Part shown: piece after piece, positions 1 to 64,000 of the stretch
How positions within the stretch are numbered: the first letter of the stretch is position 1
How the letters are laid out: every line of letters starts with the position of its first letter
Made by a program: the position numbers and the translations under genes
The notes under the pieces: model-generated
What the model was told of the DNA's origin: nothing
The model's database searches: none
Seen by the model: the letters and a program-made list of their open reading frames with translations, nothing else
DNA from: Nereocystis luetkeana
Lineage: Eukaryota; Sar; Phaeophyceae; Laminariales; Laminariaceae
Length of the DNA: 64,000 nucleotides
NCBI GenBank assembly: GCA_031213475.1
Contig: JARUPZ010000018.1
Span: 7,886,406-7,950,405, forward strand
Direction: 5' to 3'

Positions 1-1370
1 TACAGCGACGTTGCTTCGCGCCCGACGCTCAGGCGGCGGGGCCTAGAGACAAAGAGAAGCGCACTCGGCACGCACCTCTCCGTGGATACGTACGAGTACT
101 TGTGGACTACACTGCTGTACAGCAGCAGTCAGTCACAGCATGGAACACAAAATACCACGACAAGTTGGCTCTAGCGCACTCGCCGTCTCTTTGCCGCCAG
201 ACCAGAGGCAATCAGCCTTGGCTCGCACGCTTGGGTCCTACGCGCAGTGCAGTGCACCCAGCGCGTCTCTTCGCGGCGCCAGACCACAAAAACAGCAGTT
301 GATCTCGGCGTTTGCTCGAATCTCTACACACACAATATATCTGATTTTTCCGCATAGGAAGACTGTTTCGATTTGCCAACTTCATATCTGAAAATGCGAT
401 CGGGGCAGAATCTACAGCTCAAAAATCGAACCGCATAGGAAACGGCCTAAGTCTCTCGCTGGTGGAACTTCCAGAATATCCAGACCGCTTCGCCAGTTTC
501 CCGGGTAAACACGCCTGCAAAGGTGCTCAAAAACCTCCATTTCCAGTTCATGATTCATGAAAAACAGGTTGCCGTACTCCGTACTCGTATGAAAATATAA
601 TGAAAAATAAAACAACCGAAGCTGGGAGGTCGGAATTTTACCCAAAAATCATATTTGCAAGCTTCGTGTGATACTATTACTACTATTGTAATATATATAA
701 CAGAGATAATTCGATCGTGCCTTCTACCGCGCATGTACTCGTAGATATACATGTAAGAAATGGGCGTTTTTGATGATGTCCCGGAGTAAGATCGATGTGC
801 GTTTGAGTCGGGATTGTAAGAATCGTTCTCAACCTTCAACAACATCACAGGTGGCCACTTGAGTACGTTGCGGGACTTTGTGGCGAAACCACAACCTTAG
901 CACGTTACGGCGACAGGAAAAACGCATACCGCAACGCTCGCGTAACGTACCAAATGCACCTCGATTGTGAGACGTCCTGTCGTGAAGTTTGCATAACGTG
1001 TGACGTTGTCGTTAGGTTCGTGAATGTTCTTGCAACGTTTGCTTGAGTTTTTTTCGGCAACGCGTATGACACATCTTGGAATTAATTGTATACCCCGTAT
1101 GCGTTGTTATACCAGGTACCTGGTATAGTTTATTATGTACCTGGTACCTGGTATATATTTTTATTCACGGAAGTGAAACATGGATTTAATGGACAAAGGA
1201 AACTGGGGCTTGTGGAGGGGGACTGAATCCTTGGTAGCATATGTTTGATGAAAAGGGAGATGGGAAGAGGGGCATGATGTTGACAATTATCATGGTGGCA
1301 GTTGGTAAAACTGCGAATTATTACCTACCGTCTACGAGCATAGGTATCTGCAATGATGTTTGCATCGTAC
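1..1370. other. No recognised gene
   Basis: I see no exon, RNA gene or known repeat that I can support here. The 16-bp palindrome TACCAGGTACCTGGTA near 1110 and a second pair near 1138 belong to the dispersed TACCWGGTA motif discussed in the findings. Short open frames are stop-limited and show no family resemblance. Confidence 0.5.
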
Positions 1371-1485
1371 TATTACGGGGGACCCTAGTTAATAGGACCT
1401 ACGGTATACATAGAAACCTATATATTTAAACATTTTTACTATCAATAACAATATTTGGTCCTATCAACTATGGTCCCCCGTAATA
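1371..1485. mobile_element. MITE-A copy 1
   Basis: About 115 bp, a non-coding palindromic element. The left end reads TA-TTACGGGGGACC and the right end GGTCCCCCGTAA-TA, so the termini are inverted repeats flanked by a TA duplication. That structure is typical of Tc1/mariner-mobilised MITEs. The interior is AT-rich with the block ACAATATTTGGTCC. This copy is one of at least 23 in the window. Confidence 0.85.
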
Positions 1486-2468
1486 GGCGAGTTTATGTCG
1501 ATCTCATGTTTTGACCAAAATATTTGTATATTTTCATCAGTTTTTCGTTTGACGCAGAATTAACTACGGAATCCATGAAACAATATGATAATAGGACAGA
1601 ACATTGTTCTTCCCCGAACATGTTATATGCCGAAGTTTCATATTTTTTACTTAATTTTAAAGTACATTTTGGGTGGTTTTTGCGTACAGAGCGTGTGTTC
1701 GCGTATGGTGTCGTTTTTGTGCAGTGCAAAACCGCGAGTGAGACCAAAAAAAGTATATATACAGGGAAAAAGCTGAGGATCAATACAAAAGGTCGTAAGT
1801 TGCTGTTGTGATGCGGGTGTACCGCATAGCACTACACGTATGTATGTTGTCTTCTCCAATTTAATTACTCGGAGTATTAGTTTTTTTCGTGTGTACATAC
1901 TTCGCATGTTATTTTCCCGATTGTTTTGTTTATGCTTCGCGTTTTTTTTTCCGGATTTCGTGTATTACATTTATTTGTTGTAGTTTTTCATTTTGTTTTT
2001 TCGTTTGATTTTGATTTTCGTTCAACTCTGAGCTGTCAAACATTACATCCGTAACGAAAAATACAGCACTTTGACCTGACACGTTCCCCAGCCTGAGGAC
2101 AGTGTGACGCGTACATTCGATAATCCGGGGGCGTGTTTACGTTGGACAATAATCGGCCTTGAGATTTGTGGCTCAAGATGTTTTTACTTGAGGTCCTCCA
2201 GAGTACGCGCCCAAGGTACTCCGGTGGCCACCTGTGCAGTCACCGCTTGTTTTCGCTTGTCACGGGTGCTCTTAAACCGGGGTACCCACTCTATAGATAG
2301 TACACCTCACGAGTACTCCTGCTGCTGAATATAGGTGTTTGCTGCTGCACTTTCGTGCTATTAATAGTATAGCTAAGGATACAATGGTTGTTTACGCCCA
2401 GAGCGGCTTCGCCTTCACCCCGTGACGCCGTTTACATCACCCACGACTGCGACGGAAATACGCGAAGC
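1486..2468. other. No recognised gene
   Basis: AT-rich to about 2050, then mixed composition. No coding exon or known repeat was recognised. A CTATTAATAG palindrome lies near 2358 and is a candidate excision scar (see findings). Confidence 0.4.
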
Positions 2469-2704
2469 TCGCCCTCGCCATCGCCAACTGCAACACCCGC
2501 GCGATGTACACATCCACAGGGGAGCACAGAGGAGAAGAGGGACATGGCACGACAACGCTCCGCCAGTCAGCGGCATGTCCTTCTTCTCCTCTGTGCTCCT
2601 CTTGACTGGCGGAGCGTTGCTGTGCCATGTCCCTCTTCTCCTCTGTGCTTCTCTTGGATGTGTACGTCGCGCCGGTGTTGCAGTTGGCGACGGCGAGGGT
2701 GAGC
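2469..2704. repeat. Long hairpin (about 100-bp arms)
   Basis: The left arm (about 2469-2570) and right arm (about 2603-2704) are near-perfect inverted copies around a loop of about 30 bp. Landmarks are GCCAACTGCAACACC and ATGTACACATCCA on the left, with their complements on the right. The arms also carry GAGGAGAAGAGGGACATGGC and its complement. Weaker symmetry continues outward towards 2420 and 2755. The structure could be a foldback element or a hairpin-RNA source. No transposase, TA or TTAA flank was found. Confidence 0.75.
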
Positions 2705-2805
2705 GCGGGTCTTGAATCACGCACGTGGCGCGACGTGTGGTGTACGTAACCAACTACCACTACGTCCCTGCCCCGTTCGCCCCCCCGCCCCCCCCCCCCG
2801 TGCGC

Positions 2806-2941
2806 GCGCGCGCTTGGTGCAAGCAATGTCTGCCTGGTTGGTGAAAACACGACGTGCTCCGTCCCGGCCTTGTAGGGATGCGAGGGTCTGGGGTCATACG
2901 ACTATGGCCATGCATGATATCGAGTACACTCCGCCCCCCCC
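2806..2941 (+). mobile_element. Retroposon S copy 1, 5'-truncated
   Basis: This copy carries the 3' part of the S consensus: CGCTTGGTGCAAGCAATGTC, the GGTGAAAACACGACGTGCTC block, GTAGGGATGCGAGGGTCT, and GGCCATGCATGATATCGAGT. It ends in a C-run, which is the family tail. A second C-run lies just upstream (2779-2798). Confidence 0.75.
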
Positions 2942-4125
2942 GAGGCTTCTGCTGCGTGCGTTTACGGCCTTTGGGACTGGGCCTGGACACCGGTACCCAT
3001 GACATGGCATCGCACACTGTCTACTTACTGCATTACAGCTATAGTACGAGTTTATCTGCTGTGTCGCAGTTTTGTGACCACAGAGCTTGTATCGCTCAAT
3101 TAATAGGGTCGAAGAATAAGCATCGCCACGGGCTCTACTGGGTGTGCTGGATGTCGACGGGTAGAAATGACCATTCAATGTGAAGAACACACACGCACGT
3201 ACGTACGAGTGTGCAGTCGTATACTGCTGTAGTATCATCGTGGTTGCACGCGTGACGCCCATTTTACCGACGTTGCAGATCACTTCGGACACATGGCCGA
3301 CTCAAGCAGCCCAGCAGGCAGTTTCACATGGCCGGTGCTGTAATCGTCAAATACTTTCGACACACACATCGCCCCTCTGGAGTCCCAAAGGTAATGCCAA
3401 TGATAGGCTCGCGTTACGACTGACTCCTCCTGGAGAGGGTCCTTCTTGCGCTTCATCCAGAGAAAAAGAGGTACCAGAAAGTGAGTATTTCGTGGGCGCG
3501 GACGAAGAGGGCTTGCAACTAAACATCGGGCGCTTGATCAGCTTGTTTGTGTCAACGTGGCGGGAGCAGCTGGGCTGGAGCCAACAATCAGAACTACGCC
3601 GCATTTATCAGCGAGAGGATTGTGGAATATGAAGCACGTATGTCTGCTGATGCTGTTGTTCACGTACTTCGGTACATATCTTGGTCCATCGAGGTCTCTC
3701 ATATCTCCTCACAAAATGTTGAAAACATTGAAATACTCCCCACTGCTGACGTGTGGTTTTGTGGGTATGTACAGGTAGATACACCGACAGATAAAATTGC
3801 CACAGCAGCAGTAGCCACCTGCCGAGCCCGCTCGGCAGAGGACCTCGTTGACTCGACCTCCGGCAAAAGGGCGTCGTGCTGCTGTACAGGTGAGTAACAC
3901 ACAAACAAGATCGTAGCGACGGCCCTGTGCGTTCGGAGCAATGCTCGCCTAGCCCGCGAGAAAATATTCGCAATTTTTAGAAATTTGACACGCACCTGGT
4001 ACAAGTTACGCTAAAATACAGCACCTACTATTAATAACTGCTTTACTTAATCTGTAATAAAGTAGCTGTACCTCAAGCACGAAAATAACAGCAAGGCCGG
4101 AGGCCAGTTTTGTGTTGTTATCTAC
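2942..4125. other. No recognised gene; expected intron of the zinc-finger gene
   Basis: The minus-strand zinc-finger exon at 4126-4248 must continue to the left, but I could not find its second exon (C-x2-C...H-x-H) here. A plus-strand frame runs to a good donor, ACAG|GTGAGT, near 3891. Its translation resembles nothing I know, so I do not call it. Confidence 0.3.
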
Positions 4126-4248
4126 CTGGCAGATGACATTTTGCGCCGCCTGGTTCACAGCGAGCTGCGATCCCTTTCCAGCCTTGGCCTTCTTTGCCTC
4201 GTTACGCGCCCGTGCCGTGGCCGACTTCTGAGCGTTTCCTCCACCCAT
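4126..4248 (-). CDS. ZNF706/At2g23090-like zinc-finger protein, first exon (partial)
   Basis: This 41-codon exon starts MGGGNAQKSATARARNEAKK and continues through KAGKGSQLAVNQAA to NVICQ, where it meets a donor (CAG|GTAGAT). The pattern MGGGN-QK...KGSQL..N.....I-C is the N-terminus of the short eukaryotic 4F5-like/C2H2 proteins of the At2g23090-ZNF706 group. These are about 75 residues long and have one C2H2 finger starting just after this point, so the first finger cysteine is the C in VICQ. In this family the lysine/alanine-rich N-terminal half is followed by the finger; the molecular role is poorly known. The start is the only ATG that gives the conserved MGGG. The finger exon was not found to the left, so the gene is incomplete as read. 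Confidence 0.75.
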
Positions 4249-4765
4249 AACTAGCTTGTGTCTAGGATGACGAAGGTGCGGTGTGGGGAAGGCTGGAAAC
4301 AAAACACGACAGGGCAGGCCGAGGGCGGGGGCAGGGGGGGTTCAGCGATAGATGGCATCGGGATCGAGAAGACGCTCGTAGTAACAGCGCTATATTTGTT
4401 GCAGGTAGCTATAGGTGCAGAACGAGGCCTACCTTTGGTCTCGCGAGTTTATACTCGACCAATTCCGCGACAAATAGAGGGGTACGTACCACGCCCGTGG
4501 TGATGACGATCCAACAGCAGGGCAAAAGTGGTTCGTGGTACGATAGAGGTCGTGTAGTGGGCGGTCTGGGCCCGATCGACCGTGGAAACAGGCCAGCAAG
4601 GTGAGGTCGGCTAGGTGCCTACGGCTATTCTCTACTTTCCTCGAGATCAACTAATCCTTGCTCACCGGAGACGAAGATGGCAGGGATAGAGTGTCAACGA
4701 GGCTGCGAGGCAGCGAAAGTTTAACCGATCAAGCGGCCAATCCAATCGGTGATCGGTAGCTTCAG
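4249..4765. other. Upstream region of the zinc-finger gene
   Basis: This stretch should hold the promoter of the minus-strand zinc-finger gene. No TATA-like or other element stands out. A GC-rich block lies at 4300-4360. Confidence 0.3.
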
Positions 4766-4884
4766 ATTGAATGCCAATATGTTCTCTACGAAACCCCAAG
4801 AGTTCGTGGTTGTGGCCACCGTCCCTAAAGGCACCGGCTTAGACACCGTTGTTGGACTAGAGCGGGCACCATGGTTCAGTACAG
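4766..4884 (+). CDS. Possible exon of an unrecognised gene
   Basis: Between an acceptor (CTTCAG|) and a good donor (ACAG|GTGGGT) lies a 39-codon open frame reading LNANMFSTKPQEFVVVATVP and then KGTGLDTVVGLERAPWFST. Its amino-acid composition looks like protein and both splice signals are reasonable. I do not recognise the family, and I found no neighbouring exon in matching phase. It could be a chance frame. Confidence 0.25.
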
Positions 4885-5457
4885 GTGGGTGCCGGAAACG
4901 GTGTGCTTGGCGTTGCCCCCGCGATGCAGGATATTTGGGCCACAAGGAGAGCGCAACGCAGATCGCCCCTCCAAAAGTCAAGAGAGGCCACGGCCAGAAA
5001 TGCACCACACGCCTGCATAGATAGCGGCTGGCTGTGTGCGTTAATCGAAGCACGTGCGGCCTCCCTAGAGCCAAGTCGTTTTTGCACTCAGACAGTTTTG
5101 TTGCCGATGGGCCCTTCCGGTTGCCCCGCGTCTAGCGGCGACCATCGTGGTCACTGCTGTTTGGGGTTTAGCGTTTCTTCTCGCGAAAGAGGGTTGGAGT
5201 CCTCTTGCCTTTCAGCCTTTTTGTTAGCTTTCTTGTTTGGGGTTGTGTTGCTTGCCTTTTCGGATTCTCCTCGCCGTTCACTCGCCGAGCTGCGCCGACG
5301 AGCTATGTCAGTAGTCGGTCCCCCCCCAGATATCTCGCCTTCCGTGTTTCTGGACCCAATGTCTCCCTTTCTGCTTCCCTCCGGTCTGCTGTCCTGGCTT
5401 CGTTGCCCACGCGGCGAAAATTGCCTTGGGAATCACCAACCTGGGGAAAACCAACAA

Positions 5458-7459
5458 ATGGTTTGGCGGGAGCAGCAAGGAGATCGAAGGCGCCAAGTGT
5501 GAGTTTTTAACACCCTTGTGTCGATGAACCCTGTAGAGAACGCCGTGAGCTGGCACTCAGTAAGGCTCGTTGAAATGGTGCAAAGAGCATCAGCAGATCA
5601 GCGTTCTGGCAGTAAAAAGACTTCCAAGATTGGCGAAGGTGTCCTCTGCTGTATTGGTCGATTCCGCCCGCAGGCCGAACTACTGCGGTGCGGTTAGCGA
5701 ATCACGCCCGTGCTCCACGTACCAGCACCCCCTCTGTGTTTAGCGTAAGCGGGGGGTGTCAGTCGCGGAGTTACGGCCGCCCTCACTATCGCCCCCCTGC
5801 GAGTACGTACTCGTAGACAGCAGTACATATCGGGCGAACACCTACAACAAGGCTGTCTGATTGCTATATTCGTCTCAACACAGCAGTCTGCATACACCTA
5901 TACCAGGTATACGTGAGTGGCCATTTCTTATCTTCGTTGTCCGCTTGGGCCTTTGTGGGACGTTTTTCCAGTGATTTGATCGGGGTCAGGAGCGAAACGC
6001 GTGTGATGTATTTTGCCCGTCTGTGCCTGTTTTTTTTCAGATTGTCAGCCTCCCATTAGGCATCCACTTCGCGCTGCCAGGTAAACACACCGCTCCCATC
6101 ACACGATTCCAGTACAGCTCTATTTGGTACCAGGTACCTGGTATCATACTTGCTAGCGCTCACCCGTCCTGTAGGTGGGCTGTCGATAGTAGCTGTCGCA
6201 GGTCTCCAGGACAAAAATGTACCTGATGCCTCATATATTTGGTAATTCAAGTAGCTTGTTTCTCGTGGCCGTAAAACAAACCGGGTTATATACCATGGTG
6301 ACCAGAGCTATACAGGATGCCAGGTATGTTGGGAGCTCCCGCCTGATACGAGTACGAGTACATACTCGTGGTAAAGCGAGCTGCGCCGAAATTAGTTTTC
6401 CGCGTTAACCGTACTTGGTATATAACAAACCATCACCAGAAGCCCTCCTTACCCTTTTTTACATCGGGCACGGTCGCCCCGGTGGTTCAAGTGGTTAACC
6501 TCGAATTCTACTTGTTTGAGTCCTGGGTTCGAGCCCTAGGAGGGTCGGACTGACTTTATTTGCAAAAATAAAAAAAGGGATTCAATTGTTGAGAGCGCCT
6601 TGCAGCGTGGGTAGGCACAATTCGATGCGAGTCGACGAGGGAAGAAAAGGCTGAAATCTTCTCGCGATAAAAATGAAGGCACGTACCGTAGCGGGAAGGG
6701 GGGAGAAGAGCCTGCTATGTGACCCCGGATCTGAGTTACGTGTTGGAAGGAGAGAGAGAAGAAGATGTGCGAAGATAATGAATGGGATGGAAAAATATAC
6801 CGGGTATATATATATATATATCATACATGGGGCCGAGAAGAAAAAGGCGTTGCCCTCGTACCTCAAAATACACTGCCTCCTATGGGAAGGAAACATGAAG
6901 AAACCTCCGACCCACGAAAAAGGTAATTCCATGCCAGTTGGCGAGCGCAGCAGCACACCGAAGGGATACAAAGTAGACCTCTGTGCCGGCGTTTTCTTCT
7001 ATGCAGTCTTCGATGTTCCGTGCAGCGACCCAACCACCCGCTGCCCCTCTCTAAATCCTTTGATGGAACACCATGACCTCGGCATACCGTAGACGGCAGC
7101 TCTTAAATGGCCCTGGTGTGTCCCCTTATTGAAACTCGCCGACGACGCTCGGTCTTACCTCCCTGGATTGTCTGCAGTTGACGGCGATGCCTTGGGAGTA
7201 ATTGTTGATAGTAGCACAGACCCATGAAAGCAGAATGCCCCAGAGGCGGTTCGGCTTGTTGCCGCGGTTCTCAGTCAACCGGCTAGCGCCCGGCACCGTA
7301 TGATACGAGCTCGAGTAGACCTGGGTTAATTCCTGCGCCAAAGTTAATGTCTGACAGTCTAACCGTACCAGTGGCAAACTTTCGACAACCATTCCAGCTG
7401 CTGTGTAGACTGCGGTCGTGAGCAAACCTCGCGCCACGTACGTATGTACGTGCGTCTAT

Positions 7460-7504
<45 letters not shown>

Positions 7505-10500
7505 CCTTCGGCGCTATTCGGATTGCTTGTATGTGGCGGGAATTGCGTTCCATCCGTTTCCAGCGCAGGCCAATCAACGCTGCCAGGCGTGCAACCCGTA
7601 TCTAGCTCACTTGAAACTTCCCGCCACCGACAACTGCAGGGACCGAGGCGTAAATATCCGACTAGCGCATCATGGTGGCCCTTTTAATATTGGGGCTTTT
7701 CCCACGATGGAGACTAAACGCCCACGTCGGTTGCACCTCAAATGGTGGAAGGCGTAATCGGGTGGGAAGTTTTCGCTTCGCGACGAAACGGTAAAGACCC
7801 ACTGGTATCGATCATGCTGAGCTTCTGTCCACGCCCTCCTCCGCCAATGTCTTGCCCTCCACAGCCGCGAAGGCCCGCGGATCGAACCTCCGGGTTCACT
7901 TCAAGCACATGCGTGAGGTGGCCCACCTCATCAAGGGCATGAAGCTGTCCAAGGCCAAGCAGTACCTCCAGGTGCGCGGAGCGAACGAAAGGCTCGTGAA
8001 TGAATTGTTCGTGTTTGTTCGTTGTAGCTTGCTCTCCACGGAATCTCCTGCTACCCTCTCCTTTTCGATGTTTTCCTTGTCTGGAGGAAAGAGGGTTGTG
8101 GGGTTGTGTGTAGGCGGCGTCCTCGGCCGCTGTGTCGGAGGGGTAAGTAAGTGGAAGCTGCTTTGCGAAGTTCTTTCGTGACTGCCTTGTGCATAGCAGG
8201 TGCGTATGCAGTCGCGGTAGGTTTGCGGTGTTGGCTGTATGTCGATCGCTATGATAAATGCCATGCCGACGGCGAAGAAATGGGTTTTCATGCCCTCGTA
8301 CGCTGCGTGAAAGCATCTCGATCTAGGGGGGGCACGGAGTGGTTTGTACTTTTTGTAGTCGTGGTTGTCCGAAAGGACCAGCCTGAGCATGCTCCCTCCC
8401 TCCTTGCCAATCGACCTCGGGTGCACGTTTTCCCCTTCGGAGTCAAAGAAACGGTAAAAAAATGCGAGGATGGTATCGACGGTTCCTGGTCCTTTCCAGG
8501 GTCTGTCTGAATTCGAACGTGACTACATCTCTGCGGCGTCTGTTCTTGGATTTTCTCTCGGTTTTTTTCTCTCGAGGTAAGTAAACATGTTTTGCTGGTT
8601 TTCCTATTTTTGGCTCTCGTCCTTTTATACCTGCCTTGTGTTATAAATAGTGTTGCTCTTTCTTACCTGGTCCGCCCGACTTTGTTTTGGCCGATCAGGA
8701 CGTGCTCGACTACAAGCGCGCGGTGCCCTTCACGATGTTCACCGGAGGCGTGGGCAGGCACGCCCAGGGCAAGCTGCCCATCGCGAAGGACTACATGGGG
8801 GACCCGTCCAGCAAGACGGTGAGTGACCTCTTGGCGTATCATACACCTGGTACGTACCTGGTTTGGCACCGGGTACAAATGTGGTACGTATGTACTCATT
8901 ACTAATAATAGTTTTTTTAGTTTGTCGTCCTTGATTGTCAAAACGGTCGCCATGGTTATTTTACTCAGCATCCACCTCCCACGGTGGACTTTAGCCCCGC
9001 CTGGGGCGTTGAGCAGATCCTCGCTGCGACTGGAGTATCACGCAGTGTGAAGAAAGTCTGAGATGTCTTCATTATACCGCCCAGAAAATTTGTAGGCAAA
9101 GGCAAGGTGGAAAGGTTGAGTGAGCGTGAAGGTCGACGCTCCACAGTCCACAGCTCAGCTTCAACCTCGTCGTCGTACCGCCTCGTAGTGTCTACTCGCA
9201 AACTTTCCGTCTGACTGCTAGTGTACCTTTAAGTGACCGCCAGACTATTCGTGTAAGTGACCGTCAGAATACTCGTTTGTGGCCGGCAGACTTCTGGTAT
9301 ATGTAACTGTCAGACTACTTGTACATGTAACCATTACACTTCTCGTATATGTAACCGTCAGACTCCTCTTGTATGTAATCGTCAGACTACTCGTATGTAA
9401 CCGTGTAACCATTACACTTCTCGTATATGTAACCGTCAGACTCCTCTTGTATGTAATCGTCAGACTACTCGTATGTAACCGTGTAACCATTACACTTCTC
9501 GTATATGTAGCCGTCAGACTACTCGTATGTAACCGTCAGCCTACTCGCATACTTCACCGTAACTTGTTGTTGAACTGTGACAAGCTATTGTATACCATGG
9601 TACCTGGAATCAAAACAGAGGAGCTATTCACGGGATGAGCTGAGCCACCGTGCATCCGAAGAGCTTCAATCATGTGCGGGCGTAGAACGTGTTTATATAA
9701 ACTACCTTGTGACTTCTTCGTCGCTGGTTGGTCAAAAAGCTGTAGTGCCGGGAGCGGATTGAATATCACAGTTGTTGGGCACACTGAACAACTTTATTTT
9801 ATGGTATGACCCGTGTGTTTCGTTGACGTGAGCCACGCCCAACAAAAAATGGATTGGTCCTACCACCTTGCGGGTCGGTTTTAATTGTTCTACGGGTGGT
9901 AGTATTGGCGGCGTTGAAAAAAACGTCTCTACTGGTGTCCGCTTCTCCGAGCTCAGGCATTTTCTGAACGTGCCCGTCTCCCTCCTCTGCACGCCGTACG
10001 ACGCACGTATACTTTTTGTTATTGGTTTTATAGGTACCGGGTAACAAGCACAAGCACACAACCGTGTCGCCCGGAAGCAAGTGCCGCTGGCCCCAGAAGG
10101 CGACGCGCATCGTTCTTGACCTTGTCAGGAACGCGGAGTCTAACGCGGAGGTATGTACCAGTGGGAACGCTTTTTCATGTCTTGTCTGAGGGCGCACAGA
10201 GTCCTGTCCGGGCTGCTTGCGGTACACCCCAAGTCAGTGATGGTGTTCGAGCGAGGAGGCGTTCATTCCCGTCTGCACCTGTCAATTCCTGTTTTGGCTT
10301 GTTGTGGTATACGCCAGTAACCGTCTGGGGAAGGGAGGTGTTTTCGCATGTCGTGTCCGAGGGAGTCTTGAGTCCCGTTTCGGCTCCTTGAGGTGAACGT
10401 GAAAATCGGCGATGGTGTTCCGAACATTTGTCGTAGTGACGTGAAAGTCCATAGCGGAGCTTGTCTTCATTGCATTTAAGTTGCTTCGAGTCAAGGGCTG

Positions 10501-12544
10501 GAGAATTGAAGCAGTTCCAAGCTCCTCTCTTTTACAGAGACGCTTTTTTGCTTCCTGTCTGAGAGCGCCTTACGTCCTGTTTTTGCTACTTGGCGGTACA
10601 CACCAGCCCGTAAGTGTTGACGCTCGAATCTTTCCCAAGCACTACCAAGAGTTGCTGCCGTGGATATAACTTGCGTTTGATGTGTTTGGTTTGCCATATC
10701 AAGCGGCGGGTTTGCCAAAAACAGAAGGCTCTATTATGCATGTTGGTTTTGGGCGGAACGTATTGAGTGCTCGGGTGTATCTAGCGGGGTGTGAAAATAG
10801 TATCCCGGTCGGGGTTTCCATGTGGATTCGGGTTGGTTTCAGCCGCAGAAGGTCGGTCGGCCCAGGCGCTGGCAAGGTTCCCTCATGGTTGCATTGGTTT
10901 CGCGTGACGTCTCGAGGGCGTTTTTGTGACGTGGGTTATTCCGAGATGCTCTTTCATAAGCAGTAAATACCCTCGCAGTTTTTCCCCGCTCTGGTCGGGT
11001 GGAGCTCGTATTCGTCGTGTCTGTGGTCGAGAGATTGGGTCACGCCCATCACTTGTGTGGCGCCCATCACGCTTGCCACATTTCTGCACTAGGTTGGTCA
11101 TCTGTTTGCCTCCGTTTTAACCAAACACCCCTCCGTGTTCGTTGTACGCTTGTCGGCTTCCCCCCAGTCCAAGGCATTGGACGTGGACGGGCTCTACATC
11201 GTGCACGTGCAGTGCAACCGCGCGCCGAAGCAGAGGCGCCGCACGTACAGGGCTCACGGGCGCATCAACCGTGAGTTTTCTTGGGGTCGCAGGGCGGACG
11301 TTTCTCCTCCTTTGACCCAGGGCGTAGTTTCGGTGGGGAAGGTTGTGGTCGCGTTTCCCTTTGCCGAGTTGTTCAACGCCCCAACAGGACCGGCGCCGTA
11401 GACTGCCCGTTTTGATCGCGTGTTACGGTATCCCCGTATGCTGCGTCATGATATTCTGGAGCCAAAAACCGTGGTTGCTCATCACGCGGAGTAAATAAGT
11501 AGCCCCTGATGTGTGGAGTTCAGAACTTGAATCGACGCTACTGTCGTTGAGGTCGGATAGCTGGTGTGTGGTGTGTTGCAAGCCCGGACACAAAGACACA
11601 CAGAGCGCTGACACTTGCCCTTATTTCTTGTGACCCCGTGTTCCGTTTCTTACGCTTGCGTGTGTGAACACACAGCTTACATGTCCAGCCCGGCTCACAT
11701 CGAGCTTATCTTGTCCGAGAAGGAGGTTCAGGTGTGTTGCCGATGCTCCCTTTAGTGCGTTTGCTCCGCTCGTTGCTTGGGAACCCCACATACTTACTAA
11801 TTTTTACTAGGTAGTTGATAGGCGGGGCCCATGGGGTCCCATCCCTCGAGTTGCGCGTGATTCGTTTTGCAACGTCGGCTTTCGTGCGAGGTGAAGACCT
11901 CCCCATGCCAAGGCCTCAATCGATGTGTGCATAACTATTCCAGTGTCCTTCCCCCGTTACTGGCCTCGGGCCCCGCAGCGTACCGACACTATTTATAGCA
12001 TGTTTCAATGTTCCTATGGGGGCACTACTAATAGCCACACCTATCGACTTACTATAAGAAGTAGCCTGAGCGACCAAACCAAGCCTTCTGCGTCGCTCGT
12101 CATAATCTTATTGTGCCAGTCAATGCAGTCCTCTACCAGCTATTGCGACATTCGGCTTTCGGTGATACGGTAGAGCTTGCCTCTTATCCCCAGCTATTGG
12201 GGCGTTCGGCTTTCGATGATGCGGAAGAGCGTGCCTCTTTTTCGGATTACCAAACGCTAACGTTTTCATTGGTCACGTAGGGGCGTCTCATGCGGTTGGC
12301 GTTGGGTTTGGTCTCCCTTTCTTGTCTCGAACGTAGAGCCCCATCAACCGCAGTGTAGAGCAAGTGGTAATAATCTACCCTCGAACGATGACTATCGATA
12401 TCTCAATCGCGTCTTATTTCGTGTGTCTTACGTTTTTTCAATTATTTCCGACAGGTCAAGAAGGCCGACGAAGCCCACAAGCCGACCCGCAAGCAGGCCG
12501 CCAAGGCCCGCTTCGTGAAGGCCGGGGGCGGTGTTGAGGTGTAA
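5458..12544 (+). CDS. RPL17: 60S ribosomal protein L17 (uL22), seven exons
   Basis: Structural protein of the cytosolic large ribosomal subunit that lines the peptide exit tunnel. Exons: 5458-5498, 7865-7971, 8699-8818, 10034-10150 (or 10082-10150), 11168-11270, 11676-11731, 12455-12544. Family blocks appear in order: [32 protein letters not shown], then [77 protein letters not shown] and ELILSEKE. A short lysine/alanine-rich tail ends in GGGVEV and TAA. Splice phases agree from exon 2 to exon 7. The acceptor at 10033 has a good pyrimidine tract and adds 16 residues rich in K, H and T; the one at 10081 gives the usual family length. Exon 1 is inferred from the ATG at 5458 in good context, a strong donor (AAGT|GTGAGT) and [10 protein letters not shown] joining KARG. 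It is one base too long for the phase of exon 2, which may be an assembly error in its GGG run. Confidence 0.85.
6473..6796 (+). mobile_element. SINE-T copy 1 (tRNA-derived, full length)
   Basis: The head resembles a tRNA gene: GGTGGTTCAAGTGGTTAACC spans the A box and GGGTTCGAGCCC the B box, about 35 bp apart. The body follows, with TGAGAGCGCCTTGCAGCG, GCGAGTCGACGAGGGAAGAA, GCGATAAAAATGAAGGCACG and GACCCCGGATCTGAGT. It ends at GATAATGAATGGGATGG and an A-rich stretch. It lies in sense orientation inside RPL17 intron 1. Internal pol III promoter boxes are visible, so it could have been transcribed at some time. Confidence 0.9.
7464..7502. repeat. (TA)n microsatellite
   Basis: About 19 TA units within RPL17 intron 1. 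Confidence 0.95.
7972..8698 (+). other. RPL17 intron 2
   Basis: No repeat or coding stretch recognised. The donor is CCAG|GTGCGC and the acceptor CGATCAG|G. Confidence 0.6.
8819..10033 (+). other. RPL17 intron 3
   Basis: Contains the degenerate tandem array at 9215-9550. The rest is unique as far as I can tell. Confidence 0.5.
9215..9550. repeat. Degenerate minisatellite, about 20-24 bp unit
   Basis: Units of the type GTAACCGTCAGACTACTCGT recur more than a dozen times. A longer block of about 66 bp, spanning GTGTAACCATTACACTTCTC, is duplicated at 9387-9500. The array lies wholly within RPL17 intron 3. Confidence 0.8.
10151..11167 (+). other. RPL17 intron 4
   Basis: No repeat or exon recognised. 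It ends in CCCCCCAG|. Confidence 0.5.
11732..12454 (+). other. RPL17 intron 6
   Basis: Contains a roughly 60-bp direct duplication (12126-12236), with the shared block CATTCGGCTTTCGGTGAT against CGTTCGGCTTTCGATGAT. Nothing else was recognised. Confidence 0.5.
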
Positions 12545-15500
12545 GGTGTCTCTGCCATACGATAGCAGGGTTTTGAGGTTTTTGCTCCGGGCAAGGCGGG
12601 TTTGTCTCCGTGCTGGCCCGGAAAGAAAGCGGACCTTACCTGCATGAGCATGCGGGCTGCTCACTGCTTGCTTGCTTGGCGGTGCGCACCGTGCAATATG
12701 GTGCGTGCGGCTGGTGCCAGACGGTCGTCAATAATAAAATGAAAAAAAACACGCCGATGCCTGCCGTTGCTCCGGTTACGATGGGCTGTCTGTCTCAAGC
12801 GCGCCTTCTTCTCCGTGTCTGCTTTGAACTTGTCGCGCTGTATCGTACGCGTCGCGAACATATTATATGCATATTATCCCGCAGCAGTACGTTTCATTGT
12901 GCTGCGGTTGAAACCCCGGGCATGGATTGGCTCCGGCTGTCTGTTCTCACATACATATATATGTATATATTCATGTTCGCTGACCACCACTGCAAAGGCC
13001 GTCCGAGTGAGACATCGAGACTCGGTCATGGACTCGCGAGTCCCGATTCTTTTTGAAGCACTGAGTCCCCAGGGTACCAGGGGCTGAACTGAATGAACCC
13101 GCTCGAGACCCAACGGCACCGAAAGCTGAAATGACCGTCCTCAAGGGCACCGAAACACCATTGAGGAATAAACTACGTTTTTAGCGTCTCGTTATTATTG
13201 CCGTTTCCGAAAACAGCCGCAAAAGGTGGTCAGAGTACCACTACCAGTCATCGGCACTCGATCATTTGACTCGCGAATCCGACGCATTCTGCACGTACAT
13301 GGTCCCCAAGGTATATCACCAGGGTATCAGAAGCTGAAATGACAAAGTCCTCGCGAGTCTCCGGGGTACTGAAAGCTGAAATGTATGAAGCCTCGCGAGT
13401 CCCTACGGTACTGAAAGCTGAAATGAGAGTCCTCGTGTGTCCCCCAGGGTACCGAACAAGCTTAAATGGTTGGTACTCTGACGACCTTTACTCGAGTATA
13501 TCAGCAGGGCATTTATTCAGGTTGAGAAATGTATTCCTTTCGTAGGGTCCCAGGTATCGCCACCGCCGTCTACTTCTGACCACGCCAGCAACGAACCGTT
13601 TTCGGTTTGTTTGTCGGAGTGCAACAGTTACTCGCTGTTGATGACTTTGGTAGAGCTTCCCAAGACAGGAATACGTTGCTGGGAGAGGAGCGAAACGAGA
13701 GCGAGAACGCAGACTCCGCTCGATCATGAGGCACGCGTTAGGTTTTGTTCTCACATCAACTCGTGGATCTCCTAAATATCGAGTACGTGGTCACAAGACA
13801 GGCTCCAAAAAGCTGGAGGGAGGAATAATACCTCGGGGAAAACAGGTACTTGGTATGATACAGGTTTTTATGACGCGTCATTGCCGTTGGTACTTTCCGT
13901 GGTGAATACTCGAGCAACTTGCTGTTGTCACTCACCGATCACTCCATCCCCCCCCCCCGACAAAGTGAGCCTGTGAGACAAGCGAAAAATGCTACTTGCG
14001 GTGTGCGTACTAGACTTACTCCAACTACTTCAGGATCACTATGGAGCTCAATTAACACTCGGTTAGGTTATATATTCGCCTCCAACATAGCAAGTGACTT
14101 CAACATATTCCATGACACGTCGGGTAGGCTCCGTGCACAGCTGGCATCACACTCGCAGGCCGCCACAGTTTAGAACCCGCAACACGTGGTTGATGCTGAA
14201 TAGGCAGTCGGGCGGTGCAGATCACCCTAAACTCTACAAATACCCCTCGCACCCAGGCAGTATTGCAACCACCGTGGACCCGCGATGTTTAGTGTATCGT
14301 ACGGGTTCACTGCCTGCCGTTCCTCACTCCCCCGCCGCAGCACTGACTTATCACCAAACAAAATAGAAAACCATCCATTTAGTTCGTTCGCAGGTACCGT
14401 ACGTACTATGGCACTCAAGCACCGGACACCTAGGAAAGTTTAGCCCACCGTGGATTTTTCTTACTTGAGAATGGGTGCGTTTTACACTATAATACTGTGG
14501 TGGTACTACTATATATAGCCTCACTACACTTACTCTGGTGTTTTTTACTTTCCTGTCTAGATATCAGCCTACCTTCTAGTATATATTGCTCGTTTTGGAG
14601 TTCTGTGCCCCGTACCGGGGCACCCTAAAATTTTGTGGATGTATAACATACGGCAAACGCGGCCTGGGGCATCAAGTCGCCCCCTCAATGTACCCCCCCC
14701 GGCCGCTTAGAGTTTCCCCGCCTCGAATACTTTCGGCGTTTTCTGCATGACGATTTGTCGAAAGAGACACAACACACACGGGCCACGGATCTTCCTCTAG
14801 GAACGAAGCGCATGCAGCAGTAGTGCAGGGCACCTATTGATAGTAAGAACACGAGCAATGATAAAGACTGGTTGAGATGTGCGTGAAAATAAGAAAGTCG
14901 GTATTCATTATAATAGTGAAAAATCGTGTGGAACGCACCCATTCTCAAATAAGAAATCCAATCTGGACTATCAATAGCATTCAAGCATTCCTGGTTGTTA
15001 TTTGGTGTCCGGTACCTTACTACTGTGGTACAATGGTGTCGACCTTGTTATGGGTATTCGTTGTGCATACACAGCATCATCTCGCTCTACAACAGCTGCA
15101 TATACCCGTCCTCAGCTCTTCGTGCCTGTTGTATATTCAAATAAATGCGCATTGCGCAAATGTGCATATATTTATCAAATCAACACGCGCGGGTACCTTT
15201 TATTCGTACTAAGGGTACTCGTGTACTCGTACCTTTGTTTGTCTTTCGTATGTACCTCCTCGTGTAAAACAGGACTAAAAAAAGGTACAGGTGACAGTCC
15301 AGTCTTGCGAAGTCTTCTACCAGGTACATTTACGCACAACAAAGACAGAATACAGGGCTAAACCAGACGCACCTGGTACCCCAGCAGTTCAAGCTCGTTC
15401 GCCTTCTTCGTGAACGGGGGTTCGTCATCTCATCATCATGTGAGCCGTGGCATAGAGCAAGGCAGTGCCACTGCTATAGTCTACGTACCTGACACGTAAA

Positions 15501-16694
15501 CAATGCCATTTTTCCGGTCTGTGAACTACAAGGTACCGCGCTGGTACCAGGTACCAGTACCTGGTATGTATGTACCTGGCACCTGTACGACTAGTAATAC
15601 CAGGAGCACCTACTGCTGCTGCATGAGGTTGATACAGGTACATCATACCGTGTGGGTGACCGTCTTGGTCTAGCTGCCAGGCCTGGAGGTAGCGAAGACT
15701 GTTGTTAAATCGGGAGCATGGGTGCGTGGCGTGTGTCGCGCACGTGCCATCTGCAGTCCGACATTTGCCGTCCAGGTATCAATCAATGTGTACTGCTGTT
15801 GTAATCTACAAGCACGTTCCAGCACGGCGGTTGGTTGTGTATCCCAGGGGCCAGGGGTATAATACGTTCGCAGCAAGTTGTAGTTGTTCTACTCGTATCA
15901 CCACAGGTACCTGGTGTAGTCTACGGATACGCACACGAGTACTGCTGTACCGGCACCTCCGGGTAATCTGACCCAAGATCGAAGACAAAGACATTGACCT
16001 CGATTTCGCCCCTCACCCTCGTCAGCTTCTCAAGGTTTATCGGACACTCTCGCACGTCAGAGACGTTGAAAATTCGTCGTGTGCCGATATATGTACCGTT
16101 GCTCGCACACACAGACCAACAGAACGATCACTACTATAGACGCTCGAGCCACGATAGCGACTGGCCACGACAGCAGTACGTAGTCTGAGCCTTCTCATGT
16201 CTTCGCTCGCCTTGTGGTGCTCTCTCTCTCTCTCTCTCTCACACACACCCATTCGCTCATCGTTTTCGGTCAATGTACCCGTGGCTGCTGTCGTACCACA
16301 TACCTGGTACGTGGCCTGGTACTACCACTCTACTCGTAGTATGTCGGGAGACAGCACTTTCACCCCCTGACAGAGAGAAACCTTACCTTGGCAGCTCCAA
16401 ACTGCCAGGGTTTAGCGTGAACCACTCTGCCCTGCATCCTTGACAGCGCACGTTTTACCTTGCTTGGTACCTGGTACATCTCCTGATATATTGGACTACT
16501 GACGTGAAGGAAAAGCTCGAGAACCCGAGTAAAAGGTGCTGGATCAGCGCTGAGGCGGCTGATTGTCGGTTCTTTGCTCGGCATCGCCACCAGCCGTGGG
16601 GGAGAAGGGGTATGCGGCGTGGGTGGTGCTTCGGTGCCGTCCGATGCTCGACGCGAAGCGGCTGTGGAGCGAAAGGGTGAGTGACAACAACAGA
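12545..16694. other. Intergenic, no recognised gene
   Basis: Contains a degenerate tandem array (13065-13455) and a cluster of TACCWGGTA motifs (15300-16480). A run of TC dinucleotides lies near 16222. Many short frames exist, but none resembles a known protein. The GH16 gene may have an upstream first exon in here or further right; none was identified. Confidence 0.4.
13065..13455. repeat. Degenerate tandem array, about 45-bp unit
   Basis: The blocks GGTACTGAAAGCTGAAATG and TCCTCGCGAGTC alternate several times with variation (for example GGCACCGAAAGCTGAAATGA near 13115). This looks like an old, diverged tandem array. Confidence 0.6.
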
Positions 16695-16782
16695 CCTTTT
16701 AGAACCGCAGTCCCGTCTTGGAGACAAACCACCCAAGCTGCGAGTAGTTTGCCCCCAAAACGGGACTGCGGTTCTGAAAGTA
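16695..16782. mobile_element. MITE-B copy 1
   Basis: Left arm TTTTAGAACCGCAGTCCCGT with its inverted right arm ACGGGACTGCGGTTCTGAAA, and GACAAACCAC/GTAGTTTG inside. About 88 bp, non-coding. The better-preserved copy at 35925 shows the TTAA ends. Confidence 0.8.
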
Positions 16783-18239
16783 GGCTCAAATGCGTACCAG
16801 GGGTATACTCCTGAGGTACCTGGTATTTACCACTTTATTATAGGCGGAAATGTAAGGGCCGTTTATATAGTGATGTGAAGACCAAGCGGTTATCATGTTT
16901 ACGCTCGGAGTGATCTGTATTTATGACGGCAGACCTTCGCTAGTGTACAACAGGCTCGTATGCGTAATATCTACAATACTTCTGAGACACCGGCTATTTA
17001 TGACTTGACGCTGCTGTGCGTGTATGGTATGGGTATATACGGCATTTGTCGCGTGCGGCGCAACACGCAACACGCGCGCGCCTCCGGCCCGTATGTACAG
17101 GAGGCTGGAGCCCTGGTCCAAACGCCCGAAAACAATAGCATTCGCGTTCGCCGCAGCGTAGCTCTGCTTTCCGCAAGAATCTGGAATTACATGACTGAAT
17201 GTTGGCTCTTTTTTCTCTACGCTCAAAATTCACAGCACTACGTAACTACGGTCGCTCCAGTAGTGCCGATGCTGCCGCTGTTGTGTTCTTAAAAAACGCA
17301 GAAAAAAGGAAAATAAAATAAAAAACTTCGCCAGGCACAGCAGCAGCAGTACCTCCCGATATCACCGGCTTACCGATTGGTGTGCTGGAGTGGACCGCTT
17401 GTTAATATTCTGGTGACCCTTTCGAGCAACACCAGGCACCGACATAACGAGGAGAGTCACAGCCATAGAGTATAGCAATAGAATGAGAAAACAGAAAAAA
17501 CAGGATTCGAATATATAGGGCAGCACCATAACGTCTGATACCGGCAGACCCACCCGCCTACAGAAAGGGCCACTTCTGTTAGTGTATTTCACGAAACCCT
17601 CCCGCCGGGCAACACCAGCTATGAGCCGACGTAACGAACGGTTTACAGCTCTGCCTACGTGCCACTGCTGCCCTGTAGCCGCTAGAATGAAAAGCGCGGC
17701 GGTGAACGAGGGCACCATAACGGCAAAGAATATCGTACTACGTGCTGCAGTACGTACCAGGTACACACAACAACAGCAGTAGCAGCAAACAACTCGCCGC
17801 GATGAATCCTCGCCCAACAGAAGAACACCGGGCAGGTATGCAGAACGGTGCAGTTCTTTTTCACCATGATCCTACCACATCGTGCGCCTGTTCTCGTTCT
17901 GAAGAGGGCACCAGTACGGGGCCCGACAGAAGGTACTCGCAGAGTCGTCAGTTTCTTGTATGACTGCTTCATGCTGCAGAGTGTTCGCGGGGGGATGTGC
18001 CCCGCTTCATATTTCCGCGGTATGTATGGGGGTATTTATGCGGCGCTATTTGTATATCGTGTGCCACTTTTGTACCAGGTACTTAGTGGAAAATGGGAAG
18101 TATTTACATCCGTCGTGAAACATTACGGAGGGACATCGTAGGACGGAATATGCTCAATACAAACACCGGCATGTAGAGTTGTGTTTTTTGTCTGTGACGG
18201 GTCCGGATTACTATTAATAGGGTCCCGAGGACCACTACT
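16783..18239. other. Intergenic, no recognised gene
   Basis: Apart from the doubtful frame at 17362-17817 I see nothing supportable. TACCAGGTA motifs lie near 17756 and 18074, and a CTATTAATAG near 18211. Confidence 0.4.
17362..17817 (-). CDS. Hypothetical membrane-like frame
   Basis: An uninterrupted 151-codon frame with two hydrophobic stretches, around residues 28-48 and 98-128 (the latter CFFCFLILLLYSMAVTLLVM). It starts ATG GGC GAG GAT and resembles no family I know. Length alone is not convincing in this composition, and nearby frames are equally odd. It is listed because it is one of the longest open frames in the window not made of repeats. Confidence 0.15.
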   Translation of the reverse strand: MGEDSSRRVVCCYCCCCVYLVRTAARSTIFFAVMVPSFTAALFILAATGQQWHVGRAVNRSLRRLIAGVARREGFVKYTNRSGPFCRRVGLPVSDVMVLPYIFESCFFCFLILLLYSMAVTLLVMSVPGVARKGHQNINKRSTPAHQSVSR

Positions 18240-18542
18240 GTATTGCTAGGGGCCATAGTAAATAGGACCTACGCTACAGACTACAATATATACCTATTTT
18301 CACTAACAATATTTGGTTTTGTTTACTATTTATTTATTTTATTTGTTTTTTTGCTCATCCCATTTATTATCTTCGCCCATCTTCTTCTCTCTCTCCTTCC
18401 AACTCGTAACTCAGATCCGGGGTCACATAGCAGGCTCTTCTCCCCCCTTCCCGCTACGGTACGTGCCTTCATTTTTATCGCGAGAAGATTTCAGCCTTTT
18501 CTTCCCTCGTCGACTCGCATCGAATTGTGGCCCCCTGTAATA
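18240..18542. mobile_element. MITE-A copy 2, split by SINE-T
   Basis: The left part (about 18240-18335) runs from GGGGCCATAGTAAATAGGAC to TTTGGTTTTGTTTACTAT. The right end, GGCCCCCTGTAATAG, resumes at about 18528. A 5'-truncated SINE-T lies between them, so the SINE inserted after the MITE. Confidence 0.75.
18348..18527 (-). mobile_element. SINE-T copy 2, headless, nested in MITE-A
   Basis: Minus-strand SINE body from the A-rich tail (GCTCATCCCATTTATTATC in plus reading) to CGACTCGCATCGAATTG. The tRNA-like head is absent, which is expected when reverse transcription stops early. Confidence 0.8.
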
Positions 18543-18913
18543 GTGTGAGTTAATTCATGTCACCCCCCCCTTACTCTCTTGTGACCATGTATATAATACC
18601 GGTACCTGGTACGAGGTGTCACGCCCACCTACAACGGCCTGCGAGCACGAAAATATCTCCTCCTGTGATCGTTGGTACCAGTATGTAAAGTAGGGGATAC
18701 GGTTCAGGTGGTGCGGAACTTATTCATTAATATATACGAGTGGTGGAGTGCCTGGTAATTGTTTTCGGAATTCGGAGGCACGATATGAATAAGCATATAC
18801 AAATTTCTCCGGAGTATTTTAAGTTCCGATTCCGATGATTTCGACGGAGCCTTGCCTAGAAAAGGGATTGTTTCGATTGATTGTGTGATTTTGGTTTGCC
18901 AAGACGAGACAAG

Positions 18914-19029
18914 TATTACGGGGGACCGTAGTTAATAAGACCTATGGTATACATAAAAACCTACCAGGTATACTTTCAACCATTTTTACTGACAATATTT
19001 GGTCCTATTAACTATGGTCCCCCGTAAGT
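18914..19029. mobile_element. MITE-A copy 3 with inner TACCAGGTA
   Basis: A complete element with TTACGGGGGACC-type ends. At 18962-18970 TACCAGGTA replaces the plain TA found in the other copies (consensus AACCTATATATTTAACC). Confidence 0.85.
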
Positions 19030-19499
19030 AGTAAACCGGAGCGCGCCATCCGAGGGCGGCAAAGGATGCATACATTCGTCGCCCTGGCTGGGAGACAAAA
19101 CAAAAGCGAGCGCGCATCTTGCTCGCACGTCCTTTTCTTTTTTTTAACCGTTCCCTTCCACGTCACACCTCAACACTCGGCTTTTAAGGGCCGTTTTTAA
19201 CGGCACCTGCTGTGAAAACTTGGCCAAAATATTTTGATAGCAAGTTTTTGGAAATTTGGGCTTTCAAGTCTTTGCTAAAATCTTGCCAAATAAATGCAAT
19301 AGCAAGTCCAAATTTCCGAAAACTTACCAACGAAGGGCTTGGGGTATATCCATAAAAAAGCTTGGCAAAGGACTCGCTATCTTGGCAAATCCAAATTTCC
19401 AAAAACTTGCTATTTTGGCATTTTTTTTTTGCCAAATACATGTCGTTGAAAACGACCCTCAGTACTGTTATCGCTCCTTTGCAGCCTTACATACTCCTC
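19030..19499. other. No recognised gene
   Basis: The stretch 19190-19445 shows imperfect inverted symmetry: GCCGTTTTTAACGGCACC at the left, and AACTTGCCAAAAT-type blocks in both orientations. This suggests another degenerate foldback element. Ends and target site are unclear. Confidence 0.3.
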
Positions 19500-19561
19500 T
19501 TTCTTTTCTGTTTTTTTCCATTCCATTTATCGTCTTAGCCCTCATTTTCTCTCTCCATCAT

Positions 19562-19563
<2 letters not shown>

Positions 19564-19651
<88 letters not shown>
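19564..19651. repeat. (ATT)n microsatellite
   Basis: About 29 uninterrupted ATT units. Confidence 0.95.
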
Positions 19652-19652
<1 letters not shown>

Positions 19653-19788
19653 CTCTTGCCATCTGACAATGTGCAGCATGATCTTCAACATGGATCACTC
19701 ATAACTTTCCCGAAAGAAGAAAACCTCGGAAACAAAAAGAAACCCATGCACCAAGTCTACCTCCCTTCCGTGCCAACTTTCAGCTTGT

Positions 19789-19932
<144 letters not shown>

Positions 19933-20240
19933 AGTAGTAGCTCGGATCCGGGGTAACGTAGTAGGCTCTTGTCCCCCACCACCACTACGGTTGGTGCCTT
20001 GCATTTTTTCGGGAGAAGACCGCTGCCTTTTGTTCCCTCGTCGACTCTCGTCTAATTGTAGACTCATTCGTTGTACTTGTACTACCTTGTGTGATTTTAC
20101 ACCAACATCTGGCTGAGAACATAGTATCCATTTAGTACTCACATCAGAGTCGAACCGGGGGTTATATTCACGGCCAGAGTGATTATATTATAATACGTAT
20201 ACATAGTAGTACCATACATCAGTAGTGCAAGACAGCTACT

Positions 20241-20456
20241 CTTACGGAAGGCCATGATTAACAGGACCCATCATATAGAAAAAAACTATAAGTCCCAGTA
20301 TTTTAACTATAAAATTTTGGTCCTGATTCCTATTACGGGGGACCAAAGTAAATAGGACCTACGGTACACACAAAAAACTATATATTTCCCTATTTTTACC
20401 AACAATATTTGGTTCTATTTACTATGGTCCCCCGTAATAGGTTCCCCCGTAGTAAG
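20241..20456. mobile_element. MITE-A, older copy hosting a nested copy
   Basis: The left arm CTTACGGAAGGCCATGATTA with ACAGGACCC starts near 20240. The right end GGTTCCCCCGTAGTAA resumes just after the younger copy at 20331-20439, so one MITE-A sits inside another, in the TA of the conserved ACTATGGTCC region. Confidence 0.7.
20331..20439. mobile_element. MITE-A copy 4, nested
   Basis: Well-preserved, TA-TTACGGGG...CCCCGTAA-TA. It is inserted in the older copy at 20241-20456. Confidence 0.85.
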
Positions 20457-20577
20457 AAAGCGAGCAGCAAGAAAGGCAGGGTAGGAAAACAATAATTTCG
20501 GCAGTCGTGATACTCGAGTTCTTAATAGTGAAAAAACGCACAAATTATTCTCAAAAAGGAAGTCCAACCTGGCTTAT

Positions 20578-20640
20578 TTAACCCCTTCAGGCCTTAAGGA
20601 CTCCACTCCCGTTGTGGGGGCTAAACACTTGCACCTAGAC
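20578..20640. mobile_element. MITE-B fragment
   Basis: The left end TTAACCCCTTCAGGCCTTAA is followed by GGACTCCACTCCCG. The right half is not recognised. Weak match. Confidence 0.35.
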
Positions 20641-20838
20641 TCGGATTTACGTGTCTGTACAGTGCACTATTGAAAGAGTCAAGCTCTCCTGTTTCTCATG
20701 ACAGTGGGTTTCCTGTGCTCGACTAGTAGTAGGCGTTTGTTTCCGACCAAAGCGCCTACCTGGTATGTCTGGTGGGCATCCTTGGGTCGTTTGATCATGT
20801 CGCGCTAGGTGGAAAGTACTAGACTATCATACGCGCCA

Positions 20839-23800
20839 ATGGCAGCACTGCTATATGATACCACATGTGACACCGCTGTTGTACGTACGCCTATTGGCGC
20901 AACGTCTGCTACAGGCGAAACGCTCATCCTGGACGAAGAGTTTGACCACTTCAACCTGAATCTATGGAAGCATGAGATAACCATGGTGAGAGCGGCAAGG
21001 GAAGAACGCCTTATTAGGTTAGGGGTGCTGCTACTTCTTTGTGTGTGGTGGTGGTTGTGGTGGTCTTGGTGGTACTGGTGGTGCTGATGGTTGGTGTTGG
21101 CGGTGCTGATGGTACTGTTGGTGTTGTCGATGGTGTTATGAAGAGTGTTACTACGGGGGGCCATAGTTAACAGGACCAAATATTGTTAGTAAATATGGTT
21201 AAACATATAGGTTTTAATGTGTACCATAGGTCCTGTTAACTATGGCCCCCCGTAATAGTATGTATATATATAATATTAGTGCTGGTGTTGGCGTTGGTGT
21301 TGGCGCTGGTCTTGGTGTTGATGTTGGCATTGGTGGTGGTATTGGTGGTGTTGGTAGTGCTGATGGCACTTAGCCTTGACGGGCGACAAGTACCCGGCCT
21401 ATCGCGCAGAAGGAGGGTGCGACGCAGCGTCTATATACAGCAGAAGCAGCAGCAGCAGCAGCAGCAGCAGCGCTTTTAAAGATTGTTCGGCTGGCCCGGT
21501 GCTTTGCCCCCATGACGCGCCTGCCTTGAGAGGCCTTCGAGAACCCGAGGTCTTCATACGATTAGCAAACGTTGAAAGTGCTATCGCAAGAGACCGTGGT
21601 TTGACCTCGTGACCGACCGCACCTCTACAACGATTTTTTTTTAGTATAGCTGTCGCTAGGAACTCGTGTAGCAAAATATATAAAACTGTCGTCAACTTCT
21701 GTGCGCGTTGCTGGATCGTAGACGACGGTACTACTGTAGTCGTTGTTATTGTCTCGTCCGACACTTCAAAATACGTTTCGCTCCTTACTTTTTTGGCGTC
21801 GTCAAAATTAGATACTCGCATTCGCACTATTACGGGGGACCATAGTTACTAGGACCTATGGTAATATTTGGTCCTATTAACTATGGCCCCCCGTAATAGT
21901 ATGTGTGTTAAGGCCAAACGAGATCTTGACGGGCCCGAAGAGACCAGTGTCCTTGACTGACCGCCCCCCAACACTCAAACTTATAGCTGGACACTGGCAC
22001 AGTATGTACTGGCATCAGTTATCTACTGATTCACCCGACCTGTACCTTCGCCAGTAGTTATTATCTTACGTACGCCGAAGAAACACGCCGCATTATATAT
22101 CGTACGGAAACCCACTGAATGCGTTTCGGGAGGAGACACTACAGTGGATAAAAAAAGTTTGCTGCTGCAATCCAGTACACTGATTTTGACAACAGCAGAA
22201 TCGCTACTGACTGAGCTAGCCAGCGCCCAGCCCTACTGAAACTAGTATGCTGAGGGCAAAAGAGATCTTGACGCGCCCGAAAAGACCGGTCGTCTCCTCT
22301 GTTTTTTTTTTTTGTGGATGGTGCTTCCGACGAAAAACGTCGCCTCGCGCTCTATAGGCACAAGATACTATTAAATACTGAAAAAAAATCCCACATTAAA
22401 TTCCAAGCGTTTTGCACCCCACGAGGTGGGCGCAGCTGTGGAAGGGGTCAAGGGTTGGGGTTGGTGTATGCTTGGCAGGAACGGAGTTGCCCACACGCGC
22501 ACACGTTGCTTTCTTTCTTTCCAGCGGCGAGCATGCTCAACTGTGGCCGAATCCGCCACACCACTAGTTATTGCCTGTTTCCGCACTATTGCCTGTTTTG
22601 GCACTACTCTGTTAGTACCTGTTTGCGGCACTATTACGGTACTCCTTACTGCCTGCTGCAGGGGCACTGCCTGTTGCAGCAGTGCCGCCTGTTACAGCAG
22701 CACTCACTGCCTGTTTTGCGGCAGCGCTGCCTGTTTTGCGGCAGCGCTGCCTGTTTGCGGCAGCGACGCCTGTTTGCAGCAGCGACGCCTGTTTACACCA
22801 GTACTGCCTGTTTGCAGCAGCACTGCCTGTTTACACCAGCACTGCCTGTTTACACAGAATTTCCTGTTGCCGCAGCACTGCCCTCAACGTACCTTCCATA
22901 CGAAACACGGAAGAAAGAGAAACGTATTGGTAATTTTCTTGTACTCTTTCCTCATGTCGGCCCTTCGTACCCCTCTATTACCCCGGGCGGTCCGTCTCTC
23001 TCTGTCCAGGGCGGAGGAGGAAACTGGGAGTTCCAAGTGTACGGTGAGAAATGCCTTTTTTTGTGGGAAATGGGGGAGGGTGGGGGGGGGGGGCGTACTC
23101 ATTTGTTGCTTGCCTTAGTCATTTGACCATTGACCACGCATCCCTTTCGAGACGGAGCACCGTTCCTAATCCTAATAGAGACACCTCCAACAATTGGGCG
23201 CTCATTACGTTGTTTCCATATATTGCATAGAAACTTTTCGCTAATCTTATCCCCTTCCTGTTTGGCCGCCTGTGGCCACCATCTATCTCCTAGGATAGCG
23301 ATCGTTTTCTCGCTGCTATCTAGTGTGTCAAACTCCTCCATGTCACATTCTTCTATTTCCCTCATCTCCTCTTCTAACACATCCCGTTCCTCCTTGTGTA
23401 TTTCAGATTCTCCTACTATATGAGTTCTACTCTCTATCGCTTTGCCACAAGGGCACATCTGTGCATCTATTTCCTCCTCTTCCCGGCTACTGGTATACCT
23501 CTTTCTTCTTTCTGGCAAGTCCAGGTCGCCTACACGGAACCGCAGCCTCAGCGTTTTCGCGAAGTCCATTGGGCCTTGCAGATACGTTTTCATTCCTATT
23601 CCTGCCCTCAATCTCCCGTATAGCTCTAGGTGTTTTCCCGATTCCACCTTGTTTCGTAGCGCTAGCCTTTCCCTTCTGTCTATCCTTTCTTCTACTTCTG
23701 CCTTGTACTTCCCAAACTTCCCGGCGAACATCACCTCTTCTTGGTTTCCCCCTATATCCTTCCATACTTTCTCAACTACGCTATTCCACCTTATTCCAGT

Positions 23801-26800
23801 TCGCCCTTTTGTTACTTTCTCCCATACCTGGTACAGCTTTATCAACTATGGCCGGCAACCTCTTTTTTGGCATGTTCCTTACTTTATATTGCCATTTCAA
23901 CTTTCTCATATCCCTGTTTGTCTTGAGTGGGTGCATTCCCAGTTCTGCTGTTAATACTGCATTACTAGTCGTACTTGAGCATCTTAGATTTTTTTTAGCT
24001 GCTGTCATCTGTACTGTTTCCAACTGTTTTACGAGTTTCGCATTCCCTTCCCATACTTCTCCTGCATATTCTAGCTTTGGTGCTATCACATTCATCAGGA
24101 TACATGTCTTAATCCTGGTGCAAGGTGCGAGTCTGTTAGGATCGCATCCATCTTGCCTATGTGTGCTTTACCCTTTCCTATTACTTTTGCTATATGTGTA
24201 TCCCAAGAGCAGTCTTTTGAGATCTTTACGCCAAGGTACGCATACTGGTCTACTATCGGCAATTCATCTTCTCCCCACTTCCAACTGAAATTTATCGGGT
24301 TCACCTTATCTTCGTTACAAACAACTACTGCGCATTTCTTAGGGTGGGGGGGGGGGGGGGTGTACTCGATAGGAGATATGCACTCGATCTCATGTATGGC
24401 CGAAGTCGTATGACCAAAGACCCTCGCATCCCTATAATGCCGGGACGGAGCATGTCGGGTTTTCACCGACCAGGCAGACATTGCTTGCACCAAGCGCGAA
24501 GCGCCGTGAGGTGTCCGGCGAGTCACATGAAGGGTGAGCTGCATCCTAGGAGGGGGAGGGGGGTGTACTCGATAGGAGAGATGTACTCGATCTCATGTAT
24601 GACCGAAGTCGTATGACCAAAGACCCTCGCATCCCTATAATGCCGGGACGGAGCATGTCGGGTTTTCACCGACCAGGCAGACATTGCTTGCACCAAGCGC
24701 GAACCGCCGTGAGGTGTTTGGCGAGTCGCATAAAGGGTGAGTTGCATCCTACCATGAACGGCTTATGAGGCCGACTTGCATATGGATGACAGCTTCAATG
24801 AGCAAATTTAATTTCCGGTGCAGCCACTTCCAGCGACAGCAATGGGAGTACTATGTAACTGCCTCTTGGGTGTCTTACCATGAACACTTCGTGATACGAC
24901 CAATTCCCTTGTGCGGAGTAAAGGTTCTTTACCTCGCACAAATGATCCAACTCGACGACCAGCTGTGGGCGACGGCCAAAAATAAAAATAAAAACGGTAC
25001 CCTGATTTTCTATTAATAGCTCACATAGTGCGCGGCATGTTTTACAATGTCGTTGCCCACCGACGCCAACCCAACCTATACCGGTATATAATAGGGGGGG
25101 GAGACGGGGGGGGGGGTACTTAAGTCATGCATGGTCGTGGTCGTATGACCATAGACCCTCGCATCCCTACAATGCCAGGACGGAACGCGTTGGCTTTTCT
25201 CCGACCAGGCGGGGGCGAAGGCAGTTCACGCCACCCAGAATTATGTTGACCCCATCAGGACTCCACTGCACCCACTTTTTTTAGAGAAGGCTGCTCGGAA
25301 TTTGTGTTATTTTTAGGGCAGTCAACAGGGAATACTTCGAAGTATATCGGCGGGTCGCCCAAGAACGCCCCCGTCTCGCTCTCGTCCTGTTATTCTATGT
25401 GTCCCGTTTTTTTTTTTTTCAGAGTTGTTTTCTCACCCTCCCCGGTTGCTCGCTTACGTATCGTCCGCACTGCCCTGTCCTACCGTAGCCCTATTTTTTT
25501 GGTTGTTTCTCGCTTTTTCGTAAGTTTCAGAGGTTTCAGAGATGTTGTTCCCGGATTGGTCGTCGCCCACAGCAGCACGAACGCTGTACGGCCCTTTTTC
25601 TTCTCCTCCTGACCCCGCGATAGCGCCCTGAGGCGTCTCCACAGCAAAGCTCGAGCAGCTGCTGAAAGTTTCTGCACAGCTATTAATAGCTAGAGCTGCG
25701 ACTTGGCTGAATAGAAATCGCCGACTGCTGCAGGTGCTTTTTTCTTTTTTTTTTCTCATCCCATTCATTATCTTCGCACATCTTCTTCTCTCTCTCCTTC
25801 CAACTCGTAACTCAGATCCGGGGTCACATACCCCTTCCCGCTACGGTACGTGCCTTCATTTTTATCGCGAGAAGATTTCAGCCTTTTTTTCCCTCGTCGA
25901 CTCGCATCGAATTGGGCCTACCCACGCTGCAAGGCGCTCTCAACAATTGAATCCTTTTTTATTTTTGCAAATAACGTCAAAGTCCGACCCACCTGGGGCT
26001 CGAACCCAGGACTCAAACAAGTAGAATTCGAGGTTAACCACTTGAACCACCGGTACTACAGTTTGTTGGCTCGATATATATGTACGTATGCCTGGTATAT
26101 ATTTTTCATGTGCCGACTTGCCGGGTTCTGAGCATTTTGTGTCTGCTGACTGTGAACCCTCTTAGGACCCCAGTCCCGTTTCGGGGACAAACTACCCATA
26201 ATTAGAGTGCTTTGTCCCCACATACGGGTGTGCGGTGCTAAAGGGGCTAAGTAAACAGGTGCGCTTCCTTTTTTCTTCGTATCTGTCTGAATGGTCTTTG
26301 GTGGCTCGACGTGTGTTTGTTTGTTCGTTTTCTGGTTGAAACTTATGTCTGTTCGTGTGTCTCGCTTACTTTACTTGGCCACCCCAATTACTATAATGAC
26401 TATTACCGGTGGGGCATACTGTAGTATCATACTGTTTTTGTTTTGTTTTGTTTTTTTTGCTTAGCTTCATCTTCTTTTTTAGGTTTTTGTCTGCTATTAA
26501 TAGTCTCCTTTTTGCTTCCCTGGTGTCCGCAGTGGTGGAGTGCGTATGCTTGTTTTTTGTTTTTGCCTCTGTTTTTACTTGAGGTATTTCTTCCACTCCA
26601 GAGTTATTGGAGCCTGTCCTGCGACCACGGACTGCATTGTATTGTGAGTTAATGTGAGAACAACAACAACAACAAACAACAACAACAACATCGTGAGACA
26701 TACAGTAGTATTAGATAACATATTTTAATATTACGGGGGGCCATAGTTAATAGGACCTATGGTATACATAAAAACCTATATATTTAACAATTTTACCAAC

Positions 26801-29800
26801 AATATTTGGTCCTATTAACTATGGTCCCCCGTAATAGTGACGCATCGTAATACATACCTGGTGCCAGGTAGTGAGTAATGCATAGTAAGACATAGTAAGA
26901 CATGGTACTACATAGTAATACATACCAGGTACCTCGTAGTAATATGTATCCCTCTGTCCCATTATATATAGCGCCGGTTTTTCCCCAATTATGAAACCAA
27001 ACGGAGCTTATATGTCGGGACAGAGTGGTATAACACATACTACACCAGTAGCAATGCATACCAGGTACCAGGTCGTAATACATGTTAATACATACAGTAG
27101 TAATACAGTAGTAACACATACTGTACCAGGTAGTAATTAGAACCCACAGTGGACCCCATAGGCCATGTTTCCCCCTACATTTCCCCACTATTGATATGAG
27201 TTGGTTTTGATGACTACCGCACGTGCCCTCGCAATAGCTGCCAAGTCCAGCCAAGGCATTGCTTACTCGCGGCAGCCCCACCAACAGCAGCTTCCCTTAG
27301 ACTGATGCTTTTTCGTGCTGCTGTTCCTGGTGCTTGCAATTGCTGCCGCTGGTGCTGCCGCTGCCGCCGGTGCCGCCACCCACGCCTCTCAGGAAACAAC
27401 CGGACGAACTCGTACGTGAAAGATGGCAAGCTCTTCCTGCAGCCCGACGCTCACCTCCGACTTCATAGGGGAAGACCAGTTAAGGGCGAAGCGCCGGCAC
27501 AACAATCGCGCAAAATCGTGCGCCCATTTTTGGGCCGATACGTGGGGGCTGTGGGGTTGCGAGAGCGCCCAAAGCTGTTGATGATGCGATCAACAGCGGC
27601 GCAATCCGACGTGATGTTGGTACAGTAATATTGCTGCGCCGTACCGATGCGGTGCATACATACGTACTTCGCTCACACGAGCATGAAACCTGGGAGCCGT
27701 CGGGATTTGTAGAGGAACCCTCTGCACCCCCCCCCCCCCCCCCCCCCCCCCCCGCCCGAGCAAGAAATGCGGGAGCCGTCGGGGTGAAAGAGTATTCTTC
27801 CGCCCCCTGGTCGGTGAAAACCCGACGTGCTCCGTCCCGGTATTGTAGACGTGCGAGGGTCTATGGTCATGCGACTATGGCCCTTCATGATTGAACGAGT
27901 ATCCCCCTCCCCCCCCCCCCCCCATACGACTACGGCCATGCATGAGATCGAGTACATCTCTCTTATCGAGTACCCCCCCCCCCCCCCCCCGACTCCCGCC
28001 CCCGTCGGTGAAAACCCGACATGCTCCGTCCCAGCACTGAAGGGATGCGAGGGTCTGTAAGTCTTTGGTCATACGCCCTACGGCTATGCATTATTAATAG
28101 ATCGAGTACATATCTCCTAACGAGTACACCCCCCCTCCCCCCCCCTCCCCCCTCGTGCCTCCTCCCGCCCCCCACGCGCGGGACGCTTGCTTGTTTGCGT
28201 TAACATGATTTCCTTTCGGGAGTTACTTTTGCCCGTCGGAGCTGCGTCTCTGCACACCCTTGGTATAGGCTGATTTAGTGTCGGCCATTGCTTGGCGGCG
28301 GCGGGGGATCACTCGATATCATGCATGGCCGTAGTCGTACGACCATAGACCCTCGCATCCCTACAATGCCGGGACAAAGCACCTCCCGTTTTTTTTTTTT
28401 GGGGGGGGGGGGGTGAATACAGAACTCTACCCATAAAAGCCCTTAGTCCTAGCAGCCCTAGCCAGACCCTCCCCCGCTCTTATGGCAGAGCACTAAAGAG
28501 AAGAACCCGCATAGTGGGAGAAATGTGAAATGTACAAGGAGGAGCGGGATGTGCTAAGAGGAGGATACATGAGGAAAATGAGGCGAAGGCGACATGGAAG
28601 AGTTTTGTATGAGGAGAAAAATAGACGATTGTGACGTGGAGAAGTTTGGGGATACCCACCATGGAGAAGTTTGGTACGGGAACACAATCGGTATCTATCA
28701 TCCTAGGAGATAGGTGGTGGCAACAGGCGGCGAAGCAGGAAAGGGGATAAATAAGATTTAGCAAAGCATGTTTTCATGCAGTATATGGAAACAACGTAAA
28801 TGAGCGCCCCAACTGTTGGAGGCAACTGTTGGAGGTGTCTCTACTATTCATATTACACGGGCCATACTCGTATTAAATAGGACCGACGGTACGCATACAA
28901 ACCTATATATTTCGCTACTTTCACTATTACGGGGGGCCATAGTTAACAGGACCTATGGTATACATAAAAACCTATATGTTTAACTATTTTTACTAACAAT
29001 ATTTGGTCCTGTTAACTATGCCCCCCCGTAGTAACAACATTTGGTCCCATTTACTATTGTCCCCCGTGATAGGAGTAGGAACAGCGCTTCGTCTCGAAAG
29101 GGAGGCGTGGTCAATGGTCAAATGCCTTTTAAGGCAGGCCACAAATGGGTACTAACGCCCCTCCGCTCCCGACACACACTAAAACCCAACATGCTTTGAT
29201 TTTTTTTATTCACCTTGGGAGGCATCCGGGGTGTGCAGAGTAGTTTTGCACACCTACCTGCCCGACTTGCAAACTCAGAGGTGTTCAGAGTTGTCACACC
29301 GCACTAAAACCACCCTATTTCGACTTCCACCACAGGAGGCACCCGGATCCGGGATGTGCAGAGTTATATTTGCGCACCTTCCTGCCGGGGTTTCCACTTC
29401 AGGGGTTTGCATAGTTGTATTTGTCACAACCGACCGGGTTTACTATCAGGCGTCACCCTTCTGTTCGGCTAGACTGCCTTGGTGGACCAAAACTGGAAAA
29501 AGTTTTCGTCCTGTTTGAGGTACACAAAGGTACTTTTTCTTCGAGTTTTGCGGTTGTACAGCCCGCAAAAATTCGACGCCCCTTGTGCGCTCCTCCTTCC
29601 CCGCCCCCCGCCCCACCCCCCTAACTACCTCCAACCCACAACCCGCACCCTACCCGGCACCGCCTACGGCCTCCTCGTAACGAACACCGCGCTCTCGCTC
29701 TCGTGTTTTTCTGCGATATGTATGTGCACGGCGTCGTGAAGGGTGAGCGGAGTGATTCCGACAATGGTCGACATCTGGGGGATGTCGCCCGCCGATCAGT

Positions 29801-32800
29801 GCACAAGGTGGGTTCGATAGTCCTCGGCGTTGTTCGGGATGGTGGGGCCGGGGTATGGACCCCGAGTTGGGTGGGTGATGGCGCTGGAGGGGTTTCGATG
29901 TTTTCGGTAGGCGGTGGCGTGTCCTGCAGGGTGGGGGAGGGGGTGTACTCGATGGGGAGGGTATGTACTCGATCTCATGCATGGGCGTAGTCGTGTGACC
30001 ATAGAGTGGCGTGTCTGCGAGGGGGGGGGGGGGGGGGGGGTGGGGGGGGGGGGATCGCGAAAAAATATCACGAGTCGATAGCATGACGGCCGCACGGGCT
30101 TGCGGTAACCGCATCGGGGTGGAGGGCCCGCCGTGTACATCCAGTAAACCTGCCAACGGTACAACGCGCCAGGGTTGGGGGTTAGAGGCTTCACAGATTG
30201 AACACACTGCACGATCTATCATCATATTAGGTCCTCACCCGCCTTTGTGACCGGCGTGCACCTTTGTGACCGGCTGTGCACAGGATCTTGCGTAGTACAG
30301 ATCCGACCCGGCAGGAAACAGCAGTGCTAGACCATGCAGACCGTACGGCTCCAACCAAACCCGGTAAGATTGAGCTATGAATATGTAGACCATACGGATC
30401 ATGACTCAATCTGTCCTGGAAAGTCTGGATCATGAACCGGGAATCGGTGGGCTGCGGCTATGATATGTGTGCGCGTGTTTCTTTTTCCGCCCCGGCTCTA
30501 TCCTGTCCGCTACGCGGTCTGTTCGCGTGTCTCACCCCTCTTTTTCTTCCGTTACCGTGTACGTAACTCTCCCCGTTCACCCGGGAACGGACTGTGATTG
30601 GCCGAATTCACCCGCCAACTACCTTCGTGCGCGCGACGAAACCAACGGAGAGCAGCAACATGTTCTACGGATGCTCCCGCGGCAGCGACATGGGCGCCCG
30701 TCACGCCATCAACCCGCTATGTCGGCGAGGGTAAGAAGGATGTTTAAAAAGTACGTGTGTCGACGCCATACTTCGCTCACTGCGCGTGCGCTCCGCATCG
30801 TCCGTCCGTCCGTCGTGTTTTGCTCGTCGTTTTTTTTCCCGTTTTTCGTTTTTTTTTCTTTCCGTTTTCGTTTTTCGTTTTTTTTTCTTTCCGTTTTTCG
30901 TTTTTCGTTTTTTTTTTTTTCATCCTTTCTTTGCACCGTCGTGTTGACCGCCGAAGTGTGTCTCTGTCTGTGTGTCTGTGTGTGTGTGTGTGTTTTTTTT
31001 TTTTTTCTCTTTGTGTATTTTTTGTGTTTTGTTTTTGTTTTGGCCCTTTTGGAGGTTTTTGACAGCCGTGCAGTTCGCGTCTACTATGTGTACTACTCGT
31101 AGCGCGTGTTTTTTTGTTGAGCGTGGTTAGTGAAATCACGGTGAGGTTCTCGCTCCCCCTCACATGGCCTCGTCGCTTGACCAATGAAGTGCAGCCGAAT
31201 GCAAAGCCAATGCAGCCAAGGTGGCTGATCATTTCGCACCAAGATCAATTTCGTGGGTTCGAGTATCACCGAGTGCGTACTCGTTCGAGTAGGGACTTTT
31301 TCTTTCATAAAATTGGTCAGCTGAAAGCGCGAGAGCGTGAGTCAGCAACGTTCGGTGAAAATCGACCAGCGGTGCTACGGAACTCCATGCGCGATAAAAA
31401 TGAGGGCACGTGCCGGGGGGGGGGAGAAGGGACGACATCTGTGATCACGGCTTGTCCAGAGGATCGCTGAGGGTAAAACCTCCTATTACGGGGAACCATA
31501 GTTAATAGGACCAAATGTTGTTAGTAAAAATGGTTAAATATGTACCTGGTAGTTTTTTTTTTATGTATACCATAGGTCCTATTAACTACGGCCCCCCGTA
31601 ATACGAGTTAAAAGTGATGATATATACACTTATACTTCGTATATATAAACATACTGTACCACTCTGTCCGAAAGCATTAGATCCGAGTGGTTCTTAAATT
31701 TATAAGGCTGACACACTGGCACAGCAGTAGCAGTATTACGGGGGACGATATTAAATAGGACCTACGGTACACACAAAAATCTATATATTTCGCTATTTTT
31801 ACTCACAATGTCTGGTCCTATTTACTATGCCCCCCCGTAAAATAGTAGTGCACTGATTGATCTGGCCAGCATATTCGCCAGTAGTATTATCTCACTCGCG
31901 CCCGGGATACACGCCATTTTTTTTTTTTTTCACGTGTGGCACGGAAACCCACCAAACGCGTTCTGGGAGGAGAACAGTAGAGAGGAGAAACAGTGTACTG
32001 CTACGATCCAGTATACTGGTTGGGTTTTGACGACAGTAATATCGCTGCTGACTGGGGCCATCCAGTGCCTATAGCCCTACATGTTTTCGGGGACGAAAGC
32101 GGCGGCACTTTTACGGAGGAACGTACAGTGTTAGCGACGCGCCCTACGATAGAGGTATGTCGTAGCACATTTCCGCTAAAACGGTTTCTGAATGACGAGG
32201 TTCCTAAACCGAAAATCGTCGGAGTGCCAATTTTGTTTCAAAATTTGACATTTTGGTACTTACTTGGGGGCCGTGGGATTCTCCATCGGGATGCAATTTG
32301 AGTTTTTGTTGAAGTCAGTTTTCGGGCGAGGTATAGAGCTCCTTAAGCGAGGAGCCTCAGAAAAAGATATAGTGTGAAACTACATCGTAGAAAAAAAGCC
32401 TCTACAGTAGCAGTGATCAGAACCAACTATGGTGTTCAAACATACTGTGGGAGGCCTGTTTTTTGTAGTCGATCGTGGGTTCTGATCCCTTTTGTATGCC
32501 CCTCACGTGAACGGCAAAAGCCTCGTAAAATTTCCGAGACAAGTGCCACTACAAAATGATCCTTACGATCAGGGGACAGAGTAGTAGCATAATATTGGAT
32601 AGAGGGAATTCCGCGTTCGGAAACCAAAACAATGACGAGACGCGAAGAAACCCATCGTTGGTTTCCTTGTTTTGGGGGTTTCCCCCTGTTTGTTGATCGC
32701 GTTTTTGCTGTTGCTGGTTTTGCTGTTTTATAGGTGAGGACCGCGGGAACCTTTTCTTTCCGCTACGGGCGGTTCGAGACCAAAGTGAAGCTACCCAAGG

Positions 32801-33743
32801 GAGACTGGTGAGAGATCGAAGAAGAGGCGTTTCCGCTCGACCGTATGGCCACCTCGTCCCCCCCCCCCCCCCCCGTCTCGAAAGGGATGCGTGGTTGATG
32901 GTCAAATGGCTAAGGCAAGCATCAAATGAGTACTACCCCCCCCCCCCCCCCCCCCCCCCCTCCCCGCCCCCAGTGGCTACACTGGAAATGAAATGAATCC
33001 ATTGAAGCCGTCATCGATTTGCAAGTCCGCTTCACAATCGGTTCTTAGTAGGATGCAGCTCACCCTTCATGCGGCTCGCCGGGCACCACAAGGAGCTTCG
33101 CGCTTGGTGCAAGCAATGTCTGCTTTGGTCGGTGAAAACCCGACATGCTCCGTCCCGGCATTGTAGGGATACGAGGGTCTATGGTCATACCACTGCGGTC
33201 ATGCATGAGATCGAGTACATCTCTCCTGTCGAGTACACCCCCCTCCCCGTCTCGAGAGGGATGCGTGGTCAATAGTCAAATGACTATAGGCAAGCAACAA
33301 AAGAGTACTACCCCCCCCCCCCCCCCCCGCCTCCCCCCCGCTCTCGTTGGTGATATTCTACGAGCGAAGTATATTCGTACGAATTTCTGTCTCTAGCACG
33401 GCGCCAACAAATAATTCGCTCTCTTAAAACCGGCGCCTTTTTCGACTTCGCTGAAGCTTACAGTCTACTACGGCGAGCCGCAGTATAATCTCCTGAAAAG
33501 TGAAATAAATAAGGAATGGTGCAAGGGTACACGAAAAAAGAGAAAAAAAACGACATCCCAATTCTGTGGTTGAGCGCCAGACAGGGGGTATACTAAAATC
33601 AAGTAAAAAAAACTGAAAAAAAAATGTATGATACGTTGTATATGTTTTCTGTCAAAATTCCCACGTCATGGCGAGCTTGACTCCCTTTTCTCTTTTTTTT
33701 TTTGTTTTTTTTTTCAGTTTTCGTGCACTCCTGAATGGTGATT

Positions 33744-33778
<35 letters not shown>

Positions 33779-36700
33779 CGAACAAAACCTCAGAACGCAC
33801 GTACACAAGTTGACGACAGCGGTTACAAGTATCCTGCTGCGCTGCGCGAGTTCCTACTGACACAACCAACACACCAACAGCAGCAACAACAACAACAACA
33901 ACAACAACAACAAGAACAGCATAACCACAGCAACGGTTCTTCTTTCGCAGTGTATCCCATTTCAAACACGTCTTCTATTGAGAGGGAGGCTCAACCGGGG
34001 CGGCGGGGGGGGGGGGGGGGAAGAGGGTTGCCCGGAAGGCCGCTTACACATTTGGGATCTAGCCATAAAATGTGGGTGAAGTTTGGCGTGCTCCTGAAAC
34101 ATATCTCAACATACCTATATTTCGGAGGACAGGTCAGCTCACCGTAGCTCGGAGCGATGTGTTATACGCAACTTATTTGTTGGTACGTAGATCCTTCCCT
34201 GTCTGCGTGGGCTATATTATGCATCATCTACACGTTTCCCCCGGGAAAATGGGAGACACATCTTCTGCCCCCCCCCCCCCGCAGGTGGTGGGTGAGCTAT
34301 TACGGGGGGCCATAGTTAACAGGACCAAATATTGTTAGTAAAAATGGTTAAACATATAGGTTTTCATGTATACCATAGGTCCTGTTAACTATGGTCCCCC
34401 GTAATAGCTGTGTGAGCTACATGCGCTAGGACATGCTCTGTACTGCAGAATATCGTACGGTACGTTCAAACGCACAGACGCCCTCGTCACACCGAAAAAA
34501 AAAAAAACGCGCCAGCCCGATGGATCTCTCGGCTTGAGAAAAATCGAGTAACCGTCCACTCAATCGGTCGAGCTCACGACCGACGCCTCTGGGGGTAATT
34601 TATTCAAAAAGGTACCTCGTGTGTACCAGTACGAGTATAGTTTTTCTACGTGCTCCTGCCAGCTGCCGGCTGCCGTAGCGCCGGCTCGGGTGCCGCGTCC
34701 ATGTGCTGTTTTTTCTCTCTCTCCGTACGGCGGTCGACTCGAAGTGGCGCAGGCGTAGGCCGATTGGCCGGCGGGGGCGGGGCGGGGCGGGGCGGGGGAC
34801 GGGGCTTCCAGCGCCTCCGGCAGCCCGGCCGACCGGCGGCGGCCCGCGGTGGACGAGACGGCAGTAACCGCCTCGAAAAATGCGACCTCGTCCGAGAAGC
34901 AACGCCGACGACGACCCGCACCTGATGAGGATGCCGGCGATGGTACGCAGCGGTAGCGAGTGCGCTGTTGCGCGTTTGTTTCCTCGTCTCATAGCGCATG
35001 TCTTCGCCGTGAGGCGGACCAGCGATGCCGGGGGGGGGGGGCTTGGTCCGTAACAATATTGGTTGCCGAGCCAGCCGCCGGGTGTGGCAGGCCGGGGGGG
35101 GGGGGGGGGTGTACTCGATAGGAGAGATGTACTCGATCTCATGCATGGCCGTAGTCGTATGACCATAGACCCTCGCATCCCTACAATGCCGGGACGGAGC
35201 ATGTCGGGTTTTCACCGACCAGGCAGACATTGCTTGCACCAAGCGCGAACCGCCGTGAGGTGCCCGGCGAGTCGCATGAAGGGTGAGCTGCATCCTACTA
35301 AGAACCGCTTGTGAGGCGGACTTGCATATGGATGGCAGCTTCAATGAGTTGATTTAATTTCCGGTGCAGCCACTTCCAGAGGCAGGCCGGGTGGGGGGGG
35401 GTATCGCAAACAAAAGTGGAATATATATCGCAGTATCACACAGCCTGCAAAGATGAGCTTCGACGAAATCCTCGATCTCGCAGCTGTTGTTTCTTGTTTT
35501 TTAAATTATATACCAGGGTACATCTACACATGACACCACAATCCTCGTCACGCCCATATAAAACAATGAAGCTTAAACAAGTGAGCTGGGATTTCTGTAG
35601 TTTTTTTTTTAGGGTCATATACGTATATATATTTTAAACCCGACTTTATGTAACATATACCCCCAGCCTAGATCTCGGGAATTGGATTGTGGTACGCACG
35701 AGTTTCTACCGGAAAACATCATTATTATTTGTAGATCAAGACACACGCACTCCTTGGACTCTGCCGCCCCAGTACAAGATGTATGTCCTGTATGAGGCCA
35801 CATAAAGCCCGTAGCACGCGCGATCGAATTAGCACTCCTAGTATTACTATTACAGTGTGCCACACAGCTTGCAAATGTGAGTCTCGACGAAATCCTCGAT
35901 CTCCCAGCTGGTGTTTTTTAATGTTTAACCCCTTTAGAACCGCAGTCCCGTTTTGGGGACAAACCACTCAAATTTCAAGTAGTTTGTCCCCAAAACGGGG
36001 CTGCGGTTTTAAAGGGGTTAATATATACCAGAAGACTACCAGGTACTGGTGCATGCTTTTCGGGTATCGTGGCCACGGCGATTTTTCTAGCGTTAAATGG
36101 AGAGGAGTCAGCAGCCGCGTACGGCGTGTATGGGGTATATATATGTCGTGGTGCAATAGGTAGGTCTACGCTTGGTTACTTGTTGACTCGTGTGTGTTCC
36201 GGTCTCCCATTTTGTCCGTTTTTTTTCCCTGTTTTTTTCCCGTCCCCCCCCCCCCCCCCCCCCTCCCCCCCCCCCCCGACAGGCTGTGGCCGGCAATCTG
36301 GCTCTTACCCGAGAACAACGACTACGGCCTATGGCCGGCTTCGGGGGAGATCGACATTGTGGTGAGCGGTTACCTCGACTGCGTCGCGGCAAAAAAAATA
36401 GAAAATACAGCGGTACCGGTCCGCTCATGAGAAAGTAGCTTGCAGGAAGAAGTCAGCTTTGAACATTCGAAAACAAAAATAGAGGGCTCTCAGCCTGGTC
36501 AGTGCGTAAGCTTTTAAAGAAAGTTGACCCCTTTCCTGTGACTGGCCTGGGCCCCCAAGGCACGATTGAATGGGCATTATGAATGGGCACTATTACAGAA
36601 AGCGTCTTCCCGGCGACCAAAATAAGAAAGCGCAAATAAGTAAGCGTGATTTCGCGAGCGCGCCCATAATAAGAAATTCAGCCTGCGCCGGTAAATGGTT

Positions 36701-37184
36701 TATTTTATTAGAGGGCCGGTACTGCTTTATCAAACTTGCAAGCGGGTCAACGTGCAAACATATTCAACAAGCAAGGAGATCGATCCATCATGCAAGGATA
36801 TCAACATGCAGACAGAGGGCGCGAGTTGGCAAGTTTCGATGAAAGCCGACGAGCACTAGTATATATAATTCTGAATGAACGCTCCGCGCTATAAAAGTGG
36901 AGGGATGTGTATCCCGGGGGGGCGGGGAGAAGGGAAGACATCCTTGATCACGGCTGATACAGAACACTGGAAAGTGAAGAGGAGGCTGATCGCCTCCCTG
37001 GAAACCCCTGGTTTCCACCCGTAGTTACGATCCCAACATCTATTACGAGGTACAGCAGTAGCCACCGGCCTTTCCGCATAATTCAAAGTAGCACCCACGC
37101 ATAGATGGTTGAATAACAAAGAAACGGAAAGAGAAACAACATGCGAGGAAATCAACATCATGGGGGGAGTGATAAATGGCCGCG

Positions 37185-37235
<51 letters not shown>

Positions 37236-40200
37236 TTATCCCGTTTATTTTCTTCGCACATCTTCTTCTCTCTCTCCTTCCAACTCGTAACTCAGATCCG
37301 GGGCCACATAGCAGGCTCTTCTACCCCCTTCCCGCTACGGTACGTGCCTTCATTTTTATCGCGATATATATTTTGCTCATCCCATTTATTATCTTCGCAC
37401 ATCTTCTCTCTCTCCTTCCAACTCGTAACTCAGATCCGGGGCCACATAGCAGGCTCTTCTACCCCCTTCCCGCTACGGTACGTGCCTTCATTTTTATCGC
37501 GATATATATTTTGCTCATCCCATTTATTTTCTCCGCACATCTTCTTCTCTCTCTCCTTCCCACTCGTAACTCAGATCCGGGGTCACATAGCAGGCTCTTC
37601 TACCCCCTTCCCGCTACGGTACGTGCCTTCATTTTTATCGCGATACCAGTATATATTTTGCTCATCCCATTTATTATCTTCGCACATCTTCTTCTCTCTC
37701 TCCTTCCCACTCGTAACTCAGATCCGGGGTCCCATAGCAGGCTCTTCTACCCCCTTCCCGCTACGGTACGTGCCTTCATTTTTATCGCGAGAAGATTTCA
37801 GCCTTTTCTTCCCTCGTCGACTCGCATCGAATTGTGCCTACCCACGCTGCAAGGCGCTCTCAACAATTGAATCCTTTTTTATTTTTATTTTTGCAAATAA
37901 AGTCAAATGTCCGACCCACCTGGGGCTCGAACCCAGGACTCAAACACAAGTAGAATTCGAGGTTAACCACTTGAACCACCGGGGCGACCGTAATATGAAG
38001 AGTTCGAGCGGGCCTTCTTCTCCATGATATGACGTCACTCGTGTACGTACGGTGCAGGACTATCTGTTGACCCTTTTACAGCAAACCGCAGTTTTAGTTT
38101 TGGGGACAAACCACTCAAATTTTGAGAAGTTTCTCCCGCAAACGGTCGACGCGGCATTCTCCATCCGTTACGCAGGTCATTCCATTGCTTTATACCAGTA
38201 TACAGAACACAGCAGATGTGCGGGGTGCACTCATTGTTTTTTTTTTTTTTTTTTTTATCTCGCTCTACTTTTCCAACAAAATGTGTCGTGTGGATGGAGG
38301 GAGCTACGTGTGATACGGGCGGCTATTCTACTGTACAGTATGTTTTGACCTGTTTCCCTTTATCGCCGAAACAAATTAATCCACCCTGTTACGGGGGACC
38401 ATAGTAAATGGAACCCAATGTTGTTAGTAAAAATTGGGATATATACAGTTTTTCATGTGTACCGTAGGTTCTATTTACTATGGTCCCCCGTGATAGGAAG
38501 AGCTCAAGTCATTAGTGATTTTATCCCCCCCCCCCCCCCCCCCTCCCCTGTTATGGTCGTACGGCTACGGCCATCCATGAGATCGAGTACACCTCTTCTA
38601 TCGAGCACACCCCCCCGCTATCGTTTTTAGAGGTAATTAATCCACACTATTAATAGCTCAAGTCATTAATGAACTAATTTCATCGGCCAGTACAGCTACT
38701 TTTTATACCCAGCTCCGACACTCACGTGCGTCCATTTAATCTCCAACACCTCCATATCTTCCACTCCAGAGCTATTGGAGCCTGTCCTGCGACAACGGAC
38801 TGTATTGTATTGTGAGTTAATGTGAGAACAACAACAACAACAACAACAACAACATTGTCTCCCTCTTTTTGTCCAAAATAATTATTCCACACTTCTGCAG
38901 CTGCTGTAGCCATTGACTCATCAATGTAACCTACCCCTACCCCCGTACATAGTGTACCTGTACCATATGTATTATTGATATTATAGTAGCGCTCTGGCCG
39001 TAAATATGTATAGTCGCCGTTTCGTGTTGACGTCGGAGTCCCAACGGAGATTATATCGACATCAGAGTCCAAACACGGATTATATTTTGCGAACCAAGTA
39101 GTTATCAGTGTTATTGTTACGGGGGGCCATAGTTAATAGGACCTATGGTATACATAAAAACCGATACCTGGTATATATAACCATTTTTACTAACAATATT
39201 TGATCCTATTAACTATGGTCCCGCGTAATAATAGTTTTTTCCCCTGGCGATAAGAACGCGCGGGTTCAGTAACGTTTGACAGAACGACGGGCGAAGATAA
39301 CAAGCAGAGAGCACCACCCACCCCGTCTCGTAAGTCGTTACGTCCCGGGCGGAGCTGGAACTTTTTTTTTTTTCACCAAAGCTACCGTTACCGGGGACCA
39401 ACAATTGTGAGTAAAAACGGCGAAATATGTAGGTTTTTGTGTTTACCGGAGGTCCTATTTACTGTTGTCCCCCGTAATAAGAATACACTATTAGTATATA
39501 CTATTGCAGGGGACCATAGTAATTAGGACCTACGGTAGACACAAAACCCTATACCTGGTATATTTTATCCATTTCACCAACAATATTTGGTCCTATTTAC
39601 TATGGTCTCTCGTAATATACAAGACTCGCCTTCCCCGACCTCATGAAGGGCAGAATGGACTCACCCACGTTACGGCACACCTTACTGCATATCACTCGGC
39701 CGCTTCTCTAGAAGGTTTTCGTATATTTCGGGAAACCATATTATATAGGACCTAATTTTTTTTTTTTTTTTTTTTTTTATCCTCCGACGGATTGGTAAAA
39801 ATAAAGCTTAAGCTCACCACACTTCCACGTTCGTGTCGTGTGTCAATTTAGCCCAGTTGGGCACGTTGACCCGACCTGACAGCACCTAAGGTACACACAA
39901 AAACCTATATATTTCGCTATTTTTTCTAACAATATTTTGGTTCCCTATTTGTTATCGTCCCCCGGAATAGTAGCATTTGACACTTTTAGTACCGCAGTCC
40001 CGGTTGGGGACAAAACTACTCGGAATTTGAGTGGTTCGTCCCCGAAACGGGACTGCGGTTTTTGCCCTAAAAGGCAAAAAAGGGTTATATTCCAAACGTT
40101 CCTTGTGTGTAGGGACGAGGGTGGTGTACAGCAGCAGCAGCAGCAGCAGCAGCAGTGGTGCGCTCATTTGCTGCACGTTTGCTGTGTGTGAAAGTTCGTG

Positions 40201-43200
40201 CTCCGTCATGTTTTTGGTGATGGTTGTTGTTGTTATTGTTGGTGGTGGTGTTGGTGTTGTTGTTTTTGTTTTTGTTGTTGTTGTCGTTGTTGTTGTTGTC
40301 GTAACCTTTCAATGGTCCGTGGTCACACAAGACAGACTCCAGCAATGCTTGAGTGAAAAAAGAAGAGGCAATGGTGGCAGGGGGGTGTACGCCCCCCACC
40401 CCCGGATTTTTGGGCCAAACGGGGGTGTAGGGAAAACAAGCGGGTGGCAGGTGCCCGCCCGCACGTGCGCCCGCCTCCGTCAAGTTTAATTCTGACGTGC
40501 TGACAAGACGCCTGCAGCCAATGCCGAGCATGCACACCTTGGTTTTCCCTTTTTTCTCCGGGACGTTATTCAGGCTAGTGGCACCGTGGCGCCGGAGGTT
40601 GCGCAAGGATCCCCCCCCTTTTGACTGCATTTTTTTTGGGGGGGGGCGGGGGGGGGGGGGGGTATACCCCCGCAATTCTACTTTAACTCACGCATTTCCC
40701 CCTGTTGACTACGATTTTCCCCTATTTGACCGCAAGAGAAAAGCCCTTTTCGACCCTCTCGACATCTTCTAAGTTCCGCCGTGGATCTGCTGCGAACAGG
40801 CCCGAGAACAGACCCACGGCGGAACATTGACGGCGGAACATTGGGGCGACCGATGTTCCGCCGTGGGTCTGTCCAGACCACATTCATTCGCGGCGCAGCT
40901 TCGATGCTGTCGAGAGTGGTCAAAAAGGAGTACCAGTATGTTTTCGTCCAAATGAGGGGGGGATATCCTAGCCACCAGGGTGTAGTACATAGATTTAATA
41001 CTAGTATTACGGAGGACCACAGTTAATAGAACCTATGGTCTACATAAAAACGTATATTTTTGACCATTTTTACGAACAATATTTGGTCCTATTAACTATG
41101 GTCCCCCGTAACAATAGTTGATTTGAGGGGTCATACCCCCCCCCCTTCCCCCCTCCCCCTCCCAAATTGTAGTACGTAGATAGGCAGGGAGTTCTTGTGC
41201 AGCCTCCTTCACCACGGAGCCGTTAGCCCCAATAACGTGCCGGAAACACACAAGAATTTGTTTTTAGGTGTGCGTGCTCGGCGTTGACTGCACAGCAGGT
41301 GTCTCGCGAGCGCGTCCTAGTTGAATTCGAGGCACGGTGGGGGGGCGTGAGGGCACCTGCCTCGGGCCTGCTCTTCCTTATACCCCCGTTTGGCTGAAAA
41401 ATCCGGGGGGTATATGTACCTCGCTTTGACCCTTGAAGCTACCAGGTACGAGTATATTTTTTATCCATGCCATATTTTGTTTTTGGTCTTCGCCCTCTTG
41501 TTGTTCCGGCCCCCTCCTACTTTAGTCGACAATCAGATCCGGGGTCACTATTAATAATAGGCGTTTTTTCCCCCCCTCTCCCCTCTCCACTACGGCACGT
41601 GCCTATTGATAGCATTTTTATCAGCGAGAAGAGTTCAGCACTTTCTTCCCTCGTCGGCTGGCGCCGAATTAATCGCGCATGCTGTGGGTATATGGGGGGG
41701 TGTACTCGATAGGAGAGGCGTACTCGATCTCATGCATGGCCGTAGTCGTATGACCATATAGGGGGGGGGTGAAACGAGGTAATTATTGTACGTGATAAGT
41801 ACCAGGTAGTGAGTTTGAGTTGACTGCAGTATTTCGGGGGACCATGGTAAATAGGACCTACGGTACAAACAAAAACCTATATATATATTTTTATGTATTT
41901 TTTTCTAACAGTAGTTGGTCCTATTTACAATGGTCCCCCGTAAATTAGTATATAGATTCATGAATAAAAAAGAGCCTAACTATCTATATCAAGCTCACTA
42001 GTTAGGGACGCGCCACGCGAGGAAATTGGAGTAAGAAAATGTACTCAGGGGCGAGCGGAGCACTAAATTCGACCACTCTGGCCATAAATATAAGAACCGT
42101 TTTGATTGAATATTAGTGTAAAACTTGTCCCTACATATAGGGACAGAGTGGTAAACACAACAAAGTACATCGAAGTATATGCTCAAGGTTGAAAAAAGAA
42201 CGGTTTTCACAACAAGATTCGGAGGCTTTTTTCAGGTTACGAGGCGTTTCTTGTTGGCGGGACCATGCTGTGTCATCGCCCCGGTGGTTCAAGTGGTTAA
42301 CCTCGAATTCTACGTGTTTGAGTCCTGGGTTCGAGCCCCAGGTGGGTCGGACTTTAACTTTATTTGCAAAAATAAAAAAGGATTCAATTGTTGAGAGCGC
42401 CTTGCAAGCGTGGGTAGGCACAATTCGATGCGAGTCGACGAGGGAAGAAAAGGCTGAAATCTTCTCGCGATAAAAATGAAGGCACGTACCGTAGCGGGAA
42501 GGGGGGAGAAGAGCCTGCTATGTGACCCCGGATCTGAGTTACGAGTTGAAAGGAGAGAGAGAAGAAGATGTGCGAAGATAATAGATGGGATGAGCAAAAA
42601 AATAAAAAAATAAAAAATAAAAAATACTATACGACGTATACGTATTGTGACTTTAAATTTTGTTTTTGTTGTTTTTTGGGAGACGATATCGCTCCAAAAA
42701 ACTATCGATCTATGTATATAATATAGACATATATTTATGAAGAATAACAAAAATATATACCAGGTATATGAAGAGCAATAAAAGAGGCGCTGTGAGATCG
42801 AAAAATTACCCGTCTTTGCAAGCTTGGTGTGACACTGTTGTGGAGGAACACAATAATCAGAACCAAAATTGATCGCCTAAGCGTAGTGAGATACCTGTTT
42901 TTTAGGTCTATGTTGGGATCTGATTATTAATATTACGGGGGACCATAGTTAATAGGACCTATGGTATACAAAAAAAACTATATATTAAACCGTTTTTACT
43001 AACAATATTTGGTCCTATTAACTATGGTCCCCCGTAATAGTACCGTATCACACTAGGGTGGTAAGATAACACACCCCCTGGGACGAATTTCAGACCCGCT
43101 TTTTCCTCCAAAAAATGCCTTAAGGGGCACGCATAACGAACATGGTGGCTTTGGAAACACTTCGTCGAGAAGGTTGCATGCATGGACGTATCGCTCGGCG

Positions 43201-43290
43201 TATTCAGTACGCCCTCCCTTTTTGTCGAGATACCCAGCTTTGGGAATCGTCCCAGGGGGTGTGTGGTAACTTAAGTGTGTTACACGGGTA

Positions 43291-43328
<38 letters not shown>

Positions 43329-43953
43329 TACTACCACTCTGTTCAGAATTATAGGGAACGGTTTGATGGAGCGTCAATACACAAAATATCCTTATTTTTG
43401 GGGACAGAGTGGTAATGCATTCCGGGGGACCATATGAAAGAGGACCTACGGTGCACACAAAAACCTATATATTTCGGTATTTTTACTAACAATATTTGGT
43501 CCTATTTACTATGGCCCCCCGTAATAGTATGACGGAGGCGACATCTATGGTGTCCGTAGCCAAAAACGGTGTGTATTCGTAGGGGGATACATACACATGC
43601 TTTTTTGGATCCATCTTGGTGTTCGATTTTACTCCCAGATACCAGTATGTAGTACTGAGCCCCCTCCCGTAAGAGCGATTTTGCCTATTAATAGCTCGAT
43701 CACGCATTTTACGGGTTCGTGCGCGTACTGCAGTTTTTCTAGAGCTAACCACAAACTATTACAGGTTTGGGTTTTTGATAGGAACGAAGTCGCTACTTAC
43801 CAAGTACCAGATACCTGATGCCATAAGAGGCGACTGCAGTATATATATATATATATATATGTTATATATATATATCTTCGTTACTGGTATATATTATGTA
43901 AACATTACCTGGTATGTAATATATACCAGGTACCTGGTATATACCAGGTATAT

Positions 43954-43989
<36 letters not shown>

Positions 43990-46900
43990 TGTTTGCTCAC
44001 GTCTCGCTTGCTCCCGTGTAATTCGGCGCTTTCCCGGTGACCGGTTTCACTGGCAGGAGTCGAGGGGTAACGCGCCTTCTTACGGCGAGGGGGTCTCGGG
44101 AGTCGGAGGGGTGGACACGGCGTCAAGCGCTATACACTGGGGTCCCCACTACAGGTGATCGATCGGAGCATGAGTAGGTTTAGCAGTCTGGGAGAAGGGA
44201 TCTTTAGGGATGTTTTTCACTTGAAAAATGCGTAGCGTGGTCTGCACTTCGGAATCGTCGCCCGCATCTGAGAACTTTCCTGGTTCGATGCAAACTCGGC
44301 GTAGCCTCGTTTATGGCGAGTTTTGGCCCGTTTTGGCTGCGGTTTGGGGTCAGGGTTAGGGTTAGGGTTAGGATTAGGGTTAGAGTCAGGGGTTGGGTTG
44401 GGTCTCCGCCCGTGCCTTGATCCCAACAGGAACCAAAACATCCGAACAGCCTACCAACCTAAAGATCCGTTCTCCCAGATTGTTAAAGGTCCTCGAGCAT
44501 GAGGAGGGAGGAAGAGAGGGAGGGAGGGAGGGAGGGAGGGAGGGAGGGAGGAAGGAAAGGAGGAAGGTCGTGGTGGCGGGCGTGGAGGTTTTTGAAGCGC
44601 GGGCGTGCGTGCGCTCCGCCCCCCCCCCCCCCCCCCCCCCAGTGGCAGCAGAAGCACATCTCTCGGCTTTGCTTTTCTTACAGCAGCACTGGGGTTGTTG
44701 TGTTGATGTTTTTTTACCCCTAACGACGGCTGAAGTGCTCACGCGACTTGCGTTCACCTGGTATTTTTGTTTTGTTTTTGTTTTTGTATCTGTATCCCCC
44801 CCCCCCCAGCGACAACAGAAGGAATCGCTCAATCGTTTTTGTGTTTTCAGTACCGCTGCTGTTTTTGATATTTTTCGGCAGCGGTGATTCAAGTTGTCTG
44901 GACAGTTTGTGCTTGCGGCATCTCGCTGTCGGACTGCAGCTGCTGCTGCAGTGTGGGTTGAGGCTAAAAGTGTGAGAACATAAGAAGTTCAATAATTCGA
45001 CATGTATGTATGATATAGTAACGGCACGTTTCACCTGGTATACTTCGTACACCCTTTCGAGGACCCCCCTGCGACACCTGCGGCAAGCAAGATGCAGGAT
45101 TGTCAGCGTTGGCTAAAGTCTGACCTTCACGCGGGTGTTGGATTGCCTGTGCTCAGCCTCGTTTCAGGCCCGGTTAATAAGGTCAAGGCATTGGAGAAAA
45201 GGAAGCTTGCGTTTGCCATGCCCCACTCGCCTGTGATGAGCCTCACCATAGACCTTTTGTTGGGATTATGGTACGGGAGAAACATAAAAACTTGCTTAAG
45301 TTTGTCATGCCCCGGGCCTCCCTTCCCTTGTGATCTTTTTTTAATGAACACCGCGCGTCCGTTGCGCAGCATGGACTCGTGGGACTTGACCTACGGGACG
45401 ATAAAGCTGGACGGCCGCACCTTCAATGACGACTTTCATACGTTCGGACTGTACTGGGATGAAACCCAGATGGTGAGGGTCGTCGCGGATTTTGTTTAGT
45501 TCGCCTTTGAAGACAAACCGCAGCCCCGTCTGGGGGAGAGACTACTTACTCCGAAGTATATTTTGCGTGGTTTGTCCCCTCTAAAGGAGTGCAGTCCTAG
45601 AAAGGTCAGGTGAGGTTGTCGCGGGAGTGGATATACTGTTGCGTCTTAGACGACTGTCACGAGACGTACCTGGTATAATATGTACCAGGTATCTGGTACG
45701 CACATACGCTGGTTTCATCCTTCACTCTCTTGGTCTCAGGCGCCGAAACCCGCCTCACAAGCGGTTCTTCGGTGGAGTGCTCTACAGGTAGCCCACCCTT
45801 CATGCGTCTCGCCGAACGCCTCACGGCGCTTCGCGTTCGGTGCCCACAGCAAAAATCTGCCTGGTCGGTAACAAGACCCCGACGTGCTCCGTCCCGGCAT
45901 TGTGTGTAGGGATGCGAGGGTCTATGGTCATACGACTACGGCCACGCATGACAACGACTACACCCCCCCTTCCCCCCCCCCCCCCCCCCCCACACAACCC
46001 CCGCTATCGATACCGGTGTATGCATCTACCTGGTATACCCTGGGATTATATGAAAACAGTACACCTACGTGGACACCGACGACAACCGGCTGCTGACGGT
46101 CGACTTCGGCGTCGGCACGAGCGAAGAGGGTTTCTGGAAGAAAGGGCATTTTGACGAGAGGTATCCGGGGATGGGTAACCCCTGGGCCGGGAGGGGAGCC
46201 GCCGCGCCGTACGATCAGCGGTTCTACGTCGTCATGAACGTGGCGGTCGGCGGTGTCGGCGGGTTTTTTCCCGACGGAATGGTGAGTGCGATGCCGTCGG
46301 ATTTTGCTCGCACGTAGATAATAGAGGGGGTACGAACCAGAGTTTTTTTTTTTTTTGCTGTACGTTGTTGCTGGTGCTGTGCCGGGAAGGAACGATGTTT
46401 GGCGCTTAAAAAGTTATGAGTCCCCTCTCTTGAGAAGCTCCATCCCCCCAGCCATATCGTGACCTTGAGAACGGCAACCCGAGGAGCAATGCCGTGGCCT
46501 ATACAGGTACGATATACAACGAACAAGGTACGCCTCATTGTAAAACATAAGATTGGCAGAAGGGGCTTGCCTTAAAAGGCATCCCCTGTTGGGTCGGGGT
46601 AGCTCCTCAGATAAGGAGCCCCCCCCCCCCCCCCCCCGGCAGTCAGAACTTTTTGCCTTGCAAGGCAAAAGGGATGCCTTATTGTGAAGCATGAGAGAAT
46701 GGGATAAGGGGCTTGCCTTAGAAGGCATGCCTTATTGGGTGGCTCCTCAGTTAAGGAGCCCCCCCCCCCCTGTCAGTCAGAAATGTTTGCCTTGCAAGGC
46801 AAAATATATCCCCTATCGTAGCACGCCTCCAATGGTAACCCTTTTACGACTGCAGCCCCGTTTGAGGGAAAAACTACTTGGAATTTGACTGGTTTGTGCC

Positions 46901-49900
46901 CCAAGCGGGACTGCAGTTCTAAAAGGAAGTTATAGTTGAGCGCAGCTTTGTGGGTTAAAGAAGGCGTGGTTTTCGTTTTTTTTTTTTTGTCGAGTGACGA
47001 AGGCACATGATGTTTAGTCGGCGGGGTATAACCCTTGCATTCACACCACTTACTGCCTTTGAAAAAAGTCATCCCGCTCCACTTTCCAGCAGCATTTTTT
47101 TGTCCCCAAATAGGAGAGAGGTACGGTACGGTTCTGAAGAACCTGCTGCCTGTATTTTTTTCGGGGTGGGACCAATTTTGCTCGGACTTGGGGCGGCATA
47201 TAATATATATATATATATATTTATATATATTTATATTATATATATTGCGAGGTATACTCGTATTTGTACTGCTGTGTACCGTGTGCGCGACTCTGGGCGT
47301 AAGTGTATGCAGCGTTACATGTTGACATTTGTACACGAAACGTCCTTGCATGTTCGTGTGGCGAAGGAAGGGGTCGATGTCGCATGTTGCTGCTGAAGAT
47401 ATATACCTGCACATCGTATATAGTATATACCCCAGGTATATATACGAAGTACTTAGTATATATACAATACTCGAAGTATACATACATATAAGCCTTGATT
47501 TATATACAATACATATATCTATCTATCTATCTATCTATACCTATCTGTGGATATAGTCGACGAGGGAAGAAAGAGCCGAAGTCTTCTTGCGATAAAAATG
47601 CAAGGCGAGAACCGTGTAGTGGGGAGGAGAGAGGAGGGAGAAGAGCCTGCTATGTGGACCATTACTAGGAAGGAGAGAGAGAAAAAAAGGCGAAGAGAGT
47701 CAGACGTTTCTTCGCGTGCGTTGCCCGGCTTTTGTTCTTCGCGGGCCCTTGCCAAGTGGCCCCCGAGACAATGTCGACTCTTTGGGTGCTTGCGATGCCG
47801 CCGGCTGGTTTAGTACAGCTGGTCCCACGCTACCCGGGAGCGATGACTCTCCCGGGTGGCTATCTCCGCCGCACCTGCCCCTCTCGGAGGTCAGTAAGGT
47901 CGGGTCGCGTGCCCAAGCGCCAGCGGTGACAGCAGCCTGCTCTGCTGCTGTTGCAACGGGAGATATGGGTTAAATTGACACACGACACGAAATCTGAACG
48001 TGGAGGTGTGGTGAGCTTAAGCTCTCTTTTTACCAACCCGCCGGAGGATAAAAAAGAACGAAAAACTTGAGAAAAAAAAAATAACGTTGCGCCCGTCCGT
48101 GCGTACCATATACACGTACAACGGGCGTGTATACCCTTCAGAGAGTTGCGAGCGTATGGGGGCGCCATCGTTTTTCAGCGTTCGATTTTCCTTCGCGACG
48201 GTGCGGCAAGGGTGTTACAGTAAATAAAGTCGAACGCTGTAATGTCGGGGGAAAGACTCTCTCGATGACCAAGCAAGATATTTTCCGAAAAAATGAAAAC
48301 GCTTTGTGTCGGCATTGGCTATAGCGTTCTCCCCCCCCCACACCCCCCCCCCACCCCCCCCCCACCCCCCCCCACCCCCCCCCACCCCCCCCCGTTTTTT
48401 GGGAAACAAAAACAAAAAAAATCGAGCGCTGATGAAAAACGATCGCACCTTCCTTGTGCGAACGCGACGCTCCATTCGCCCTTTTTTTTCGAGGTTCCTC
48501 ACGGGGTGTGCGGAGTAGTGCTGGGTGCCGCTGAAGTGTCGGTGTATTTGGCAGTGCATACCGGCACTATAGAGGGATCACTACTGTATTGTAAAAGTGA
48601 GATACATAGATATAAGTACGACATTGTTGACCCTGTGCTCTCAGCGCTCCTCAGCGTTTCTTAGACGTATTTGTTTTTTGCGTTGTTCGTGCTAGCGCGA
48701 TATGAGGTTCACATGACGGGATGAAACTGCCTCACCGTGATCCCCGACCCCGACTGTGCCGGGGGCAGCCTTGGGCGTGCTTGCGCCGTGCCCTGGCTGC
48801 CGGCTGGCCGGATGTGAGTACGTCAGCTGTGGGCTGGTCGAGTCTAGTGGTCGATACTTGATATATAACAGTCTCGTGGCCGAAGAGCTCGGTTAACGGC
48901 CTACCTTTGCCTCGTCATGCCTACGTTTTTCCCGTCAAACCCTCTTCTAAAATAGAATAGTTCTCACCGCTCAGGGGTGTCCTTGACAGGTGCGGCCGGA
49001 TGTGCTGTGCTTGTTTCTGAGAGAAACGGTTTTAGAAAAAACCGTCAGCTGTGAGTTGGACTAGTTGAGTGGCCATACTTGACTTATAACAGGAGTCTCG
49101 TGGCCAAAGAGTTTTGGTTGACGGCCTAACTTTGCCCCGTCAGGCCTGCCTTTGGCCTGTCAAACCTTCTTCTGAAATATACCAGGTAGTAGTTTTGAGA
49201 ATTGGGATGTCCTTGACGGCTGCCCGTCAAGGGGCAAATGTGCGGCCATGCTTGACTCACAACGCAGTCTCGCGGCCAAAGATTTTGGTTGACGGCCTAC
49301 CTTTTTGCCCCGTCAGGCCTACCTTTGGCCCGTCAAGTCTTCTTCTGAATTATAATAGTTTTGTGCATTGGGATGTCCTTGACGGCTGCCCGTCAAGGGG
49401 CAAATATGCCGTCAACCGACATCTATGTTCGCTCGTGACGGTAAATATATTCTGTTTTCGACAGCACCCAGATTGGACCTCTTCTCCTTTGGCCGAAACG
49501 GGAGAATCCTCCGCGGCTTTGACAGCTCATGGCGGCAAGAATGTGGGGGTATATGGACATGCTCCTCCGTTACTTGTGCGTTGAGGGTTGGGCGTTCCAG
49601 AAACGATTGTCGAAATTCCGATTCGGGCTATTTTACGTGTGAAAACACGAGTTTGCGCACAACTGTTGAGATTCGCAGGCTGTAGCATATGGTCGCGAAA
49701 CGAGCGTCGCGAGCCTCTACGGCTGCTGTGCACGCCGGGCGACCAGACTCCGTAAGACAGAGGGGACGGGCTCTTTGCTGTCGACCGGGTCGGATGAGCC
49801 TACGCCGCGGCAGGAGCGGTACGGTGGTGAAGGTACAAACGGTGTTTACGAAAACAATTTTGTACTCACAGCACTGGCAGACAGGGTCACATGCATCGTA

Positions 49901-50359
49901 GAGTGTTGGTTGTGTTGTGAAGGCGTTTTGTATTTTTTGTAAGAAAAAGTTATGAACGAGTGCATGTATGCATGTATGTGCGCGTTACGCTCACACTGCA
50001 ACATGTTTAGTTGCTGACCCTCGAGGGCATGGTTATTGCCTTTTCTCGTTGTGCCTACTGCTGTAGAGACGGATGGAGTACGCACTCGGTGAGACTCGAA
50101 CCCACAACCTGACTTTAGTAGGGACGAGTTTCACCCAGTACATAGTAACTCCATCGGGGACGCCATTTTACCTTCCCTCGTCGTGCCCCACGGTGCTTCC
50201 CTGCCTCGACTGCTGTGCCGAGAGCGGCCTCGGGCGTGCGTGATGTGCTATACTGCTGCTGTTACTGCCGCTGCTGCTGCGGCTGCTGCTGCTACTGCTG
50301 CTGCTGCTGCTGCTTTGCTGTTGTTGCTTCGTGCAGCTGCTGTGTTGCGCTGCTGTTGC

Positions 50360-50390
<31 letters not shown>

Positions 50391-53300
50391 CACGCAGTCC
50401 GCCTCACGAAGTAGGTCGGCCTGGGATTCAGTATTATGCCTTTCCTCCTCGTGCGCCACCGGGCTCCCCTTCCTCGACTGATGCGTCAGGGGCAGCCTCG
50501 GGCGTGCATGATGTGCTACTGCGGCTGCTCCTGCCGCTGTTCTGCCGCTGCTCTGGTGCTGCTGCTATGCACGTGCTGCTACTGTGCTGTTCTGCTGCTG
50601 CTCTTGCTATGTCTGCGATATGTTTTTGCTGCTGTCACCCGTGATAATGGTAATTATGCAAGTCACCCCCTCTCGGGGATGTGTCTCCGCATCTTGAAGT
50701 TGAAAGACGGATCCATCTGCTTCGGGAGCTGTACGAGTACCGTCTCGTAATTGACATTTGTTTGGCGTCTCGGCGAAGGCCTTGTGCTAGCGTATTTTTT
50801 TGTACGATATGCACCTGCACGCTATGCTGCTGCTGTGTTTGCTGCACCAACGTAGTCGTCGGCGCTCTGCACTGCCGATTAGCTCCATCGACTGATGCTC
50901 AACTAAAAGTTTTGAGGCTATCTGCACACGAAGTATTATGGGGGACCATAGTTAATACCTGGTAGGACCTATGGTATACAAGAAAACCTATATATTTAAC
51001 CTTTTTTACTAACAATATTTAGTCCTATTAACTATGGTCCCCCGCAATAGTACGAACACCGAGCGTCTCGCACGCGACACTTTTTTTTTTTAAGTGCTGT
51101 ACGAACGAGTTATGTGTTGTACTGGATGGCCAATGACAATGGTCATTTTTCCTGTGTTTCCAGCGTTTTCCTTCATTTCACTCAAAGTTGTTTTTTATAC
51201 CGCACCCCTTGGCAGTACTGTCGCATACCTTTTTTTTTTTTTTTTTTTATCCTCCGGCGGATTGGTAAAAATAAAGCTTAAGCTCACCACACTTCCGGTA
51301 CGCGTTCAACCATCATGGGCATGCGCGGAGCCGTCGGCGGGCGTCGGCCCGCCGACGACGAAGCCCCCCTCGTATACATACTATACCCGGTGTATTTTAC
51401 TACTGCCCGTATGCCTTGTTTTTTGCGCACCTTAAATAGAGAGAACAAAGGCCTGTGCATTGTTTTTGTTCGCTTTATTCGGGGTATGTTTGTAAAACTA
51501 CTGCCTTGCATTTTTCTTGTGCGTGATTTTGACAGGGAGGAAAGATGTGGACCAACAGCGACGAGGACGCCGCGATGAAGTTTCACGAGGCCACGCAGCA
51601 GTGGTTCAGCACATGGGACGGGACGGACGCCGCGATGCAGGTTTGGACGGCGTCGTATTCCTAATATTAGTAGTGTTGGATATCGCATCGGAAGTTTCGA
51701 TACTGTCGAACTTTCGATATTTCGAATCGAACGTGTGCTGCCCTTCATCCCCTGGTATCTATTCGCTCATTTCTTGTGCAGTTGTTGTTGTTGTTGTTCT
51801 ATTTGCCTGGTTTTCTATATACCTGGGACCGGTATATATTTGGGTCCATCGCGGATTCTGACTATAGCCCCTCGTACTACAGTACATACGTACTGCAGTC
51901 GCTTGGTAAGGCCTCGCTGTCGGTCGTCTTGTTTTAGTCGGTACCTGGTAAGCAAATTAGGCCCCACAACGGTAACAGGAGCACGACCAATTACTGTTGA
52001 CACGGGCGGTGTCGCTTGTTCGAGGTTAAGGGCACGGCCACGGCATTGCACTGCTGTCACGATGTGTCGTTCTGGTCTCGCGCTTGGTGCAAGCCAACGC
52101 CTCTGCCTGGCCTTGTCGGTGGAAACCCGACGCGCTCCGTCCCGGCGTTGTAGGGATTATGCGAGGGTGTGCAGCCATACGACTACGCCCATTCATGACA
52201 ATCGGGTACACCCCCCCCCTTCCCTCTTCGACCCCCCTTCCTCCACCCCCACTGTTTTTCGGTACGTTGAGCCCCCCCCCTATTATATACCTGGTATAGG
52301 TTGGGTTGGCGTCGGTTGGCAACGACACTGTAAAACATGCAGCTCACTATGTGAGCTAGAGAACCAGGGTACCGTTTTTTTTTTTGTGGCGATCGCCCAC
52401 AGTTTGTCGTCGAGTTAGATCATTTGTGCGAGGTAACGAACCTTTACTCCGCACGAGGGAACCGATCGTATCACGTAGTGTTCATGGTAAGCACCCAAGA
52501 GGCAGTTACGTAGTATTCCCTTCACTGTCTCTGGAAATGGCTATACCGGAATAAAATTAACTCATTGAAGCTGTCATCCATATGCAAGTCCGCCTCACAG
52601 GCGGTTCTTAGTAGGTTGCAGCTCACCCTTCATGCGACTCGCCAGACACCTCACGGCGCTTCGCGCTTGGTGCAAGCAATGTCTTCCTGGTCGGTGAAAA
52701 CCCGACATGCTCCGTCCCAGCATTGTAGGGATGCCAGGGTCTATGGTCATACGACTACGGCCATGCATGAAATCGAGTACATATCTCCTATCGAGTACCC
52801 CCCCCCCCCCCGGCCATGCATGGCATGAGTACCCCCCCCAACCCCCCGTCTCGAAGCCTGGTCGGTGCAAACTCGACGTGCTCCGCCCCGGCATAGCAGG
52901 GGTGCGAGGGTCTATGGTCATGCATGATGACGAGTATACCCCCCCCTCCCCCCCATCCCGTCTCGAAAGGGATACGTGGTCAATGGCCGAACGACTCTAG
53001 GCGAGCAACAAATGAGTACCCCCCCCCCCCCCCCCCCCCCTATCCCCCCCTCCCTCTCCCCACGCTTTTTCATTGAACAGGTGGACTCCGTCAAAGTCTG
53101 GCAGAAGAGGGCGGACTACTACTACGGTGACGCCGCGCGCGCGAGCCTCTCGGGCACCGGCGCGTTCCCTGATGGCCAGGGCGCGCCTTCTTCGTCTCCC
53201 CCCGACTTCGGCGGCGACGTAGGTGGTTTTGGTGATGACAGTGGGTCCGGGGGGGGCGGGGGGGGGGGGCGAGCAATGCTCTGCTGTACCTCGGATGCTC

Positions 53301-53418
53301 TCTGGTGGGGAGTCTGCTCGGGGCAGGCGCTGTCGGGTGGTCGTTGCAGAGGCAGAACACGCGGAGGTGGTCGAGAATGTACCGCGCAATCAACGGCAAT
53401 GACGTGATAGCGTCATGA
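20839..53418 (+). CDS. GH16 beta-glucanase (laminarinase-like), 11 exons recognised
   Basis: Predicted retaining endo-beta-1,3-glucanase. Exons: 20839-20985 (or from 20915), 23010-23043, 27393-~27478, ~30602-30730, 32734-32807, 36283-36361, 44057-44154, 45370-45472, 46060-46281, 51536-51640, 53081-53407 or 53418. Motifs in order: LILDEEFDHFNLNLWKHEIT, GGGNWEFQVY, NNRTNSYVKDGKLFLQP, MFYGCSRG, MSAR-VRTAGTFSFRYGRFE, KLPKGD-WLWPAIWLLPE, WPASGEIDIV-ESRGN, HWGPHY, FNDDFHTFGLYWDETQM, NPWAGRG, FYVVMNVAVGG, FFPDG and VDSVKVW. Nucleophile and acid/base are the two glutamates of E-I-D-I-V-E, split by intron 6 exactly before the second. Phases agree across exons 1-3 and 5-11. Exon 3 carries one extra base near 27446 relative to the conserved PTLTSDFIG. 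Exon 4 shows a frame change near 30617-30660 and lacks one base near 30717. A G-run in exon 11 decides between two C-termini. The 5' end is uncertain: no clear signal peptide was seen. Confidence 0.8.
21149..21257. mobile_element. MITE-A copy 5
   Basis: Reverse orientation relative to most copies (ACAGGACCAAATATTGTTAG at the left). Ends CTACGGGGGGCC / GGCCCCCCGTAATA. Confidence 0.85.
21438..21471. repeat. (CAG)n microsatellite
   Basis: About eleven CAG units including one CAGAAG interruption, in GH16 intron 1. Confidence 0.9.
21828..21898. mobile_element. MITE-A copy 6, internally deleted
   Basis: Only 71 bp. Both ends are intact, but the AT-rich centre between GGACCTATGG and TAATATTTGGTCC is lost. 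Confidence 0.85.
22648..22865. repeat. Minisatellite, about 24-bp unit
   Basis: Units of the type CACTGCCTGTTTGCAGCAG recur about nine times with variation (GCGGCAGCG, ACACCAGCA). Confidence 0.85.
23095..24344 (-). mobile_element. LINE (non-LTR retrotransposon), 3' half
   Basis: Minus-strand reading gives the RT thumb region (QYAYLGVKISKDCSWDTHIA). Then follow CAPKLEYAGEVWEG-like APKLEYAGEVWEG, AELGMHPLKTNRDMRKLKWQ, VTKGRTGIRWNSVVEKVW and a C-terminal CPCGKAIESRTHIVGESEIH motif of the C-x-C...H type seen after LINE RT domains. The frame ends ...SRKGCVVNGQMTKASNK and stop, and is followed at once by a C-run (G-run in plus reading, 23083-23093). Two frame changes separate three reading blocks (joins near 24110 and 23835). 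The 5' half with the RT catalytic core and endonuclease is missing. The truncation point (24344) abuts the C-tail of a retroposon S copy. Confidence 0.8.
24345..24545 (-). mobile_element. Retroposon S copy 2
   Basis: In minus reading it runs from GATGCAGCTCACCCTTCATG through AAACCCGACATGCTCCGTCC and GGGATGCGAGGGTCTTTGGT to ATCGAGTACACC and a C-run. It stands in tandem with copy 3. Confidence 0.85.
24550..25096 (-). mobile_element. Retroposon S copy 3, about full length
   Basis: About 545 bp. The 5' part (minus reading TATAGGTTGGGTTGGCGTCG, then TGTAAAACATGCC, GATCATTTGTGCGAGGTAA) matches the plus-strand copy at 52275. The 3' part is the common S core with a C-tail. It carries TATTAATA at 25011-25018 where the other full copy has TA. 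Confidence 0.8.
25108..25215 (-). mobile_element. Retroposon S copy 4, fragment
   Basis: 3' core only, with G-run (C-tail) at 25107-25119, GGTCGTATGACCATAGACCC and CCTACAATGCCAGGACGGAA. Confidence 0.75.
25738..26053 (-). mobile_element. SINE-T copy 3
   Basis: Full length in minus orientation, with the head at 25985-26053 (B box complement GGGGCTCGAACCC). A small deletion removes GCAGGCTCTTCTCCCC from the body near 25829. Confidence 0.85.
26154..26250. mobile_element. MITE-B copy 2
   Basis: GAACCCTCTTAGGACCCCAG, CGTTTCGGGGACAAACTACC, then TTTGTCCCCACATACGGGTG and GCTAAAGGGGCTAA. The ends are diverged. Confidence 0.7.
26398..26672 (-). mobile_element. Dispersed repeat E, copy 1
   Basis: Matches 62155-62440 in reverse. 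In minus reading it begins with a GTT run and GTTCTCACATTAACTCAC, then CAGTCCGTGGTCGCAGGACA and GGCTCCAATAACTCTGGAGT, and ends in A-rich sequence. Both long copies share the same CTATTAATAG. Probably a SINE; a tRNA-like head is not obvious. Confidence 0.7.
26729..26835. mobile_element. MITE-A copy 7
   Basis: TA-TTACGGGGGGCC...GGTCCCCCGTAA-TA, 107 bp, a near-consensus copy. Confidence 0.9.
26947..27031. mobile_element. MITE-C copy 1
   Basis: Left end ATCCCTCTGTCCC (first bases changed) and right end GGGACAGAGTGGTA, 85 bp, with an AT-rich centre. Confidence 0.7.
27807..27922 (+). mobile_element. Retroposon S copy 5, fragment
   Basis: From GGTCGGTGAAAACCCGACGT to a degenerate 3' end, ACGAGTATCCCCC, and a C-run. 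Confidence 0.75.
27924..27992 (+). mobile_element. Retroposon S copy 6, 3' end only
   Basis: The last 50 bp (GACTACGGCCATGCATGAGA, CTTATCGAGTACC) plus C-tail, in tandem with copies 5 and 7. Confidence 0.7.
28003..28150 (+). mobile_element. Retroposon S copy 7 with inner TATTAATA
   Basis: 3' core with C-tail. At 28092-28099 it reads GCATTATTAATAGATCGAG where the consensus is GCATGAGATCGAG, that is, an insertion of the TATTAATA type. Confidence 0.75.
28304..28402 (-). mobile_element. Retroposon S copy 8, fragment
   Basis: 3' core in minus orientation (GACCATAGACCCTCGCATCC in plus reading), lacking the long C-tail. A T-run and G-run follow. Confidence 0.65.
28851..29072. mobile_element. MITE-A, older copy hosting a nested copy
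   Basis: Left arm TATTACACGGGCCATACTCG, right arm ATTTACTATTGTCCCCCGTG, separated by the younger copy at 28924-29033. The composite sits inside the LINE fragment, giving a three-level nest. Confidence 0.75.
28924..29033. mobile_element. MITE-A copy 8, nested
   Basis: TA-TTACGGGGGGCCATAG to ACTATGCCCCCCCGTAGTA. Inserted at the TA of the inner ACTAACA block of the older copy. Confidence 0.85.
29933..30010 (-). mobile_element. Retroposon S copy 9, 3' end
   Basis: GGTGTACTCGATGGGGAGGG and GTACTCGATCTCATGCATGG in plus reading, that is, the reversed 3' end. G-runs lie on both sides (30020-30053). Confidence 0.7.
31160..31460 (+). mobile_element. SINE-F copy 1
   Basis: A B-box-like GTGGGTTCGAGTATCACC lies at about 31253. 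It is followed by a body with GAAAATCGACCAGCGGTGCT and GCGATAAAAATGAGGGCACG, then GGGAGAAGGGACGACATCTG. The last blocks resemble the SINE-T body, although the head differs. Confidence 0.65.
31484..31604. mobile_element. MITE-A copy 9 with inner TACCTGGTA
   Basis: Reverse-oriented copy. TACCTGGTA (31543-31551) stands where the others read ATATAGGTTTT. Confidence 0.85.
31734..31845. mobile_element. MITE-A copy 10
   Basis: TA-TTACGGGGGACGATATTAA to TTTACTATGCCCCCCCGTAA. Confidence 0.85.
32868..32960 (+). mobile_element. LINE 3' terminus with C-tail
   Basis: Only the last 65 bp of the LINE (GTCTCGAAAGGGATGCGTGG ... CATCAAATGAGTAC) followed by a run of about 25 C. Confidence 0.75.
32985..33246 (+). 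mobile_element. Retroposon S copy 10
   Basis: From TGAAATGAATCCATTGAAGC through CAGCTCACCCTTCATGCGGC and CGGTGAAAACCCGACATGCT to CTGTCGAGTACACCCCCC. Confidence 0.85.
33247..33330 (+). mobile_element. LINE 3' terminus with C-tail, second
   Basis: GTCTCGAGAGGGATGCGTGG through CAACAAAAGAGTACTACC and a C-run. It directly follows retroposon S copy 10. Confidence 0.75.
34298..34405. mobile_element. MITE-A copy 11
   Basis: Reverse-oriented near-consensus copy flanked by TA on both sides. Confidence 0.9.
35092..35386 (-). mobile_element. Retroposon S copy 11
   Basis: A well-preserved copy of about 295 bp in minus orientation. The C-tail reads as a G-run at 35094-35109; the 5' end lies near CCGGTGCAGCCACTTCCAG. 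Confidence 0.9.
35925..36021. mobile_element. MITE-B copy 3, best preserved
   Basis: A 97-bp near-perfect palindrome: TTAA-CCCCTTTAGAACCGCAG ... CTGCGGTTTTAAAGGGG-TTAA. The TTAA target duplication and termini beginning CCC are the hallmark of piggyBac-mobilised elements. Confidence 0.9.
36885..36965 (+). mobile_element. SINE-F/T body fragment
   Basis: CGCTATAAAAGTGGAGGGAT, GGGAGAAGGGAAGACATCC and TTGATCACGGCTGAT match the end of SINE-F at 31385-31450. Confidence 0.5.
37231..37989 (-). mobile_element. SINE-T copy 4 with fourfold repeated 3' part
   Basis: The tRNA-like head lies at the right (37915-37989, minus reading). The 3' part of about 130 bp, from CATCCCATTTATTATCTTCG to TTCATTTTTATCGCGA, is repeated four times (about 37231-37372, 37373-37502, 37503-37645, 37650-37795). 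The copies differ by a few bases. The junctions read ATCGCGATATATATTTTGC, one with TACCAGTA inserted. Confidence 0.9.
38069..38155. mobile_element. MITE-B copy 4, partial
   Basis: CCCTTTTACAGCAAACCGCA, GGGGACAAACCACTCAAATT. The right arm is degenerate. Confidence 0.55.
38387..38495. mobile_element. MITE-A copy 12
   Basis: GTTACGGGGGACCATAGTAA to TACTATGGTCCCCCGTGATA. Confidence 0.85.
38548..38618 (+). mobile_element. Retroposon S copy 12, 3' end
   Basis: GGTCGTACGGCTACGGCCAT and ATCGAGCACACCCCCC. A C-run (38525-38546) precedes it. Confidence 0.7.
38743..38855 (-). mobile_element. Dispersed repeat E, copy 2 (head part)
   Basis: Minus reading: GTT run, CTCACATTAACTCACAATAC, GGACAGGCTCCAATAGCTCT. 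Only the first 110 bp are present. Confidence 0.65.
39115..39231. mobile_element. MITE-A copy 13 with inner TACCTGGTA
   Basis: TACCTGGTA at 39165-39173, in the consensus AACCTATATAT block. Confidence 0.85.
39388..39480. mobile_element. MITE-A copy 14, 5'-shortened
   Basis: TTACCGGGGACCAACAATTG to ACTGTTGTCCCCCGTAATA. The inner left arm is lost. Confidence 0.75.
39502..39617. mobile_element. MITE-A copy 15 with inner TACCTGGTA
   Basis: TATTGCAGGGGACCATAG to CTATGGTCTCTCGTAATA. TACCTGGTA lies at 39552-39560. Confidence 0.8.
39722..39970. mobile_element. MITE-A copy 16, split by SINE-D
   Basis: Left part TATTTCGGGAAACCATATTA to 39755; the right part resumes at 39884 with ACCTAAGGTACACAC. The insertion is flanked by the direct repeat ACCTAA. 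Confidence 0.8.
39756..39883 (-). mobile_element. SINE-D copy 1, with target duplication
   Basis: A 128-bp minus-strand retroposon. Its poly-A tail reads as a T-run at 39756-39779. The body in minus reading has GGGCTAAATTGACACACGAC and GTGTGGTGAGCTTAAGC, then ACCAATCCGTCGGAGGAT. Flanked on both sides by ACCTAA (39750-39755, 39884-39889), a target-site duplication. Confidence 0.85.
39982..40075. mobile_element. MITE-B copy 5
   Basis: TTTTAGTACCGCAGTCCCGG to CGAAACGGGACTGCGGTTTT. Confidence 0.8.
40772..40873. repeat. Compound hairpin of a 17-bp word
   Basis: TTCCGCCGTGGGTCTG or near variants occur at about 40773 and 40854 in plus orientation, and at about 40809 and (shorter) 40829 in minus orientation. 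Two alternative stems are possible. Confidence 0.7.
41005..41114. mobile_element. MITE-A copy 17
   Basis: TATTACGGAGGACCACAG to CTATGGTCCCCCGTAACA. Confidence 0.85.
41510..41668 (-). mobile_element. SINE-T copy 5, diverged body
   Basis: Plus reading: AATCAGATCCGGGGTCAC, ACTACGGCACGTGCC, GCGAGAAGAGTTCAGC, CCTCGTCGGCTGGCGCCGAA. It carries TATTAATA at about 41538 and TATTGATA at about 41604, both absent from other SINE-T copies. Confidence 0.75.
41692..41762 (-). mobile_element. Retroposon S copy 13, 3' end
   Basis: GTACTCGATAGGAGAGGCGT and CATGCATGGCCGTAGTCGTA, with G-runs on both sides. Confidence 0.75.
41829..41945. mobile_element. MITE-A copy 18
   Basis: TATTTCGGGGGACCATGG to ACAATGGTCCCCCGTAAAT. 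Confidence 0.8.
42071..42153. mobile_element. MITE-C copy 2
   Basis: ACCACTCTGGCCATAAATAT to TAGGGACAGAGTGGTA, 83 bp. Confidence 0.8.
42275..42598 (+). mobile_element. SINE-T copy 6, full length
   Basis: Head GCCCCGGTGGTTCAAGTGG, B box GGGTTCGAGCCCC, complete body and tail GATGAGCAAAAAAATAAAAA. Together with 6473 this is the best-preserved copy. Confidence 0.9.
42931..43039. mobile_element. MITE-A copy 19
   Basis: TATTACGGGGGACCATAG to CTATGGTCCCCCGTAATA, near consensus. Confidence 0.9.
43041..43290. mobile_element. MITE-G copy 1
   Basis: About 250 bp with terminal inverted repeats of about 45 bp. The left side has AACACACCCCCTGGGACGA and the right side TCGTCCCAGGGGGTGTGTGG. The non-coding centre has ATGCCTTAAGGGGCACGC. 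It is related to the copy at 59670. Confidence 0.7.
43332..43414. mobile_element. MITE-C copy 3
   Basis: TA-CCACTCTGTTCAGAA ... GGGGACAGAGTGG-TA, 83 bp, TA on both sides. Confidence 0.85.
43418..43525. mobile_element. MITE-A copy 20
   Basis: Left end ATTCCGGGGGACCATA, right end TATGGCCCCCCGTAATA. It starts 4 bp after MITE-C copy 3. Confidence 0.8.
43841..43990. repeat. TA-rich microsatellite with embedded TACCWGGTA motifs
   Basis: TA runs alternate with at least four TACCAGGTA or TACCTGGTA words (43905-43950). Confidence 0.85.
44351..44390. repeat. Interstitial telomere-like repeat
   Basis: Four to five units of GGGTTA with small variants (GGATTA, GAGTCA). TTAGGG is a common eukaryotic telomere unit. 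Confidence 0.75.
44513..44552. repeat. (GGGA)n microsatellite
   Basis: About nine GGGA units with a following AAGG-rich tail. Confidence 0.9.
45504..45606. mobile_element. MITE-B copy 6
   Basis: CCTTTGAAGACAAACCGCAG to GGAGTGCAGTCCTAGAAAGG, in GH16 intron 8. Confidence 0.65.
45748..45990 (+). mobile_element. Retroposon S copy 14
   Basis: GCGGTTCTTCGGTGGAGTGC, CACCCTTCATGCGTCTCGCC, CGTGCTCCGTCCCGGCATTG and ACGACTACACCCCCC with a C-run. It fills most of GH16 intron 8, ending about 70 bp before the exon 9 acceptor. Confidence 0.85.
46555..46805. repeat. Tandem duplication of a hairpin/C-run unit
   Basis: Two units of about 125 bp. Each has GGGGCTTGCCTTARAAGGCA, GCTCCTCAG.TAAGGAGCC followed by a C-run, CAGTCAGAA and TTTGCCTTGCAAGGCAAAA. 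Several short perfect palindromes lie in each unit. Confidence 0.85.
46836..46925. mobile_element. MITE-B copy 7
   Basis: TAACCCTTTTACGACTGCAG to AGCGGGACTGCAGTTCTAAA. Confidence 0.75.
47558..47690 (+). mobile_element. SINE-T related body fragment
   Basis: GTCGACGAGGGAAGAAAGAG, GCGATAAAAATGCAAGGCG and AAGAGCCTGCTATGTGGACC. No head. Confidence 0.7.
47966..48056 (+). mobile_element. SINE-D copy 2
   Basis: GGGTTAAATTGACACACGAC, GGAGGTGTGGTGAGCTTAAG and ACCAACCCGCCGGAGGATAA with A-rich tail. Confidence 0.75.
48835..49430. repeat. Satellite-like tandem array, about 190-200 bp unit
   Basis: About three units. Each has GAGTTTTGGTTGACGGCCTA-type, TTTGCCCCGTCAGGCCT, CTTCTTCTGAA and GGGATGTCCTTGACGGCTGC blocks. 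Units 2 and 3 are closest to each other. Confidence 0.8.
50005..50175 (-). mobile_element. SINE-F copy 2, partial
   Basis: Minus reading: GTTGTGGGTTCGAGTCTCAC and CGAGTGCGTACTCCAT, matching the B-box region at 31253. The region looks like the 3' half of a tRNA, but no acceptor stem pairs. Confidence 0.5.
50255..50640. repeat. CTG/CTT-rich low-complexity block
   Basis: Interrupted (CTG)n and GCTGTT repeats in two stretches separated by a unique 50-bp piece (50405-50455). Two related pieces (CGTGCGTGATGTGCTA at 50234, CGTGCATGATGTGCTA at 50502) suggest a local duplication. Confidence 0.75.
50934..51049. mobile_element. MITE-A copy 21 with inner TACCTGGTA
   Basis: TACCTGGTA at 50956-50964 interrupts the left arm GTTAATAGGACC at its TA. 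Confidence 0.85.
51228..51297 (-). mobile_element. SINE-D copy 3, 5'-truncated
   Basis: T-run then ATCCTCCGGCGGATTGGTAA and GCTTAAGCTCACCACACTTC in plus reading. Confidence 0.75.
52076..52222 (+). mobile_element. Retroposon S copy 15
   Basis: CGCGCTTGGTGCAAGCCAAC, GTGGAAACCCGACGCGCTCC and ATCGGGTACACCCCCCC. Confidence 0.8.
52275..52815 (+). mobile_element. Retroposon S copy 16, about full length
   Basis: About 540 bp from TATTATATACCTGGTATAGG to CTATCGAGTACC and a C-run of about 16. Its 5' 200 bp match copy 3 (24550-25096). At 52357-52358 it has TA where copy 3 has TATTAATA. No tRNA- or 5S-like promoter boxes were recognised, so its class is open. It could be a SINE or the deleted 3' part of a larger LINE. 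Confidence 0.8.
52855..52950 (+). mobile_element. Retroposon S copy 17, fragment
   Basis: GGTCGGTGCAAACTCGACGT, GCGAGGGTCTATGGTCATGC, ACGAGTATACCCCCCC. Confidence 0.7.
52960..53045 (+). mobile_element. LINE 3' terminus with C-tail, third
   Basis: GTCTCGAAAGGGATACGTGG, then CGAGCAACAAATGAGTACC and a run of about 22 C. Exon 11 of GH16 begins 35-40 bp further on. Confidence 0.75.
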
Positions 53419-55764
53419 CGGGGGCGGGGCTTGCTCGTGTGTTCTTGCCGCGATTAGTAGCACGTACCTGGTGTGTGGGAGCGATGTCTATTCCAACCTG
53501 CACGTATCCGGAGATAGATCACCCTGAGGCTGTCCCGTACAGGTACCACCAAGTCGTACAACTGTAGTAGTACCTACTATAATTCCTACTGGTACTGCTA
53601 CCACCACTCCTGCTTCCTGCTCCTCCTCCTCCTCCTCCTCCTCCATGTGCTTCTTCCGCTCCTCCTGCGACTTGTTGGGCGTGGTGAAAAAGTAGCAATG
53701 AGGTCTTCGTGTCGCACATCTCTGTAGCAAAAACGTGTTTGGCCATGTAAATTTTTGCTCTGTGTCAGTGCTATTTGGGAATGTTAATGTTTTTTCGTTT
53801 GGCTCGGGGGGTGGGGGGCGTCGTCGGTGGTTGAAAATGCGAATTCGTCTGTTTGTCTTGTCACTGTTACGGTGTGTATGCCACGCCGTGCAAGCTGTAA
53901 TGTAAGGCCATGAGCGAGAAATCAAACGGCGAGTGCTTTTATGTAAACGCAGCGCCGTCATGAAACACGTGCTTGGCGCTTGTTGGTCTTACGTATAGTA
54001 AATCTTCAGACCCATGTTATATGTTGAATCAACCTTAGGTTCGAATTCCGCGATCGCCCGGTCTTGTACCAGAGGGCACTTCGGTAGAGTATCGCCGCTA
54101 CACTATAGCGCGGTCACAGCTTACCAATACTGCTATTAATATCTATGATATATATGAGTGGGAGACTTTGGGTTTTTCTCTTGAAGTCCTCTTTTTGTAC
54201 TGGGGTTTCTAGTATCGGTGGGCGTCTTCTTTTCCGGGGGCCAGAGTATTACATACCCGGTAGTAATCAGAACCCACTAATGGACCACTATCTTGACAAA
54301 CCGTGTTTTGGTTCCGATTACTATGTCCCCGCGTTATACGTCGAACATCTTTGCAGGTTGTAGGTGTTTATGAAGTAGCGCGAGTTCAGTTCTGAATCGA
54401 TGCAAGCCGATGCACCGTTGAGGGCGCGTGCTCCAAAAGCGTTCCAGTACGAGACAGGAAAGGGTGGGGCAGGTTGAGCGGGGGTGCGGGGGGAGGCAGA
54501 CCGTGTCTGTGACGGGGGTGACGTTACTATATAGGGAAACCGTAGGAAGTCGCGCCGGTGGGCATAGGTAGCTTGTCGTCAACAACTGCCGTGTGTGCGC
54601 TCGTGGTTGTCGCTGTCGTCCTCACGTGAACTCATGTCCAAAATATTGAGTCCGTGGTCACAGACCGGGTTCCAAACCTGGAGCGGAAGAACTGGTGGAA
54701 GGCCATTCGAAACAAATAAAGTACAACGTTTTTTTTTTCGGAGATTTTCGGTTGGCTGGAAGGCACATATCTCCGGCTTCAAGCTTTCTACAGGATGCCC
54801 GGCGTCACCGAGCTGAAAAGTAAAAGGCACGCCCTATATTCCAGGCGGCCAGAAACAGTAGCGACTTGCTTCGTTCGTAAAAATAACGCTGGGCCGCTGC
54901 TGCTGTAGATACCGTAGAGTTGGCGAGCATTACAGCGATGCAGGATTTCTTCGCCTCTCGTGTGCTGTTTGTTCAACGCCTCAACCATTCCCCCCCCCCC
55001 CCCCCTATTTGAGGCGTTTTTTGTTTGTTTACCTTCTTTCATGTGATACGAGCACTGGAATTGTGAGGGGGCTTCACAACAATCCCCGAATCAATACGTT
55101 CGAAAAATCACCCCCCCCCTCCTCTAGACGACGCTGTTGTTATTCATTTTGCCGGCCCGCTGAAAAGGCGCCTCTGACCGGTTGAGGAGGACTTACCTGC
55201 TGTACTTACGTTACTCGGGACAAGCAACGAGTAATTGATCTACAAACTATTTACCCAGATCTCCAAGGAAGATAAAAGAAAAAAACAACAAAAAAACTAC
55301 CAGGTATGCGGTAAGTTTTTTGCGGCAGTAACATGCGGTCGAAAAAATGCTTGGGGGTGTCCGCCACGCACACACACGCAGACACAACACGTGCACGCCC
55401 CCACCGTGGACAACGCATCATGTCAGTTTTGTTAGTGGACGATCACGCGTGAGAATACATGCTGTTTTTGCAACGTCACAGTGACAAAACAAAACAAAAA
55501 ACATTCTTTTTTTCTGCGTATATACGACACGAACCCAAAAGGGAGCACCAGCTCGCCCGCCAAGCGAGGTTGAGGTTTATGAAAAGAGCATGCCAACGGT
55601 TTCTCTTCGCTGTTGAGGCGTGTTTTTGTTATTTAGTCTAAAACCTGGTGTGTACCTGGTATGTATATAGTTCAGCCCTTTCGCCAGGCCATTGGCTCCA
55701 ACCATTGCCTTTTTTTATGCGTAACGTTGACCCGGGGCCTCGTCGTAGCCTCCCCGCCCTTCTC

Positions 55765-55935
55765 CTGGGTGACTACGGCCATGCATGATGTCGACCCCCC
55801 CCCCCCCCCCCCCTATGATCATACGACTATGACTACGGCCATGCATTGTAGGGATGCGAGGGTCTATGGTCATACGACTACGGCCATGCATGAGATCGAG
55901 TACATCTCTCCTATCGAGTACACCCCGCTCCCCCT
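55765..55935 (+). mobile_element. Retroposon S copy 18, two stacked 3' ends
   Basis: GACTACGGCCATGCATGATG with C-run (55796-55813), then a second partial copy, GTAGGGATGCGAGGGTCTAT to CTATCGAGTACACC. Confidence 0.75.
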
Positions 55936-57421
55936 CCCTTCCCCCGTCCGCCGCTACAAATCGATGTAACCCCGGGTCTACCGCGTATAGAAGGCATCCA
56001 CTTACGCGTGAAATCGGGGCAATCATGGGGACCTTGAGAGTATGTAAAAAAGTACGAAAGTACGAAATGGGACGATTTGATGTCATATAAAAACGATGCC
56101 GAGGCACGGATAAATAGATCGGAATGACGACCCGTCGCGGTGCGGTCCACGCAGGGAAACACGGCCGCGATGGGTCCAGTCTCTGCGCGAAAGAGCTTTA
56201 CACCGCGGCGGGCTCCATCGTTGAAAACTTTCAAGTGCGTAGAATTCCCGTGCCGTACGTCGCAAATATATGAGGTGTACAGACATACCACGGGCGCACA
56301 CGTTATACCCTACGTACGTGCTATTATAGATGCACCGCTGAAACAAAAGCAGGCATGCACCGGCTACACTCGATGTGCCCGTGAGTGAAGCACCCAAGCT
56401 CCACGTGTGCCCTGCACTTGTCTGTCCAGCCGGGTGACCGTACTTGCCGTTCCTTCTCAATACTTGCTGCTCCCGAAATACCTACTTGACACCATAGGTA
56501 ACACCGGCCAACAAATAAGGGGGGAAATTTGGTGATACGAACGCTAAATGCAAGTGAAACTGCTCGAGCCCAGCCAGACACACACACAACAAAAATATTC
56601 CAAGTATGCACGCACCATAACCACACCGTGTGTATCTTGTCCACGTACACAACACACGCACTACAGAAACAGAGCAGGAGATGCTTTGGGTCGAGGCTGG
56701 CCGGAAACGTGCTGTGTCAAACGCTACTTGGCGACTAATCCATTTCCAGCTACGAAAACTGGGACCGGTATAATTTTTGAACTAAAAAATACTTCGTGTA
56801 TATATTACGCAGCGAAGATGGGTCGGTCTTCTGATGCTAAAATCGAGGTGGGGAGCACGAAAAGCAAAGACAAGAACAACATCAAACACTGGGGGGGGGG
56901 GGGAAAGGTCCGGACCATCCAAAATTCACGGAGCGAGACTGCTATCTCGCGCGCAAATGAAAGGTCGCCTCCACAACCAAAACAACCAACAACCAGAAGC
57001 ACCCGTTGATACACACACGTCAGCGCTGTCATATAGCCGTTGGCACGCCTGGGCTGTCCTGTTCCCGCCAACAAACTACGGAACCAACAACCGTTCGCCT
57101 CGGTCAATCCCCCGACGAATTCATACGTATGCCACTCGTTCCCACCAGCAAAAAGGCCGCCGCGCAAGCTAAATCCAGCACCCCGGTCGGGAGGCTATGT
57201 TGCACCGGGAGGTGACCGACGAAAACTAATTCAAAAGCGGAGCACTACTGTCTCTGCGAACAGCCAGAAAGCGCGCAACGGCTTCACCACCCCGCGAGTT
57301 CACCGGAAAATATGTCTTACTCGCAAAACCGATTCGCCCCCACTCAACTTGCCCCCCCCCCCCCCCCCCCCCCCCCCCCGCCTCCCCGGCTAATACTCCA
57401 TAACGACTTTTCGTTTCTTCC

Positions 57422-57530
57422 TATTACGGGGGGCCATAGTTAACAGGACCAAATATTGTTGGTAAAAATGGTTAAACATATAGGTTTTTATGTGTACCAT
57501 AGGTCCTGTTAACTATGGTCCCCAGTAATA
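57422..57530. mobile_element. MITE-A copy 22
   Basis: Reverse-oriented, TA-TTACGGGGGGCC ... GGTCCCCAGTAA-TA. Confidence 0.9.
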
Positions 57531-57661
57531 GAAGAAGAAAAAAAAAACTGGCTCGCGCTTCGCGCTCGCTGTCGCCTCGTTATCAACCAGACAAAAAACT
57601 TCAATTGTTCGCCAAGTCGCGAGGGCGCCTCGTCTCCCTTTCCTAGAGGTCGGTCGGGTCG

Positions 57662-57831
57662 TCATCGCGAAAACCCCCCAGCGCACGCAGGAGAAGGCTG
57701 TACCGCGTCGCCTCCCGCCTTGCCCCACTGCGCCGGCGTCTTGGTCGACATGGACAGGGCGTGGATGTCCTCCACGAGCTCCTCCTTCAAGGCGGCGTTT
57801 ACCATGCGATGCCTCGCCAGCAGAGGCTTGC
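57662..57831 (-). CDS. BolA-like protein, last exon (partial)
   Basis: Reads (G)KPLLARHRMVNAALKEELVE, then DIHALSMSTKTPAQWGKAGG, and ends ...GGFSR with TGA. The pattern GK.LL.RHR.VN..L.EEL..IHAL...T.TP.QW is the C-terminal half of eukaryotic BolA/BOLA2 proteins. These work with monothiol glutaredoxins in iron-sulphur trafficking and iron signalling. The histidine of RHR and the invariant IHA histidine are both present. The acceptor is TTTCTCAG|GC (phase 1), so the previous exon should end ...FEG-type. I could not find that exon up to 64000. The C-terminal tail after QW is longer (about 20 residues) than in BOLA2. Confidence 0.8.
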
Positions 57832-57907
57832 CTGAGAAAGAGACAATCCGTTGTCCGCGCGACGAAAACGGCGGAGGCGTTAGTATTGGGTAGGGATGAG
57901 GGGCGGC

Positions 57908-58215
57908 GGGGTGTACTCGATACCATGCATGGCCTCGTAGTCGTGTACTCATGTCATGCGTGGGCTGTAGTCGTGTGGCGGCATGGACCGTAGCGTCCCA
58001 CTGATACAATGCCGGGACGGAGCACGTTGGGTTTTCACCGACCAGACAGGCAGACATTGCTCGCACCGAGCGCGAAGTACCGTGAGTTGTTTGGCGAGTC
58101 GCACGAAGGGTGACCTGCATCCCCTACTAAGAACCGCCTGCGAGGCGGACTTACGATGGATGACAGCATCGAAATAGTTGATTTGTTTGCTGGTGTGGCC
58201 ACTTCCAGGGACAGC
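57908..58215 (-). mobile_element. Retroposon S copy 19
   Basis: About 305 bp in minus orientation. CCATGCATGGCC-type 3' end near 57920, GGAGCACGTTGGGTTTTCAC, GGCGAGTCGCACGAAGGGTG, CAGCAAACAAATCAAC-type 5' end. The C-tail is short here. Confidence 0.85.
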
Positions 58216-58900
58216 AATAGGAAAACTATGTATGGTGGGGAGGTGGGTGGGCAGGCTTATGTAGCCTACTGCTTGTACCGAGAGGGAGAGGAAACTTACA
58301 ATGCTCGGAGGCAAGCATGACACCAGGCCCCGGGTACTACTGCTGCTGCCGTATCAAAATGACAAAACAAACATTACATTTTTTTTTGGTACCTGGTCTG
58401 ATACATATAGTGCACAAAAACACCCGTATATATTTATACTAGAATCGAAGACACCGCATACGTCCGGGATACGCGACCTGGTTGTAGAATATATCGACTC
58501 ACGCGACGCTTCTCAAACCTACCGGCCATGGGGGGGTGGGGGTTGCGGGACATCAACAGAAAAACGCCCCCTATTTGGGGCTTACAAGTGACATTACTAT
58601 AAGATGGCGGGTGTTTCGATGCCAGGTGCTGTGGTGCGGGTCTTCCCCACCCGATCAATGGGGCTGACGTACGTAGGCCCAGACCCTACAGACATAGTAA
58701 ACAGACTGCATACGTGAGTGTTCAGGTCCCGTTGTTGTGGAACATGCCCCGCCCGGTTTTCGAGCTTGTATGCCCTCATCTGGTTTATCTCAGTGACAGG
58801 AGGTGCATGCACCGGGGGTATACACCTGGGAGCGTTGGTTTTGTTCCTATTTGGGAAACCAAGACAAAAACAACAACACCTCAGCTGAGAGATGAAACTC

Positions 58901-59335
58901 TTACCTCGAAGCTCGTACCTCGAAACTCGTACCTCGAAACTCGTACCTCGAAACTCGTACCTCGAAACTCGTACCTCGAAACTCGTACTTCGAAACTCGT
59001 ACCTCGAAACTCGTACCTCGAAACTCGTACCTCGAAACTCGTACCTCGAAACTCGTACCTCGAAACTCGTACCTCGAAACTCGTACCTCGAAACCCGTAC
59101 CTCGAAACTCGTACCTCGAAACTCGTACCTCGAAACTCGTACCTCGAAACTCGTACCTCGAAACTCGTACCTCGAAACTCGTACCTCGAAACTCGTACCT
59201 CGAAACTCGTACCTCGAAACTCGTACCTCGAAACTCGTACCTCGAAACTCGTACCTCGAAACTCGTACCTCGAAACTCGTACCTCGAAACTCGTACCTCG
59301 AAACTCGTACCTCGAAACTCGTACCTCGAAACTCG
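58901..59335. repeat. 14-bp minisatellite, about 31 units
   Basis: Unit CTCGTACCTCGAAA, almost perfect, with single changes at 58985 and 59096. It has no stop codon in several frames on either strand, so long but meaningless open frames arise. Three units (42 bp) give a 14-residue repeat. Confidence 0.95.
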
Positions 59336-59573
59336 TGCGTACCAGGGTATATATATACATTTACAAGCTGTGTGTGATACTTCGCATGTCTTACATACAT
59401 ACATACTTACATGATGGCAAAAAATGATCTACTGCTGTAACGGCTTAAGGTGGCATGCCCGGTCGCCGTGCAAGGGGGTAAAGGGGCCTTACAGAGTCGT
59501 TTGCGCAGCGCGTTGCGAGCCGACAACGCAGGCCCGCGCGCAATGCACAGGGCAGGCAGCACCAGCGTACCGT

Positions 59574-59657
59574 ATACCACTCTGTCCCGAAATATAAGCA
59601 CCATTGACATACTTACATTCAACACAAACGTTCCTTGTATTTCGGAACAAAGTGGTA
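59574..59657. mobile_element. MITE-C copy 4
   Basis: TA-CCACTCTGTCCCGAAA ... GAACAAAGTGG-TA, 84 bp. Confidence 0.85.
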
Positions 59658-59669
59658 TTACATATATAT

Positions 59670-59917
59670 ATCACACCCGGGTGATAGGATAACACACCCC
59701 CTAAGACGAACTTCGAACCTGACTTTCTCAACAATGGGGGAAGGAGAAAAAAAACGCCTATTAATACATACACACGTCTATGGAAATATTCCGCCGAGAT
59801 CTTTTCCAACGCCACCCTTTTCGGTGCGGGTGCCCGCCCCCTTAAGGCATGGCTTTGAGTAAATTCGGCTCGGAAATCCGTCCCAGGAGGTGTGTTTTCC
59901 TATCACCCCGGGTGATA
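59670..59917. mobile_element. MITE-G copy 2
   Basis: Left CACCCGGGTGATAGGATAAC, right TTTCCTATCACCCCGGGTGA, about 248 bp. The inner part CCCCCTTAAGGCATGGC is inverted relative to copy 1. Confidence 0.75.
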
Positions 59918-60204
59918 TGCTACGCGATGCCAGAAAAAATCAGCGCGACACGTTGGCGCGCACCGGCACCAGTCGGGGGGCGATATCACCGGTGCTGGAC
60001 GTCTGGACATTGTGCTATGCGCGGAAACATACCAGGGTATTTAACAGGTACGTACGCGTATACCATAGCAGATGCGATCCAATGAGGCAAGGCTTGGCTA
60101 CGCAGGGCGCATGGCTTCTCCCAACCCCACCCCGCGAACTTCAGCTGTTGTGATGCGCTGCGCGTTCCTCGCGGGCTGTAACGGCGAGTGGTTTCACCGG
60201 CGCA

Positions 60205-60333
60205 ATGGCCAACGTTGCCGCTCTTCTCGGTGGTCTTGGAATCATCTCGTCACAACTTTCCTTCCCTCGCCGGTCGCGCCGCAGAGAGTTCTTACGGCAG
60301 GGCTTCAAGCTGGCCAAGGAGCGCGTTGTGTAG
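60205..60333 (+). CDS. Possible small frame or terminal exon
   Basis: ATG GCC AAC GTT GCC gives a 42-residue frame. Its N-terminus is hydrophobic (MANVAALLGGLGIISSQLSF) and the C-terminus basic (PRRSRRREFLRQGFKLAKER). It looks like a membrane-proximal C-terminus, but I do not recognise it and see no partner exon. The opposite strand is open as well. Confidence 0.2.
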   Translation: MANVAALLGGLGIISSQLSFPRRSRRREFLRQGFKLAKERVV

Positions 60334-60594
60334 CGTTGGTGTCGCTCGTAGTTGCGGCACGTGAGGGGCGTGCAGCATATACGGCACCGCCCATCGCGGA
60401 GGTCGGGGGGAAAAGCCATCTCTTATCTCAGATGAGATGGGCACACATGAAATCACTTTCAACTATATACTGTGTTTAAACACGTGGGGGCATACCTGCA
60501 TTCATGTGCAACGCTCCATCTATCTGTCTGGTGGTAGGCGATGAAAAATCCCTGTTTTGATCATGACCAGACTGTACTCTATAGTACCACTTTG

Positions 60595-60667
60595 TCCCGA
60601 TTTATAAGGATCGTTTACATGAAATGTTTCTATAGAAGCGAACCCTAGATGTCGGGATAGAGAGGTA
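60595..60667. mobile_element. MITE-C copy 5
   Basis: TA-CCACTTTGTCCCGATT ... GTCGGGATAGAGAGG-TA, 73 bp. Confidence 0.8.
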
Positions 60668-61535
60668 TGCAGCACAGTCATTGGAGGAACATGCCGCGGG
60701 ATATGATGTGGACGACAGCCGCCGAGGTGAGGCCACGCAACACTACACCAGGTGCACGTGACTTGACGATTTTCAGCTGCTCGGTTGTAACAAAAGTACC
60801 CCCAGTTGCCGATCTAACAAGCTTTGGGGCGAATATTACCGCAATCCTGGTAAACGTCGCGGGGGACATTTTCAGCCAAATGAGGTGAATACCGGGATTA
60901 CCTCCCCCCCCCCCCCCCCCCCCTAAAAATGAAAGGGAAAACAAACACCCAAGGGCACACGGTACGTACGTGCCCCCCCCCTCTCCCCCCCCTCTGAATT
61001 ATGGGGGTGCTTCACATATACCAGGTACCAGGCAAGAGGTGTGTGGGTATGTACATGTTTCGCGCAACAAATCCTTCAAACGAACAAACAGACGAAAGGC
61101 AACACTGACTCTCGGTTCTGCACAGCTCTGTTTCCGAAAGGTGGTGGATGTGATAGTGACGCGCCGTTCTGACCATCCTTCCATGGTGACATAGTACATA
61201 CTCCCAAAAAGGTACGAAACAATCATGTGTAGGGTGAAAAAAAAAGACGAAACCTTCATCACACCGCGCGGAAAGGAAGCAACAACACCCCAGACTGAAA
61301 ATCAGACGAGGACAAGAGTTTTTTATTTTTATATTTTCTTCGTGGACGTAGTTGTGCCAAGACTTTTAAGTGCTCGCCAATGCTTTTATCGGTGCTGGAA
61401 GCCTTGCCGGTGCTGCAGGGTTCCGGGTTCCGACATTGCCATCACCTGCCGCTTTGCTGCTGTGAACGTGTGTGATATCGTCGCGTGTGCGTTTGCTTGT
61501 TTTTCTTCGTATCGCTCCGGGGGCGCGGGGGGGGG

Positions 61536-61772
61536 GGTGTACTCGTGTCGTGCATGGTCGAAATCGTATGACCATAGACCGTCGCATCCCTACGATGCCG
61601 GGACGGAGTATGTCGGGTTTTCACCGACCAGGCAGACATTGCTTGCACCAAGCGCAAGGCGTAACGTGACGTGTCGGGCGAGTCGCATGAAGGGGGTGAA
61701 CTGAATCCTACTAAGGACCGCCTGTGAGGCGGACTCGCATATGGATGACGGCTTCAACGAGTGGGGGGGGGG
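61536..61772 (-). mobile_element. Retroposon S copy 20
   Basis: Minus orientation: G-run (C-tail) 61528-61537, GTATGACCATAGACCGTCGC, GAGTATGTCGGGTTTTCACC, CTAAGGACCGCCTGTGAGGC. A second G-run (61761-61782) and TGTACTCATATCGC mark a further 3' end upstream. Confidence 0.85.
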
Positions 61773-62052
61773 GGGGGGGGGGGTGTACTCATATCGCTCC
61801 GGGGGGGGGCCAGCGTTCGAGGAATGTTTTATCCAGAACACGCCCCGGGCGTATGGTAAGCGCGTCGAGGGCGCCTTTTCACAGCAGAAACTCAACTGTC
61901 CGTCACTCATAAACAGGTGCGAATACGACACACTACAGTAGTGCTGTACTGGTGCGATGGTTGATGAAGCAGGCCAATCGTTGATGAGGCAGGCCAAAAT
62001 CGGCTCGTCAAAACTCAATACGTACGGTGTCCGAGCGATTTCTGCCACGGCT

Positions 62053-62150
62053 TTAACCTCTTTGGAACAAGCAGTCCCGTTTAGGGGAAAGACCGCTCAG
62101 ATTGCGAGTGCTCTGCTCCCAAAACGAGACTGCAGTCCTTCAAGGGTCAA
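62053..62150. mobile_element. MITE-B copy 8
   Basis: TTAACCTCTTTGGAACAAGC to ACGAGACTGCAGTCCTTCAA, with TTAA at the left. Confidence 0.7.
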
Positions 62151-62152
62151 GT

Positions 62153-62154
<2 letters not shown>

Positions 62155-62188
<34 letters not shown>

Positions 62189-62600
62189 CTCACATTAACC
62201 CATCGCCGCAATACAATGCAGTCCGTGGTCGCAGGACAGGCTCCAATAACTGTGGAGTGGAAGAAATACCTCCAGCAAAACAGAGGCAAACACAAAAAAC
62301 CGGCATACGCACTCCACCACTGCGGACACCAGGGAAGCAAAAAGGAGACTATTAATAGCAGACAAAAACCTAAAAAAGAAGATGAAGCGAAGCAAAAAAA
62401 AACAAAAACAAACAAAAACAGCAGCACATAGCAAAACGCAAAAAAGGCAAAACGGACCATACTAACAAAGACACAAAGAGGTACTAACGGGAACGAAAGA
62501 AAAAGGAAAAAAGAAGGGACAAAAAAGCGATAATCACGGGCGGAGGGGAAAGAAAATACGAAAGGCAGGCACTGGAGCACACAGACACGCAAAGTTGCCC
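62155..62600 (+). mobile_element. Dispersed repeat E, copy 3 (longest)
   Basis: (GTT)n start, CTCACATTAACCCATCGCC, GTCCGTGGTCGCAGGACAGG, GAAGAAATACCTCC, CACTCCACCACTGCGGACAC, CTATTAATAGCAGACAAAAA, then a long A-rich 3' region. It matches 26398-26672 over about 270 bp. Confidence 0.7.
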
Positions 62601-62781
62601 AGGTGGCACCATGCTAGTTACTTGGGTCCCAAAGAAGGGAGTGCATCATGACGATGATGGCCATAACCAGGCTTCAGTCTGTTGGGCAGACCGCCTCCCC
62701 CCCCCCCCTCCCGCCATTCCCCTCGTTTACCGGGTTAAGGCATATATATGTGGCCTTGATTCAGGACCGGACAATAGTAAA

Positions 62782-62865
62782 ATAACCCTTTTAGGACCGC
62801 AGTCCCGTTTTTGATACAAACTACTTACAATTTGAGTGCTTCGTCCCCACACCTGCCACATTGCG
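62782..62865. mobile_element. MITE-B copy 9, partial
   Basis: AACCCTTTTAGGACCGCAGT with GTGCTTCGTCCCCACACC; right end lost. Confidence 0.6.
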
Positions 62866-63104
62866 GGGTACCCACTGTGTCAAGGTATATACCGGCAGTC
62901 TTTATGCACGTACAAGCACAGAACGGAGAAAAGACCCCGGATGTGGCGACCAGATACGTATCGTATGCGTAGGGAAGCCCTTTTCCTACTCCGCCAAGAG
63001 TGAAAAATATCAACCTCATTAGGGGTCAACGTAGCCTGAGTGGGTTATCTGTGTACAACAAATATCTGGTATTAGGTAAACTACTTCTTTTCTACGTACT
63101 GTAA

Positions 63105-63333
63105 AAGGATTCAATTGTTGAGAGCGCCTTGCAGCGTGGGTAGGCACGATTCGATGCGAGTCGACGAGGGAAGAAAAGGCTGAAATCTTCTCGCGATAAA
63201 AATGAAGGCACGTACCGTAGCGGGAAGGGGGGAGAAGAGCCTGCTATGTGACCCCGGATCTGAGTTACGAGTTGGAAGGAGAGAGAGAAGAAGATGTGCG
63301 AAGATAATGAATGGGATGAGAAAAAAAAAAAAA
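63105..63333 (+). mobile_element. SINE-T copy 7, headless
   Basis: Starts at GGATTCAATTGTTGAGAGCG, complete body, A-tail of about 14 (63320-63333). Truncated at the same type of site as copy 2. Confidence 0.9.
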
Positions 63334-63785
63334 ACTGTCAAGTTATCTATGTCATGTTGTTATGCTATGTTGAACCGGCAGAGAAAGGCACGTGCCCATT
63401 ACCGGTAGGACACGGGCAAGCACAACACAAGCACAACTTGGTGCAATACATACCATGGGCATACCTGGCACATTTTTTTTTTCTTTTTCGGCATTTTGTC
63501 AGGCACGTGCACCGACCGCTGTGACGTCTCTCGCGAAGAAGCTAGATATTGCTTGTCCATCTCAGCTGCATGCAGCAGCAGTAGTATAGCAGCCTTGTCC
63601 ACCAAGGTTCACTGCGGGACGTCGAGCTTTTAGACTCATCGTATGTACCAGGTATCTGGTATGCAATAATTCCCTTCCTTTTATTATATATGCAAGGAAG
63701 GGGCTCCTCAGTGGCCGCCAGAGGCTTGTTGCACATTCCGCCGGGGCCGCCGGAGGGCAAACTTTGCGATATACCTGGTACCTGG

Positions 63786-63908
63786 TATTACAGGGGACCA
63801 TAGTTAATACCTGGTAGGACCTACCAGGTATGGTACATATAAAAAACTATATATTTAACCATTTTACTAACAATATTTGGTCCTATTAACTATGGCCCCC
63901 CGTGAATA
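63786..63908. mobile_element. MITE-A copy 23 with two inner TACCWGGTA words
   Basis: TACCTGGTA at 63808-63816 and TACCAGGTA at 63822-63830, each at a TA of the consensus. A TACCTGGTACCTGGTA pair abuts the left end (63773-63787). Confidence 0.9.
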
Positions 63909-64000
63909 GTTGCTAAGAAACGCCGGAAAATACCCTTCAAAATACGCATTTTGCTCGATCGTTTAACCGTTTCAGAGAGCCGAAGCATATGCCATACGGG

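Follow-up and report, generated by a model that had tools for sequence, protein, structure and literature searches.

Sleeping Beauty has a CAG overhang that anneals with itself around an A:A mismatch, and its product is TACWGTA. The Mos1 mariner ends in CCAGG and leaves TACCATA, and the terminal inverted repeat (TIR) of Stowaway elements is CTCCCTCCGTCCC-like. An excerpt on Sleeping Beauty and mariner describes nicks three bases inside the element that leave 3-nt 3' overhangs, which become the footprint (PMC7827188), and an excerpt from another paper gives 2-4 bp as the range of Tc1/mariner footprints (PMC7913693). Sections of three further papers report terminal-base footprints and end-joining repair for Stowaway/Osmar, Ppmar2 and Triticeae elements, and plant footprints of the Stowaway type are varied in those sections, with one to four bases retained (PMC4561436, PMC3660474, PMC9632168). 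In one plant case, as far as the excerpted account goes, an insertion lies beside an old footprint.

The DNA analyzed here is a 64-kb window (C18:7886406-7950405) of an assembly of 465,085,209 bases in 1,987 contigs, and this window together with four 50-kb stretches makes up a 264-kb sample. We place at roughly 80% the probability that the word TACCWGGTA, which recurs throughout, is an excision footprint left by TA-inserting elements of one cut-and-paste family, the 83-bp MITE-C among them, with a putative transposase that would leave CCA 3' overhangs and end-joining that would overlap the terminal As. This reading is based on the gain of the word at TA, its genome-wide number, a target preference common to the word and MITE-C, and the presence of MITE-C at a footprint TA. 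A search of the open-licence PMC literature for the word as a footprint (TACCTGGTA, TACCAGGTA) or for mass footprints in brown algae found none; the titles of the TACCAGGTA matches listed do not concern transposons, and the sole match to brown algal TIR or MITE literature in that collection deals with a green alga.

Abundance of the Word

Exact TACCWGGTA occurs 48 times in the window versus a mean of 0.52 and a maximum of 2 in 100 dinucleotide-preserving shuffles. The earlier note on this DNA had counted more than 40 exact words with either centre base, and both centres are indeed present (A in 23 words, T in 25). Genome-wide (465 Mb) there are 182,395 words versus 1,744 copies of the reversed word, a 105-fold difference, and the excess over controls that the note had proposed to check is thus found at both scales. 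CCWGG ranks first among the TA-N5-TA words of the window (48), and the runners-up (17 and 14), judged by sequence, are MITE-A's own. The 264-kb sample has 136 exact words where 2.5 are expected, and single-base variants are also in excess (143 versus 58 expected). Rough arithmetic on the ratio of exact words to variants gives a mean divergence of ~6-7%.

Apart from the stacked words and those in MITE-A copies described below, the word scan of the window found single words starting at 5901 (5901..5909), 15318, 15545, 15558, 16301, 16468, 16817, 17755, 18073, 18603, 20757, 23825, 26923, 27059, 27124, 36037, 41440, 41800, 42758, 43906, 43942, 45667, 45683, 46027, 49180, 51942, 52288, 55298, 55653 and 61019. 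The window also holds a tandem array (58796-59420) of ~30 copies of a 14-bp unit in which several frames are open.

Gain of the Word at TA

In repeat copies and in recent duplicates, TACCWGGTA stands in place of a plain TA, which amounts to a gain of 7 bp. The word had been placed by the earlier note at seven positions in MITE-A copies (18962, 31543, 39165, 39552, 50956, 63808 and 63822), each time where other copies have TA. It is present at all seven, the other copies have TA in the MITE-A alignment, and both the joined-flank test and the duplicates agree. The MITE-A copy at 63789..63904 (+ strand) carries two footprints, TACCTGGTA at 63808..63816, which lies at the "hot" TA discussed below (AGTTAA-TA-GGACC), and TACCAGGTA at a second TA (63822..63830). 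The copy at 50937..51045 (+) has TACCTGGTA at 50956..50964, the same TA as at 63808. The remaining copies are those at 18917..19026 (+) with TACCAGGTA at 18962..18970, 31487..31600 (-) with TACCTGGTA at 31543..31551, 39118..39227 (+) with TACCTGGTA at 39165..39173, and 39505..39614 (+) with TACCTGGTA at 39552..39560. All of these footprints were assigned by the MITE-A alignment and by joined flanks.

For the joined-flank test, 120 word runs in the 264 kb had enough flank and 42 of these had a paralogous site in the sample. At least one plain-TA paralogue was found for 33 of the 42; the other nine had only a word-bearing paralogue (four), TACGTA (one) or a changed base or shifted alignment (four). 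Insertions of at least 3 bases between repeat copies were compiled independently of the word in a list of 479 entries, in which one event can recur at several lengths. CCWGGTA is the commonest type among the 53 TA-bounded entries (15 of 53), which also include TTAATA (5), CAGTA (3) and TCAATA (2). Clean 7-bp gains at TA number three among the duplicates in C1:200-250 kb: a pair with 95.9% identity has two of them and a pair with 97.8% identity has the third. A further duplicate pair, at 94.7% identity, has TACGTA in one member and TACCAGGTA in the other. Since duplicate pairs differ by the word, gains lasted until recently on a scale of a few percent divergence.

A Hot TA in MITE-A

One TA of MITE-A is found in every state, plain, with the word and with MITE-C. 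This hot TA, the central one of TAGTTAATAGGACCTA at the MITE-A end, is flanked on either side by a TA at a distance of 7 bp. The plain form gives 21,233 exact matches genome-wide to CCATAGTTAATAGGACC, and the form with the word gives 595 to CCATAGTTAATACCWGGTA; these matches count ends, so that one MITE-A copy may count twice, and the two patterns demand a different right flank. The word share is 2.7%, by our own arithmetic a roughly fourfold excess over the per-TA mean. MITE-C occupies the hot TA in two copies (L070 and L071). L069, which matched together with L070, is not MITE-A.

The pattern of CCA followed by a non-G base has 23 matches at the hot TA, comprising 11 CCATGG-TA (TACCATGGTA), the 2 MITE-C copies, 1 CCATA, and a remainder of 9 that are single variants or rearranged, some of them with flanks in common. 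CCAGG followed by A, C or G has 26 matches (control 1), comprising 19 CCAGGG-TA, 1 CCAGGGG-TA, 5 deletions or changed bases, and the locus L072. Both patterns end in a non-A base and so leave some matches out, and the ends CCAGGT and CCTGG fall outside them. L072 (C22:6709100-6709800) holds a ~480-bp element with GACCCG-rich repeats and ends CCAGGGCTTTTCGCGGGTC, which lies in MITE-A between two TTAATA copies. Because of this 6-bp duplication the element, which has CCAGGG ends, is not a TA element.

Among the 100 matches listed of the 595, 74 have T and 26 have A at the word centre, an asymmetry that symmetric overhangs do not predict. MITE-C is also scarce at the hot TA, with 2 copies beside 595 words versus ~11 copies beside 136 words in the sample. 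The T excess and the few MITE-C copies suggest that some of the 595 are MITE-A copies amplified with the footprint inside.

MITE-C and Its Target Preference

MITE-C, the family proposed as the source, is an 83-bp element with ends TA-CCACTCTGTCCC and with terminal inverted repeats (TACCACTCTGTCCC at both ends). Repeat comparison places copies in the window at 26947..27030 (84 bp), 43332..43414 (83 bp, TACCACTCTG...CAGAGTGGTA) and 59575..59657 (83 bp, with TA 7 bp away on both sides), and more diverged copies at 60585..60667 and 42072..42153. The exact right end has a partner end within ~300 bp at 12 of 20 loci, and 8 of these 12 pairs are 82-84 bp. The family inserts at TA with TA duplication, as the single TA of other MITE-A copies is replaced in L070 and L071 by two TAs with MITE-C between them, and L048 is a MITE-C inserted in a different repeat, with plain TA in the remaining copies of that repeat. 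When the flanks of 20 MITE-C entries, some of which overlap, were joined and compared, no clear footprint paralogue emerged in the sample.

The flanks of words and of MITE-C were compared. Of 240 word sides, 22 that resembled a second word were dropped and 218 were kept. TA occupies +6,+7 outward of the word TA on 51 of the 218 sides (0.234) versus a background of 0.060; A at +1 is rare (0.06 versus 0.20), and the base at +7 is A or T with a frequency of 0.85. The preferred spacing at word sites is TA-N5-TA, the same spacing as that of the word itself. MITE-C right ends (exact, 13th flank base not A) number 712 genome-wide, of which 100 are listed and 97 distinct flanks were analyzed. Among these matches listed, TA is at +6,+7 in 28 of 97 flanks and, once 18 word-like sides are removed, in 12 of 79, which is weaker than for words. 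The target profile of MITE-C correlates with that of words at 0.72-0.73, for which the comparison value with MITE-A is 0.00, and the MITE-C and MITE-A profiles correlate at -0.04. When scored with a matrix of word sites, the 79 MITE-C sides reach 0.355 versus a background of -1.088, with 0 of 20,000 random draws as high, and 52 MITE-A sides score -1.235.

The proposal that MITE-C is a candidate source is strengthened by the two paralogues in which a MITE-C of 82-83 bp occupies the TA that bears the word in 595 others, and by the shared target preference. The comparison of copies finds terminal bases between two TAs, the form of an excision footprint. None of the outcomes that the earlier note had named as speaking against its reading (no MITE-C at footprint sites in paralogues, no excess of words, words at non-TA positions) was found.

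A unit with one MITE-C end (L034, L045, L052; L054-L056) was tried as an autonomous element and rejected as a dispersed ~260-bp repeat. This unit begins with the MITE-C end, and its copy at L045 appears to be accompanied by a long duplication of flank. The unit may be a retroposon which acquired an end of MITE-C.

Probable Footprints of MITE-A and Other Classes

MITE-A provides a positive control for assigning scars by target flanks, since its flank preference recurs around a second word, TATTAATA. The target flanks of MITE-A are G.60, T.58 and A.56 at +1..+3 (from 55 sides whose end was readable, at 59 sampled loci), and outside MITE-A and microsatellites the flanks of TATTAATA give.57,.49 and.57 for the same bases (45 of 56 sites kept, 11 dropped). 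MITE-A has no preference for a TA 7 bp away. TATTAATA is in excess in the sample after masking (49 versus 1.4 expected), is the product of two TTA overhangs if TA pairs with TA, and has counterparts in TTAATA insertions relative to a paralogue. It is probably MITE-A's own excision footprint. The predicted MITE-A footprint at 25011..25018, which emerged from the insertion list and the flank analysis, has one paralogue without TTAATA. Other TATTAATA copies of the window kept in the flank analysis are at 2359, 4029, 18212, 25681, 26495, 28092, 38648, 41549, 43686, 54134, 59759 and 62350.

The insertions that distinguish repeat copies also include a third class, TA-CWG-TA (L015:4632, L018:7279, L030:6341). 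TACWGTA occurs 103 times in the sample versus 34.9 expected and forms a separate, weaker class whose flanks are other than those of the word. A one-sided product (TACCATA/TATGGTA) was also sought in the sample, and TACCATA is without enrichment (21 versus 32.2 expected). TACGTACGTA is in excess in the 264-kb sample (10 versus 0.36 expected).

Transposase Search

Transposase profile searches scored only the best candidates and ignored introns. In these terms PF13358 had 0 matches in the genome, while its control matched in 3 of 14 genomes, and PF01359 had 0 matches in the genome with a control that was silent too. PF03184 (DDE_1, pogo-type), the only one of the three families searched with matches, had 28, several of them in open frames. 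Ten of the 28 loci were scanned for a MITE-C end pair flanking the DDE_1 match; none was found, and single end matches were weak and scattered. Tc1/mariner-like DN..H motifs in the sampled frames amounted to two chance matches.

Several other candidate elements and frames were seen. At L067:1036-2951 (C34), inverted repeats TAGCRCCGGGGTGCGA flanked by TA and spaced 1,916 bp apart enclose a pogo-type DDE_1 frame, and L068, which is ~3 kb from L067 on the other strand, has the same DDE_1 score. The 3.2-kb inverted pair at 48031-51267 of the window was considered as an element and rejected, as it looks like two dispersed-repeat copies with A-rich tails. A LINE-like open reading frame at 23099-23845 (- strand) has protein matches that are mostly metagenome proteins. 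The named ones among the 120 matches listed are Ectocarpus sp. CCAP 1310/34 (58% identity) and Sphacelaria rigidula (65%), and a match of 82% to a protein in a bacterial MAG is probably to an algal contaminant. Judged by these matches, the genome appears to be that of a brown alga.

Proposed Mechanism and Alternative Sources

In the proposed mechanism, the putative transposase would cut so that each flank retains the last three bases of the element (CCA) as a 3' overhang. The two terminal As would then be overlapped by host end-joining, which would keep one of them to give TA-CC(A or T)GG-TA, a way of joining that we infer from the product. Complete fill-in of the CCA overhangs would yield CCATGG, whereas overlap of the terminal As would yield CCWGG. 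The earlier note had already suggested that an element with CCA ends and 3-nt overhangs would leave the word; the minor class TACCATGGTA (11 at the hot TA) fits this, while the overhang itself is one that we infer. The main product requires an A:A overlap without any base pair, which counts against the model, and the fill-in product CCATGG is rare, with 11 copies beside 595 words at the hot TA and a single one in the masked 264-kb sample. The main weakness of the CCA-overhang model is that CCWGG outweighs CCATGG by more than simple chemistry gives.

An element ending in CCAGG with a 5-nt overhang would give the product more simply. Such a source would be another TA element, now rare or lost, whose 5-nt (or 4-nt) overhang self-anneals by G:C pairs around an A:A mismatch, and MITE-C would share its transposase and targets without being the main source. 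This would account for the prevalence of a product with exactly five bases and for CCATGG being rare, and the 4-nt variant TACCAGTA is also enriched (27 versus 8.2 in the sample), with flanks that correlate with those of the words at 0.63. However, TACCAG-ended inverted repeats in the 264 kb include no convincing multi-copy pair, whereas MITE-C has ~11 copies. The few CCAGG-type pairs found are weak and single, for example one with TACCAGGG ends and 4/16 mismatches (C18:1.00-1.05 Mb) and another that is CAG-rich (C1:200-250 kb). At the hot TA, where CCAGGT and CCTGG ends lie outside the pattern, the 26 matches to CCAGG and A, C or G are footprint variants or deletions except L072 with its TTAATA duplication, and the 11 CCATGG fit CCA overhangs. 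We consider a CCAGG-ended source unlikely.

A functional palindrome under selection, such as a binding or recombination site, would be a near-palindrome with a degenerate centre and very many copies, as TACCWGGTA is. However, within one dispersed repeat the word is found at several TAs, where it adds 7 bp, duplicates differ by the word's presence, and the excess extends to single-base variants as in decay, which makes selection on the word highly improbable. That the word is a product of simple sequence or replication slippage is barely credible, for although some of the words are found in stretches that are stacked or rich in TA (43906-43950), the empty sites seen have no tandem source of CCWGG and the target preference is fixed at 7 bp.

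Stacking of the Probable Footprints

Under the excision reading, the enzyme would prefer TAs that have a neighbouring TA at a distance of precisely 7 bp, and TA-N5-TA is also the form of the footprint. Each excision would in that case leave a better landing pad and favour stacks. In the window, stacked footprints were found by the word scan at 1110..1125 (TACCAGGTACCTGGTA), 1138..1153 (TACCTGGTACCTGGTA), 6128..6143 (TACCAGGTACCTGGTA), 43924..43939 (TACCAGGTACCTGGTA) and 63772..63787 (TACCTGGTACCTGGTA, adjoining a MITE-A copy), and TACCAGGTA at 63646..63654 is followed by TCTGGTA, a stack with one base changed. Stacked runs make up 16 of the 120 word runs in the sample versus ~2.5 expected if TAs were hit at random, and the stacked form TACCWGGTACCWGGTA occurs 15,917 times genome-wide versus 2 for the control. 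Word sites with a TA neighbour 7 bp away are ~3.6 times enriched by our own arithmetic, which accounts for part of the stacking and not all of it. The earlier claim that the new TA of each footprint explains the stacks therefore stands in part, as stacking is real and is aided by the TA-N5-TA preference but is only partly explained. Most likely, the footprint creates a preferred target, which partly explains the 15,917 stacks.

A broader proposal, to which we give even odds, is that the transposon builds its own landing sites: the enzyme prefers TA-N5-TA, the scar is TA-N5-TA, and scars draw insertions whose excision lengthens them. Such a loop would have left >180,000 recognizable scars (gains of 7 bp that total ~1.3 Mb) as well as 15,917 stacked pairs, with footprints that outnumber elements and form a genome-wide logbook of germline excision. 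If true, the TA-N5-TA feedback is a simple case of a mobile element that shapes its own target landscape.

Comparison with Known Systems

The same process may extend to another genome. Five contaminant contigs with MITE-A ends (L001-L005), found in bacterial MAGs, contain 4 words in 36 kb, 3 of them on L005, where one lies inside MITE-A at the same hot TA. Repeats shared with these contigs are 71-88% identical (best 30 alignments), and no MITE-C was found in their 36 kb. The contigs point, on very little sequence, to the same process in another genome. The MITE-A end was also scanned against viral contigs and had no match there.

The system described here is like Sleeping Beauty and Tc1/mariner in its TA target, its element with TIRs and the terminal bases between two TAs. 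The three-base CWG of the Sleeping Beauty product differs from the five bases of the word. The difference from Tc1/mariner lies in the five bases, in the PF13358 and PF01359 searches with 0 matches (the PF01359 control being silent), and in scars that are kept by the hundred thousand. Mos1 has the same first three bases, CCA, and the 3-nt overhang presumed here, but its product TACCATA is not enriched (21 versus 32.2), and one TACCATA is found at the hot MITE-A TA. Pogo/JERKY-type (DDE_1) elements differ in that no MITE-C end pair surrounds the match in ten of the 28 loci.

Stowaway MITEs with Osmar/Ppmar transposases, in the portions of the plant literature cited above, share the short MITE, the TA duplication and terminal-base footprints. 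The MITE-C TIR CCACTCTGTCCC may resemble that of Stowaway. Plant footprints in the cited portions are varied, whereas one product dominates here. The excerpted reports describe excision footprints site by site or in assays, whereas here they are countable across a genome. Footprint counts show, even after the loss of an element, how often it left its sites, what ends its enzyme produced and by what joining the host repaired them. Scars can be assigned to elements in a general way by matching the target preferences of the two, which worked for two families here. Excision footprints are of a known kind, while their number, uniformity and self-targeting in this genome appear to be new.
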